Shown here: positions 1 through 43,087 of the stretch, one piece after another
How positions within the stretch are numbered: the stretch's first letter is position 1
Layout: each line of letters begins with the position of its first letter
Source: Treponema sp.
GTDB lineage: Bacteria; Spirochaetota; Spirochaetia; Treponematales; Breznakiellaceae
NCBI GenBank assembly: GCA_031256035.1
Contig: JAIRRJ010000066.1
Span: 1 to 43,087, forward strand
DNA: 43,087 nucleotides
Reading direction: 5' to 3'
Position numbers and translations under genes: made by a program
The notes under the pieces: model-generated
Database searches by the model: none
Seen by the model: only the letters and a program-made list of their open reading frames with translations
Told to the model about the DNA's origin: nothing

Positions 1-8
1 AGGCGCAG

Positions 9-992
9 ATGCTTGCGGCGTTGCGTAAACAACAGGGAGAACCCATGAGCGGGCCTGTTCTGGCAAAAAAACTTGGCATCTCCAGAGTCGCTGTATGGAA
101 GGCAGTGCAGGCTCTCACAGAAGCCGGCTATTCCATTGAGGCAAAAGAAACAGGCTATCATCTTGATCCCCAAAAAGAAAAAGATTTTCTTTACCCTTGG
201 GAATTTGGCGAAAAGGAAACATTGTTCCGTCATTTCAAAAACACGGACAGCACCATGGACAGGGCGCGTGAACTGGCGCTGAAGGGCGCTCCCGGCGGGA
301 CGATTATAACCGCAGACAAACAAACTGCCGGAAGGGGGCGCGTTGGCAGAACATGGGTTTCCCGTCAGGGCGGGCTGTTCTTTACCGTTTTGGAACGCCC
401 CGATCTCTCGGTTGCGGACTATACACTGCTTTCCCTCGTTTTGCAAATTGCCGTTGTCCGCGCCGTTTCATCAGTCTGCGGAAAAAAGGCGTGCCTGCGC
501 TGGCCAAACGACATATATATCGACCGGCGGAAAATTGCCGGTATCATAACCGAAATCTCCGGTGAAGGCGATGTTATTACATGGCTCTCAGGCGGCGTGG
601 GTGTAAATGTAAATAACCCCGTCCCTTCAGCCAAGACTACAAGCATTGCGGAAATAGCAGGGCATCAGGTTTCTCGGAGGGAAGTTTTGAAACGCATACT
701 GGGTGAAATTGAAAATGTAAAAAAAACTTTTACTTCGACTGCCGCCTATTCTCAGGGGAACTATGCCCTTGCCGCCGAGTGGAATTCCCATGCAGGCTGG
801 ATTGGCGCAAAGACTGTTGTTTTTGAACCGGAGAACAAAAGCGAAAATTCAATTGTCAAGCCGGGCGGCATTCTTGCCCGCGGTATTTTCAAGGGTATAG
901 ACCCTGCCGGACGATGTATTCTGAAAAAAGACGGAACGGGAAATCTGTATTTTAATCCGGGGTCTGTATCGCTGGCTTTTCCGAACAGTTAA
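9..992 (+). CDS. birA: Bifunctional biotin--[acetyl-CoA-carboxylase] ligase / biotin operon repressor
   Basis: This enzyme activates biotin with ATP to biotinyl-5'-AMP and transfers it to the lysine of biotin carboxyl carrier domains; the two-domain form also represses biotin genes. The N-terminal 50 residues form a winged helix-turn-helix (ISRVAVWKAVQALTEAGY). The catalytic domain follows, with the biotin/ATP loop GRGRVGRTW at about residues 108-116 and the RWPNDIY motif with the catalytic-site lysine region at about 164-181. A C-terminal SH3-like domain is present. The first ATG in the window is only 8 bases from the edge and the usual N-terminal residues before the HTH are few, so the true start may lie upstream. 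The stop codon overlaps the stop of the convergent MFS gene. Family assignment is secure; the regulatory role is inferred from the HTH. Confidence 0.93.
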   Translation: MLAALRKQQGEPMSGPVLAKKLGISRVAVWKAVQALTEAGYSIEAKETGYHLDPQKEKDFLYPWEFGEKETLFRHFKNTDSTMDRARELALKGAPGGTIITADKQTAGRGRVGRTWVSRQGGLFFTVLERPDLSVADYTLLSLVLQIAVVRAVSSVCGKKACLRWPNDIYIDRRKIAGIITEISGEGDVITWLSGGVGVNVNNPVPSAKTTSIAEIAGHQVSRREVLKRILGEIENVKKTFTSTAAYSQGNYALAAEWNSHAGWIGAKTVVFEPENKSENSIVKPGGILARGIFKGIDPAGRCILKKDGTGNLYFNPGSVSLAFPNS

Positions 993-2161
993 AACGACTG
1001 CCTCTTCCGCAGGAAGGCATAAATGACAACAGCAAGCCCCGCAACGCAGGCGTACAGAAAAAACAAAAAGCGGAATCCGATAGCTTCAATAACAGCGCCG
1101 CCCACGAGAATGCCAATGAGAGACGGCAGCCCCGATCCAAGAGCAAGGAATACTGACATCCCTTTTCCGCGGTTTTTGTCGGAGAAAACGCTAGCGGTAA
1201 AATATATCGCGGCAGGATAGTATATCCCGAAGCACAGGGAATGAAGCAGTTGGGCGGCAACAATAAAAGGCTTAAACGGAAACAGTGATAAAATTAACAG
1301 CCGCAGGCAAATCCCGGCGGCGGAGACTGCAAGTAAATGAATGGGGCCGAACCGGCGGATCAATCTGGCGGACAGAAACATGAATGGTAATTCAGATAAC
1401 GAAGAGAGTGCGTACAAAATGCCCACCGCGTTCCATTTTATTTCTTCGATAATGTACAACGGAAAATAACTGTAAATTGCCGCCATCGCAAGACGGCTTA
1501 AAAAAATGATCCCAAAACCGCCAAGAACATAGAACGGATTCACAACAGGTGTAACGCTGTCATCGGCTGCTTTTCCATCGGGCTGCACAGTACGTTTCTC
1601 CGATGAAAACTTAAATATATTTTCGTTAAGCAGAAGGATCGGGACTATCGACACAAGGGAAAAAACAGTAACCCATCTGCTGATGTTTACAGCGCTGACA
1701 GGTTTCATAAACCGCGTCCACTGCAAAAACAGTGTAACAAAAATAAAACAGACCGAACCCCATACCCGGATTTTGCCGTAGTTTTCACGTTTTTCGATAT
1801 TGATGGTTGTAATTGCGTCAACAAGGGAAAGATTGGATTTTATGCCGATTGCCATCAGGGCAAGGAGAATAGCATTGAACGCGGGATGAACCCAGAGCAC
1901 CAGCGGAATTGCAGCTAATGCGGGGAGGCCGCAGGAAACAAGCAGGGGATACTTGTAACTTCCGGTTTTGTCGGCGCAGTAACCAAATATAAAAGGGCCT
2001 GCAATTCCCGCCCCTTCATAAACTGTTAAAAGTATCCCGACCCAAAGAGGGCTGTAGCCGAGATCGCGAACCATTATGGAAAGATACGGAGCGATTACCG
2101 CAAAAACGGCAAAGGTGGATAAATAAAGAAGGATAAAACGCCTTTCGTTGTAGGTTATCAT
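989..2161 (-). CDS. MFS transporter, LacY/nucleoside-symporter-like
   Basis: A 390-residue integral membrane protein with about twelve hydrophobic segments in two halves, which is the length and layout of the major facilitator superfamily. The loop between helices 2 and 3 carries FGYCADKTGSYKYPL, a recognisable form of the MFS G-x-x-x-D-(R/K)-x-G-x-(R/K) motif A. The sequence style resembles the MFS_1-like group (LacY, NupG, HcaT-like), so a proton-coupled small-metabolite symporter is likely; the substrate cannot be read from sequence. It begins 5 bases after the argS stop, so the two genes are almost certainly cotranscribed. Its stop codon overlaps that of birA on the other strand, leaving no room for a terminator between them. 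Confidence 0.85.
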   Translation of the reverse strand: MITYNERRFILLYLSTFAVFAVIAPYLSIMVRDLGYSPLWVGILLTVYEGAGIAGPFIFGYCADKTGSYKYPLLVSCGLPALAAIPLVLWVHPAFNAILLALMAIGIKSNLSLVDAITTINIEKRENYGKIRVWGSVCFIFVTLFLQWTRFMKPVSAVNISRWVTVFSLVSIVPILLLNENIFKFSSEKRTVQPDGKAADDSVTPVVNPFYVLGGFGIIFLSRLAMAAIYSYFPLYIIEEIKWNAVGILYALSSLSELPFMFLSARLIRRFGPIHLLAVSAAGICLRLLILSLFPFKPFIVAAQLLHSLCFGIYYPAAIYFTASVFSDKNRGKGMSVFLALGSGLPSLIGILVGGAVIEAIGFRFLFFLYACVAGLAVVIYAFLRKRQSF

Positions 2162-2166
2162 TGTGT

Positions 2167-3993
2167 TTACATTGCTTCCAAAAACGGTATGCAGACAAGA
2201 TGAAACGCATCCTTCAGCGCCAGCATCGCCGCGCGGGAAAGTTCAAGCCTTGCCTTTGAAAGAGCAGGGTCTCCTGCATTGAGTATCGGACATTCGTGGT
2301 AAAAGCGGCTGAAACATTTTGAAAGTTCGTAAAGATAAGCCGTCAGGTGAGAAGGGTCAAGGGCGGCGGCAGCTTCGCTTACTGCCGCAGGATATGCCGC
2401 AAGCGCCTTAACAAGCTCCCATTCAGGATCAGAAGTCAGCAATGAAAAATCTATGCCGCCATCTGCTCTCTGTTCACTGCTCACTGTTCCTTGTTCCCCG
2501 CTTTTTCGCAGCATCGAAGAAATGCGCGCGCCCATGTACTGCAAATAGGGGCCGGTATTGCCGGTGAAGGAAAGCGACTCTTTTGGATCGAACATCATAT
2601 CCTTGACAGGGCTTGGCTGCAAGAGGAAATAATGAAGCGCGCCAAGGGCGATTTTTTCAGCAGTTTCCACGGGGTTTCCCACTTCTTCCTCGCGCTCTTT
2701 TTCACGGATTTCCGCTAACGCCATGTCCCGCAGGCTGTCAATCAAATCATCAGCGTCAACAACCGTCCCTTCGCGGCTTTTCATTTTTCCTTCGGGAAGG
2801 TTCACCATGCCGTAGGAAAGGTGGTAGAGATTTTTTGCCCAGAGGTAGCCGAGTTTATCCAGCAGGGTAAACAGAACCTTAAAGTGGTACTGCTGTTCCG
2901 AACCGACAACGTAAATCAATTGATCGAAAGGCCAGTCCTTGTGGCGGTTAATTGCAGTCCCGAAATCCTGCGTTATATAAATCGAAGTACCGTCACTTCG
3001 CAGTAAAATCTTTTTGTCCAGTTTTTCCGCGCTTAAATCAACGGCGACAGCGCCGTCTTCCTGCCGGAAAAAAATGCCGCGCTCAAGGCCTTTCAGCACT
3101 TCGTCCTTTCCGAGCATCCATGTATCGCTTTCAAAATAATATTGATCAAAAGAGACGCCGGTGCGCTCGTAGGTTTCCTTCATCCCGTTGATTGTCCATG
3201 AATTCATTTTTTTCCAGAGTTCTACGGTTTCGGGATCGCTTGCTTCCCATTTACGCAAAAGTTCCTGTGCCCGCAATAAAATTGGCGCTTGCGCCTCGGC
3301 TTCTTCTTTTTTGATACCCTTGCTAATCAATTCTTCGGTTTCCGCTTTCAGAGCCTTGCTGAAACAAACATACCAGCCGCCGACAAAATGATCGCTTTTT
3401 ACCCCGTCTTTTTCGGGAGTCCTGCCCTGTCCCTCTTCTTTGTATGCAAGCATTGATTTGCAGATATGGATGCCACGGTCGTTGATGATGCAGACTTTCC
3501 GTACTTCCGCGCCGCAGGCTGCCAAAATCCGCGAGATACTTTCGCCTAACACATCGTTTCGCAGATGCCCCAGATGCAGGGGTTTGTTGGTATTGGGGCT
3601 GGAAAACTCCACCATGATTTTTTTGCCGTTAAGCGTTTTTACTCTACCAAAAGAAAAACCGCCGCTTAAGTCTTTCAGAACTTCTTCAAGAACAGCTTTC
3701 GCGGTAGAGGGGCGATCCAGCCTGACATTGAGATACGGCCCCTGCGCCTCTGCTGTCCCGCTGCCGGCATTAGCCAGCTTAGCAGCCGCCATTTTCGCTA
3801 TCTCAGGCGGCCCCTTGCGCAGGGTTTTTGCAAAACCGAACATGGGAAACCCTATGTCCCCCATTGCCGGATTGGGCGGCCTTTCGGCAGTTACCTGCGC
3901 CGGAGCTACCCTTTCTTCAATACCTGCTTCGCTCATTATTTCGCTAAGCGCCGAGGCAATTTTGATTTTCCATGGGTCTTTGTAATCGTACAT
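2167..3993 (-). CDS. argS: Arginyl-tRNA synthetase
   Basis: Class Ia aminoacyl-tRNA synthetase that charges tRNA-Arg. The order is typical: an N-terminal additional domain (about residues 1-115), the HIGH-type motif HLGHLRND at about 141-148 after SSPNTNKPL, the Rossmann catalytic core, a KMSK-like loop KMKSREG near 412, and the C-terminal DALR anticodon-binding domain ending MLALKDAFHLVCIPFLEAM. The 608-residue length is slightly long for the family (commonly 550-590). Part of the excess is a short hydrophilic insertion, SGEQGTVSSEQRADGG, which is encoded by a copy of a dispersed repeat (2470-2486) also present at 4267-4283. The insertion is at the junction with the DALR domain, where it could be tolerated. 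A promoter candidate lies at 4008-4036, and no clear Shine-Dalgarno sequence precedes the ATG. Confidence 0.96.
   Translation of the reverse strand: MYDYKDPWKIKIASALSEIMSEAGIEERVAPAQVTAERPPNPAMGDIGFPMFGFAKTLRKGPPEIAKMAAAKLANAGSGTAEAQGPYLNVRLDRPSTAKAVLEEVLKDLSGGFSFGRVKTLNGKKIMVEFSSPNTNKPLHLGHLRNDVLGESISRILAACGAEVRKVCIINDRGIHICKSMLAYKEEGQGRTPEKDGVKSDHFVGGWYVCFSKALKAETEELISKGIKKEEAEAQAPILLRAQELLRKWEASDPETVELWKKMNSWTINGMKETYERTGVSFDQYYFESDTWMLGKDEVLKGLERGIFFRQEDGAVAVDLSAEKLDKKILLRSDGTSIYITQDFGTAINRHKDWPFDQLIYVVGSEQQYHFKVLFTLLDKLGYLWAKNLYHLSYGMVNLPEGKMKSREGTVVDADDLIDSLRDMALAEIREKEREEEVGNPVETAEKIALGALHYFLLQPSPVKDMMFDPKESLSFTGNTGPYLQYMGARISSMLRKSGEQGTVSSEQRADGGIDFSLLTSDPEWELVKALAAYPAAVSEAAAALDPSHLTAYLYELSKCFSRFYHECPILNAGDPALSKARLELSRAAMLALKDAFHLVCIPFLEAM
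2470..2486. repeat. Copy of the CTGTTCACTGCTCACTG dispersed repeat inside argS
   Basis: The 17-base word is identical to 4267-4283. In argS it is read on the opposite strand as part of a hydrophilic loop and keeps the frame. The matching copies lie in the non-coding region just downstream of the argS start, so spread of a repeat into a coding gene is more likely than chance. Confidence 0.6.
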
Positions 3994-4007
3994 TGTGTTC
4001 TATGAAC

Positions 4008-4036
4008 AACATACCGGGAATTTCGGTAATGTTCAA
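4008..4036 (-). promoter_or_regulatory. Candidate sigma-70 promoter of argS
   Basis: Read on the minus strand, TTGAAC (4036-4031) is followed after exactly 17 bases by TATGTT (4013-4008), about 15 bases ahead of the argS ATG. Each hexamer matches four of six consensus positions. The -35 box touches the left end of the repeat region that starts near 4032. The call rests only on consensus and position. Confidence 0.4.
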
Positions 4037-4038
4037 CT

Positions 4039-4149
4039 CTAGTGTTTTGTCTTATTCAAATGACACAATATTTGGTTAAGGTAAATCCTTATGTCATAAG
4101 GATTTACCGCATTTTGTTATTTTGGCAACCGAATAAGACAGAACACTAG
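4039..4149. repeat. Imperfect inverted repeat enclosing a perfect hairpin (MITE-like)
   Basis: The outer arms are 19 bases, CTAGTGTTTTGTCTTATTC at 4039-4057 and its near-perfect reverse complement at 4131-4149 (one mismatch). Centred between them is a perfect 14-base-stem palindrome, GGTAAATCCTTATG (4080-4093) with its complement at 4095-4108 and a single T as the loop. The element is about 111 bases and carries no reading frame. Terminal inverted repeats with an internal symmetrical core suggest a non-autonomous mobile element or its remnant; no target duplication could be assigned with certainty. Confidence 0.65.
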
Positions 4150-4150
4150 T

Positions 4151-4286
4151 GGTCAGTGAGCGCCGCTGTTGGCACCTGCGCTTGTTCAGCTTTCACAACC
4201 ACGCATGTCTTGGTTTCAACTCTAGTAAAGAGTGTAAACATATTATAGTACAGGGAGCAGTTACCACTGTTCACTGCTCACTGACC
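4151..4286. repeat. Second inverted-repeat element with the CTCACTG family word
   Basis: GGTCAGTGAGC (4151-4161) is the exact reverse complement of GCTCACTGACC (4276-4286). The right end contains CTGTTCACTGCTCACTG (4267-4283), which is also found inside argS (2470-2486) and, in variant form, at 4516-4544. The element begins one base after the previous inverted repeat ends, so two elements abut. Confidence 0.6.
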
Positions 4287-4369
4287 TATGTTTCATGTCG
4301 TTTTTTTGATGTTTCGTGCAGAAAGCGGTTTTTGGCGGGAAAAAACTGATATATTGAGCCTGAATTCAT

Positions 4370-4450
4370 CTCGCAGAGGTGCAGAGCTCGCGAAGAACGC
4401 CAAGCCTTACTTCGTTTTTTCTTTGCGACCTTGGCGTACTTGGCGAGAGA
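4370..4450. repeat. Third dispersed repeat, inverted ACGCCAAG type
   Basis: The word ACGCCAAG at 4397-4404 returns inverted at 4430-4437, and CTCGC near 4370 is mirrored by GCGAG at 4443-4447, giving an imperfect hairpin of about 80 bases. A related fragment, CGCAAAGACGCCAAGG, occurs at 23249-23264 between the FGGY kinase gene and ruvC. Repeats built on words of this kind are found between genes in several prokaryotes. Confidence 0.5.
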
Positions 4451-4494
4451 AAATGGGGATAGTGTTTTATCGAATTAAAATTAAGGAGTTTTGT

Positions 4495-4545
4495 ATGAAA
4501 AAACAATCTTACTTTGCTCACTGCTCACTGGTAACTGCTAACTAG
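4495..4545 (+). pseudogene. Orphaned gene start (AAGGAG + ATG) running into repeat sequence
   Basis: AAGGAG at 4483-4488 stands six bases before an ATG at 4495, an ideal initiation site, and the reading frame begins MKKQSYF. After seven codons it enters the repeat at 4516-4544 and stops at 4543-4545, giving only 16 residues. This looks like the initiation region of a gene whose body was separated from it by repeat insertion. It could alternatively be a functional leader peptide, for which there is no further evidence. Confidence 0.4.
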
Positions 4546-4589
4546 GATGATCTGGAAAAAAAAAAATAAAAACGGTATATTTTCAGTGT

Positions 4590-5315
4590 ATGATTGTACT
4601 TACATTTTTTTTGCTCTTCATTTTCAGCGTTCCTGCTTCAAGTGAAGTGGCTTCAAGTGAAGCCTTGCCTGACTGGTTTTTACCGCTGCGGGAGGCGATT
4701 TACGAACAGGAATTAACAGCCGGCGAGATACAGCCCCTGTATCGCGATATTTCAGACAAGGCGCGAGCCGCTCTTTCGGGGTCTGAGCAGTATATTATGC
4801 TTTCACGCTGCGAATTCATGATGGGCAGGGCGTATCAATACGAAGACAGGAAAGATGAGGCAGCCGCACATTACAGCGAAGGGATCAACTGGGCTGAAAA
4901 AGCGCTTAAAGAACGTGAAAGCGCCGAAGCATGGCAGATGCTGGCGGAGAATATTTCACAATCCTGCGCGGTGCGTCCAACATCCTACGCATTGGCAAAC
5001 GGGACAAAGGTGGAAAAATACGCGAAAAGCGCCCTTGCAATAAACAAACGGAATGCCGCCGCCCAAATCCTGATAGCCGCACGCTGGGTTTACGCTCCTT
5101 CGCCGTTTCACAATTACCGCAGGGGAATTGAAATGATGAGCGCCATCCCAAACGAAAGCTATCCTGACAAAGATGATATGTTCAATGTATACATAGCCAT
5201 TGGTTACGCTTATGTACAGCAAAAAAAATATGCGGAAGCGCGTCCTTGGCTGTTAAAATCGCTGGAAATATACCCTGCCAATAAATATGTGCAAACTCTG
5301 CTTGCAAAAAAATGA
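4590..5315 (+). CDS. Exported TPR-containing protein
   Basis: A 241-residue protein with a hydrophobic N-terminus (IVLTFFLLFIFSVPASS) followed by alpha-helical repeat sequence. TPR-like units are visible at about residues 75-115 (FMMGRAYQYEDRKDEAAAHY), 140-165 and 200-235 (YAYVQQKKYAEARPWLLKSL). The role is likely protein-protein interaction in the envelope; no enzyme motif is seen. The chosen ATG lacks a ribosome binding site and a charged n-region. An upstream ATG at 4547 is out of frame by one base because of an 11-A run at 4556-4566; with ten A it would add a KKKIK-type charged n-region. The downstream glycosyltransferase follows after 9 bases, so these form one operon. A small internal duplication encodes the repeated ASSE. 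Confidence 0.7.
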   Translation: MIVLTFFLLFIFSVPASSEVASSEALPDWFLPLREAIYEQELTAGEIQPLYRDISDKARAALSGSEQYIMLSRCEFMMGRAYQYEDRKDEAAAHYSEGINWAEKALKERESAEAWQMLAENISQSCAVRPTSYALANGTKVEKYAKSALAINKRNAAAQILIAARWVYAPSPFHNYRRGIEMMSAIPNESYPDKDDMFNVYIAIGYAYVQQKKYAEARPWLLKSLEIYPANKYVQTLLAKK

Positions 5316-5324
5316 GGTGAATAA

Positions 5325-6473
5325 ATGCTGCATTGGCTTTCGCATCTGTTAAGTCCGTACTATTATTATGCGCTGATTATCGTGGCGGCATATTTTTTTC
5401 TTTTGTCGCTTGCAAATCATTATGAGATGTGGCGTTTTACAATGGGGCCTGAAATTTTTGACGGTACTCTTGTTTCGGTATTGATCCCCGTACGAAACGA
5501 AGAAAAGCACATTGAACGCTGCCTCAATTCGCTCAGAAACCAACTGTACAAAAATTACGAGATTCTTGTTCTCAATGACAACTCAACCGACAATACCGGA
5601 AATATACTTTCGCGTATTTCCGCAGAAGACCAGAGAATAAAAGTTTTTAACGGCAAACCCCTGCCGGATGACTGGTACGGCAAACCATTTGCCCTGCACC
5701 AGCTTTCCGCTCAGGCAAAGGGCAGTATTCTTCTCTTTACAGACGCTGACACAGTACACAGCCCTGCAAGCATTTCGTGGGCGGTAACAAATTTGCAGTA
5801 CCTGAAAGCCGACATGATCTCCGGTTACATCGGGCAGATTTTCCTGAAATTCGGCGAAATAATAACCGTCCCGTTGATGTTCTTCCTTACCGGCTTTGTT
5901 ATTCCACTTTTTCTTAACCGCCTGACCAGATTCGCATGCTTCTCCGCCGCTATCGGCCAGTATATCGCCATCAGGCGTGAAGTGTTTGATGCGATTGGTG
6001 GCTGCGAAACATTCAAGAAGAAAACAAGCGAAGATATTTATATGGCGCGTTATGTAAAACGCAGGGGATACCGCACCCGGTTTCTTAATATCACCGAACA
6101 TGTAAAATGCAGAATGTACAACGGCTACCGTTCCGCGATTGAAGGCATCGGCAAAAATATTTTTGATTTTCTTGGAAAGAACAATGTAATCCTGTTTCTG
6201 ATGGGGATAGCCGTGTTTTTCTTTCTGTTCTTCCCATTGCCCCTGCTCATTGGCTGCATTATCAACGGAAGCCCCTGGACAATACACATCCTTGTAGTGA
6301 ACATTCTCTACACGCTGACATGGCTTTTTATGTTTCTGGGACAAAGGCTTAACTGGCTGTACGGTTTACTTTGGCCTTTAATGTTCATAAATCTGCTGTA
6401 TATGGCGATCTGGTCATGGTTCAGGACAATATCCGGCAGAGGTTTCCTCTGGAAGGACAGAAGGGTAAGCTGA
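5325..6473 (+). CDS. Membrane-bound family 2 glycosyltransferase
   Basis: A GT-A fold glycosyltransferase of 382 residues. After one N-terminal membrane segment (YYYALIIVAAYFFLLSLA) the catalytic domain starts with VSVLIPVRNEEKHIERCLNS and shows LVLNDNSTDNT, the metal/sugar-nucleotide motif FTDADT near residue 144 and the acceptor-site motif SEDIYMARYVKRRGYR near 240. Four hydrophobic segments at the C-terminus anchor it in the membrane. This layout resembles CrtQ/hopene-type and polysaccharide GT2 enzymes that glycosylate lipid acceptors at the cytoplasmic face. GAGGTG precedes the start. Its stop overlaps the ATG of the PlsC-type gene (TGATG), so both are translationally coupled and may act on the same glycolipid. 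Donor and acceptor are unknown. Confidence 0.88.
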   Translation: MLHWLSHLLSPYYYYALIIVAAYFFLLSLANHYEMWRFTMGPEIFDGTLVSVLIPVRNEEKHIERCLNSLRNQLYKNYEILVLNDNSTDNTGNILSRISAEDQRIKVFNGKPLPDDWYGKPFALHQLSAQAKGSILLFTDADTVHSPASISWAVTNLQYLKADMISGYIGQIFLKFGEIITVPLMFFLTGFVIPLFLNRLTRFACFSAAIGQYIAIRREVFDAIGGCETFKKKTSEDIYMARYVKRRGYRTRFLNITEHVKCRMYNGYRSAIEGIGKNIFDFLGKNNVILFLMGIAVFFFLFFPLPLLIGCIINGSPWTIHILVVNILYTLTWLFMFLGQRLNWLYGLLWPLMFINLLYMAIWSWFRTISGRGFLWKDRRVS

Positions 6474-7228
6474 TGCCGTACAAACACGGACGCCCGGTTA
6501 TCGATCTGTTCCCGCTGTTCCGCCTTGCTTCCGCCTGGACTTTTTTCTCTGTTTTCCCAATTGCCATGTTTTTTAACTGGTTTATGTTTTCAACACGGTA
6601 CAAAAACCGTTTCAGGATTTACGGCGTCCGCAAAGCGATTACCGTTTCCAATCACACTACCTTTCTTGATCCTGTTAAAATGACAGGTCTTGTATTGCCG
6701 CGCCTGATATTCCAGACATTGCTGGAAGCGACTGTCGAATTTCCGGTTCTTGGAACATTTACCCGCCTCCTCGGAGGAGTCCCCGTACCAAGAGGCAAAA
6801 CCGGCTACCGCAAAATCCTTGAAATATGTGAACGGGCGTTCAAATACAGACGTTATCTGCATTTTTACCCCGAAGGCGAATGTTTCCTTTACAACCAGCA
6901 AATACGCGAGTTTAAGCCGGGCGCGTTCAGAATTGCCGCCGAGCTTGATATACCCGTAGTGCCTCTTGTAACGGTTTTTTCAGAGGGTCTTTTCCGCCCC
7001 TGGTCATTCTGGGGGCGTTCCCTGCCCATTGAGACGCTGGTTGTACTTGAACCGGAGGAACCTTCCCGTTATGTGAAGCGGGATGAAAACGGAGAGTTGT
7101 CCGCTGATTCGGTACGCGAATTTGCAGAAGCGGTACGTAAAAAAATGCAGGCGGAGATTGACCGCCGCGGCGGTTCTACTGCCTTTTACCGGGGGCAGAT
7201 GAAGCGCATCAAGGGGCTAAACGACTGA
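6473..7228 (+). CDS. 1-acyl-sn-glycerol-3-phosphate acyltransferase family protein
   Basis: PlsC-family acyltransferase of 251 residues. The catalytic H-x4-D motif is NHTTFLD at about residues 60-66, the substrate-binding FYPEGE motif lies near 133-138, and the VPVPRG and DIPVVPLV motifs are also recognisable. The family transfers acyl groups from acyl-ACP or acyl-CoA to lysophosphatidate or related acceptors at the inner membrane; a hydrophobic segment near residues 18-38 fits this. The start at 6473 overlaps the glycosyltransferase stop codon; an in-frame ATG 34 codons upstream is rejected because it would lie deep in the previous gene. Coupling with a GT2 gene suggests glycolipid acylation as an alternative to general phospholipid synthesis, so I give no symbol. 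Confidence 0.88.
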   Translation: MPYKHGRPVIDLFPLFRLASAWTFFSVFPIAMFFNWFMFSTRYKNRFRIYGVRKAITVSNHTTFLDPVKMTGLVLPRLIFQTLLEATVEFPVLGTFTRLLGGVPVPRGKTGYRKILEICERAFKYRRYLHFYPEGECFLYNQQIREFKPGAFRIAAELDIPVVPLVTVFSEGLFRPWSFWGRSLPIETLVVLEPEEPSRYVKRDENGELSADSVREFAEAVRKKMQAEIDRRGGSTAFYRGQMKRIKGLND

Positions 7229-7251
7229 GCTATTGTCTCTAAATTATTAAA

Positions 7252-7310
7252 ACCACAAACCACACGAACTCTTTCTTCGGAATCATTCGTTGTTCGTGTT
7301 GGTTCGTGGT
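7252..7310. repeat. Dispersed palindromic repeat, GGTTCGTGGT family (copy 1)
   Basis: ACCACAAACCACACGAAC (7252-7269) is mirrored by GTTCGTGTTGGTTCGTGGT (7292-7310), giving a long imperfect hairpin between the two convergent genes plsC-like and yprB-like. Other members lie at 11518-11610, 14913-14982 and, as one arm, 17205-17222. Here it may also serve as a bidirectional transcription barrier, though the T-tract is weak. Confidence 0.75.
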
Positions 7311-7332
7311 AAAAAATTTTAATAAAAATAAT

Positions 7333-8535
7333 TCAGGGATAGGTCAATTTCTTTTCCAGTCTCTGCATTCTTTTTTCAAATTCAAGTTTTAATGAAATAT
7401 TTTCCGATAGCAATTTCAATCCGCGCTTTGTAAAATCCAGCGCCTCGGCAATGTCCCTCCTCTTTTCACTGTCAATCGCCAATGACCTAAGCGCCGCGGC
7501 TTTTATTGCGTCAGGAAAATCCGATTTTGAGATTGCAAGCAGCCTTTTGCGCCCTTCTTCGAAATTGCCGCATCGAAGTTGATCCAGCGCATACACGAAA
7601 GCAGCGCGTGGGCAATTTTCCGCCGCAAGGCGCAAAAGGCGTTCTCCCTTTTCTTTCAATTCATCAAACACAGGAGCGGGGAACACGTCTTTCTCCAGTA
7701 CTGAAAAATTGCGCCAGTACAGGGCAAGGCGTTCAGGATCATAACGGATTCCGGCGACAAAGGGATCGGCTGCAATGGAAATCATCGCCGCCAAAATAGA
7801 AGCAAGCCCGCTTATGTCCGCGCAGTTATGATCGCAAATTCCAATCAAACGTTCAGTCGCGCCGGTTCGTAAAAATTCAAACCATATCTCAGGCGCCAGT
7901 GCGCCGGGTGTGTCCCCGCTGCGATCAAGCCCAAGTATCCGCGTTTCAATTGATCCTTGAGAACAGTCGCCAACAACATTTTTCCAGAGCCGTCTTGCCG
8001 GATGGAGCAGGTCTGCGTGAAGATATTCCGGCGGCTGTACGCCGTTCATTAGGCATCGCGTTTTTAATATTTGAGAATCAAAACATTTGCCGTTGTAGGT
8101 AACAATAACCGATTCTTCATTTTTGAATTCTCCCAAAACAGCTTCGATAAAATCGCTCTCTCCCGGATAGTCCAAAAGCAGATACTGCGTTATAAGCAGC
8201 TTGCCCTTTACCGGCCGCCCGAATGCAGCAAGAAAAGCCACTGTCCCGGCACCGCCGGAAAGGCCGGTGGTCTCCAGATCGAAAAAAAGAAAATCCGAAG
8301 GTGCGGGAAGTTTACGGCAATCAGGAACAAGGATTGCCAGCGCAGGCGGCAGGCTGCTTTGAACATCAAACGGGAGGGCAACGCTTACTTCGCGTTTTGT
8401 AGTCAGATAGCCGCACGGATTCCAGCCATCCATTACGAGTATCTTGCGTTCTTCCCGAACGGATTCAGGGACAGAGTTTTCATTCTTTTTGTTTTCCTGT
8501 ATGCGCCTGAGCCTGTCGCGCAGATTTGCCGCCAT
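7333..8535 (-). CDS. YprB-like ribonuclease H-fold (DEDD) nuclease with TPR tail
   Basis: A 400-residue protein whose middle part is a DEDD-type exonuclease fold: FFDLETTGLSGG (first D and E, about residues 84-95), VTYNGKCFDSQIL (second D, about 145-157), and HNCADISGL (last acidic position, about 234-242). This matches the RNase_H_2/YprB family, predicted metal-dependent nucleases of unknown substrate. The C-terminal third is helical with TPR character (EALDFTKRGLKLL). The gene stands alone, convergent with the acyltransferase gene and divergent from the foldase gene. A nuclease function follows from the family; the biological substrate is unknown. Confidence 0.8.
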   Translation of the reverse strand: MAANLRDRLRRIQENKKNENSVPESVREERKILVMDGWNPCGYLTTKREVSVALPFDVQSSLPPALAILVPDCRKLPAPSDFLFFDLETTGLSGGAGTVAFLAAFGRPVKGKLLITQYLLLDYPGESDFIEAVLGEFKNEESVIVTYNGKCFDSQILKTRCLMNGVQPPEYLHADLLHPARRLWKNVVGDCSQGSIETRILGLDRSGDTPGALAPEIWFEFLRTGATERLIGICDHNCADISGLASILAAMISIAADPFVAGIRYDPERLALYWRNFSVLEKDVFPAPVFDELKEKGERLLRLAAENCPRAAFVYALDQLRCGNFEEGRKRLLAISKSDFPDAIKAAALRSLAIDSEKRRDIAEALDFTKRGLKLLSENISLKLEFEKRMQRLEKKLTYP

Positions 8536-8634
8536 TTTGTCATTATTGTAACATAAAAATCAGCCCTACACTCTGTAGACAACTCATCCCTAAAATGCTA
8601 CTCTGTCAAACAACACTCAAAAAAAGGTAATTTT

Positions 8635-10170
8635 ATGGCTAAAAAAGAGAAAAAAGCTCAGGCGCAAGACAGCGAATCCTCATCATCGGAGATGCTCCGC
8701 CGGTTCAAGGCAAACCCGGGAGTTTTTATTGGGACTTTTATTGTGCTTATTCTTGTTGTTATTTCGTTTGTACTGGTTCCGGCGCTTGTTCCTGAAAGCT
8801 CCAGGCGCGGCGGGGATCTGATCTTCGGATATTATGACAAGGCTCCCATTTCATGGGTACCGGGAAATTATTTTTCGCGGTATCAGGAGCAGCTTATCCG
8901 TTATTATCAGGGCTGGATAGAAATAAATGATTTTCAGTCCGCCAGGGATTTTATATGGAGGCCGGCATTTGAGGCGGCATTAGTACATACGGCGATTTTA
9001 CAGGAAGTAAAAAGGGCAAAGTACACTGTGCCTGCAAAGACTGTTGACCGGCAGGTAGCCCAACTGCCGCAGTTTCAGGAAAACGGACGGTTTTCTTCGG
9101 CACTGTACAAGCGTATGTCAGACACAAGCCGTCTTCAACTGTGGCGGCAGATACAGGATGAACTTGCCAAGGAACTGTATTATTCAAGCGTAATCAGCCT
9201 TATGCAGCCCTCTGCGGAAGCGGATTTTATCGCAAAGATGGCTTCGAATATGAGAAAATTTGAGATGGCGTCCTTTCAACTGGACGATTATCCGGCTTCC
9301 GAATACATGGCGTATGCGCAGGAAAATCCTGATCTTTTCAAATCCATTCACCTGTCAAGGATCAGCGTCAATTCCGGTGAAAGGGAAGCCAGGCAGATTC
9401 TCAATTCAATAAAAGACGGAACTACCACATTTGAAGATGCCGCGAGGTCTCAATCTCAGGATCCCTACAGCGAAAGGGGCGGAGACATGGGTATTCGTTA
9501 TCTCTATGAGCTTGAATGGGAAATTACCGAACCGGCGGCGCGGGAAAAGATCATCAGCTTTGGCAGGGGTGAAATGAGTGATGTCATGCAGATCGGCTCA
9601 ATGTGGGCTTTTTTCAGAGTCGAGGATGAACTAAAAGCCGCCAATTTAGAAGATGCGACTGTCATAGAAAGAATACGTTTTTATATGAAGAGTAACGTAA
9701 AGGGGCGCATGGAAGACTGGGCGATTGCGGCGGCAATGGATTTTATTGCCGATGTAAAATCATCAAATTTTGACGCCGCTCTTGATAAAATTAAAAAAAC
9801 CAAAAGCAGCTTCGGACCAATCCCGGTGAACTACGGTGATGTCGATCTTTTCAGCACTCTTGCTTCGTTTTCCATTCCTGAACTTGCAAATTCTTCAACT
9901 AACGATTATTTCTGGAAGATTGCTTTTTCAACACAGCTAAACACACCATCAGAACCTTTTGTTCAGGGGGATAATGTACTTGTATTCCTTCCTGTGGAAG
10001 TGACAGAAACCGAAGAAGTCGATATCGAAGGAATTGCGTCAGTGTACTCCTCTTATTGGGCGAACAGCATAGCGGAGCGATCCCTTCAAACATATTTTTT
10101 GGGCAGTGAAAAGACAGAAGATCGTTTTTACCAGACTTATGACCGTTACTTTAAACCTTCGAATTTTTAG
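8635..10170 (+). CDS. Membrane-anchored peptidyl-prolyl isomerase of SurA/PpiD type
   Basis: A 511-residue protein with a short lysine-rich cytoplasmic tail, one membrane segment at about residues 31-53 (IGTFIVLILVVISFVLVPAL) and a large periplasmic part. The region around 75-200 resembles the SurA N-terminal chaperone domain. A parvulin (PpiC) domain follows at about 235-335, with FKSIHLSRI, the SQDPYSERGGDMG core and FGRGEMSDVMQIGSMWAFFRV. The layout matches PpiD/PrsA-type foldases that help exported and outer-membrane proteins fold. AAAGGT precedes the ATG. The DUF115 gene follows 3 bases after the stop, so the two are in one transcription unit. Isomerase activity is inferred; several parvulin domains in such chaperones are inactive. 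Confidence 0.85.
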   Translation: MAKKEKKAQAQDSESSSSEMLRRFKANPGVFIGTFIVLILVVISFVLVPALVPESSRRGGDLIFGYYDKAPISWVPGNYFSRYQEQLIRYYQGWIEINDFQSARDFIWRPAFEAALVHTAILQEVKRAKYTVPAKTVDRQVAQLPQFQENGRFSSALYKRMSDTSRLQLWRQIQDELAKELYYSSVISLMQPSAEADFIAKMASNMRKFEMASFQLDDYPASEYMAYAQENPDLFKSIHLSRISVNSGEREARQILNSIKDGTTTFEDAARSQSQDPYSERGGDMGIRYLYELEWEITEPAAREKIISFGRGEMSDVMQIGSMWAFFRVEDELKAANLEDATVIERIRFYMKSNVKGRMEDWAIAAAMDFIADVKSSNFDAALDKIKKTKSSFGPIPVNYGDVDLFSTLASFSIPELANSSTNDYFWKIAFSTQLNTPSEPFVQGDNVLVFLPVEVTETEEVDIEGIASVYSSYWANSIAERSLQTYFLGSEKTEDRFYQTYDRYFKPSNF

Positions 10171-10173
10171 CAC

Positions 10174-11880
10174 ATGCAGGGTTTAGTCCGTAACGGAAAG
10201 ACCCTCCTTTCAGGGATTGACCCTGTCCGCCGCGCCGAACGCACGGCGGATGCCGTTTCTGTCAGGGACAGAACACTCTACCTCTGTCCTTCCCCGCTCT
10301 ATGGTTACGGGCTGGAAAGGCTGCTTGCGCGTCTTGTTACAGAATCGCCAAATTCGGCGATACTCTGCATTGAAGCCGATCCCGAACTGTATGAACTGAC
10401 TGAAAAAAGCATTAGCCAGTTTGCTTTGCAAGCGCCGCTCACCACAAGCCCAGGGTTGCGCATAACTAATATTTGTGAAAGCGTGGAATTGTGCGCCTTT
10501 GTCAGAAATGCCTGGGGGGAAAGAGCGTTCCGGCGGATAGAGACAATCAAGTTCACAGGCGGCTGGCAGTTATATCCCGAACTGTACGATTCCCTTTGCG
10601 AAGCGCTTCGCCGGGAAATTGCCGCAGGCTGGAGCAATGCCCTGACCCTTGCAAAACTTGGGCGGCTTTACATCCGCAACGCCCTGCGCAACCTCACCCT
10701 CATTTCCCGCTTCCCCTCAATCGCCGCTTTGTGTTTCGGCGAAGCGCCTGTCCTTGTTTTAGGCGCCGGCCCTTCACTGGACGAAACGCTTAATGCTCTG
10801 AACCGCCGTTTCAATGAATCATTTTGCCGCCCGGAAAATAGGCCGTTCAGAATAATCTGCGTGGATACCTGCCTGCCCGCGCTTAAGGACAGAAATATTG
10901 TCCCCGACCTTGCGGTGATTTTGGAAAGCCAGCACTGGAATTTGCGGGACTTTATCGGCTGCCGGGGCTGGAATGTTCCGGCTGCGATTGACTTTTCAGC
11001 GCTGCCCGCATCAGGGAAAATTCTTGCAGGAGACGGCTATCTTTTTATGACTCCTTGGACGCCTTTGCGCATTTTTGAAAGGTTAAAAGCTTATGATCTT
11101 CTTCCCGCGATCATTCCCCCGCTGGGTTCGGTGGGTTTGAGTACGGTAGAAATTGCCCGCCGCCTATCCCGCGGAAAGATCATTTGCGCCGGTCTTGATT
11201 TTTCTTTTACCGAAGACTTGTACCATGCGCGTTCCACACCCGGACACCGAAGCAGGCTGAACGCACAGTCCCGTTTCAACGGCCTTTTCAATGCCGCTGC
11301 ATACGATCCTGCCGCTTTTACCGCTCTTTCAAAATCCGGCGCCGCTGTCCACAGCAATCCGGGCATGCAAAATTACCGCGATCTATTTGAAAGAGAATTT
11401 GCCGCCGATCCCCGCTTGTATGACATAACGGGCAGCGGTCTTCCTCTGGGAATAAAAACCCTATCGCCGGAAGAAGCCTTTGCGATACTGACAGCAGATT
11501 CTGAACAAGAATATTTAACCACAAACCAACACGAACCAACACAAACAACGAAAGATTTCGGAGCAAAAGTTCGTGGTCGTACCATAGGTACGCTTAGTGT
11601 GGTTCGTGGTTCAATAAAAGATTCATCCCTTACAAAAAAGCTGTTATCTTTTTTCCATGATGAAGAAAGCCGCCTTGTTGACTTACGGGACATCCTGTCA
11701 GGTGAAAAGGCACAGGAGCGGCTTAGTACTCTCATTGACGAGTGTGATTACCTTTGGGCGCATTTTCCTGATTATTCAGGCTGCCGTCCCGGTTTGACAG
11801 ACATCTCATTCCTCAAACGCCTGCGCACGGAAATTGATCCTACACTTGCTTTGATAGAGCGGGTAGTAAAAGATATTTAA
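10174..11880 (+). CDS. DUF115 / MptE-like (Maf-type) protein, possible flagellin-glycosylation factor
   Basis: A 568-residue protein with the MptE-like (DUF115) Rossmann domain at about residues 185-360: APVLVLGAGPSLDETL, FRIICVDTCLPAL and PDLAVILESQHWN. In spirochaetes and epsilonproteobacteria, DUF115 proteins of this size are annotated as motility-associated Maf proteins that attach nonulosonic-acid sugars to flagellin; the NeuB-like gene at 24860 is compatible with this. At residues 449-479 the protein contains a stretch encoded by a dispersed palindromic repeat (11518-11610, 93 bases, in frame). The start has no visible Shine-Dalgarno sequence but follows the foldase gene by 3 bases. Its stop abuts the lepA stop on the opposite strand. 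The substrate is inferred from family and context only. Confidence 0.75.
   Translation: MQGLVRNGKTLLSGIDPVRRAERTADAVSVRDRTLYLCPSPLYGYGLERLLARLVTESPNSAILCIEADPELYELTEKSISQFALQAPLTTSPGLRITNICESVELCAFVRNAWGERAFRRIETIKFTGGWQLYPELYDSLCEALRREIAAGWSNALTLAKLGRLYIRNALRNLTLISRFPSIAALCFGEAPVLVLGAGPSLDETLNALNRRFNESFCRPENRPFRIICVDTCLPALKDRNIVPDLAVILESQHWNLRDFIGCRGWNVPAAIDFSALPASGKILAGDGYLFMTPWTPLRIFERLKAYDLLPAIIPPLGSVGLSTVEIARRLSRGKIICAGLDFSFTEDLYHARSTPGHRSRLNAQSRFNGLFNAAAYDPAAFTALSKSGAAVHSNPGMQNYRDLFEREFAADPRLYDITGSGLPLGIKTLSPEEAFAILTADSEQEYLTTNQHEPTQTTKDFGAKVRGRTIGTLSVVRGSIKDSSLTKKLLSFFHDEESRLVDLRDILSGEKAQERLSTLIDECDYLWAHFPDYSGCRPGLTDISFLKRLRTEIDPTLALIERVVKDI
11518..11610. repeat. Dispersed palindromic repeat inserted in frame in a coding gene (copy 2)
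   Basis: The left arm ACCACAAACCAACACGAAC starts at 11518 and the right arm GTGTGGTTCGTGGT ends at 11610, the same terminal words as at 7252-7310 and 14913-14982. The length is 93 bases, 31 codons, with no stop, so the host DUF115 protein gains a low-complexity stretch beginning TTNQHEPTQTTKD. Confidence 0.75.
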
Positions 11881-13686
11881 CTACTCGTCCTTGGCTTTCA
11901 ACACCGCCAAAAATGCATTCTGCGGAAGTTCCACATCGCCGACCATTTTCATCCGCTTCTTGCCTTCCTTCTGCTTTTCAAGGAGTTTACGTTTGCGGGT
12001 AATGTCCCCGCCGTAGCATTTGGCAAGCACGTCCTTGCGCAGGGCGTTTACCGTTTCGCGGGCAATGATCTGGCTGCCGATTGCGCCCTGAATGGGGATT
12101 TTGAACTGCTGCCGTGGGATTTCGTCCCGCAGCCGCTCGCAGACTTTTCTGGCACGGTCGTATGCGTTACCCTTAAACACAAGCTGAGAAAGGGCGTCAA
12201 CCGCCTTGCCGTTAAGAAGTATGTCCATCTTTACAAGTTCAGTCAGCTTGTAGCCGGAAACATCGTAATCAAATGACGCATAACCGCGGCTGGTGCTTTT
12301 CAGGCGGTCATAAAAATCGAATAACACTTCCGAAAGGGGCATCTCATAGACCATCTCCACCCGTTTTTCATCAAGGTAGGTCATATTTGTCTGCACTCCA
12401 CGCTTTTCAAGGCAGAGGGTCATAATGTTTCCCAAATAATCAGTGGGAGTGATTACGGAAGCGCGGATATACGGTTCTTCGGCGCTTTCTATCCTGCCTT
12501 CTTCCGGGTACTCCATGGGGTTATCAATCATGATTTCTTCGCCGCCGCGAAGTTTCACCTTGTACTTAACAGACGGGGCTGTAAAGATCACCGATTGATC
12601 AAACTCCCGCTCAAGCCGCTCCTGAATAACTTCAAGGTGCAAAAGGCCGAGAAAGCCGCAGCGGAAACCAAAACCAAGGGCAGCCGATGAATCTTTTTCA
12701 AAGATTAGGGAAGCGTCGTTAAGTTTGAGCTTATCCATGCTGGTGCGCAGCTCTTCATAATCATTTGAATCAACGGGGTAAATCGAAGAAAACACCACCG
12801 GTTTCACTTCGCGGAAACCCGGCAACGGCTGGGAGCAGGGATTATCCGCGCCCGTTACAGTGTCGCCGACACGCACATCGCTTACGGTTTTTATCCCGGC
12901 TATGATGTAGCCCACTTCTCCGGTGGACAGTTCTCCTGTTTCAACCAGCGCAAGTTTGAAAACCCCGGTGGTCTCGACTTCGTACACAGAACCGTTGGAC
13001 ATAAAGGAAATCTTCATCCCCTTTTTGATCTTTCCGTCAAAAAGCCGCAGATGCACCACTACCCCCCGGTAGGGATCATAGTGGCAGTCAAAAATAAGAG
13101 CGCGTAACGCGGAAGCCGGATCGCCTTTTGGCGGCGGAATACGCTCCACGATAGCTTCAAAAAGTTCATCAACTCCAGTCCCCTGCCGCGCGGAAACCAA
13201 AAGGGCTGTGCTTGAATCTAACCCCAAGTCCTTGTCGATCTGCTTTTTTGCGCTGTTCACATCCGCCGCCTGCATATCGATCTTGTTGATGACAGGCACA
13301 ATTTCAAGGTTGTGTTCAAGGGCAAGGTACATATTGGACAAGGTCTGCGCCTGCACTCCCTGAGTGGCGTCCACCAAAAGCAGCGCCCCTTCGCAGGAAT
13401 TAATTGCGCGGCTCACTTCGTAGCTGAAGTCAACGTGGCCGGGAGTATCGACCAAATTAAGCCGGTACTCAGTCCCGTCCGCTGCCGTATACGGAATGGT
13501 TACCGCCTGGCTCTTTATCGTGATGCCGCGCTCCCGTTCAATGTCCATGTTGTCCAGTATCTGATTTTGAAAGTTGCGATCATCAACAAGTTTCGCCTTT
13601 TGGATAAGCCTGTCCGCCAAAGTTGACTTGCCGTGATCGATGTGCGCGATAATGCAAAAATTACGGATGTGTTGTGTCTGTGCCAT
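11881..13686 (-). CDS. lepA: Elongation factor 4 (LepA), ribosome back-translocase GTPase
   Basis: A 601-residue translational GTPase. The G motifs are AHIDHGKST (P-loop, about residues 14-22), the switch II motif DTPGHVDF near 79, NKID near 133 and SAR near 163. Domain II, two alpha-beta domains (III and V) and the LepA-specific C-terminal domain ([19 protein letters not shown]) follow, matching the family length of about 600. It binds ribosomes and promotes back-translocation or assembly, especially under stress. It is monocistronic. A promoter candidate at 13694-13722 places the start of transcription at or next to the ATG, and there is no Shine-Dalgarno sequence, so the transcript may be leaderless. 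Confidence 0.97.
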
Positions 13687-13693
13687 TGTACAA

Positions 13694-13722
13694 ACTATAG
13701 CGGGATTTAGAGAAAATCACAA
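13694..13722 (-). promoter_or_regulatory. Candidate sigma-70 promoter of lepA, very close to the start codon
   Basis: On the minus strand TTGTGA (13722-13717), 17 bases, then TATAGT (13699-13694), which matches the -10 consensus in five of six positions. Only seven bases separate the -10 box from the lepA ATG, so the predicted transcription start is at the initiation codon. Confidence 0.55.
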
Positions 13723-13780
13723 TGCCACATCAACTGTCCCCCGGACTTACAACCAGTCAGAGATTTAAAGCACAATATTT

Positions 13781-13798
13781 TGCAGGTCAAGACCTGCA
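13781..13798. other. Near-perfect palindrome between lepA and hydE
   Basis: TGCAGGTC (13781-13788) is mirrored by GACCTGCA (13791-13798) around a two-base AA centre. It lies downstream of the hydE stop and upstream of the lepA promoter. It could be the stem of a terminator for the hyd operon, but there is no T-tract on that strand and the loop is too short for a good hairpin, so a protein-binding site is equally possible. Confidence 0.3.
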
Positions 13799-13858
13799 CC
13801 CGGCGACTGTATCGCCTTCCGCCACAAATGGCACTTATACTGAAAAGTCAGTCTAGTT

Positions 13859-14863
13859 TCACCGCTTGGCATCTCCCCTTCCCATATCCGGCTCTAGACC
13901 AGCGCTGCGTATCATTTCCACAAGGCGTAAATGATTTTCCACAGCGTCATCTTCATCAGTTAATTTGTGATCATAAATCTGATAGAGCTTTTTATTTGTC
14001 TGCGGCGTCAAGTTCGGCATGATCACATTTGCTCCGGCATTAAGGGCAAGTTCCCTGCCGTTGGATGCAATGGTTGATATGGCGGTAGTTGCGGGAATCA
14101 GCGCCTTTGGGAGTATTATGCGGACAAGAGCCAGCATTTTAAGACTGAGGCTGAGGTTCCCTGCGGGATGCGCGGCGAACGGGGTGTCCTTATGCGGGAT
14201 AAAGGGGCCGACGCCTGCCATCTCCGGCTGTAGCTCTTCAAGGTAACGAAGGTCTGCAAGCAGCAGCTCCAGCGTCTGATGAGGCGTTCCCACCATAAAA
14301 CCGGCTCCTGTCTGGTAGCCGGTTTCTTTTAAGTCCCGCAGACAGCGTTTCCGGTTTTCAAGAGTCATCGAAGGCGGGTGAAGTTTCGCATAATGATCAA
14401 CCGAAGAAGTTTCATGGCGCAAAAGGAAGCGGTTTGCCCCTTCGCGGAAGAAAAGTTCATAAGAACCGCGGCTGTGTTCTCCAATGGAAAGGGTAATTGC
14501 GTGTTCGGGAAATTCGCTCCGTATAGCTGAAATTATTTGCGCAAGACGCTCGTCCGAAAACCAGGGGTCTTCTCCTCCCTGTAAGACAAATGTTTTGTAA
14601 CCTAGTTTGTCTCCCCGGCGGCAGCAGTCAAGGATTTCATTCTGCGAAAGCCTATAACGTTCCAGTTTTGAATTTGAACAGCGTATGCCGCAGTAATAGC
14701 AGTCGTTTTTGCAGTAGTTGGTGAATTCAATCAAGCCCCTGAAATATATGCTTTTGCCGTAATAGTCCTCACGCGCCTTGCGTGCCTGCGCAAAGAGGGA
14801 TTCAATTTCGCTTTTGTCTTCGGTGGTAATGAGTCTAAGAAGTTCGTCATCATTTAATTGCAT
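13859..14863 (-). CDS. hydE: [FeFe]-hydrogenase H-cluster maturation radical SAM protein HydE
   Basis: A 334-residue radical SAM protein with the cluster motif CKNDCYYCGIRCSN (Cx3Cx2C, about residues 51-58) and the following biotin-synthase-like barrel, including the VLQGGEDPWF and RHETSSVDHYAKLHP motifs typical of HydE. HydE acts after HydG on the organometallic iron precursor during synthesis of the 2Fe subcluster bridging dithiolate. It is the last gene of a hydF-hydG-hydE unit on the minus strand; a 70-base palindromic repeat separates it from hydG. No hydrogenase structural gene lies in the window, so the client enzyme is encoded elsewhere. Confidence 0.94.
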   Translation of the reverse strand: MQLNDDELLRLITTEDKSEIESLFAQARKAREDYYGKSIYFRGLIEFTNYCKNDCYYCGIRCSNSKLERYRLSQNEILDCCRRGDKLGYKTFVLQGGEDPWFSDERLAQIISAIRSEFPEHAITLSIGEHSRGSYELFFREGANRFLLRHETSSVDHYAKLHPPSMTLENRKRCLRDLKETGYQTGAGFMVGTPHQTLELLLADLRYLEELQPEMAGVGPFIPHKDTPFAAHPAGNLSLSLKMLALVRIILPKALIPATTAISTIASNGRELALNAGANVIMPNLTPQTNKKLYQIYDHKLTDEDDAVENHLRLVEMIRSAGLEPDMGRGDAKR

Positions 14864-14912
14864 TGTACCCTCTTGAGACGAAATACCGTATGAAAAAATT
14901 TAAGAAAAATTA

Positions 14913-14982
14913 ACCACGAACCACTCGAACTTTTTCTACTAAATTTTCTTGTTGTTCGTGTTGGTTTGTGTTGGTTCGTGGT
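14913..14982. repeat. Dispersed palindromic repeat between hydG and hydE (copy 3)
   Basis: ACCACGAACCACTCGAAC (14913-14930) is mirrored by GTGTTGGTTCGTGGT ending at 14982, with a partial internal repetition of the GTGTTGGTT word. The element occupies about half of the 153-base hydG-hydE gap and would form a stem in the operon transcript, which could affect hydE level. Confidence 0.75.
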
Positions 14983-15016
14983 AAAAATATTAAGGAATAT
15001 AAAGCGCTTCATGTTG

Positions 15017-16408
15017 TTATACAAAAAAGTCTCTCTCATTACCGGTGCGTATCTTTTTGACATTCTCAATTGTCTTTTGGCGTACTGCCTCATTGGCGAT
15101 ATTCGGGATTTCCTTTTCGATGATAGCGGCGGTTTTTTCTCTGAAAGCGGCATCGCCGTAGTCCATGGAATATTCGCACAGGGTCATGAGGGCGTTGGGC
15201 AGACACACATTACCGATCTCGGCGGATTTTGCCAGTGACATAAAACGGTCGCCGGTTCTGCCGCCGCGGTAACAGGCAGTGCAAAAACTTGGAATATACC
15301 CGTCATCAATCAGCTCGGATATGATTGAAAGGGCGCTGCGGTCGTCGTTTACCATGAACTGCGGATTTGCTTTTTCGTTTCGTTCGCGTTTCGCGTAACC
15401 GCCGGTTTCGGTGCTGGAACCTGCGCTGATCTGCGATATTCCAAGCCGCAAAAGCTTCTTGCGCATTTCATGGTTTTCTCTTGTGGAGAGAATCATTCCC
15501 GTAAAGGGGACGGCGATGCGGATAATGGCGACTATCTTCGCGAATGTCGCGTCATCCACCGGATTGGGAAAATCATTGATGCTCATTCCCTCCGCCGGGC
15601 ATAGGCGGGGAACGGAAATAGTATGAAAGCCGGTCTTGTATTTTGCTTCAAGATGTTCGTTGTGGATTAACAGCCCCATGACTTCAAAATACGGATCGGC
15701 AAGACCGAAGAGAACACCGCCGCCTACATCGTCGATTCCCGCATCCTGTGCGCGGTCAAAAGCGTTAAGGTGCCATGCAAAATCTTTTTTCGGACCCGCA
15801 AGGTGAACGCGGCTGTAAGTCGGCTCGTGGTATGTTTCCTGAAAGAGAATATATGTGCCAATCCCCGCAGCTTTAAGTTTGCGGTAATTCTCAGTTGTGG
15901 TTGCCGCGATGTTTACATTAACGCGCCTGATTTCTCCGTTCTCGAATTTCATATCGTAAATGGTTTTAATACAGTCGAGAATATATTCAATGGGACATTC
16001 GGTTTCTGATTCTCCAGCTTCAAGGGCAAGGCGCTTATGCCCCATCTTCTCCAGAACCTTTACTTCTTCGCGCACTTCGTCCATTGTAAGTTTGCGCCTG
16101 TTAAAATCATGAGCGCGGTTAAAACTGCAATATGCGCAGCGGTTTACACAATGATCGCTGACGTATAACGGCGCAAACATCACAATGCGGCTGCCGTAGA
16201 TGCGCCGTTTTATTTTTCCGGCTATATCAAATATCCTGTTCAGGTGTCCGCCGTTTTCATTAACCAAAAGAGCCGCAATTTCATTGTGGTTAAGGCTTTC
16301 ACCGTTTTCCGCCTTGTCCAGTATACGGCTGACAGCCGCATCACCGGCGTTTTTTGCCTCGTGCAGAATGTCTTCAATGTATTTAAGATTGATGAAATTA
16401 TCGCTCAT
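15017..16408 (-). CDS. hydG: [FeFe]-hydrogenase maturation radical SAM tyrosine lyase HydG
   Basis: A 463-residue protein related to ThiH. The radical SAM motif is CVNRCAYCSF (Cx3Cx2C, about residues 87-94). The C-terminal domain has the HydG-specific auxiliary cluster motif CTACYRGGRTGDRF followed by a third cysteine in IGNVCLPN. HydG cleaves tyrosine to supply CO and cyanide on an iron-cysteine synthon for the H-cluster. Length and both cluster motifs match active members. The gene follows hydF by 11 bases on the same strand, so they are cotranscribed. Confidence 0.96.
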   Translation of the reverse strand: MSDNFINLKYIEDILHEAKNAGDAAVSRILDKAENGESLNHNEIAALLVNENGGHLNRIFDIAGKIKRRIYGSRIVMFAPLYVSDHCVNRCAYCSFNRAHDFNRRKLTMDEVREEVKVLEKMGHKRLALEAGESETECPIEYILDCIKTIYDMKFENGEIRRVNVNIAATTTENYRKLKAAGIGTYILFQETYHEPTYSRVHLAGPKKDFAWHLNAFDRAQDAGIDDVGGGVLFGLADPYFEVMGLLIHNEHLEAKYKTGFHTISVPRLCPAEGMSINDFPNPVDDATFAKIVAIIRIAVPFTGMILSTRENHEMRKKLLRLGISQISAGSSTETGGYAKRERNEKANPQFMVNDDRSALSIISELIDDGYIPSFCTACYRGGRTGDRFMSLAKSAEIGNVCLPNALMTLCEYSMDYGDAAFREKTAAIIEKEIPNIANEAVRQKTIENVKKIRTGNERDFFV

Positions 16409-16419
16409 ATCTGTCCATT

Positions 16420-17619
16420 TTATTGCGGAATGGAAAACATGGCAATGCTGCGTTTCAGGATTCCGTGTATATGGGCGATGGTTATTCCGTAATTGGAAAA
16501 AGGTATTTTTTGCTCCTCTGCCAGCCGGCTGCGGCGTTTCGTTTCACGGTTGTTCAGCATACACGCGCCGCAGTGGATTATCATTTTGTATTCACAAAGC
16601 TCATCAGGAAAATCGCCGCCTGAACAAAAACAAAACTCAGGTTCTTTCAGGGTATAATTGCGGATCATGCGGGGGAGCTTTACAGTGCCAATGTCATCGC
16701 ATTGCCTGTGATGGGTGCAGCCTTCGCAGATCAGTATTTTATCGCCGTTTTGCAGCCCCTCAAGCGCCGCCGCGCCCTTGACGGCAGTTTCCAGAAAGCC
16801 CTTGTAACGTGCGAATAAAATTGAAAATGAAGTGAGCGGAATCTCCTGCGGCACTTCGGCTGATACTTGCGCAAAAACCTGACTGTCGCAGATCACAAGG
16901 GCGGGCTTCTTTCCCAAAGTGTTAAGTGTTTCTTTAAGCCCGGTTTCTTTTACCGAGACGGCAATGCCGCCGGCATCCAATATATCGCGGATCACCTGCT
17001 GCTGCGGGAGGATAAGCCGTCCTTTGGGAGCGGCTTTGTCGATGGGGATTACAAGAACCGCAAAATCGCCCGGACGGATAAGGTCTGCAACAAGGGGCTG
17101 TTTTGTGTTGCCGTCTTTCATAGCCAACTGGGCGATTTTTTCTTTTAGTAAATTGATGTTATTCCCGGTCTTTGCGCTCACCGGTAAGATGACATCTGAA
17201 TTTAACCACGAACCACACGAACTAAATAAATCAGATTTATTACATACTATGATGAAAGGAATATTTTTTTCTTTGAAAACGTTGACAAGCTCTTCCTCGC
17301 ATTTTTCGGAAGTGTTATCAAGCACCAGCACCGCTACATCGGTTTTATTGAGAGCCTGCATGGCTTTGCCTACCCGCAGTTTCCCAAGCTCGCCCTCATC
17401 GTCAATACCCGGTGTGTCGATTATCAACACCGGGCCAAGGGGCAATAGCTCCATTGCCTTGTACACCGGATCGGTTGTGGTTCCTTTTATATTGCTTACA
17501 ACCGCCAGATTTTGCCCGGTAATGGCGTTTACCAATGACGATTTTCCCGTATTCCGGCGTCCGAAAAAACCGATGTGAACGCGCTCGGCGGAAGGCGTAT
17601 CGTTCAGCCCCATCATCAT
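16420..17619 (-). CDS. hydF: [FeFe]-hydrogenase maturation GTPase HydF
   Basis: HydF is the scaffold on which the 2Fe subcluster is completed before transfer to the apo-hydrogenase. The N-terminal GTPase has FFGRRNTGKSS (P-loop), KGTTTDP (switch I), IDTPGIDDEGE (G3) and CNKSD (G4). The C-terminal iron-sulfur domain shows CEGCTHHRQC and, about 50 residues later, IIHCGACMLN, which supplies the H and CxxC ligands. I chose the ATG at 17619 inside an ATG triplet (17619-17613) because an upstream in-frame start would add residues absent from the family and run into the divergent gene. The loop after the G4 motif is widened by FSSCGSWLNSD, encoded by one arm of a dispersed repeat (17205-17222). It is the first gene of the hyd operon. 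Confidence 0.94.
   Translation of the reverse strand: MMMGLNDTPSAERVHIGFFGRRNTGKSSLVNAITGQNLAVVSNIKGTTTDPVYKAMELLPLGPVLIIDTPGIDDEGELGKLRVGKAMQALNKTDVAVLVLDNTSEKCEEELVNVFKEKNIPFIIVCNKSDLFSSCGSWLNSDVILPVSAKTGNNINLLKEKIAQLAMKDGNTKQPLVADLIRPGDFAVLVIPIDKAAPKGRLILPQQQVIRDILDAGGIAVSVKETGLKETLNTLGKKPALVICDSQVFAQVSAEVPQEIPLTSFSILFARYKGFLETAVKGAAALEGLQNGDKILICEGCTHHRQCDDIGTVKLPRMIRNYTLKEPEFCFCSGGDFPDELCEYKMIIHCGACMLNNRETKRRSRLAEEQKIPFSNYGITIAHIHGILKRSIAMFSIPQ
17205..17222. repeat. Single arm of the GGTTCGTGGT repeat inside hydF (copy 4)
   Basis: ACCACGAACCACACGAAC matches the left arms of the copies at 7252, 11518 and 14913. The right arm is absent. It is read in frame on the opposite strand and adds residues to a loop of the HydF GTPase domain. 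Confidence 0.7.
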
Positions 17620-17664
17620 ATTGTACATCAAAAACACATTTTTGCCGATATTATAAGAATAAAC

Positions 17665-20388
17665 ATGGTTAACCTGCTCTTTTTTCTGAAGTTTAAGTCC
17701 CAATTACGCCGGACGCGGCCTGATCTTGTCAGGCAGATTGAAGAGTTGCTGCTCCGGCTAGTTGCGGACGCAGGGGGAGACATCACCGGGGAAAAACCGG
17801 TGTTTCACGCGGTTTTTAACGAGGATACGCCCGGTTTCTGGCTGGATGTTTTTATCCTTATCGAAGCTGTCAAAAAGAACATGGAAGCGTCCGGAGAATT
17901 TTACGGATACGCGCTGCTTATAAACCGTGATTCCGATGAAAAATCAGAATCGCTGTGCCGTTACCTTTCCGGATATGGCGGCGTTTTTATGGATACCGGA
18001 GCCGCCGAGTGTTTTTCCCCTTATGCTGATCTGGAAAAACCTGAACAATGGCTGAAAAAGGGTCGCGCGCATAAATACGGCTCAGGCGGTTTATTAAGAA
18101 TTAAGGAACTGAAAAACTTTCATCAAACGGCGAAAAAAGATTCGCATCTGCCCAAGAACGCGGTCAGTATTTTAGACACTTACCGGGATCGCAATATATT
18201 GATTGTGGAGCCGGCTTTTTCCTTTATGCGCATCGGTCTGTTCCGTTATTTGAAGAAAGTAAACGGCGATTTTCCGGCATTGACAATTTGTTTTGGCAGT
18301 GAAGGGTTAGGTGCGCTGGTTGACGCCTGGTCGGGACGTCTCCGTTCTCTCTCAACAGAAGCAACAGAGGAAATTGACAGCCTGTGGGAGTTTTTGTTTC
18401 GTGACCGTATCCGCAGTGAGGTTTCGGATTTTATCATAAACACTGCGAAGCGTTTTTTTTACCTGATTGTAAATTTTTATGTTGCCGCTGCAAAAAAGAA
18501 AAAACGCATTCCTGTCCTTGTATTTGAAAACCTGCATCTTGCAAAAAAAACAGAGACTGATTTACTCATTGATTTGTTGAATGAATTAACCGAAGGAAAA
18601 AAGAGGGATCTACAGATTGTAGGGATAGGCGAAGAAAGCGCTTTTCAGGAACAACTGCAGCCGTGGAAAACATTTTTCAGGACTATTATTAAAATAAACC
18701 ATGAGGCGCCTGATACGGAAAATTTCCCCAAACTTCCGTCAGATCTTTGGGAGATTATTTACGCCGTATCGTTGTTTGGCAGGTATTTTTCTCCGGAACT
18801 CTTCCAGCGGTTGTTTGAAGAAGAAGAAAAAAATCCGATGATGATCGCCAAAGCTTTTTCAATCCTGTATTCATCGGGCGTGATTGACAATACCCGTGAA
18901 CCCTGGCCGCTCAACGGATATTTTGTAGAGCAATCCCTTAAATTACCTGAAGAAAATGCCTCACGTGTAAAATCCCTGGCCAGAAGGCGGCTCGTAAGCT
19001 GGGCTGTTAAGAAAAAGATTAATCCGTGTTTTGACCTTTTGTTAAACATATCGGCTCTGGGCGGCGCGAAGCAGATTGACGATCTGTTGTTTCTTAAATC
19101 GTTGTTTTCCGACATTATATATAAAACCACATCAGCTTTTGAATTAGCTGACAAAAACGATCAACTTGAAGAAATGCTGCCGGCGGAAAGGATTCCGGCA
19201 ATCCGCTATATTTATCAGACGCTTAAAACGCTGAGATACGGAAACGAAATAGACATACATATTTCTTTCAAAAAACAAATGGTTGACTGCGATGCTTTCC
19301 CGGTTTTGAAGGCACAGGCGCTTGTCAACCTTTGCAGTTATTATCTTGGCCTGCGGGACATGAACGCCGCCCTTGCATGTACAAAGGAAGCGATAATGCT
19401 GGGGCAAAAGAATGAAACACTCTCGCTTCCTCAAGGCTACCGTTTGTTATCAATGGTATATCTTTCCAAACAACAGTTAAGCGAAACAAATGAATATCTG
19501 GGATTTGCGATGGTCAACGCAGAGAAAACGTGCAATTATCACGAGATGGGAATATCCTCATATTACGCTTCGGTTTCCCAATTTCTCTACGGGGATATAT
19601 TCAAGGCTATGCAGCTCATTCGTTTATCGACAAAGCAATCACTTGCCGCAGGACAGCCGGACTGGGCTGACCGTTCGCGTTTTTTTGAAGGCAGGCTTGA
19701 ATTTGAAATGGGGAATTACCGGAAAGCGTATGATGTTTTCAGAAATGTGCAGCAGAATTATTTTTCTCCCATGACGGAAGAAAAAGACACTTTGTTACAG
19801 GCATGGATTTACCGTTCAATTGTGTATATGCAAATATACGATACGCCAAAACCTGAAAAGCCGGGATGCGATGCAGGCTTGTTTGAAATTGAAGCCGCTT
19901 ATTTTTCAGGAGACTTTGAAAAAGCTGTGCAATTATCAAAATCTTTGGATAACCCTTTCTTAAAAGATAATTTTATATATACGGAACAGCCCGACTGGCG
20001 CAGCGGTTTTGCGCAATGCGAGTATCTGCATTTTTCCAGGGGTGAAATTCAGGATAGGATGGTCTGCGCCTTTTGTTCTCTTGCGGTCAGCAATTTGTCA
20101 GCAGAAGGCGGCGAAGAGGCGCTTAATAACATGCAGAAAATTCTTCGCGATGAAAGGCTCTCCGAGATGGACCCGTGGGACGCTTTTTATTTTTATGCAT
20201 GGTACCGTATCCTTGAGAAAACAGGCGCGGAACTTGTAGATATGAACACTGCGGTCAGCATGGCGTTTAAGCGCCTTCAACGCAGGACAAGCCGTATCGG
20301 GGATGTTGAAACCCGCCGCCAGTACCAGAATGCCCCGCGATGGAACCGCGAATTAAGTCTTGCTGCGAAAGAATTCAGGCTGATTTAA
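17665..20388 (+). CDS. Large STAND/AAA-16-like protein with TPR tail and degenerate P-loop
   Basis: A 907-residue protein that I do not recognise as a named family. The order resembles MalT-type or cyclase-coupled STAND ATPases. Residues about 175-330 look like an AAA_16 NTPase: RNILIVEPAFSFMRIGLFRY occupies the Walker A position but lacks the GxxxxGK(S/T) signature, and VLVFENLHLAKKTETDLLID (about 285) fits the usual Walker B plus downstream helix. Residues about 357-432 resemble a winged helix (IIYAVSLFGRYFSPELFQ), and residues about 540-900 are TPR-like (AALACTKEAI, YDVFRNVQQNYF). The first 150 residues may be a degenerate class III cyclase-like domain; this is speculative. The gene is divergent from hydF with about 45 bases between starts. 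An earlier in-frame start at 17575 would overlap hydF and is rejected. A regulatory or scaffold role is inferred. Confidence 0.65.
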   Translation: MVNLLFFLKFKSQLRRTRPDLVRQIEELLLRLVADAGGDITGEKPVFHAVFNEDTPGFWLDVFILIEAVKKNMEASGEFYGYALLINRDSDEKSESLCRYLSGYGGVFMDTGAAECFSPYADLEKPEQWLKKGRAHKYGSGGLLRIKELKNFHQTAKKDSHLPKNAVSILDTYRDRNILIVEPAFSFMRIGLFRYLKKVNGDFPALTICFGSEGLGALVDAWSGRLRSLSTEATEEIDSLWEFLFRDRIRSEVSDFIINTAKRFFYLIVNFYVAAAKKKKRIPVLVFENLHLAKKTETDLLIDLLNELTEGKKRDLQIVGIGEESAFQEQLQPWKTFFRTIIKINHEAPDTENFPKLPSDLWEIIYAVSLFGRYFSPELFQRLFEEEEKNPMMIAKAFSILYSSGVIDNTREPWPLNGYFVEQSLKLPEENASRVKSLARRRLVSWAVKKKINPCFDLLLNISALGGAKQIDDLLFLKSLFSDIIYKTTSAFELADKNDQLEEMLPAERIPAIRYIYQTLKTLRYGNEIDIHISFKKQMVDCDAFPVLKAQALVNLCSYYLGLRDMNAALACTKEAIMLGQKNETLSLPQGYRLLSMVYLSKQQLSETNEYLGFAMVNAEKTCNYHEMGISSYYASVSQFLYGDIFKAMQLIRLSTKQSLAAGQPDWADRSRFFEGRLEFEMGNYRKAYDVFRNVQQNYFSPMTEEKDTLLQAWIYRSIVYMQIYDTPKPEKPGCDAGLFEIEAAYFSGDFEKAVQLSKSLDNPFLKDNFIYTEQPDWRSGFAQCEYLHFSRGEIQDRMVCAFCSLAVSNLSAEGGEEALNNMQKILRDERLSEMDPWDAFYFYAWYRILEKTGAELVDMNTAVSMAFKRLQRRTSRIGDVETRRQYQNAPRWNRELSLAAKEFRLI

Positions 20389-20451
20389 AATGGCGTCACT
20401 GCTGTGTGTAAGTAAATGGCAAAAATGCTTTTGCGGATGATCCAATTGGCA

Positions 20452-20480
20452 TTGTTTTTTCATGAACAATAGTCGATAAT
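20452..20480 (+). promoter_or_regulatory. Candidate promoter of the lipoprotein-trmB-kinase unit
   Basis: TTGTTT (20452-20457), 17 bases, GATAAT (20475-20480). The -10 matches five of six consensus positions and the -35 four of six. It stands 6-18 bases ahead of the two possible starts of the lipoprotein gene. Confidence 0.35.
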
Positions 20481-20486
20481 TTATTT

Positions 20487-21134
20487 GTGTGTAAACAAAT
20501 GAGATGCATCATTCTTTTTTTATCCGTCATGGCGGCCGTTCTTGCCTGTTCAAGAACCAAGCCTGAAATACCTTACGGCTTCATGCAGTTGGTGTTGTAT
20601 CAGGGAGAAACAAGACCTCAGGAACTATTTTCTTTTTTTATTATTGCCGAAGATGAGGATGGCCATGAAAATCTGGAAGAAATGTACTTGTATCACGACC
20701 GCGAACAGCTTCGCTGGCATATAAAAAGCGATGAATGGGTGAATTATTCGCAGGATGGAAGAAACTGGATCGGGACGCGAAGCATTGCAATGCAGGAGGG
20801 GCAGAGCCTTCCACGGGGCGTTTACCGCGTGGTGTTGTTGAACAAAGGCGGTGAGAAAGGGGAGCGAAATTTTACTTTTGACGGAGATGTCCGCTATCCG
20901 TTTCCTGAGCTTAACATCACGGACGGAAGTTATCTGATAAAATCTGAATGGCCTGTTAATCGCCTGGTCTGTTATGACACCGCAGGAAACTATATTACAA
21001 CCATTGAGGTGCAGTCGCTGTCGGGAAGCGTCTCACAATTGGGCATTCCGTCAAATGTCAGGACTGCCGCTCTTTGGACAGAAGATGCGGATTATTTTTG
21101 CAGCGCTTTTACTAATGTAGTTCCCACGCAGTGA
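20487..21134 (+). CDS. Putative lipoprotein of unknown function
   Basis: A 215-residue protein with a lipoprotein signal: MRCIILFLSVMAAVLAC, where the cysteine is the predicted lipidation site. The mature part is beta-rich with DxxWVNYSQDGRNWIGTR and a closing segment on solute-like strands, but I recognise no family. The listed start is GTG (20487); an ATG four codons downstream (20499) is equally possible and gives a cleaner signal peptide. Its stop overlaps the trmB start (TGATG), so the two are translationally coupled. Envelope location is inferred from the lipobox. Confidence 0.65.
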   Translation: MCKQMRCIILFLSVMAAVLACSRTKPEIPYGFMQLVLYQGETRPQELFSFFIIAEDEDGHENLEEMYLYHDREQLRWHIKSDEWVNYSQDGRNWIGTRSIAMQEGQSLPRGVYRVVLLNKGGEKGERNFTFDGDVRYPFPELNITDGSYLIKSEWPVNRLVCYDTAGNYITTIEVQSLSGSVSQLGIPSNVRTAALWTEDADYFCSAFTNVVPTQ

Positions 21135-21793
21135 TGTTAAAAAGTTATGTGCTGCGTACAGGCCGTTTTACCGATGCTCAAAAAAATGCCTACAATGCGT
21201 TATCTGAAAAATATGTTCTTCCCTTTACGGAAGAAAAACTTGATTTTTCAAAAGCCTTTGGCAATGCTTCAACTGTTACGGCAGAAATCGGCTTTGGGAT
21301 GGGGCTTGCCACAGCCGCGATAGCGGAAGCAAATCCGCACAAAAATTATTTAGGCATTGAAGTCCACCGTCCCGGTGTTGGAAAAATATTGTGGGAGATC
21401 GAGAAACGCTCTCTTTTCAACATCAGAATTATTGAACATGACGCGGTGCAGGTAATGGAAAAAATGATCCCCGCAGGCTCTCTTGAAGCTGTCCACATCT
21501 TTTTTCCCGATCCTTGGCCGAAAAAGAGGCACCGTAAACGCCGCCTTGTTCAGCGTCCTTTTACGGAAACATTGGCGCAGAGTTTAACACCGGGAGGTTA
21601 TCTGTACATGGTAACCGACTGGGAGGATTATGCCGTCCACGCGCTCGAAGAATTAAGCGCCTGCACTCATCTTCGCAACAGTTTCGAAGGCTTTGCCCCT
21701 GTGCAGACATGGCGGCCATTAACAAAGTTTGAAAAGAAGGGGCTTGCCAAAGATCATGCGATTAGAGAGATTTTATTTACCCGCATAATGTGA
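21134..21793 (+). CDS. trmB: tRNA (guanine-N7-)-methyltransferase
   Basis: A 219-residue SAM-dependent Rossmann methyltransferase that makes m7G46 in the tRNA variable loop. The SAM-binding motif is EIGFGMGLATAAIAEANP near residues 54-71, followed by YLGIEVHRPG, and the family signature IFFPDPWPKKRHRKRRLVQ near 124-142. The closing TKFEKKG segment matches the usual substrate-binding end. I chose the ATG that overlaps the upstream stop; a GTG one codon earlier is also possible. Length is normal for the family. Confidence 0.94.
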   Translation: MLKSYVLRTGRFTDAQKNAYNALSEKYVLPFTEEKLDFSKAFGNASTVTAEIGFGMGLATAAIAEANPHKNYLGIEVHRPGVGKILWEIEKRSLFNIRIIEHDAVQVMEKMIPAGSLEAVHIFFPDPWPKKRHRKRRLVQRPFTETLAQSLTPGGYLYMVTDWEDYAVHALEELSACTHLRNSFEGFAPVQTWRPLTKFEKKGLAKDHAIREILFTRIM

Positions 21794-21821
21794 TAGGATT
21801 GTACAAGGATAAAAGATTACC

Positions 21822-23228
21822 GTGTTACTCACAATCGACATAGGAACATCAAGTTTCAAATCTGCGCTTTGGGATTTTGACGGGAACATCCTGTCCCATG
21901 CCGTCATTCCCCTTTCGATTAACACGAGCGGAAATTTATGCGAAGCCGACTGTTCGCAGTGGCTGCGCGCATTTGAAACTTGCTGCCAAAGGTTGGGAAG
22001 CCTTGCTGCGGTCAGGGCTGTAGTGTTAAGCGGGAACGGCCCCACCCTTGTGCCGGTTACAGGGGAGCCTGAACTCAAATCAGACAGCCTTTCCATTCCC
22101 GCGCAGCCCGCCCGGCTGTGGCTTGACCGCCGCGCTGTGAAATATCAGGCGGAAGTAACTGAGGCGCTTGGCGGCTTTGTGGATGCGGGTTTCTTTCTTC
22201 CGAAAATCCTTAACATTAAGAATGATGAGAGTGAGCTGTACCGGCGCGTCAAATTCTTTCTCGGCTGTCCTGAGTATCTTGCATACGCGCTTTGCGGTGA
22301 AGCCCGCACCGTTATCCCATCAGACGGTTTTGATCGGTGGTTTTGGAATGACGCTGTCCTTGAAAAACTGAATCTGGACGCGGCGAAATTTCCTGTCTTT
22401 ATCCGTCCCGGCGATCCGTTTGGTATAATGCTTCCTTCTGTTGTGTCCCATTTTGGTTTTGCGAATAACATCCCCGTTATTTCAGGCGGACCGGATTTTT
22501 TCGCAAGTATTCTCGGCGCGGGAGTAACAAAACCGGGGCAGGCCTGCGACCGCACAGGTTCATCCGAAGGGGTCAATCTCTGCACGCAAACCAGAGTTAA
22601 CGATACGCGGCTAATGTCCTACGGGCATCCGGTTAAGCCTTATTGGAATCTGTCGGGAATTATTTCCACCACAGGCAAAGCAATTGAATGGTGCCGTGAT
22701 CTTTTGGGGTTTTCAGGTTTCGATGATTTTTTTACATCGGCACAGCGCAGCGAGCACGGATCGGGCGGTCTTGTTTTTCTGCCCTATCTTGCGGGAGAAC
22801 GCGCACCCTTGTGGGATCCGTCTGCGCGGGGTCTTTGGCGCGGAATAAGCCTTGATACCGGACGGAACGAATTTGCCAATTCCGTGCTTGAAGGGATTTG
22901 TTTTGCGGTAAGGGATGTAATTTCTGTAATGGAAGAAACATCCGTTCCCGTCAATGAGTTGCGTGTAACAGGCGGTCTTGCCGGAAGAAGCCGCCTTAAT
23001 CAGATAAAAGCCGATATTACGGGCAAACGGATACTTGAGCCTGTCTGCAAAGAAGCGGAACTCTTAGGCCTTGCGATAATCGGCGCCTGTTCCCTGGGAC
23101 ATTATTCAACTTATGAAGAAGCCGCTTCTGTCCTTGTTCGTATTGAAAAACAATATGAACCCCAGCCGGAAAAAACCGCCCTCTATGATCGGCTTTTTGC
23201 TGAGTACAGGCGGAGTCGCAGCGGGTAG
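21822..23228 (+). CDS. FGGY-family carbohydrate kinase
   Basis: A 468-residue sugar kinase of the xylulokinase/glycerol kinase fold. It opens with TIDIGTSSFKSALWD (phosphate 1 motif), and contains GGPDFFASILGAG and DRTGSSEG in the second half, then VTGGLAGRSRLNQIKADITG, the typical C-terminal FGGY adenosine-binding signature. The enzyme phosphorylates a sugar or polyol with ATP; the substrate is not predictable, though xylulokinase-like is a reasonable guess. The start is GTG with AAGGATA about ten bases upstream. It follows trmB by 28 bases. It converges with ruvC, the gap holding a dispersed repeat fragment. Confidence 0.85.
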   Translation: MLLTIDIGTSSFKSALWDFDGNILSHAVIPLSINTSGNLCEADCSQWLRAFETCCQRLGSLAAVRAVVLSGNGPTLVPVTGEPELKSDSLSIPAQPARLWLDRRAVKYQAEVTEALGGFVDAGFFLPKILNIKNDESELYRRVKFFLGCPEYLAYALCGEARTVIPSDGFDRWFWNDAVLEKLNLDAAKFPVFIRPGDPFGIMLPSVVSHFGFANNIPVISGGPDFFASILGAGVTKPGQACDRTGSSEGVNLCTQTRVNDTRLMSYGHPVKPYWNLSGIISTTGKAIEWCRDLLGFSGFDDFFTSAQRSEHGSGGLVFLPYLAGERAPLWDPSARGLWRGISLDTGRNEFANSVLEGICFAVRDVISVMEETSVPVNELRVTGGLAGRSRLNQIKADITGKRILEPVCKEAELLGLAIIGACSLGHYSTYEEAASVLVRIEKQYEPQPEKTALYDRLFAEYRRSRSG

Positions 23229-23244
23229 TTGCTCGAAAAAGAGG

Positions 23245-23264
23245 TTCACGCAAAGACGCCAAGG
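23245..23264. repeat. Fragment of the ACGCCAAG dispersed repeat
   Basis: TTCACGCAAAGACGCCAAGG in the gap between the FGGY kinase stop and the ruvC stop shares the ACGCCAAG core with both arms of the element at 4370-4450. Confidence 0.45.
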
Positions 23265-23298
23265 AAGAAAAAGAGCAGAAAGGTGTGAGGAATACCTG

Positions 23299-23793
23299 TC
23301 AGCTTTTGCCCAGCATAGGGGTATTCGCTGCACATATAGCCGCCCCCAGTGCGTCCGCGGCATGGTCTGGTTTCGGAGGGGCGTCAAGCGATAAAATGAC
23401 GCGTACCATTTCCTGCACCTGCTTTTTATCGGCACGGGCGCTGCCAACGACGCCCTGTTTAATTGCGTTAGGTGTCAATTCATGCAGACAGAGGCCGCGT
23501 TCTGCCGCAGCCGCGGAGATTACGCCCCGCGCTTCCGCCACGGGAATGGCGCTGGAAACATTTTTTCCGAAGTACAATGTTTCGATGGCGGCTTCGTCAG
23601 GTTTGTATTTGTCCATGATTGAACGGATTGACTGCATGATAAAAAAAAGGCGTTCCGGGCGGGGTTTTTCAGCCTTTGTTTCAATGATGCCGTGATCAAC
23701 ATGGAGGATGCGTCCGTCTTTTACGTCCAGCACCCCCCAGCCTGTGCTTGCAAGCCCGGGATCAATTCCCAGTACGCGCTTACTCCGCTTCAA
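23299..23793 (-). CDS. ruvC: Crossover junction endodeoxyribonuclease RuvC
   Basis: RuvC resolves Holliday junctions by symmetrical cleavage, working with RuvAB. The RNase H-like core shows the four acidic catalytic positions: LGIDPGLASTGWG, ETLYFGKN, and the closing pair in PDHAADALGAAI. About 164 residues is the usual length. The reading frame is open further upstream into yebC, but homologues begin just before the GIDPG motif. I chose TTG at 23793, which overlaps the yebC stop by 14 bases; GAAGG stands directly before it. The yebC-ruvC order is common in bacteria and fits one operon. The family assignment is certain; the start is less so. Confidence 0.9.
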   Translation of the reverse strand: MKRSKRVLGIDPGLASTGWGVLDVKDGRILHVDHGIIETKAEKPRPERLFFIMQSIRSIMDKYKPDEAAIETLYFGKNVSSAIPVAEARGVISAAAAERGLCLHELTPNAIKQGVVGSARADKKQVQEMVRVILSLDAPPKPDHAADALGAAICAANTPMLGKS

Positions 23794-24520
23794 AACCTTC
23801 GGGGATTGCGATATTGGAATAAACGTTCTGCACGTCATCGTTTTCTTCAAGCTTGTCAACAAGCTTGAGGGCTTTGGCAGTTGCTTCATTGTTCAGCGTC
23901 ACTTCAGCTTCCGCGACCATGCTTATCTGCGCGCTCATGGTTTCAAAATTCTTGGATTGCAGAGCGTTAAGCACTCCTTCAAAATCTTCAGGCGCGCTTG
24001 TTACTTCGACAATGCCGCCTATGGAAGACACATCTTCCGCGCCGCCTTCAATGGCAGCTTCCATTACCGCGTCTTCGGTGTATTTTTCGCCGTCAAGGGT
24101 TATTACGCCAAGACGCTTGAAAAGCCTTGAAACCGAACCGGAAGTGGCAAGCTGGCCGCCCGCGCGGGTAAGAATGTTGCGGATGTCGGCTGCTGCGCGG
24201 TTTTTATTGTCGGTAAGAACCTCGATAAAAATCGCAACGCCTCCGGGAGCGTATGCTTCGTAGACAAGCTCTTCATAACTTACGTCTTCAAGCTCGCCCG
24301 TTCCTTTTTTGATAGCCCGGTCGATATTGTCCTTCGGCATATTTGCGGCTCTGGCTTTCAGGACGGCTGTCCGCAGCCTTGGATTGCCGTCCGCGTTTCC
24401 ACCGCCCATTCTTGCGGCAATGGAAATTTCCTTGATCAACTTTGTAAACATCTGACCGCGTTTTGCATCCGCGGCGCCTTTTGCGTGTTTAATCGTCGCC
24501 CATTTACTGTGGCCTGACAT
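23780..24520 (-). CDS. yebC: YebC/PmpR family transcriptional regulator / TACO1-like translation factor
   Basis: A 246-residue protein that matches the YebC family over its full length. The N-terminus SGHSKWATIKHAKGAADAKR and the motifs GGGNADGNPRLR, ANMPKDNIDRAIKKGTG and YEAYAPGGVAIFIEVLTDN are diagnostic. The family has been described as DNA-binding regulators in some bacteria and as factors that relieve ribosome stalling at proline stretches in others. An AAGGAG sequence precedes the ATG. ruvC overlaps its 3' end. Confidence 0.95.
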   Translation of the reverse strand: MSGHSKWATIKHAKGAADAKRGQMFTKLIKEISIAARMGGGNADGNPRLRTAVLKARAANMPKDNIDRAIKKGTGELEDVSYEELVYEAYAPGGVAIFIEVLTDNKNRAAADIRNILTRAGGQLATSGSVSRLFKRLGVITLDGEKYTEDAVMEAAIEGGAEDVSSIGGIVEVTSAPEDFEGVLNALQSKNFETMSAQISMVAEAEVTLNNEATAKALKLVDKLEENDDVQNVYSNIAIPEGFEAE

Positions 24521-24568
24521 GATAACTCCTTAATCTAAGATGAGAATCTGATGTAAATCCCAACGGAA

Positions 24569-24793
24569 TTAGACTTTGCCCTTTTGGACTGCCTTTGTAA
24601 GGGAATCTTGAACAAATTTGGTGTACCACTCATAAGAAAACGGGTCTTTATTCCTGATATTGGGTCTAATCAGGTAATCAAGAGCATCATTACAAGATTC
24701 GCAGATATCGTGCTCGGCGACATAGTAAAACGAACGACCGGTTATCGGATTATCCACCTTTTTCCTGCATACGTCACAAGTGATGGTTTGCAT
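24569..24793 (-). CDS. Small CxxC zinc-ribbon-like protein
   Basis: A 74-residue protein with two cysteine pairs, CDVC at residues 6-9 and CESC at 31-34, spaced as in a small zinc ribbon. The rest is polar and ends in a basic tail (KAVQKGKV). I do not recognise a named family. The open frame extends upstream, but an AGGAGG sequence (24796-24801) stands at the right distance before the ATG at 24793, and a strong promoter lies at 24823-24851, so this start is well supported. The protein could bind metal and a nucleic acid or protein partner; that is inferred only from the cysteine pattern. Confidence 0.75.
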   Translation of the reverse strand: MQTITCDVCRKKVDNPITGRSFYYVAEHDICESCNDALDYLIRPNIRNKDPFSYEWYTKFVQDSLTKAVQKGKV

Positions 24794-24814
24794 AAGGCCT
24801 CCTAAAGTTATATC

Positions 24815-24844
24815 TTGCATACAGTATATATAAACTTTTACAAT
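24815..24844 (+). promoter_or_regulatory. Possible divergent promoter of the NeuB-like gene
   Basis: TTGCAT (24815-24820), 18 bases, TACAAT (24839-24844), about 15 bases before the NeuB-like ATG. It overlaps the opposite promoter at 24823-24851, so the two transcription units may compete or be coregulated. The -35 box is weak. Confidence 0.35.
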
Positions 24845-24851
24845 ATGTCGA
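24823..24851 (-). promoter_or_regulatory. Strong sigma-70-type promoter of the CxxC protein gene
   Basis: On the minus strand TCGACA (24851-24846), 17 bases, TATACT (24828-24823); each box matches five of six consensus positions. It gives a leader of about 22 bases that contains the AGGAGG site. Confidence 0.6.
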
Positions 24852-24859
24852 GTACCTGA

Positions 24860-25993
24860 ATGAGAAATGAAGATAAAAACTTTGTAATCGGAAGCGCCGC
24901 GTATAATTCCCAAAACCCTCTTGTAATAGCGGAATTGGGCACGTCTCACAACGCGGATATTGTAAAAGCCAGGGAAATGACCGGTGCCGCGGCGGATGCA
25001 GGCGCGGATTGCGTTAAATTTCAGATGGTCTTTGCAGATGAGATACTCCATCCAAATACAGGCGAGGTAGCCCTGCCCGGCGGCAGGATCAGGCTTTATG
25101 ACAGGTTTAAGGCTCTGGAAGCGCCGCGGGAATTCTTCGCGGAAATCAAGGAATATGCGGAATCAAAGGGGCTTTTGTTCCTTTGTACTCCATTCGGTCT
25201 TAAAAGTGCAAAGATTCTGCGCGAAATCCAGCCCAAGCTCGTTAAAATTGCCTCTCCGGAGCTTAATTTCACCGGTTTACTCAAAGAAATTGCGGGATGG
25301 GAACTGCCTGTCCTGCTCTCATCGGGGGTTTCTACGCTTGGCGACATTGAAGTGGCTTTGAACGTGTTAATGAGGAGAGGGGATAAAATTGACAGACGGC
25401 AAATATGCCTGTTGCACTGCGTTACTGCCTATCCCGCGCCTGAGACCGACTATAACCTGAGAGTTCTGCCAAACCTTTCGGCGGTTTTCGGAGTTACGGT
25501 TGGCGTAAGCGACCATTCATCCGATCCTGAATTGGTGCCTGCTCTGGCGGTAAGTATGGGCGCCGCGGTGATAGAAAAGCATTTCTGCCTGTCGAGAACT
25601 GACCCCGGCCTTGACGACCCGATAGCCCTGCCGCCCGGTGATTTTTCCCGGATGGTAAGGGCAATCCGCAGCGCGGCAAAAGACGGACAGAGTGAAACAC
25701 TGGCAGCTTTGAGCAGCGGACGCAGCTCTGCCCTTGTGGAGCGGGTTTTGGGGAACGGCATCAAAGAACTGGCGCCATCAGAAAAAGCCAACTACCGTTT
25801 TACAAACCGTTCAATTCACGCCCTCCGGGATATTCAAAAAGGCGAGGCGCTTAAAAAGTGCGATTTCGCAATCCTGCGAACTGAAAAAAATCTGCGCCCC
25901 GGCCTTGAACCTTGCTGGGAAGAAGCTGTCGAAGGGAGAACTGCGCGGAATTTTATCCCCGCCGGAGAAGGCATCAGGTTTGAAGACATTTAG
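24860..25993 (+). CDS. NeuB-family nonulosonic acid synthase (sialic/legionaminic/pseudaminic type)
   Basis: A 377-residue enzyme of the N-acetylneuraminate synthase family, which condenses phosphoenolpyruvate with an N-acylated amino sugar to give a nine-carbon acid. The TIM barrel shows VIAELGTSHNADIVKAREM, DCVKFQMVFADEI, LKSAKILREIQPKLVKIASP, LLSSGVSTLGDIEVAL, LLHCVTAYPAPETDYNLR and VGVSDHSSDPELVPALAV. The C-terminal 60 residues form the antifreeze-like SAF domain (RSIHALRDIQKGEAL). Which acid it makes cannot be read from sequence. Other synthesis genes (aminotransferase, dehydratase, cytidylyltransferase) are not in this window. Together with the Maf-type DUF115 gene at 10174 it suggests flagellin or surface glycosylation. 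Confidence 0.88.
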   Translation: MRNEDKNFVIGSAAYNSQNPLVIAELGTSHNADIVKAREMTGAAADAGADCVKFQMVFADEILHPNTGEVALPGGRIRLYDRFKALEAPREFFAEIKEYAESKGLLFLCTPFGLKSAKILREIQPKLVKIASPELNFTGLLKEIAGWELPVLLSSGVSTLGDIEVALNVLMRRGDKIDRRQICLLHCVTAYPAPETDYNLRVLPNLSAVFGVTVGVSDHSSDPELVPALAVSMGAAVIEKHFCLSRTDPGLDDPIALPPGDFSRMVRAIRSAAKDGQSETLAALSSGRSSALVERVLGNGIKELAPSEKANYRFTNRSIHALRDIQKGEALKKCDFAILRTEKNLRPGLEPCWEEAVEGRTARNFIPAGEGIRFEDI

Positions 25994-26017
25994 CCTTTAG
26001 TTGAGTTTTTCTTATTA

Positions 26018-26833
26018 ATGTTCCACAATATACCCATGCCGTCTACTTCAGGCGCGAGTCAGTTTTTGGAACGCTATGGCGATCAAACAATACACTGCAA
26101 TCCTTATGTCCTTGCGAAGCTGGGGATAGACAAGGCTCATTGTTTTGTAAAAATAGACGATTATATGATCCTCTGCACACCTTATGAATTGGGATTCAGG
26201 AAATCGCTTTTTATCGCCGCTCTTTCCAAACAGGAGATGGGCTTTTTTCAAAAATACATCAACGGAATTGTCGGGCTGTCCTTGAGTTTTGCTTCCCAAA
26301 GCGGCAAAGCGCATGATAATGTTAAGTTTTTAATCCACTGTAATCTTGCCGGCATCACTCCGGTAGAGGGAAAGGATAATATAGGCATATTCGAACTTGT
26401 TTATAAAGCGGCATCGGATGATTTGGTGGTCATGTTCGGCAATTTTCTGGACACACAGAACAGAATTAAAAACCTTTATGACACACTCGCCAACAGTCCG
26501 GTCAAGATGACACCGGAAACAGCAAAAAGACTTGGTTATAATCTGTTCGGGACAATAGCAGAGCCGAATACGGAGCCAAAACGCATTCAGGTTTATTTAT
26601 TAAGTTCGAAGAATATTGAACATCTGGAAGCGGAAGGCTCGAATATCAGAACACCCGGAAGTGCCGTTGTCTATCAGTTGTTCTTTCGTAAATATCGCGT
26701 AACAGTAGCGGGAAACATCCAAAGCTGCACCCAGCTTGCGAACGGACTTGTAAAAACGGCAGCTACCCTGTCTTTCAGCGCGGAACTTGTTGAGATTTTG
26801 GATGATTATTTTGAAGTGCTGAATGGGAAATAG
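26018..26833 (+). CDS. Conserved hypothetical protein of unknown function
   Basis: A 271-residue soluble protein with no signal peptide or membrane segment. The sequence is regular alpha/beta, with MPSTSGASQFLERYGD at the start, KIDDYMILCTPYELGFRKS, and a beta-rich C-terminal third. The alternation of short strands and the C-terminal part are weakly reminiscent of PilZ-like c-di-GMP proteins of spirochaetes, but no RxxxR/DxSxxG motif is present, so I do not assign this. The start lacks a Shine-Dalgarno sequence. It follows the NeuB-like gene by 24 bases and probably shares its transcript. Confidence 0.55.
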   Translation: MFHNIPMPSTSGASQFLERYGDQTIHCNPYVLAKLGIDKAHCFVKIDDYMILCTPYELGFRKSLFIAALSKQEMGFFQKYINGIVGLSLSFASQSGKAHDNVKFLIHCNLAGITPVEGKDNIGIFELVYKAASDDLVVMFGNFLDTQNRIKNLYDTLANSPVKMTPETAKRLGYNLFGTIAEPNTEPKRIQVYLLSSKNIEHLEAEGSNIRTPGSAVVYQLFFRKYRVTVAGNIQSCTQLANGLVKTAATLSFSAELVEILDDYFEVLNGK

Positions 26834-26933
26834 ACGCAATATGGGTTAAGTTGGTTAGTAATTTTTTAATTTATTCTAAGGAATAAAAATGGGTACTTGA
26901 TAGAAAAATAAAAACTTGCAATGATATAATAAA

Positions 26934-28391
26934 ATGAACAAAAAGATTAAGGTCACATTTTTGTTTGCGGTATTGACCCTGTCGGCGACATATGTCCACG
27001 CCCAGCAATTAGACAGTGAAACTGATTTTTTATGGGAAATATCCAGCGATAATAATTCGGTAACCATTACCAAGTATGTGGGGGAGCATACTGAGCTGCG
27101 AATTCCTCACCGCATACACGGCCTGCCGGTTACCGTGATTGGGGATTGGGCGTTTTTCGATAAACAGCTGACAAGCGTTGTCATTCCCGATTCTGTTACG
27201 CGTATTGGAGAAGATGCATTTAGCGTTAATCAGCTAACAGAACTGGTCATTCCAAGTTCCGTTACACACATAGGGAAATCGGCTTTTTCTTCAAATCAGT
27301 TAGAGCGTGTTCATATTCCCCATTCCATTGTCCGCATAGAATATGGTACGTTTGATACTAATCATCTAACTAATATTGAAATTCCTGATTCCATTACATA
27401 TATTGGAAGTTTCGCGTTTTTCAGAAACAAACTTGAATATGTGGTCATTCCCAATTCTGTTACCTTCATTGGAAGTACCGCATTTGCTGCAAACAAACTG
27501 ACCCATATAGCAATTCCTGATTCCGTTACCGAGATTGAAGAAAGTGCGTTTTCCGCTAATCTTTTGACGAGTGTTGAGATTCCTCATTCAATTACCTATA
27601 TAGAATCAGGAACATTTTCACGAAATAAATTGACCAGCGTTGTCATTCCCGATTCGGTTACCGGGATTGGCACGGACGCTTTTACAAACAATCAGCTAAC
27701 TGAAGTTGTTGTTCCCCGTGCAGCAAAATTTGGAATATCGGCATTTGATCGTAAGGTAAAGATAAAAAAAAGGCGCAGCAATGGTGAAATATATTCAGAT
27801 GAGTATCCGGTTAATTTAAATTTTGCTTATAGTTGGCTGGATCATCGTAACGGTATTATAAACCATTATTCCAGTTCCAATGGGGATGAAACATCTTATT
27901 ATTTTTCCGCAGATTTATTTAAGTACAATATCATAAGTGCAGATACCAATATTGGTTTGTTTTTGTCTCCGCTGCAATATACCTATATATATGCTCCGCA
28001 TACTCAGTTGTTAAGTTTTATCAATGCAGCCATATACTTTAATTTATTAGAGGAGAAATCTGGAGCGTATGACGAAGTTGAAAATATTTTTGGTCCGTTT
28101 TTTTCGATAAACTGGTTAAATATGTATAATTATAATGAATTTGATGTAAAAGATATTATTTATAGTGCAGGGTTTCTGTGGTCATGGAGGGTATTTGGTT
28201 ATGACAGTTATAATGGTATTAAAACCATTAAAAGCCGCACGTATAACATCAATAAATTTACCCTTGAAGTTGGATACAAAAATATGCGTAAAAAAGATAA
28301 TTTCTATATAGGTGTACAAATATCTGATCCACTGATATTTTTATCAATGATGTCATATTATATTTTTGCATTGTTCGGGTATTCTCCTTAA
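26934..28391 (+). CDS. Secreted BspA-like leucine-rich repeat protein with beta-rich C-terminal domain
   Basis: A 485-residue protein. Residues 1-23 form a signal peptide ending VHA-QQ. Nine LRRs of exactly 22 residues (consensus IPDSVTxIGxxAFxxNxLTxV) cover about residues 75-265. This is the N-x-L subclass. The last 200 residues are not LRR and are rich in aromatic and alternating residues (NLNFAYSWLDHRNGI, FTLEVGYKNMRKKDNFYIGV), in a pattern that suggests a small outer-membrane beta barrel or beta sandwich. BspA-type LRRs mediate adhesion in oral and gut bacteria. TATAAT ends three bases before the ATG and no ribosome binding site is visible. It is separated from the immunity block by 135 bases. 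Confidence 0.8.
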   Translation: MNKKIKVTFLFAVLTLSATYVHAQQLDSETDFLWEISSDNNSVTITKYVGEHTELRIPHRIHGLPVTVIGDWAFFDKQLTSVVIPDSVTRIGEDAFSVNQLTELVIPSSVTHIGKSAFSSNQLERVHIPHSIVRIEYGTFDTNHLTNIEIPDSITYIGSFAFFRNKLEYVVIPNSVTFIGSTAFAANKLTHIAIPDSVTEIEESAFSANLLTSVEIPHSITYIESGTFSRNKLTSVVIPDSVTGIGTDAFTNNQLTEVVVPRAAKFGISAFDRKVKIKKRRSNGEIYSDEYPVNLNFAYSWLDHRNGIINHYSSSNGDETSYYFSADLFKYNIISADTNIGLFLSPLQYTYIYAPHTQLLSFINAAIYFNLLEEKSGAYDEVENIFGPFFSINWLNMYNYNEFDVKDIIYSAGFLWSWRVFGYDSYNGIKTIKSRTYNINKFTLEVGYKNMRKKDNFYIGVQISDPLIFLSMMSYYIFALFGYSP

Positions 28392-28441
28392 ATGAAATAG
28401 TTATGGTATCACCCCCAATCACCCGAAATTCACCCTAACAT

Positions 28442-28478
28442 CACCCTCACTCACCAAAAATTCACCCAAAAGGGTGAT
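28442..28478 (+). repeat. GGGTGA-hairpin repeat, left copy
   Basis: CACCCTCACTCACC followed by TTCACCCAAAAGGGTGAT (28461-28478), a hairpin with a TCACCC/GGGTGA stem and AAAA loop. Preceding bases (28408-28441) are rich in further CACCC words. The same ordered words occur at 41700-41732, so the twelve-gene block lies between two copies. The sequence just before the first block gene also holds AAGGAG (28515-28520), its ribosome binding site. Confidence 0.7.
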
Positions 28479-28526
28479 ATGAGCCTCCTGCGCATTTCCC
28501 GTAAAATACCATAAAAGGAGTTAATT

Positions 28527-29336
28527 ATGTCTGGTGCATTAGAAAAGATTTTTCAGGATAAGGGTTATACGGTTTCAATAATACCGATGGCCAATGCGGC
28601 AATGGTTTCCTGCGTTTTGGGAAATCCTATGAATATTCTAACAGCTGGCTGCGGCAATGCTGAATTTGTAAAACAATACAGCGCGATGTATACCGAAGCC
28701 GCCAAATCCACAAATTGTGAGATGAAACTAAAAGGCGATTGGTTCTATTATGGAACGCCCGATGCCGTTTTGCTTTTTGAAAGCATAGACCTTAACGAAG
28801 CATATCAATATATGTCTCTCAATCATTTTGAAAAGTGTGATGACGAGGAAGATGAAATCGATGAAGAATCCTTTCAAAAATATACTGAATTGATAGAGCA
28901 GTATTCTAAAAAGGGTGATTTTTTTGGGGAAGTAAGCGTTGAAGCAATTCAAAATGCGGAAGCTGCGTTAGGTGTAAAATTTCCAAATGAATACTGGAAT
29001 TTCATAAGATCATACGGCTCAGGCGGTATATGCGGTGTGGAAATAACCGGTGTTGAGGACGATGAGGCATCAGTGGTGAAAGCAACTGAACGATACCGAA
29101 AATTGGGTTTGGATAAAAACATTGTGGTGGTGTGGGATGTGGGCGAATTCATTTATTGTATGGACACCTCTCAAGAAGGCAGTGTCGTTTATACATGGGA
29201 CCGAAACGATAAGGATTTGATTAAGTGGCATGATAGCTTTAATGAATTTGTCTTTGATGTTTTTGATAATGCGGTCAATGACGAATACGACGAAGAAGTT
29301 GATGAATACGAAGATGAGGAAGAAGATGACGACTAA
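28527..29336 (+). CDS. SUKH (SMI1/KNR4) family immunity-like protein
   Basis: A 269-residue cytoplasmic protein. Residues about 136-250 form a SUKH domain: VEAIQNAEAALGVKFPNEYW, FIRSYGSGGI and IVVVWDVGEFIYCMDTS match the family pattern. SUKH proteins neutralise nuclease and other toxins of polymorphic and LXG systems, as B. subtilis YobK does for YobL. The N-terminal 110 residues are of unknown type (TVSIIPMANAAMVSCVLGNP). The C-terminal tail is strongly acidic (DEYEDEEEDDD), which may mimic nucleic acid. AAGGAG precedes the ATG. It is the first gene of the block, and the next gene overlaps its 3' end. No matching toxin lies in the window. Confidence 0.78.
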   Translation: MSGALEKIFQDKGYTVSIIPMANAAMVSCVLGNPMNILTAGCGNAEFVKQYSAMYTEAAKSTNCEMKLKGDWFYYGTPDAVLLFESIDLNEAYQYMSLNHFEKCDDEEDEIDEESFQKYTELIEQYSKKGDFFGEVSVEAIQNAEAALGVKFPNEYWNFIRSYGSGGICGVEITGVEDDEASVVKATERYRKLGLDKNIVVVWDVGEFIYCMDTSQEGSVVYTWDRNDKDLIKWHDSFNEFVFDVFDNAVNDEYDEEVDEYEDEEEDDD

Positions 29337-32300
29337 CATGGAAAAATCACCGCTTTATAGAATCGATAACGACTTGGTAAAAAAAACCAAGTTTGAAACT
29401 TTTGCCAAAAAACATCTGCAAATCTTTTTGGAAAGCGGGAAAAATGCACAACATGAATATGCGCCGCTTATGTTTGCAGCTTGGCTGGGAGATTTTGATG
29501 CGGTACAACAGCTTTTATCGCAGGGCGCAAATGTAAACATTGAAACTGAGCATGGCCATACCGCACTGTTTTATGCCGTTGATGCCTCCCACCTCAAAAT
29601 AATTGAACGCTTGATTCAGGCAGGGGCCAATATAAACCATCAGGACAAAGAGAATAAAAATACCGTTTTGTTTGAGGCGGTGGAAAATTTAAGAGAAACT
29701 GAACGCTTAGACATTATTCGTTTATTGCTGCAAAGCGGGGCTGATCCCAATATTCATTGCCACTGGGAAGATACCGCTTTGCACCAGGCGGCATGGTATG
29801 GTGAACCTGAGTGTATCAAAATACTTCTGGAATACAATGCCGACGTTAATGCAAGAGGCATTCGTAAAGAAACGCCGCTTATGAAGGCGGGCAAGAAAGA
29901 ATGTGCCGCATTGCTCCTTGCGGCAGGCGCAACAATTAATGAAACGGCAAAAGACGGCTGGACAGCCTTGATGCATGCAGCCAGCAGCGGCAATGCTGAG
30001 GTGCTCGAATTTCTTTTGCAGAATGGCGCGAACCCGGACGTGATGGACAGCTATTTTAAAATGAGCGCTATGCAATGGGCAATATCACATAGCCACATCG
30101 AATGCGTAAAAATTCTTCTCAAGTATAATGCAAGTATCACTTTTAATAAATTTAAAACTCCGCTTATGATTGCCTGCAAGGATGGCAAGAAAGAATTTGC
30201 AGTATTGATGCTTGATGCAGGCGCATCAATTAATGAAACGACAAAATACGGCTGGACAGCCTTGATGAATGCAGCTCTTTACGGCCAGACTGAAGCTGTC
30301 GAATTTCTTTTGCAAAACGGCGCAGACCCGAACATTCCGGAAAATACTAAAAATACCGCTTTGCAATATGCGGCGGAAGAAGGCTATACCGAATGTATCA
30401 AAATGCTTCTGAAACATAATGCAGCCGTCAATACCAAAAACGATGAGGGAGTTACGCCGCTCATGTCTGCCAGCCGGGCGGGTGAGACAGAAATTATAGA
30501 ACTGTTAATACAGGCAGGCGCATTGGTGAATGAAACGGCAAATGATGGTTTTACCGCTTTGATGCACGCTGTTAATAAAGGCAATGCGGAAGCTGCCGAA
30601 TTGCTTTTGGACAAAGGCGCAGACCAAACGATTAAGACAAAAAAAGGCGAAACCGCCCTTTCCATTGCGGAAAAGAAAAAGAAAAAAGCCATTGCGGAAC
30701 GCTTACGTTTGTATCAACAATACGGCGCCGGAAGCCCCGAACTTAAAGTAAAGAAACCCATAAAACAAACAGCGCCTGAAAAACAGGAAGCGGCGGCAAA
30801 GGAAGAGCCAATAATACTTGAAAAAGACTTTAGCGTTATCCAAAATGCAGATGGCAGTTGCATTTTGCAAAAATATACTGGCTCTGATTCTGTTGTAATC
30901 ATTCCTGACGGCGTAACAAGCATTGGAGAGCAGGCATTTTGGAGATGCGTCAACCTGACGAGTATCACCATACCAAATGGTGTTACCAATATCGGTGGGG
31001 GTGCATTTTATGAATGCAGCAGCCTGACGAGTATCACCATACCTGATAGCGTAACAAAGATCAGTGATAGCGCATTTTCAGATTGCAGCGATTTGGCGAG
31101 CGTTACGATACCGAAAAGCGTTACCGAAATTGGACGACAGACGTTTCGTGGCTGTAAAGGTTTAACTAGCATCACCATACCCGATAGCGTAACCAATATT
31201 GGAGAGCAGGCATTTTATTTTTGCAAAAATCTTGCATACGTTACCTTACCCAATGGCATAAAAAATCTCTCAGAAAATATATTTGGCGGCGCCGGCTTAA
31301 AGCATATTGACATACCGGACAGTGTGGAAAGTATTGACGATGAAGCATTTGACCATTGCGATTTGATCAGCGTTACGATACCGGGCAGTGTGAAAAACAT
31401 TGGCAGCTCGGCATTTTGCGCGACCAATTTGGTAAGCATTTACATACCCAAAAGCGTAACCAGTATCGGCGATGGTGCGTTTGCCTGCTACACTTTGGAA
31501 AACATTGAGGTAGAAAGCGGCAATAAAATATACCGAAGCGAAAATAACTGCTTAATACGGATTGCAGATAACGCATTGATAGCAGTCAGCAGAAACAGCG
31601 TGATACCGGACAGCGTAAAAAGTATTTCCAATGAAGCATTCTTTAATTGCAGCTATATGACAAGTATTATACTTCCAAACAGCATAACCAGTATCGGCGA
31701 AGGAGCATTTCGTTGGTGTGTAAGTTTAGAAAATATCACCTTACCCGAAAGCCTCACCAATATCGGTGAATATGCATTCATCGATTGTAAAAAATTAACC
31801 AGCATCACTATCCCCAAAGGGGTAACAAAAATCAATAGAGGCGTGTTTCGCAGATGCGAAAGTTTGAAAAGCGTTGTCTTTTTGGGAGACATAAAAACGA
31901 TAGAGAAATATGCGTTTATGGAATGTGGAAATTTGGAAACCATAGCCGTTCAGAACGAAGTGGAAAAAATCGACTATGACGCATTTGCCGGCTGCGATAA
32001 ATTAACCACTCCGGTTCCGCTTAAGAAAAAAGACCTGTCAAGTTATGACATACCGAAATTAACGGTCTGTTTTACCGGTGCGCTTAAAAAAATCAAACGT
32101 GACGATGCCAAAAAATTGGTAGAAGAATTAGGCGGACAAACAGCGCCCTCAATAAACAAGAAAGTAAATCTGGTGGTTGTCGGCGCCGATGCGGGCAGCA
32201 AGCTGGAAAAGGCATACGACCTTGAAATCGATATGATTAACGAGCATGAATTTTTAACGATGCTGAAAATTAAAGGAAAACTGCCGGATACGATTGAAAT

Positions 32301-33156
32301 ACCAGCGGAACAAAACGGTTTTGAATTTACGAAAGAACAAAGGGCAACGCTTAAAGATTGTGTTGAAGATGAAACATTAACCAAAAAATCCGCTAAGCTG
32401 CTTGAAAAATTCGTTAAGAAAAATGTTATTCCCTGTTACAATCTTACCATTGACAAAGGCGAACCAACGCCATTGGACAGCTCCATCGGCGGAATACCGT
32501 ATTGCCCTGTCGGCGAAGAACTGCCCAAAGATGAAAACGGCAAAGAAATCCCCCTGCTTATCCAAATAAATTTTGATGGCATTGAACTTCCCGGTTATCC
32601 CCGTAAAGGCATTTTTCAACTCTTTATGGAAGGAGACGATGATCGTTTTGACCTCAGCGCTGGCAGCCGCATTCGTTATTATGAAGACATCAGCGCCGAT
32701 TACCGGAAGGATATTTCATTTTCAAATCATTTGCAGGCCGGCCCATGCGGAAAAAAAATACCCGATGATCAACGCCATTTCAAAATTAAACTTGAAAAGG
32801 GCTGGTCTATGTATCCGCTTGGCTATTCCAATTCTTTTGAAGATGATGTGTGGCTTTTTGATGACTGCACAATTTACCACCAGCTTTTAGCGGAAGTTGA
32901 AGCAGAAAGTTTAAGTGAAATTTTTGCAGAATTATTTGAGCACGAACGCTCCAACATAGGCGGTTATGGATGCACCCCGCAGGGGCAGAGCTGTATGCCT
33001 TATTCAGTTGCAAAAAACAAAAGTGATGCTCAATTGCTCTTTTTGGCAGAAGACATAATTGACTGGGGCGATTGCGGATGTATTTTCTTTGGCTACAAAG
33101 ATATAACCACAATGAAAAAAGATGAATCATTGTGGGGAAATGGAGATATGGCGTAA
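29326..33156 (+). CDS. Ankyrin - BspA LRR - BRCT - DUF1963 (YwqG) fusion protein
   Basis: A 1276-residue protein without signal peptide. About 12-13 ankyrin repeats span residues 45-465 (for example GWTALMHAASSGNAEVLEFL). A charged linker leads into about 16 BspA-type LRRs of the 23-residue C-x-x-L class (residues 498-900). A BRCT domain follows at about 910-982 (TVCFTGALKKIKRDDAKKL, EELGGQTAPSINKKVNLVVV), of the type found in NAD-dependent DNA ligase. Residues about 1031-1275 are DUF1963/YwqG (LTIDKGEPTPLDSSIGGIPY, GGYGCTPQGQ), a family frequent in polyimmunity loci. The start at 29326 is chosen because GAGGA stands five bases before it; it overlaps the SUKH gene by 11 bases. The domain identities are seen by pattern; the joint function is unknown. 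The BRCT is unexpected here. Confidence 0.8.
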   Translation: MTTNMEKSPLYRIDNDLVKKTKFETFAKKHLQIFLESGKNAQHEYAPLMFAAWLGDFDAVQQLLSQGANVNIETEHGHTALFYAVDASHLKIIERLIQAGANINHQDKENKNTVLFEAVENLRETERLDIIRLLLQSGADPNIHCHWEDTALHQAAWYGEPECIKILLEYNADVNARGIRKETPLMKAGKKECAALLLAAGATINETAKDGWTALMHAASSGNAEVLEFLLQNGANPDVMDSYFKMSAMQWAISHSHIECVKILLKYNASITFNKFKTPLMIACKDGKKEFAVLMLDAGASINETTKYGWTALMNAALYGQTEAVEFLLQNGADPNIPENTKNTALQYAAEEGYTECIKMLLKHNAAVNTKNDEGVTPLMSASRAGETEIIELLIQAGALVNETANDGFTALMHAVNKGNAEAAELLLDKGADQTIKTKKGETALSIAEKKKKKAIAERLRLYQQYGAGSPELKVKKPIKQTAPEKQEAAAKEEPIILEKDFSVIQNADGSCILQKYTGSDSVVIIPDGVTSIGEQAFWRCVNLTSITIPNGVTNIGGGAFYECSSLTSITIPDSVTKISDSAFSDCSDLASVTIPKSVTEIGRQTFRGCKGLTSITIPDSVTNIGEQAFYFCKNLAYVTLPNGIKNLSENIFGGAGLKHIDIPDSVESIDDEAFDHCDLISVTIPGSVKNIGSSAFCATNLVSIYIPKSVTSIGDGAFACYTLENIEVESGNKIYRSENNCLIRIADNALIAVSRNSVIPDSVKSISNEAFFNCSYMTSIILPNSITSIGEGAFRWCVSLENITLPESLTNIGEYAFIDCKKLTSITIPKGVTKINRGVFRRCESLKSVVFLGDIKTIEKYAFMECGNLETIAVQNEVEKIDYDAFAGCDKLTTPVPLKKKDLSSYDIPKLTVCFTGALKKIKRDDAKKLVEELGGQTAPSINKKVNLVVVGADAGSKLEKAYDLEIDMINEHEFLTMLKIKGKLPDTIEIPAEQNGFEFTKEQRATLKDCVEDETLTKKSAKLLEKFVKKNVIPCYNLTIDKGEPTPLDSSIGGIPYCPVGEELPKDENGKEIPLLIQINFDGIELPGYPRKGIFQLFMEGDDDRFDLSAGSRIRYYEDISADYRKDISFSNHLQAGPCGKKIPDDQRHFKIKLEKGWSMYPLGYSNSFEDDVWLFDDCTIYHQLLAEVEAESLSEIFAELFEHERSNIGGYGCTPQGQSCMPYSVAKNKSDAQLLFLAEDIIDWGDCGCIFFGYKDITTMKKDESLWGNGDMA

Positions 33157-33167
33157 AGGAGGAAATT

Positions 33168-35129
33168 ATGAAACGCACATCTACTTTGTTTAAGAATGTT
33201 GATCTACACCGGTTTTTCGGAACAAGCGGAGAAAACAAACCGCTGGTAAAAAAAGCGGTAAAGAAAGTTGAGAAACGGCTTGAGTTCTCAATTCCTCAAG
33301 CGTATCTGGAATTGTTAAGCGTTAAAAACGGGGATGACCAACAGCGAAAATTCAGCCAAAGTTTTAAGGACATGACCGGATTCTTTTCGCTTGTCAATCT
33401 TGAAACTGCAAAAGAAAAAAGCATACTTGAAGAGGCAGGGTATCCCCCTATCGGCATATATTTTGCTGTTACGCTCAACGCTGAACATGAAGCGCTGGTT
33501 ATGAATTACCGGGAAATTCGTAAAAATAAAGAACCTTCGATATGGCTTCTCGATCTGAAACTAAAAACCGGAACATTAATTGCCGATACATTCGAGGAAT
33601 TTATCGAGAAAATAGTTGCAATTCAGGGTTATCCCGGCGAAAAAAGAAGCGGCAAAAAAGAAAAAACCGGCAGCCGTGAAAAACCGGAGACAAAAGATTT
33701 TTTCGATTGGATCAATGACGAAGAACATTTTGAAAATAAAGACGGCACAACTAATTATCCCAAGTTGGCCAAAAGATTGATGGAAAAAGCTGAGCGAGGG
33801 GATGATGGTTGCCAATACCATTTGGGAAGTTTCTATCAAGATGGAATCGGGGTAGAGCAAAGTTATGAAAAAGCATTTTATTGGTTTACCAAAGCTGCGG
33901 AGCAAGGGCATACCGATGCTATGGTTAATTTGGGAGTTTGCTATTTTTTCGGGCGGAGTGTCGAGAAAGATTATAAAAAAGCCGTCTCATGGTGGAATAA
34001 GGCGGAAAAAAATAATGGTTCAGCCTGGGCACAAAACAATTTGGGAAACAGATATTACAACGGAGAGGGGGTGGAGCAAAGCTTTAAAAAAGCGGCAGCG
34101 TACTGGACAAAAGCGGCAAAACAAGGGCATGCAGGATCGCAGAATATGCTGGGATCCTGTTATGAAAAAGGAGAAGGCGTAACGCAAGATTATACCGAAG
34201 CCGTACGATGGTATCAGAAATCTGCAAAGCAGGGAAACGAAGATGCCAAAAAAAGTCTGGAAGAATTATCAACAAAATTAGGCGCAAAGAAATTTAATGC
34301 GCTCTGTGTGGAAACAGAAGAAAACTATACTCCGGGTTTAACGTTCTACCCCGTAAATAACGGTAAGGGATGGACAATCGGTGGATCAGGATATAAAGAC
34401 GGCGGGCCTCATGAGGCTGAGGAATTAATAATTCCGGCAACACACAAGGGTTTGCCCGTAATCAAAATCAGCAACTTTGCGCTTCAATCGTACCGATTCA
34501 CGAAAATCACGCTTCCAAACACGCTCACCCATATCGCTGAACATGGGATGTCGGGTTGCAGCAACTTTACCAACCTCATGATACCCGCCAATGTAACAAC
34601 TATCGAAAGCGGGTTGACGAGTGGTTGTAATAGTTTAACGAGCATTGACATTGACCGCAGCAATAAGGTGTACCGAAGCGAAAATAATTGCGTGATAAAA
34701 GATAAGACCTTAATAGCGGGATGCAGAACCAGCATTATTCCGGACGGCATAACGTATATTGCCGCCGGCGCTTTTCACTTCTGCAGATACTTAACGCATA
34801 TCACCATACCCGAAGGCGTAACTCGAATTGGCGATCATGCGTTTTGCGGGTGTGAAAATTTAAAAACGCTCGTGCTGCCCGCCAGTTTGAAAAGAATCGA
34901 ATCATTGGGATTTTCCGGCTGCGATTCCCTGCACAGCATTTTTTACTGTGGAGATGCCGAAAAACTGAAAACCATAAAAATGGTTTATTACACGAAACAT
35001 ACAGGTAATAGCGATTACACCCACGGGCAGCTTTATGACGCAGACCTTTATTTTTATTCCGAAACAAAGCCCGCAAAAAAAGGCAACTACTGGCATTTTA
35101 GTGACAGTGGAAAGCCGCTTGTGTGGTGA
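33168..35129 (+). CDS. SUKH - Sel1 repeat - BspA LRR fusion protein
   Basis: A 653-residue cytoplasmic protein. The N-terminal 150 residues are a SUKH domain (KKVEKRLEFSIPQAYLELL, PPIGIYFAVTLNAEHEALVM, IADTFEEFIEKIV). A basic/acidic linker (about 160-200) leads to four Sel1-like repeats at about 207-367 (YHLGSFYQDGIGVEQSYEKA). BspA-type LRRs fill about 407-610, including the insert module NKVYRSENNCVI. Sel1 repeats are scaffold repeats; SUKH is a toxin-immunity fold. The start at 33168 is fixed by AAAGGAGG; an in-frame ATG twelve codons upstream lies inside the previous gene. It follows the fusion gene by 11 bases and precedes the LRR gene by 16. The combination is unlike SUKH proteins of known toxin-immunity pairs. 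Confidence 0.8.
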   Translation: MKRTSTLFKNVDLHRFFGTSGENKPLVKKAVKKVEKRLEFSIPQAYLELLSVKNGDDQQRKFSQSFKDMTGFFSLVNLETAKEKSILEEAGYPPIGIYFAVTLNAEHEALVMNYREIRKNKEPSIWLLDLKLKTGTLIADTFEEFIEKIVAIQGYPGEKRSGKKEKTGSREKPETKDFFDWINDEEHFENKDGTTNYPKLAKRLMEKAERGDDGCQYHLGSFYQDGIGVEQSYEKAFYWFTKAAEQGHTDAMVNLGVCYFFGRSVEKDYKKAVSWWNKAEKNNGSAWAQNNLGNRYYNGEGVEQSFKKAAAYWTKAAKQGHAGSQNMLGSCYEKGEGVTQDYTEAVRWYQKSAKQGNEDAKKSLEELSTKLGAKKFNALCVETEENYTPGLTFYPVNNGKGWTIGGSGYKDGGPHEAEELIIPATHKGLPVIKISNFALQSYRFTKITLPNTLTHIAEHGMSGCSNFTNLMIPANVTTIESGLTSGCNSLTSIDIDRSNKVYRSENNCVIKDKTLIAGCRTSIIPDGITYIAAGAFHFCRYLTHITIPEGVTRIGDHAFCGCENLKTLVLPASLKRIESLGFSGCDSLHSIFYCGDAEKLKTIKMVYYTKHTGNSDYTHGQLYDADLYFYSETKPAKKGNYWHFSDSGKPLVW

Positions 35130-35145
35130 AATAAGGAGAAACAAG

Positions 35146-36591
35146 ATGAAAACCAATTTAGATTTCTGCTTGACAGAAAACAAGAAGGCCTACGAGGTGC
35201 TAAAAATGACGGCCAATGATGTTACTGAGGTAAAAATACCTTCAGTCTTTGCCGGCAAGCCGGTGGTCGGTATAAAAAAAGCAGCGTTTAAATGCAATGC
35301 TTCGATACAGAAAGTTTTTATTCCCGACAGCGTAACAACAATAGAGGGTGACGCTTTTGCTGAGTGCGTGGCTTTGAAAAGCGTATCATTTTCAAAAAGT
35401 GTAACAAAAATCGGAAGTTACGCTTTTGCTTTCTGCAAAAGTTTAGAAGAGGTTCGTCTTCCCGACAGCGTTGACGAAATGGGCAAAGGGGTATTTTACG
35501 CCTGTAAAGCATTGAAAAAAGTAAAACTCCCCGAAGGCATAAAGGACATAAAAGAGAAAATGTTCCAAAATTGCGTGTCTCTTGAACGCATTGAACTGCC
35601 GGACAGTGTGGTTAAGCTGGGCGGCGGTCAGGGCGGCGTTTTTGAAGGATGCAAAAATTTAAAGGAAGTTAAACTTTCCGATAAAATAAAAAGATTGCAC
35701 GATTTAACATTCGGAGAATGCAAGAGTCTTACAGAGATTGTTATACCAGATAGTGTTACCAAAATAGATAATGCGTTTGAAAAATGCGGAAAATTGCATC
35801 AGCTTAATTTGCCCAAAAATTTACAAACAATTGAAGGGGCTTTCTGGGGGTGCAGTTTTAAAGAGTTAAAAATACCAAAAAGCGTAACCCAAATTGGCAG
35901 TGACTGCTTTAGTTTTTTTCTCGGTGCAAAAGGCTTAGAATGCATAAGCGTTGAAGAAGGAAATAAGATTTATAAAAGCGATGGAAATTGTCTCATAAGG
36001 ATTAAGGATAATGCGCTTATATTGGGCAGCGCAAAAAGCATAATTCCAAATTATGTAACAAGCATAGGTGATAGTGCGTTTGCCGCTGCAACAAACCTAA
36101 AGAGTATTGTTATACCAGAGGCAGTAAAAAGCATAGGAAGATATGCATTTGGCGGCTGCGCAAAACTTACGGCTATTGCTATTTCTGAAAATGTTTCTGA
36201 AATAGCGGAAGGTGCTTTTCGGAGTTGTACCGCTCTGAAAGAAATTGTTGTCGCAAAGAAAAATAAAAAATTTAAGAGCGATGGCAACTGTTTGATAAAA
36301 ATTGCAAATAATGAACTTATCGCAGGCTGCAAGGAAAGCGTGTTGCCAAGCTATGTAAAAATAATTGGCGAATCTGCGTTTATGGGAATAAGCGGTTTAA
36401 CAAGCATTGTTATTCCGGCAGGAGTCAAAAAAATAGGAGACCGTGCGTTTATGGGTTGCAAGAATCTAGCTAAAGTTGTTATGAAAGATAACATAGAAAC
36501 TGGTATATACGCATTTGGAGATACGAAATGGGGAAAACAAACTATTTCCTTATCGAAGCCGCAAAAACGCCCTAAATCGGCGGAACGGTAG
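35146..36591 (+). CDS. Cytoplasmic BspA-type leucine-rich repeat protein
   Basis: A 481-residue protein made almost wholly of TpLRR/BspA repeats of 22-24 residues (IPDSVTTIEGDAFAECVALK). No signal peptide or membrane segment is present, in contrast to the gene at 26934. Two insert modules of the type NKxxKSDGNCLIRI...LI..GxxxSI(I/L)P interrupt the repeats at about residues 270-300 and 375-405, which also occurs once in each of the two upstream fusion proteins. AAGGAG precedes the ATG. The C-terminus is basic (KPQKRPKSAER). It has no attached immunity domain, so it may be a scaffold partner of the fusions or a fusion that lost its effector part. Confidence 0.75.
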   Translation: MKTNLDFCLTENKKAYEVLKMTANDVTEVKIPSVFAGKPVVGIKKAAFKCNASIQKVFIPDSVTTIEGDAFAECVALKSVSFSKSVTKIGSYAFAFCKSLEEVRLPDSVDEMGKGVFYACKALKKVKLPEGIKDIKEKMFQNCVSLERIELPDSVVKLGGGQGGVFEGCKNLKEVKLSDKIKRLHDLTFGECKSLTEIVIPDSVTKIDNAFEKCGKLHQLNLPKNLQTIEGAFWGCSFKELKIPKSVTQIGSDCFSFFLGAKGLECISVEEGNKIYKSDGNCLIRIKDNALILGSAKSIIPNYVTSIGDSAFAAATNLKSIVIPEAVKSIGRYAFGGCAKLTAIAISENVSEIAEGAFRSCTALKEIVVAKKNKKFKSDGNCLIKIANNELIAGCKESVLPSYVKIIGESAFMGISGLTSIVIPAGVKKIGDRAFMGCKNLAKVVMKDNIETGIYAFGDTKWGKQTISLSKPQKRPKSAER

Positions 36592-36614
36592 GGGAATAAA
36601 CAAAGGAGGTTTAT

Positions 36615-38159
36615 ATGAAACGATCATTGGTACTCCAAAATGGAGATACGCAAAAGTTTTGGCAAGTTGAAGTTATCAGGATGAATCTGACGGTAACTCA
36701 CGGCACGGTTGGTACGGAAGGGCAATCCTTTACAACACCTTTTAAAAGCAAAATAGAATGTCTAAAGGAAGCAAACCGGTTAACCAATGAAAAAATGAAA
36801 GAGGGCTATAAGAAAGCAGGCGATGACACGGCAATGCCCGATACAGTTGATACTCCGAAAGGTGGAAACGCTTCAATGGAAGCAAAGTTACACGAATTGT
36901 ATGGTGAAATCGCAAACAATCTAAACTCATTCATTCCGGTGGAGTGGGAAAAAATTTATTTGTATGGAGAGGTGGGAAAGAACCAAGCGCATTATTCTGT
37001 ATCTTTTTATTATGTTGCCTCTAATGGAGATATAAAAAGAGGAGATGATCTGGAGAATAGTGGCCGTGTTTCTGAAGTTATTTTTGATAATTTTATAGAT
37101 GAATTGGAGGAAATGACCCTTGCGTTAAACAATTGTTTCAAGGAAGCAGGACAGGAATTGTGGGAACAAGTTTCTTTCACCCTTGAAAACTCAGGAAAGT
37201 TTGATGTGCAATATTTCTACGATGTAATACACAAAAACGATGGGGGCAGTTTACCAAGAGAAGTGGTATGGGCGCACAAAACATTTGGATTTAATCCGCC
37301 TGAGGGTAATTATTTAAGACAGTTGTTGGATCAGTATAAAGATAAAAAACCTAGAGGTTTTTTTAAAGAAAACTTGCAGGAGGGCAATATGAACAACGAA
37401 AAAGACTTTGTGATGGACAAAAACGGTATTATAACCAAGTACACTGGTACGGAAACCAATGTTGTAATACCGGCGGAAATTGGCAAAATTGCAGTGCGGG
37501 TGATCGGCGCATCAGCATTTGGAAAAATGTCAATTGATAGAGTTAAGGGGAAGATGATAGAGCATATCGTTATTCCTGAAGGGGTAATCGAAATAGTCGG
37601 TGGAGCATTTCGTGGAAATTCATTTACCGATCTTACCCTTCCTGAAAGCGTAACAACCATTGGCGATTGTGCGTTTGCAAATAATAAAATAAATGCGCTT
37701 GTTTTTTCTGAAAATGTAACGGAAATAGGCGATGGTGCGTTTCAAGACAATAAAATAAAAACGCTTACGCTTCCAAAGGGATTAACGGCAATTGGCTGCG
37801 GAGCATTTTCAGTAAACAAATTGACAGAGCTTGTTATTCCCTCAGACGTAACAAAAATCGGTGCGCATACATTCTCCGAAAACCAACTGGTGCAAATTAC
37901 TCTTCCAGAAAATCTAACTGAAATTGGTGAAAATGCATTTGCAAAAAACAAACTAACCGAAATTGTTATTCCAAACAAAGTAACGCAAATTGCCAATTAT
38001 GCGTTTTCCGGAAATAAATTAACCAGCATCACTATTGGTGGCAATGTATCTTTCACCACATCATCATTTAGCAAAGGTTTTAAGGTTTTCTATGATGAAA
38101 ACGGAAAGAAAGCCGGAAAATATGTATTTGACGGTGAAAATTGGAACACATCAGCGTAA
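36615..38159 (+). CDS. WGR - YezG (DUF600) - BspA LRR fusion protein
   Basis: A 514-residue protein in three parts. Residues 1-75 are a WGR domain (VTHGTVGTEGQSFTTPFKSK, ANRLTNEKMKEGYKK). Residues 88-250 are a YezG-type (DUF600) immunity domain (MEAKLHELYGEIANNLNSFI, WEKIYLYGEVGKNQAHYSVS, VVWAHKTFGFNPPEGNYL); B. subtilis YezG neutralises the LXG toxin YeeF. From residue 259 there are seven or eight LRRs of the 22-residue N-x-L class. An excellent internal ribosome binding site AGGAGGG (37378-37384) stands before an in-frame ATG (37389) exactly at the LRR boundary. This suggests recent fusion of formerly separate genes, or separate internal translation of the LRR part. AAAGGAGG precedes the main start. 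Confidence 0.8.
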   Translation: MKRSLVLQNGDTQKFWQVEVIRMNLTVTHGTVGTEGQSFTTPFKSKIECLKEANRLTNEKMKEGYKKAGDDTAMPDTVDTPKGGNASMEAKLHELYGEIANNLNSFIPVEWEKIYLYGEVGKNQAHYSVSFYYVASNGDIKRGDDLENSGRVSEVIFDNFIDELEEMTLALNNCFKEAGQELWEQVSFTLENSGKFDVQYFYDVIHKNDGGSLPREVVWAHKTFGFNPPEGNYLRQLLDQYKDKKPRGFFKENLQEGNMNNEKDFVMDKNGIITKYTGTETNVVIPAEIGKIAVRVIGASAFGKMSIDRVKGKMIEHIVIPEGVIEIVGGAFRGNSFTDLTLPESVTTIGDCAFANNKINALVFSENVTEIGDGAFQDNKIKTLTLPKGLTAIGCGAFSVNKLTELVIPSDVTKIGAHTFSENQLVQITLPENLTEIGENAFAKNKLTEIVIPNKVTQIANYAFSGNKLTSITIGGNVSFTTSSFSKGFKVFYDENGKKAGKYVFDGENWNTSA

Positions 38160-38645
38160 ATATAAGGAGAAGAAACATGGAAGCAAAGTTACACGAAATG
38201 TATGGCAAAATTGCAAATCACCTCAATGCAATGGTTCCGGTTGAATGGGATAAAATTTATTTGTTGGGAGAGGTGGAAAAAGAGCAGTTAAGTTGGAGCG
38301 CATCATTTTACTGCGTTGAATCTAAAAGCGGTGAAATAAAAAGAGGTATGGAGCTTATGAAAGAACATGGGGTTCAGGATTATCATAAGCTCATTAATAA
38401 TTTATCGAGAATGATTCTTGCGTTAAACAATTGTTTTAAGGAAGAAGGGCAGGAATTGTGGGAACAGGTTTCTTTCACCCTTGAAAACTCAGGAAAGTTT
38501 GATGCGCAATATTTCTACGATGTGATGCACGAAAATGACGGCGGCCAGTTACCCCGAGAAGTGGTGTGGGCGCACAAAACATTTGGATTTAATCCGCCAG
38601 AGGGTAATTTTTTAAGAGAGCTGTTGGATAAGTATAAAGATAAAA
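36876..38645 (+). repeat. Tandem duplication of the YezG module
   Basis: The segment 36876-37353 (inside the WGR fusion) and the segment 38177-38645 (stand-alone gene) are direct repeats. They share long identical runs, including the region around GCGCACAAAACATTTGGATT at 37273 and 38571. The first copy is now embedded between WGR and LRR parts. Confidence 0.8.
37378..37391 (+). promoter_or_regulatory. Internal Shine-Dalgarno and start codon at a domain boundary
   Basis: AGGAGGGCAATATG lies within the WGR-YezG-LRR gene and in frame with it; the ATG is codon 259. Strength and spacing equal those of real starts in this operon, so a 256-residue LRR-only product could be made from the same message. 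Confidence 0.5.
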
Positions 38646-38653
38646 CCCGTTAG
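38177..38653 (+). CDS. YezG (DUF600) family immunity protein
   Basis: A 158-residue single-domain protein that aligns over its full length with residues 88-250 of the preceding fusion: MEAKLHEMYGKIANHLNAMV, WDKIYLLGEVEKEQLSWSAS and the nearly invariant C-terminal region EVVWAHKTFGFNPPEGNFL. YezG proteins are cytoplasmic antitoxins/immunities for LXG-type nuclease toxins. The nucleotide sequences of the 3' halves are also very similar, which shows recent tandem duplication. AAGGAG precedes the ATG, seventeen bases after the fusion gene. Divergence is highest in the middle (residues 40-85), where toxin contacts may lie; this is inference. Confidence 0.85.
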   Translation: MEAKLHEMYGKIANHLNAMVPVEWDKIYLLGEVEKEQLSWSASFYCVESKSGEIKRGMELMKEHGVQDYHKLINNLSRMILALNNCFKEEGQELWEQVSFTLENSGKFDAQYFYDVMHENDGGQLPREVVWAHKTFGFNPPEGNFLRELLDKYKDKTR

Positions 38654-38662
38654 GAGAGAAAC

Positions 38663-38944
38663 ATGAAATACAATGAAAAATTATTGGAAACTCTTATTAA
38701 TGAGGCAAATTCAAGTGGTGAATTTGTGTACATAACAGAATGGTTGGGGTACTTACCGTATGGACAATACCAATGGATAGAAATTGATAACAAAGAGATT
38801 TCGATGAAAACTGGATGGGGTAAACAAGATTTGGAAAAATTAGTTGAACTTGAATTTATAATAAAAATATCAGAAGAAAATATTTCTGATGATAAAACAA
38901 TAATAAAATATAAAATGAAAAACGAAATGGAGAACAAACAATGA
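38663..38944 (+). CDS. Small hypothetical protein in the immunity operon
   Basis: A 93-residue soluble, acidic protein of no family I recognise. It starts with helix (YNEKLLETLINEANSSGE), has a short aromatic stretch (WLGYLPYGQYQWIEI) and a segment KQDLEKLVELEFIIKISEEN that could be the recognition region of a small winged-helix fold. GGAGAG stands before the ATG, nine bases after the YezG stop. Its stop overlaps the next ATG (ATGA), so it is translationally coupled to the Imm22-like protein. Given the setting it is most likely another immunity protein or a small regulator. Confidence 0.6.
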   Translation: MKYNEKLLETLINEANSSGEFVYITEWLGYLPYGQYQWIEIDNKEISMKTGWGKQDLEKLVELEFIIKISEENISDDKTIIKYKMKNEMENKQ

Positions 38945-39297
38945 GCGCTGAAAACAATGTATCAATCTGGTTTGGTAAATTTGATACCGAAGATGAGTTT
39001 GAAACTTTTCTGAAAAAAACTTATAACGAAGATGGAGATAGTATGCCTTCACCTTTTGTAAATGCTTTTCAAATTGGTTCTTACGATGCGGACTTTCAGG
39101 AAGCATTTTTTGATAATGACTTGAACAAATCAAGCCTTGAAGATGTTTCATATTCAGAACATTTTTTGGATAAAATCGAAGTTGATTTTTCAAAATATAA
39201 TGCCACAATTCTGTTGTACAACTATAAGCACGATGGAAAAATTAAAAAAGCAGAAAGCGTAGATTTTTACGGAGTGCTCGGTTATGAGGAAGATTAA
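38941..39297 (+). CDS. Immunity protein 22-like (DUF4284)
   Basis: A 118-residue protein with the Imm22/DUF4284 pattern: VSIWFGKFDTEDEFETFL at the start, then SPFVNAFQIGSYDADFQEAF and a closing ILLYNYKH strand. Members of this family are predicted immunity proteins of polymorphic toxins. No toxin partner is in the window. GGAG precedes the overlapping start. The assignment is from remembered family pattern and should be regarded as probable. Confidence 0.6.
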   Translation: MSAENNVSIWFGKFDTEDEFETFLKKTYNEDGDSMPSPFVNAFQIGSYDADFQEAFFDNDLNKSSLEDVSYSEHFLDKIEVDFSKYNATILLYNYKHDGKIKKAESVDFYGVLGYEED

Positions 39298-39317
39298 CAA
39301 CATATGGAGGAAAAAAC

Positions 39318-39692
39318 ATGAAACAAAAACTAAGCGTATGGGGACGTGAGTTCGACCTTGACGTAGAATTTGATTGTTACACGGGAAAAGAGAAACAGCC
39401 TTATCAGGAAGATGCTTTCAAAGCATTTTTGTCATGCAGCAATCTTGTTGACGATTCTCTTGATGAGGTAAAAAAGTATTGCATTGATCGAGACGAAGAA
39501 AAAACCGGCGATGTCATTGAAAACATATTCAAGTATGTAATACCGCAATCATTATTTATTCGCCGCAATTCAAAAAGCGACCATGTTGTAGCTTTAATGT
39601 GCGCATATAAATTTGATGAGGAACACGGCATAGCTGTTGTGTTTAAGAATGAGCAGCTTGATGAAGTTACCGATCAAGGTAGTGTTTTATGA
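39318..39692 (+). CDS. Small immunity-like protein, DUF6985/DUF2004-type
   Basis: A 124-residue acidic protein starting LSVWGREFDLDVEFDCYTG, with QEDAFKAFLSCSN and DDSLDEVKKYCIDRD. This start, a beta-strand pair followed by a helix that counts across several acidic residues, resembles small proteins of the DUF2004/DUF6985 groups found among immunity genes; the match is uncertain. ATGGAGG precedes the ATG (39308-39314). It continues the tight operon, 20 bases after the Imm22-like gene. Confidence 0.5.
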   Translation: MKQKLSVWGREFDLDVEFDCYTGKEKQPYQEDAFKAFLSCSNLVDDSLDEVKKYCIDRDEEKTGDVIENIFKYVIPQSLFIRRNSKSDHVVALMCAYKFDEEHGIAVVFKNEQLDEVTDQGSVL

Positions 39693-39704
39693 AATGGAGG
39701 AAAA

Positions 39705-40178
39705 ATGAAGTTTATGATGGATATTGCCGAATTTCTTATTGAAAAATCCCTTGAACAGAATGGTTTAATAATAAATATTTATATCAATGGCAAAAAATTA
39801 AGTGATATACTTAAAGAATATGAAAAACAATTTGATGAAAAAATTGCTGGTAAGTATGATGGTATTCCCTTGTCATATTTTGGAGATATAATAAAACACT
39901 TTACGGGAAAAATAGATAAAGATATGTTAAATTATAATGGAAAAACACAATTACTCGGTTGCGCTTGTGGTGAAGCTGGTTGTTGGCCATTTTTATCAAA
40001 AATAAAAACGAACAATAATATATTAACTTGGAATGAATATGAACAACCGCATAGAAAAATAAATTCTTCCGGCGGATATTGGGATTACAGTAATTTGCAA
40101 TCATTTACATTTAATAAAATAGATTATGAAAATAATTTATTAAGGGCTGTAGAAACAATTAAAATGGGGGAAAAATGA
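39705..40178 (+). CDS. Conserved hypothetical protein with LLGCACGEAGCWP motif
   Basis: A 157-residue protein. It begins with an INIYINGKKLSDIL strand-helix, has the motif GKTQLLGCACGEAGCWPFL near residues 79-97 with three cysteines, and QPHRK...GYWDYSNLQSFTF downstream. This pattern (YINGxxL ... LLxCxCGExGCWP ... WDYS) is widespread among small uncharacterised bacterial proteins, several near immunity genes, but I have no name for it. The cysteine cluster suggests metal binding. TGGAGG precedes the ATG. The next gene overlaps it (ATGA). The base composition is distinctly AT-rich from here on. Confidence 0.6.
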   Translation: MKFMMDIAEFLIEKSLEQNGLIINIYINGKKLSDILKEYEKQFDEKIAGKYDGIPLSYFGDIIKHFTGKIDKDMLNYNGKTQLLGCACGEAGCWPFLSKIKTNNNILTWNEYEQPHRKINSSGGYWDYSNLQSFTFNKIDYENNLLRAVETIKMGEK

Positions 40179-40813
40179 ATAAAAACATTGGCATTATCGG
40201 AAATAAAAATAAAGCAAGATTTATTTTCCAGACCATAATAAATTGCAAAGACATTGACTATAAAAAAATATTTGTTAGTAAAGATATTGTTTCTGATAAT
40301 AGGCAATATTTGGAAACCATTAGCAAGTTTGATGTGGAAAATTTAACAAACCAATTATTTTTTTATCCAGAGGAATATATCTTTGAATGGCATATTCAAA
40401 AACACCCTTTTTTTGCAGAGTTACCATATAAGATAGAAATGCTTGATAATATTAATGTATTTGAGGATATTAAACAAATAATAAAAAATGCAGATATATT
40501 ATTTGTATTAAATAATCAAGATAAATTAGAAGAATATTTAAGTGTTGTTGAAAATAATGATGATTTTCATTTAATTTTAATGGGAAATAATATGAAATTT
40601 GAAGAAATTGAAAAAATAATTCCAAATATTAAAGTATTTATATGTTCTTTGTCTATAACGCCTTTAGCTCAATTCGTTGTAAAATTATGTTACAATAAAA
40701 ATGTAACAAAAAATGATCATCAAATAATAGATACAATATTAAAAACATTTGGTTGTGTATTTGATTATAAAAATAATGAAGATAAATATTGGAATGAAAT
40801 ATTATTGATATAA
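40175..40813 (+). CDS. P5C-reductase-like nucleotide-binding protein lacking the dimerisation domain
   Basis: A 212-residue, very AT-rich gene. The sequence begins NIGIIGNKNKARFIF in the place of the dinucleotide-binding GxGxMA loop, continues with KNADILFVLNNQDKLEEYL, and reaches EIEKIIPNIKVFICSLSITP, the position of the MPNTP-type motif of pyrroline-5-carboxylate reductase, followed by the usual helix-strand-helix DHQIIDTILKTFGCVFDY. It then ends where the helical dimerisation/catalytic domain should begin. The glycine loop is altered too. So it is probably not a proline biosynthesis enzyme, but a nucleotide- or ligand-binding relative. It is coupled to the upstream gene by ATGA and precedes the ATP-grasp gene by 8 bases. 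Confidence 0.5.
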   Translation: MNKNIGIIGNKNKARFIFQTIINCKDIDYKKIFVSKDIVSDNRQYLETISKFDVENLTNQLFFYPEEYIFEWHIQKHPFFAELPYKIEMLDNINVFEDIKQIIKNADILFVLNNQDKLEEYLSVVENNDDFHLILMGNNMKFEEIEKIIPNIKVFICSLSITPLAQFVVKLCYNKNVTKNDHQIIDTILKTFGCVFDYKNNEDKYWNEILLI

Positions 40814-40821
40814 GGAGAAAA

Positions 40822-41694
40822 ATGAAGTTTTTATTTTGTGAAAATATACTAAAGCCAAACACCGTAGATGAAGCATTTATCGAAGAATATGCATGCGCCA
40901 TAAAAAATGGTTTTGGCATTTTATTCTATAATTTTGAAAAAAAATCAACAACACACATCAAAAAAAACGATAAAATGGAAACGATTATCTATAGAGGCTG
41001 GATGATGAAGCCAATCGAATACCGCAAAATGTATAACGACTTATTGTCAAAAAATTATCGCTTGATAAATAACCCAACCGAATTTCAAAATTGCCATTAT
41101 TTACTGGATAGCTTAAAATTTATCGAAAAATACACTCCAAAGACCATTTATCAAAAAATTGAAAATAAAAATAGTATCAATGAATTGCTCGAAAGAGCAA
41201 AAATATTTGATGGAAAAGCGTTAATGGTAAAGGATTATGTAAAATCAGAAAAGCATTATTGGGATACCGCCTGCTATGTAGAAAATTCAAAAGATACAAA
41301 AAAATTAACTGAAACGATACATAATCTGATTGAATTACGGGAAAATGATTTTAATAAAGGTATTGTGATAAGGGAGTTTATTGAGTTGAAAAACCTGGCA
41401 AAACATTCAAAAAGTAATATGCCCTTATCGGAAGAATATCGTTTATTTTTTTACAAAAATGAATTGTTGTGCGTTTTTGATTATTGGGAAGAGGGTGAGT
41501 ATCAATTTGAACATCCCCATATAAAAGCATTTGAACAAATTGCAAAAACAATAGAAAGCAATTTTTTTACGATGGATATTGCAAAAGATACAAATGGAAA
41601 CTTTATTATCATTGAACTGGGTGACGGCCAAGTATCAGGAATACCGGAAAAAGGGGATAAAAACTTGATTTACCGGGCTATAAAAGAAAGGTGA
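40822..41694 (+). CDS. ATP-grasp protein of the R2K clade (DUF4343-like)
   Basis: A 290-residue protein. The N-terminal half has the pre-ATP-grasp part (YRGWMMKPIEYRKMYNDLLS). The ATP-grasp core follows: GKALMVKDYVKSEKHYW (about residues 133-149) with lysines for nucleotide binding, GIVIREFIELKNLAKHS near 183, EEYRLFFYKNELLCVFDYW near 207, and the metal-binding end FTMDIAKDTNGNFIIIELGDGQ near 252. The family forms carboxylate-amine or similar bonds with ATP, and R2K members were proposed to modify peptides or other molecules in phage and conflict systems. AAGGAG precedes the ATG. It is the last gene before the right copy of the GGGTGA hairpin. A specific substrate is unknown. Confidence 0.7.
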   Translation: MKFLFCENILKPNTVDEAFIEEYACAIKNGFGILFYNFEKKSTTHIKKNDKMETIIYRGWMMKPIEYRKMYNDLLSKNYRLINNPTEFQNCHYLLDSLKFIEKYTPKTIYQKIENKNSINELLERAKIFDGKALMVKDYVKSEKHYWDTACYVENSKDTKKLTETIHNLIELRENDFNKGIVIREFIELKNLAKHSKSNMPLSEEYRLFFYKNELLCVFDYWEEGEYQFEHPHIKAFEQIAKTIESNFFTMDIAKDTNGNFIIIELGDGQVSGIPEKGDKNLIYRAIKER

Positions 41695-41699
41695 ACCCG

Positions 41700-41732
41700 C
41701 ACCCTCACCCAAAAATCACCCAAAAGGGTGAT
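41700..41732 (+). repeat. GGGTGA-hairpin repeat, right copy
   Basis: CACCCTCACCC followed by ATCACCCAAAAGGGTGAT (41715-41732), a seven-base stem with AAAA loop. It matches 28442-28478 in word order, so the block 28527-41694 is flanked by direct copies. It can act as a transcript hairpin in the 85-base gap before the DUF1963 gene. Confidence 0.7.
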
Positions 41733-41779
41733 GGTTTCCAATATGTGTTTTCTGTATATTACCTATATAGGAGTAAGAT

Positions 41780-42592
41780 ATGGACGCATACAGAGAAAAA
41801 CAAAGAGCAGAATTGGCTGAATTAAATCTTAAAACTAAAGAAGATTTAGAAAACTTGGTCAAACCGTTGATAAAAGAAGCAACGAAAATTATTTGTAAAG
41901 AATCTTCTGAAAGCCTTGAAAATTCGCATTTATCATCTCATTTTGGCGGACAGCCGTATTTTGAAAAGGGTGAAGAATGGCCAAAAGGAGAAGATTCTAT
42001 AGATAACTGTGATTTAGAATTTGTTTTTCAAATATTTAATGAGGAAGGTTTGCAATTACCCGATAATATAAAACTCTTACAGTTTTTTTATGATTTTGAG
42101 GGGTATACATCCGTGATGTTTGAAGGAGGTTGGTTTATCAAAATTTATGAAACAATAAATCCGGAAAATTACTTATTTATTGAAAAACCAAAAGAACACA
42201 ATACCGTAAAATATTGTGAAATGGAATTTAAGACAATAAAATCATTACCCGATTGGGATGGAATTGATGCTTATTGTGAAAATGCAAAAAAATTGTCTTG
42301 TGTATTAGGTGAAAAAAAACCTTGGGAAAATTATGAAAAAATTGCTAAAAAACTTGTTGGAAAATCAAATTTTGGCAGTCAATTAGGCGGCTATGGGAGT
42401 TGGATTCAAAACAATGGGAATCCAAGGACTAAACTTAACAACGGGGAATGGGGGTTTGATGAAAATTATGCTCTTTTATTTCAATTAGCTTCAGAAGAAG
42501 AACCTGACTTAATGTGGGGAGACAATGGTTTAGTTTATGTATTCTATAACAAGAGTACTAAAGAAATTAAAGGTGAATGGCAATGTTATTAG
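41780..42592 (+). CDS. DUF1963 / YwqG family protein
   Basis: A 270-residue protein with full-length DUF1963 pattern: SSHFGGQPYFEKGEEWPKG, DLEFVFQIFNEEG, LLQFFYDFEG, GSQLGGYGSWIQNNGNPRT and a closing LLFQLASEEEPDLMWGDNG and YVFYN. The family is common in polyimmunity loci and beside toxin genes, and it also forms the C-terminal domain of the 1276-residue fusion at 29326. The protein is cytoplasmic. AGGAG stands before the ATG. It lies beyond the right hairpin repeat and is the last complete gene of the immunity region. Confidence 0.82.
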   Translation: MDAYREKQRAELAELNLKTKEDLENLVKPLIKEATKIICKESSESLENSHLSSHFGGQPYFEKGEEWPKGEDSIDNCDLEFVFQIFNEEGLQLPDNIKLLQFFYDFEGYTSVMFEGGWFIKIYETINPENYLFIEKPKEHNTVKYCEMEFKTIKSLPDWDGIDAYCENAKKLSCVLGEKKPWENYEKIAKKLVGKSNFGSQLGGYGSWIQNNGNPRTKLNNGEWGFDENYALLFQLASEEEPDLMWGDNGLVYVFYNKSTKEIKGEWQCY

Positions 42593-42678
42593 ATTATTGT
42601 GTATGCCTCACTTCGTATAAATGGGGTTAGGCGAAATGCAATAGTTATTTTAAAAATACACTGTATATATTCAATATA

Positions 42679-42707
42679 TTGACAAAAAAATTAAACCTTT
42701 ATATTAT
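42679..42707 (+). promoter_or_regulatory. Consensus-like sigma-70 promoter with a palindrome over the -35 box
   Basis: TTGACA (42679-42684) is a perfect -35, followed by 17 bases and TATTAT (42702-42707). A perfect 12-base palindrome, TCAATATATTGA (42671-42682), overlaps the -35 box and is a natural place for a repressor to bind. The predicted message would start about 20 bases before the ATG at 42733. Confidence 0.7.
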
Positions 42708-42732
42708 TTATTTTGGAGAATGGAGAAAATAA

Positions 42733-43087
42733 ATGGAACAACTTACAAAAAAACAATTAGCATATGAAGCTCTTTTATCCCGATTACAGGGCATTGATGC
42801 ATTGTCAAATGAAGAAATTAGCAAGTTATCATGGGATGTAGCAAGCACAAAAGGAATTTGCAGTGAAGGTGGAAAATTTTATAAAGCATTTTTTTCATCA
42901 ACAGAATTTAAAGAAAAAATAATTGAATTTAGTGAAAAATACTGTATAAATGATTATGTGCTAAGAAACTTGATTATAGTAATGGGTATGAGTGCAATGA
43001 GGCTGGATGAATTTGATGATAGATATTATCAATTCTTTTTAAAAAATATAAACAATAATGATAAAAAAATAAAAAGGCAAATTAGAC
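42733..43087 (+). CDS. Partial hypothetical protein, cut by the window end
   Basis: An open frame from ATG 42733 running off the window edge, 118 codons visible. It is helical and lysine-rich: LTKKQLAYEALLSRLQGIDA, then LSNEEISKLSWDVASTKGIC, FYKAFFSSTEFKEKIIEF and a segment of LRNLIIVMGMSAMRLDEF. I do not recognise a family. GGAGA precedes the start and a near-consensus promoter lies at 42679-42707, so it begins a new transcription unit separate from the immunity operon. Confidence 0.6.
   Translation, partial: MEQLTKKQLAYEALLSRLQGIDALSNEEISKLSWDVASTKGICSEGGKFYKAFFSSTEFKEKIIEFSEKYCINDYVLRNLIIVMGMSAMRLDEFDDRYYQFFLKNINNNDKKIKRQIR

Follow-up and report, generated by a model that had tools for sequence, protein, structure and literature searches.

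A heterogeneous operon of immunity-type and scaffold-fused proteins without a visible toxin in a Treponema draft genome

Near the right end of the window analysed here, a stretch of 43087 bases, a tightly packed run of genes brings several unrelated immunity families together. Is this a toxin-free immunity locus, and was it gained as one block, as a preliminary description proposed? The whole window is a complete contig (C81) of a 3.12-Mb draft genome in 120 contigs (94.9% complete), so that its right end is the end of the assembly. Our analysis indicates that this is probably a heterogeneous polyimmunity locus, that is, an orphan immunity-type operon that would block toxins injected by neighbouring bacteria. 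From the sequence we infer that its products neutralise toxins, and broad-spectrum protection is plausible.

Gene content of the operon

The operon, referred to as operon A, comprises twelve genes on the + strand (28527-41694), separated by gaps of 1 to 23 nt or overlapping by 4 nt in two cases, which agrees with the close one-strand packing described before. Start codons were picked by ribosome-binding site (RBS) and homology, and inspection by eye reveals a purine-rich RBS before every gene except that at 29338. The first gene (28527..29336) encodes a SUKH_5 immunity-type protein whose closest solved chain is YobK (2prv). It is followed by a 1272-aa fusion of ankyrin repeats, BspA-type leucine-rich repeats (LRR_5), a LigA-like BRCT domain and a YwqG-like DUF1963 domain (29338..33156), and then by a SUKH-1 - Sel1 - LRR_5 fusion (33168..35129). 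A BspA-type LRR protein (LRR_5; 35146..36591) precedes a WGR - YezG/EsaG - LRR_5 fusion (36615..38159) and a YezG/EsaG immunity-type protein without WGR (38177..38653). The remaining genes encode a small protein (38663..38944), Imm22 (DUF4284; 38941..39297), DUF6985 (39318..39692), two further products (39705..40178 and 40175..40813, the latter with weak ProC-like similarity only, far below cut-off) and an ATP-grasp protein of R2K clade family 3 (R2K_3; 40822..41694). For three of the twelve (38663, 39705 and 40175) Pfam gave no family over cut-off.

Unrelated immunity families thus stand in tandem. Pfam matches over cut-off uphold the earlier assignment of SUKH twice, YezG twice, Imm22, DUF1963 and an ATP-grasp, and equally the joins to ankyrin, Sel1, BspA-LRR, BRCT and WGR domains. 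Gene GC content falls from 0.43, in two scaffold genes, to 0.21 at 40175, with 10 of 12 genes below 41%; the spread suggests several sources. Seven genes measure about 100-300 codons, four are longer (481 to 1272) and one has 93 codons. Directly outside operon A, a thirteenth gene of like kind, absent from the preliminary description, encodes a Pfam-assigned DUF1963 protein as a separate unit on the + strand (41780-42592). On the other side, a + strand gene at 26934..28391 encodes a BspA-type LRR protein (LRR_5) with an apparent signal peptide (by eye).

As described before, no toxin is visible: no toxin family exceeds the Pfam cut-off among the twelve genes, in a window whose right end is an assembly break. 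The sole toxin-like hint is a sub-threshold match of 39705 to PBECR3 (E 0.033, 14.5 bits, cut-off 30). The genome-wide search for toxin carriers covered RHS only and gave one marginal match of 21.1 bits (22.5 with neighbours; cut-off 22), with LRR_5 in the same frame. PADLOC, with 10 of the 13 genes scanned, returned two weak partial matches (PtuA, 19.5 bits; SspB, 13.8 bits). A promoter scan of the region found 57 against 53.8 expected and serves as the basis for no promoter claim.

Hairpin leaders, a paralogous operon and domain exchange

The hairpin TCACCCAAAAGGGTGA has three exact copies in the genome, at 28462-28477, 41716-41731 and C69:1391-1406. Allowing one mismatch reveals no further copy in the genome, where a reversed control pattern gives 0, and the 58 relatives hold no exact copy and, in four of them, a one-mismatch copy. 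The same hairpin does therefore lie near both ends of the block, as had been reported. Its placement resembles that of a leader. Leader A (28408..28478, + strand) carries tandem TCACCC motifs and the hairpin, which ends 49 nt before the ATG at 28527; leader D (41694..41732, + strand) carries TCACCC motifs and the hairpin, 48 nt ahead of the DUF1963 ATG at 41780; and the third copy ends 52 nt before the start codon at C69:1459, in the same orientation. Past the hairpin, the 28527 and C69:1459 leaders can be aligned as far as the RBS, with a score that 0 of 2000 shuffles attain; those of 28527 and 41780 align more weakly (14 of 2000 shuffles reach the score), and those of C69:1459 and 41780 are not similar (1898 of 2000 as good). 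Positions 41677-41725 and C69:1330-1378 are 96% identical over 49 nt, a stretch that extends back into the end of the ATP-grasp coding sequence. The final codons of that gene (AIKER-stop; 41677-41694) recur at C69:1330-1347 with silent changes, the rest of the gene being absent there.

Together with its TCACCC repeats, the hairpin resembles a 5' leader common to the units. The near-fixed distance and common orientation argue for a unit leader rather than a bracket around a mobile block, and the element is perhaps an operator or promoter element. A role as terminator was rejected: on the + strand there is no T run and the terminator scan makes no call; both window copies are called on the minus strand, but the region holds 12 terminator-like sites against 14.1 expected.

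The third copy leads a paralogous operon with a different gene set, operon B (C69:1459-8498). Its first gene encodes an LRR protein (LRR_5; C69:1459), followed by a second LRR protein with 57.5% aa identity to that of 35146 (C69:2385-4052), a WGR-YezG protein with 78% aa identity to that of 36615 (C69:4068-4805), a WG-repeat protein (C69:4849), a protein composed of WGR, an uncharacterised part and WG repeats (C69:5819), and a small protein of no family (C69:8022). The free-standing YezG at 38177 shares 87% aa identity with the YezG half of C69:4068. It begins where the WGR linker of that protein ends, which indicates that domains were cut and re-joined. YezG accordingly occurs in this genome as WGR-YezG-LRR, as WGR-YezG and alone. 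DUF1963 is joined to BRCT in the window versus WGR in a Bacteroidales MAG (Spi319_bin22), the DUF1963 parts being 57% identical over 314 positions, and the WGR of that MAG protein shares 67% identity with its counterpart in C69:5819 and 45% with the one in 36615. The match came from a contig scan with six short peptide patterns, which detects close relatives only and gives at least one relative. The MAG contig (L046) holds the WGR-DUF1963 gene and, on inspection by eye, a WG-repeat gene fragment (spans 1-249 and 3578-4738). Genes of this modular kind on L046 make gene exchange between phyla possible.

The GC range and the differing gene set of operon B point to piecewise assembly. The immunity set would have grown by duplication and by whole-domain swaps between genes, beside a small array of integron-like cassettes. 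Among relatives, YezG is found in 0 of 58 genomes and at 3 places in this one, which supports a gain in this lineage. That part of the earlier claim stands; that the block was gained or moved as a whole unit does not, given the GC spread and the paralogues on C69. Among 390 genomes of the order, 10 have any match to WGR-YezG and this genome alone has both domains; the other nine match at the WGR part only (five) or, in another family, at the YezG part only (four). With the BRCT-DUF1963 protein (29338) as query, 149 of 195 family genomes have a match. All matches listed outside this genome end by query position 132, within the BRCT part, leaving the DUF1963 part unmatched among them, and the BRCT-part matches listed lie mostly in open frames of LigA size. 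Viral and plasmid origins were considered and rejected: scans of viral contigs with WGR-YezG and the right-end ORF, sensitive to close relatives only, gave 0, and the 20 plasmid records that match WGR-YezG are all below 60% identity. The best-covering record, from Staphylococcus, spans 88% of the query at 27.5%, and the others cover one domain or less than 80%.

Integron-like cassettes and the origin of the block

Contig C69 starts with two small cassettes bearing integron-like sites, the second of them shortened. A pattern scan of chosen loci found 14 sites (one each on C69, C41 and C31, three on C6, four on C103, and, in two other genomes, three in G029 and one in G008); one more attC-like site on C33, cut by the contig end, was seen by eye. 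Applied to the window, the same pair scan, which misses shortened sites, found none. The right-end pattern of the sites has 12 matches in this genome, with no control match there, and occurs in 21 of 39 genus genomes, against 6 control matches in 5 genomes; the scan did not bear out some of the 12 (C17, C87 and C103:25111) as sites. When 12 of the 14 sites were aligned, leaving aside two of C6, 19 of the 37 predicted pairs showed, in at least one sequence, changes on both sides that preserve pairing; the RNAalifold covariation term is slight (-0.14). Most sites are long, with 10 of the 12 aligned measuring 173-192 nt. The LRR_5 family is large in this genome, with 78 BspA-type matches on 24 contigs, some near cassette sites (C31 and C6).

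An Xer/IntI-like recombinase scores 197-216 bits in four genomes (205 at best in this one) versus an IntI cut-off of 265. It precedes attC-like sites in three of the four loci read (C33, G029 and G008); at the fourth, in G020, the 0.6 kb read beyond it showed no such site. None of 36 genus genomes has an IntI over the curated cut-off; 10 of 59 genomes do, all of other families. At C33:1268-2596 (locus L090), L092:6010-10674 and L093:5966-8532, the tyrosine recombinase has an extra N-terminal part of ~115-170 aa, and IntI model positions ~175-235 are unmatched. Recombinase and long attC-like sites may together represent a divergent integron in this genus.

The window itself ends in an apparent integron-like cassette start with a GTTAGGC core (42629..43087, + strand), whose ORF from 42733 is truncated where the contig stops. 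Of 9 cassettes with both ends known, 7 have a start that finds its best match among 15 ends in the end of the same cassette; the two exceptions lie on C6, and in the seven (C69, C103, C33 and G029) the inverted-repeat match is 14-19 of 20 nt, reaching well past the usual core. Such repeats may help to pair contig ends. The start at 42629 best fits the end at C69:326, at 16/20 with the next at 14 among the 15 ends, while two further starts with no known end of their own likewise score 16 against the ends of other cassettes. The ends of C81 and C69 overlap at 14 of 15 positions in the same reading frame. These sequences suggest that the window continues into C69; given the cassette-end match and the overlap, C81 likely runs into C69, with both operons in one region.

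How, then, did the block arrive? A discrete mobile unit ending at the hairpin repeats, as first proposed, would account for exact copies near both ends of a block, three in the genome with no exact copy in 58 relatives, and for the arrangement in one relative (G029, locus L045) where the PilZN3 gene is directly followed by hisS. Relative to that genome, the region after PilZN3 is extra in ours; PilZN3 itself is matched strongly in just one other genome and weakly in four more. The left hairpin, however, falls within this extra stretch, behind one more LRR gene. As for an empty site, our own hisS is on C109, in whose first 6 kb nothing of the block is seen, and the comparison consequently approximates the left border only. 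The hairpins behave as upstream elements, all three preceding first genes of units; the third heads a different operon, and C69 carries no second copy; and a Pfam scan of 25 window ORFs reveals no recombinase. A repeat-bracketed unit moved whole is thus very unlikely, and its earlier proposal is not sustained. We give low credence, too, to the view that the operons are themselves cassettes captured by the recombinase of the genus integron-like system. Operon B directly follows the shortened attC-like site (by eye), a cassette seems to begin at the right end of the window, and the scan places sites on C6, C103, C41, C31 and C69, with one more read by eye on C33. Against this, the window has no site by the same scan, a 13-kb, 12-gene cassette would be extraordinary, and inspection by eye showed no matching end repeats around either operon. 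The cassettes resemble insertions between units rather than carriers of units.

Predicted function and comparison with known systems

An immunity role of DUF1963 is suggested by YwqG of Bacillus subtilis, which is encoded beside a toxin gene. In other proteins, WGR and LigA-type BRCT domains are linked to DNA ends or nicks; the window BRCT is closest to LigA BRCTs and the WGR to the Bacteroides protein 2ra8. The two YezG domains score 117.6 and 114.2 bits with PF04634, against a cut-off of 21.7, and match EsaG (PDB 8guo) at E 2.5e-13 and 2.7e-12; 36615 also exceeds the TIGR01741 cut-off (89 vs 82.05 bits). EsaG is described as separating two fragments of the EsaD nuclease and wrecking its catalytic site, with Y11, L110, V112 and F114 in the toxin-binding hydrophobic core (PMC9616950). 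At these positions the two window domains have Y, F, V, Y and Y, F, A, Y. The SUKH family is portrayed as a versatile binder of many toxins (PMC3482391). In the polyimmunity reading, the immunity-type proteins of operon A would be made together and would then bind and block incoming toxins. The YezG domains would work as EsaG does, inserting themselves into a nuclease toxin and forcing its active site open; SUKH and Imm22, and likewise DUF1963, would bind other toxins; and the ankyrin and LRR parts, perhaps with Sel1, would add further binding surfaces. The ATP-grasp and ProC-like genes may encode enzymes, which counts against immunity.

A more elaborate proposal, which we regard as unlikely, is a modular DNA-tethered immunity kit. 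Here YezG, DUF1963 and a third, uncharacterised inhibitor type would be joined combinatorially to an N-terminal WGR or BRCT, which would tether nuclease inhibitors to DNA and so bring them to DNA under attack by incoming DNase toxins. LRR, ankyrin, Sel1 and WG-repeat arms would widen the toxin range, and new combinations would arise through domain swaps between paralogous operons and between phyla. Alternatively, the fused proteins may be regulators or surface or host-interaction proteins of the BspA-LRR or WGR-LRR kind, with no part in toxin immunity, which we judge quite unlikely. The 78 LRR_5 matches on 24 contigs fit such a role, as do three proteins of a Leptospira LRR set, discussed for host invasion, that carry WGR (PMC11674859, in the portion cited), and the NCBIfam model LIC_11051 ('fibronectin-binding') matches the WGR part, far below cut-off (59.6/1000 bits). 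Yet YezG, SUKH, Imm22 and DUF1963 occur in the same polypeptides or operon, and no signal peptide is apparent by eye in the fused proteins. A polyimmunity locus therefore remains the reading we prefer.

Orphan immunity proteins are usually pictured as small single-domain proteins. Here, a single genome holds immunity-type domains in several fusions, and another phylum has such a fusion too. These provide natural comparison sets (WGR-YezG-LRR, WGR-YezG and YezG alone; BRCT-DUF1963 and WGR-DUF1963) that allow one to ask how toxin neutralisation gains from a fused DNA-binding-type or scaffold domain. Large polyimmunity loci would extend to a new kind of host, with one of them adjoining an integron-like array.

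Comparison with known systems places these features in context, within the sections of each source drawn on here. Like Treponema chromosomal integrons (PMC3607928), the neighbouring cassettes are split by pairable AAC/GTT-core sites; unlike them, 0 of 36 genus genomes have an IntI over the curated cut-off and the sites are mostly long. As in EsaD-EsaG and YeeF-YezG (PMC9616950), the YezG domains match EsaG and the contact positions are still hydrophobic or aromatic, whereas no toxin partner is seen and one YezG is fused to WGR and LRR. With rAID of Bacteroidales (PMC12247911) the locus shares co-directional immunity-type genes, including SUKH, with no toxin seen, and a conserved non-coding motif; its genes are mostly AT-rich, 10 of 12 lying below the rAID level of 41% GC. 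In contrast to rAID, the motif stands at unit starts only and not between genes, genes reach 1272 codons as against a short-gene range of about 100-300, no adjacent tyrosine recombinase is seen among 25 window ORFs scanned with Pfam, up to a contig end on the right, with the genus recombinase on C33, and the host is not a member of Bacteroidales.

The closest parallel is with polyimmunity loci (Zhang et al. 2012, PMC3482391). The available sections of that survey list Imm-Ank and Imm-LRR as immunity types, record ankyrin-immunity domain fusions and Sel1 with toxins, report a nearby recombinase for several polyimmunity cases only, and make no mention of WGR, DUF1963 or YezG. Fused polyimmunity proteins tend there to small loci, perhaps not extended ones, and extended loci appear only in certain proteobacteria, bacteroidetes, firmicutes and actinobacteria (PMC3482391). 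A literature search for WGR domain, immunity protein and leucine-rich together found none, and one joining WGR domain, leucine-rich repeat and immunity gave, by title, none on toxin immunity. As compared with the described part of the polyimmunity loci (PMC3482391), the present locus is distinguished by WGR, BRCT and WG-repeat fusions in its operons, by large fused proteins within an extended locus, by two paralogous operons led by the same hairpin, and by its probable spirochaete host. It nevertheless shows co-directional unrelated immunity families with small gaps and no toxin between them, that is to say, the traits tested for such loci apart from a nearby recombinase.
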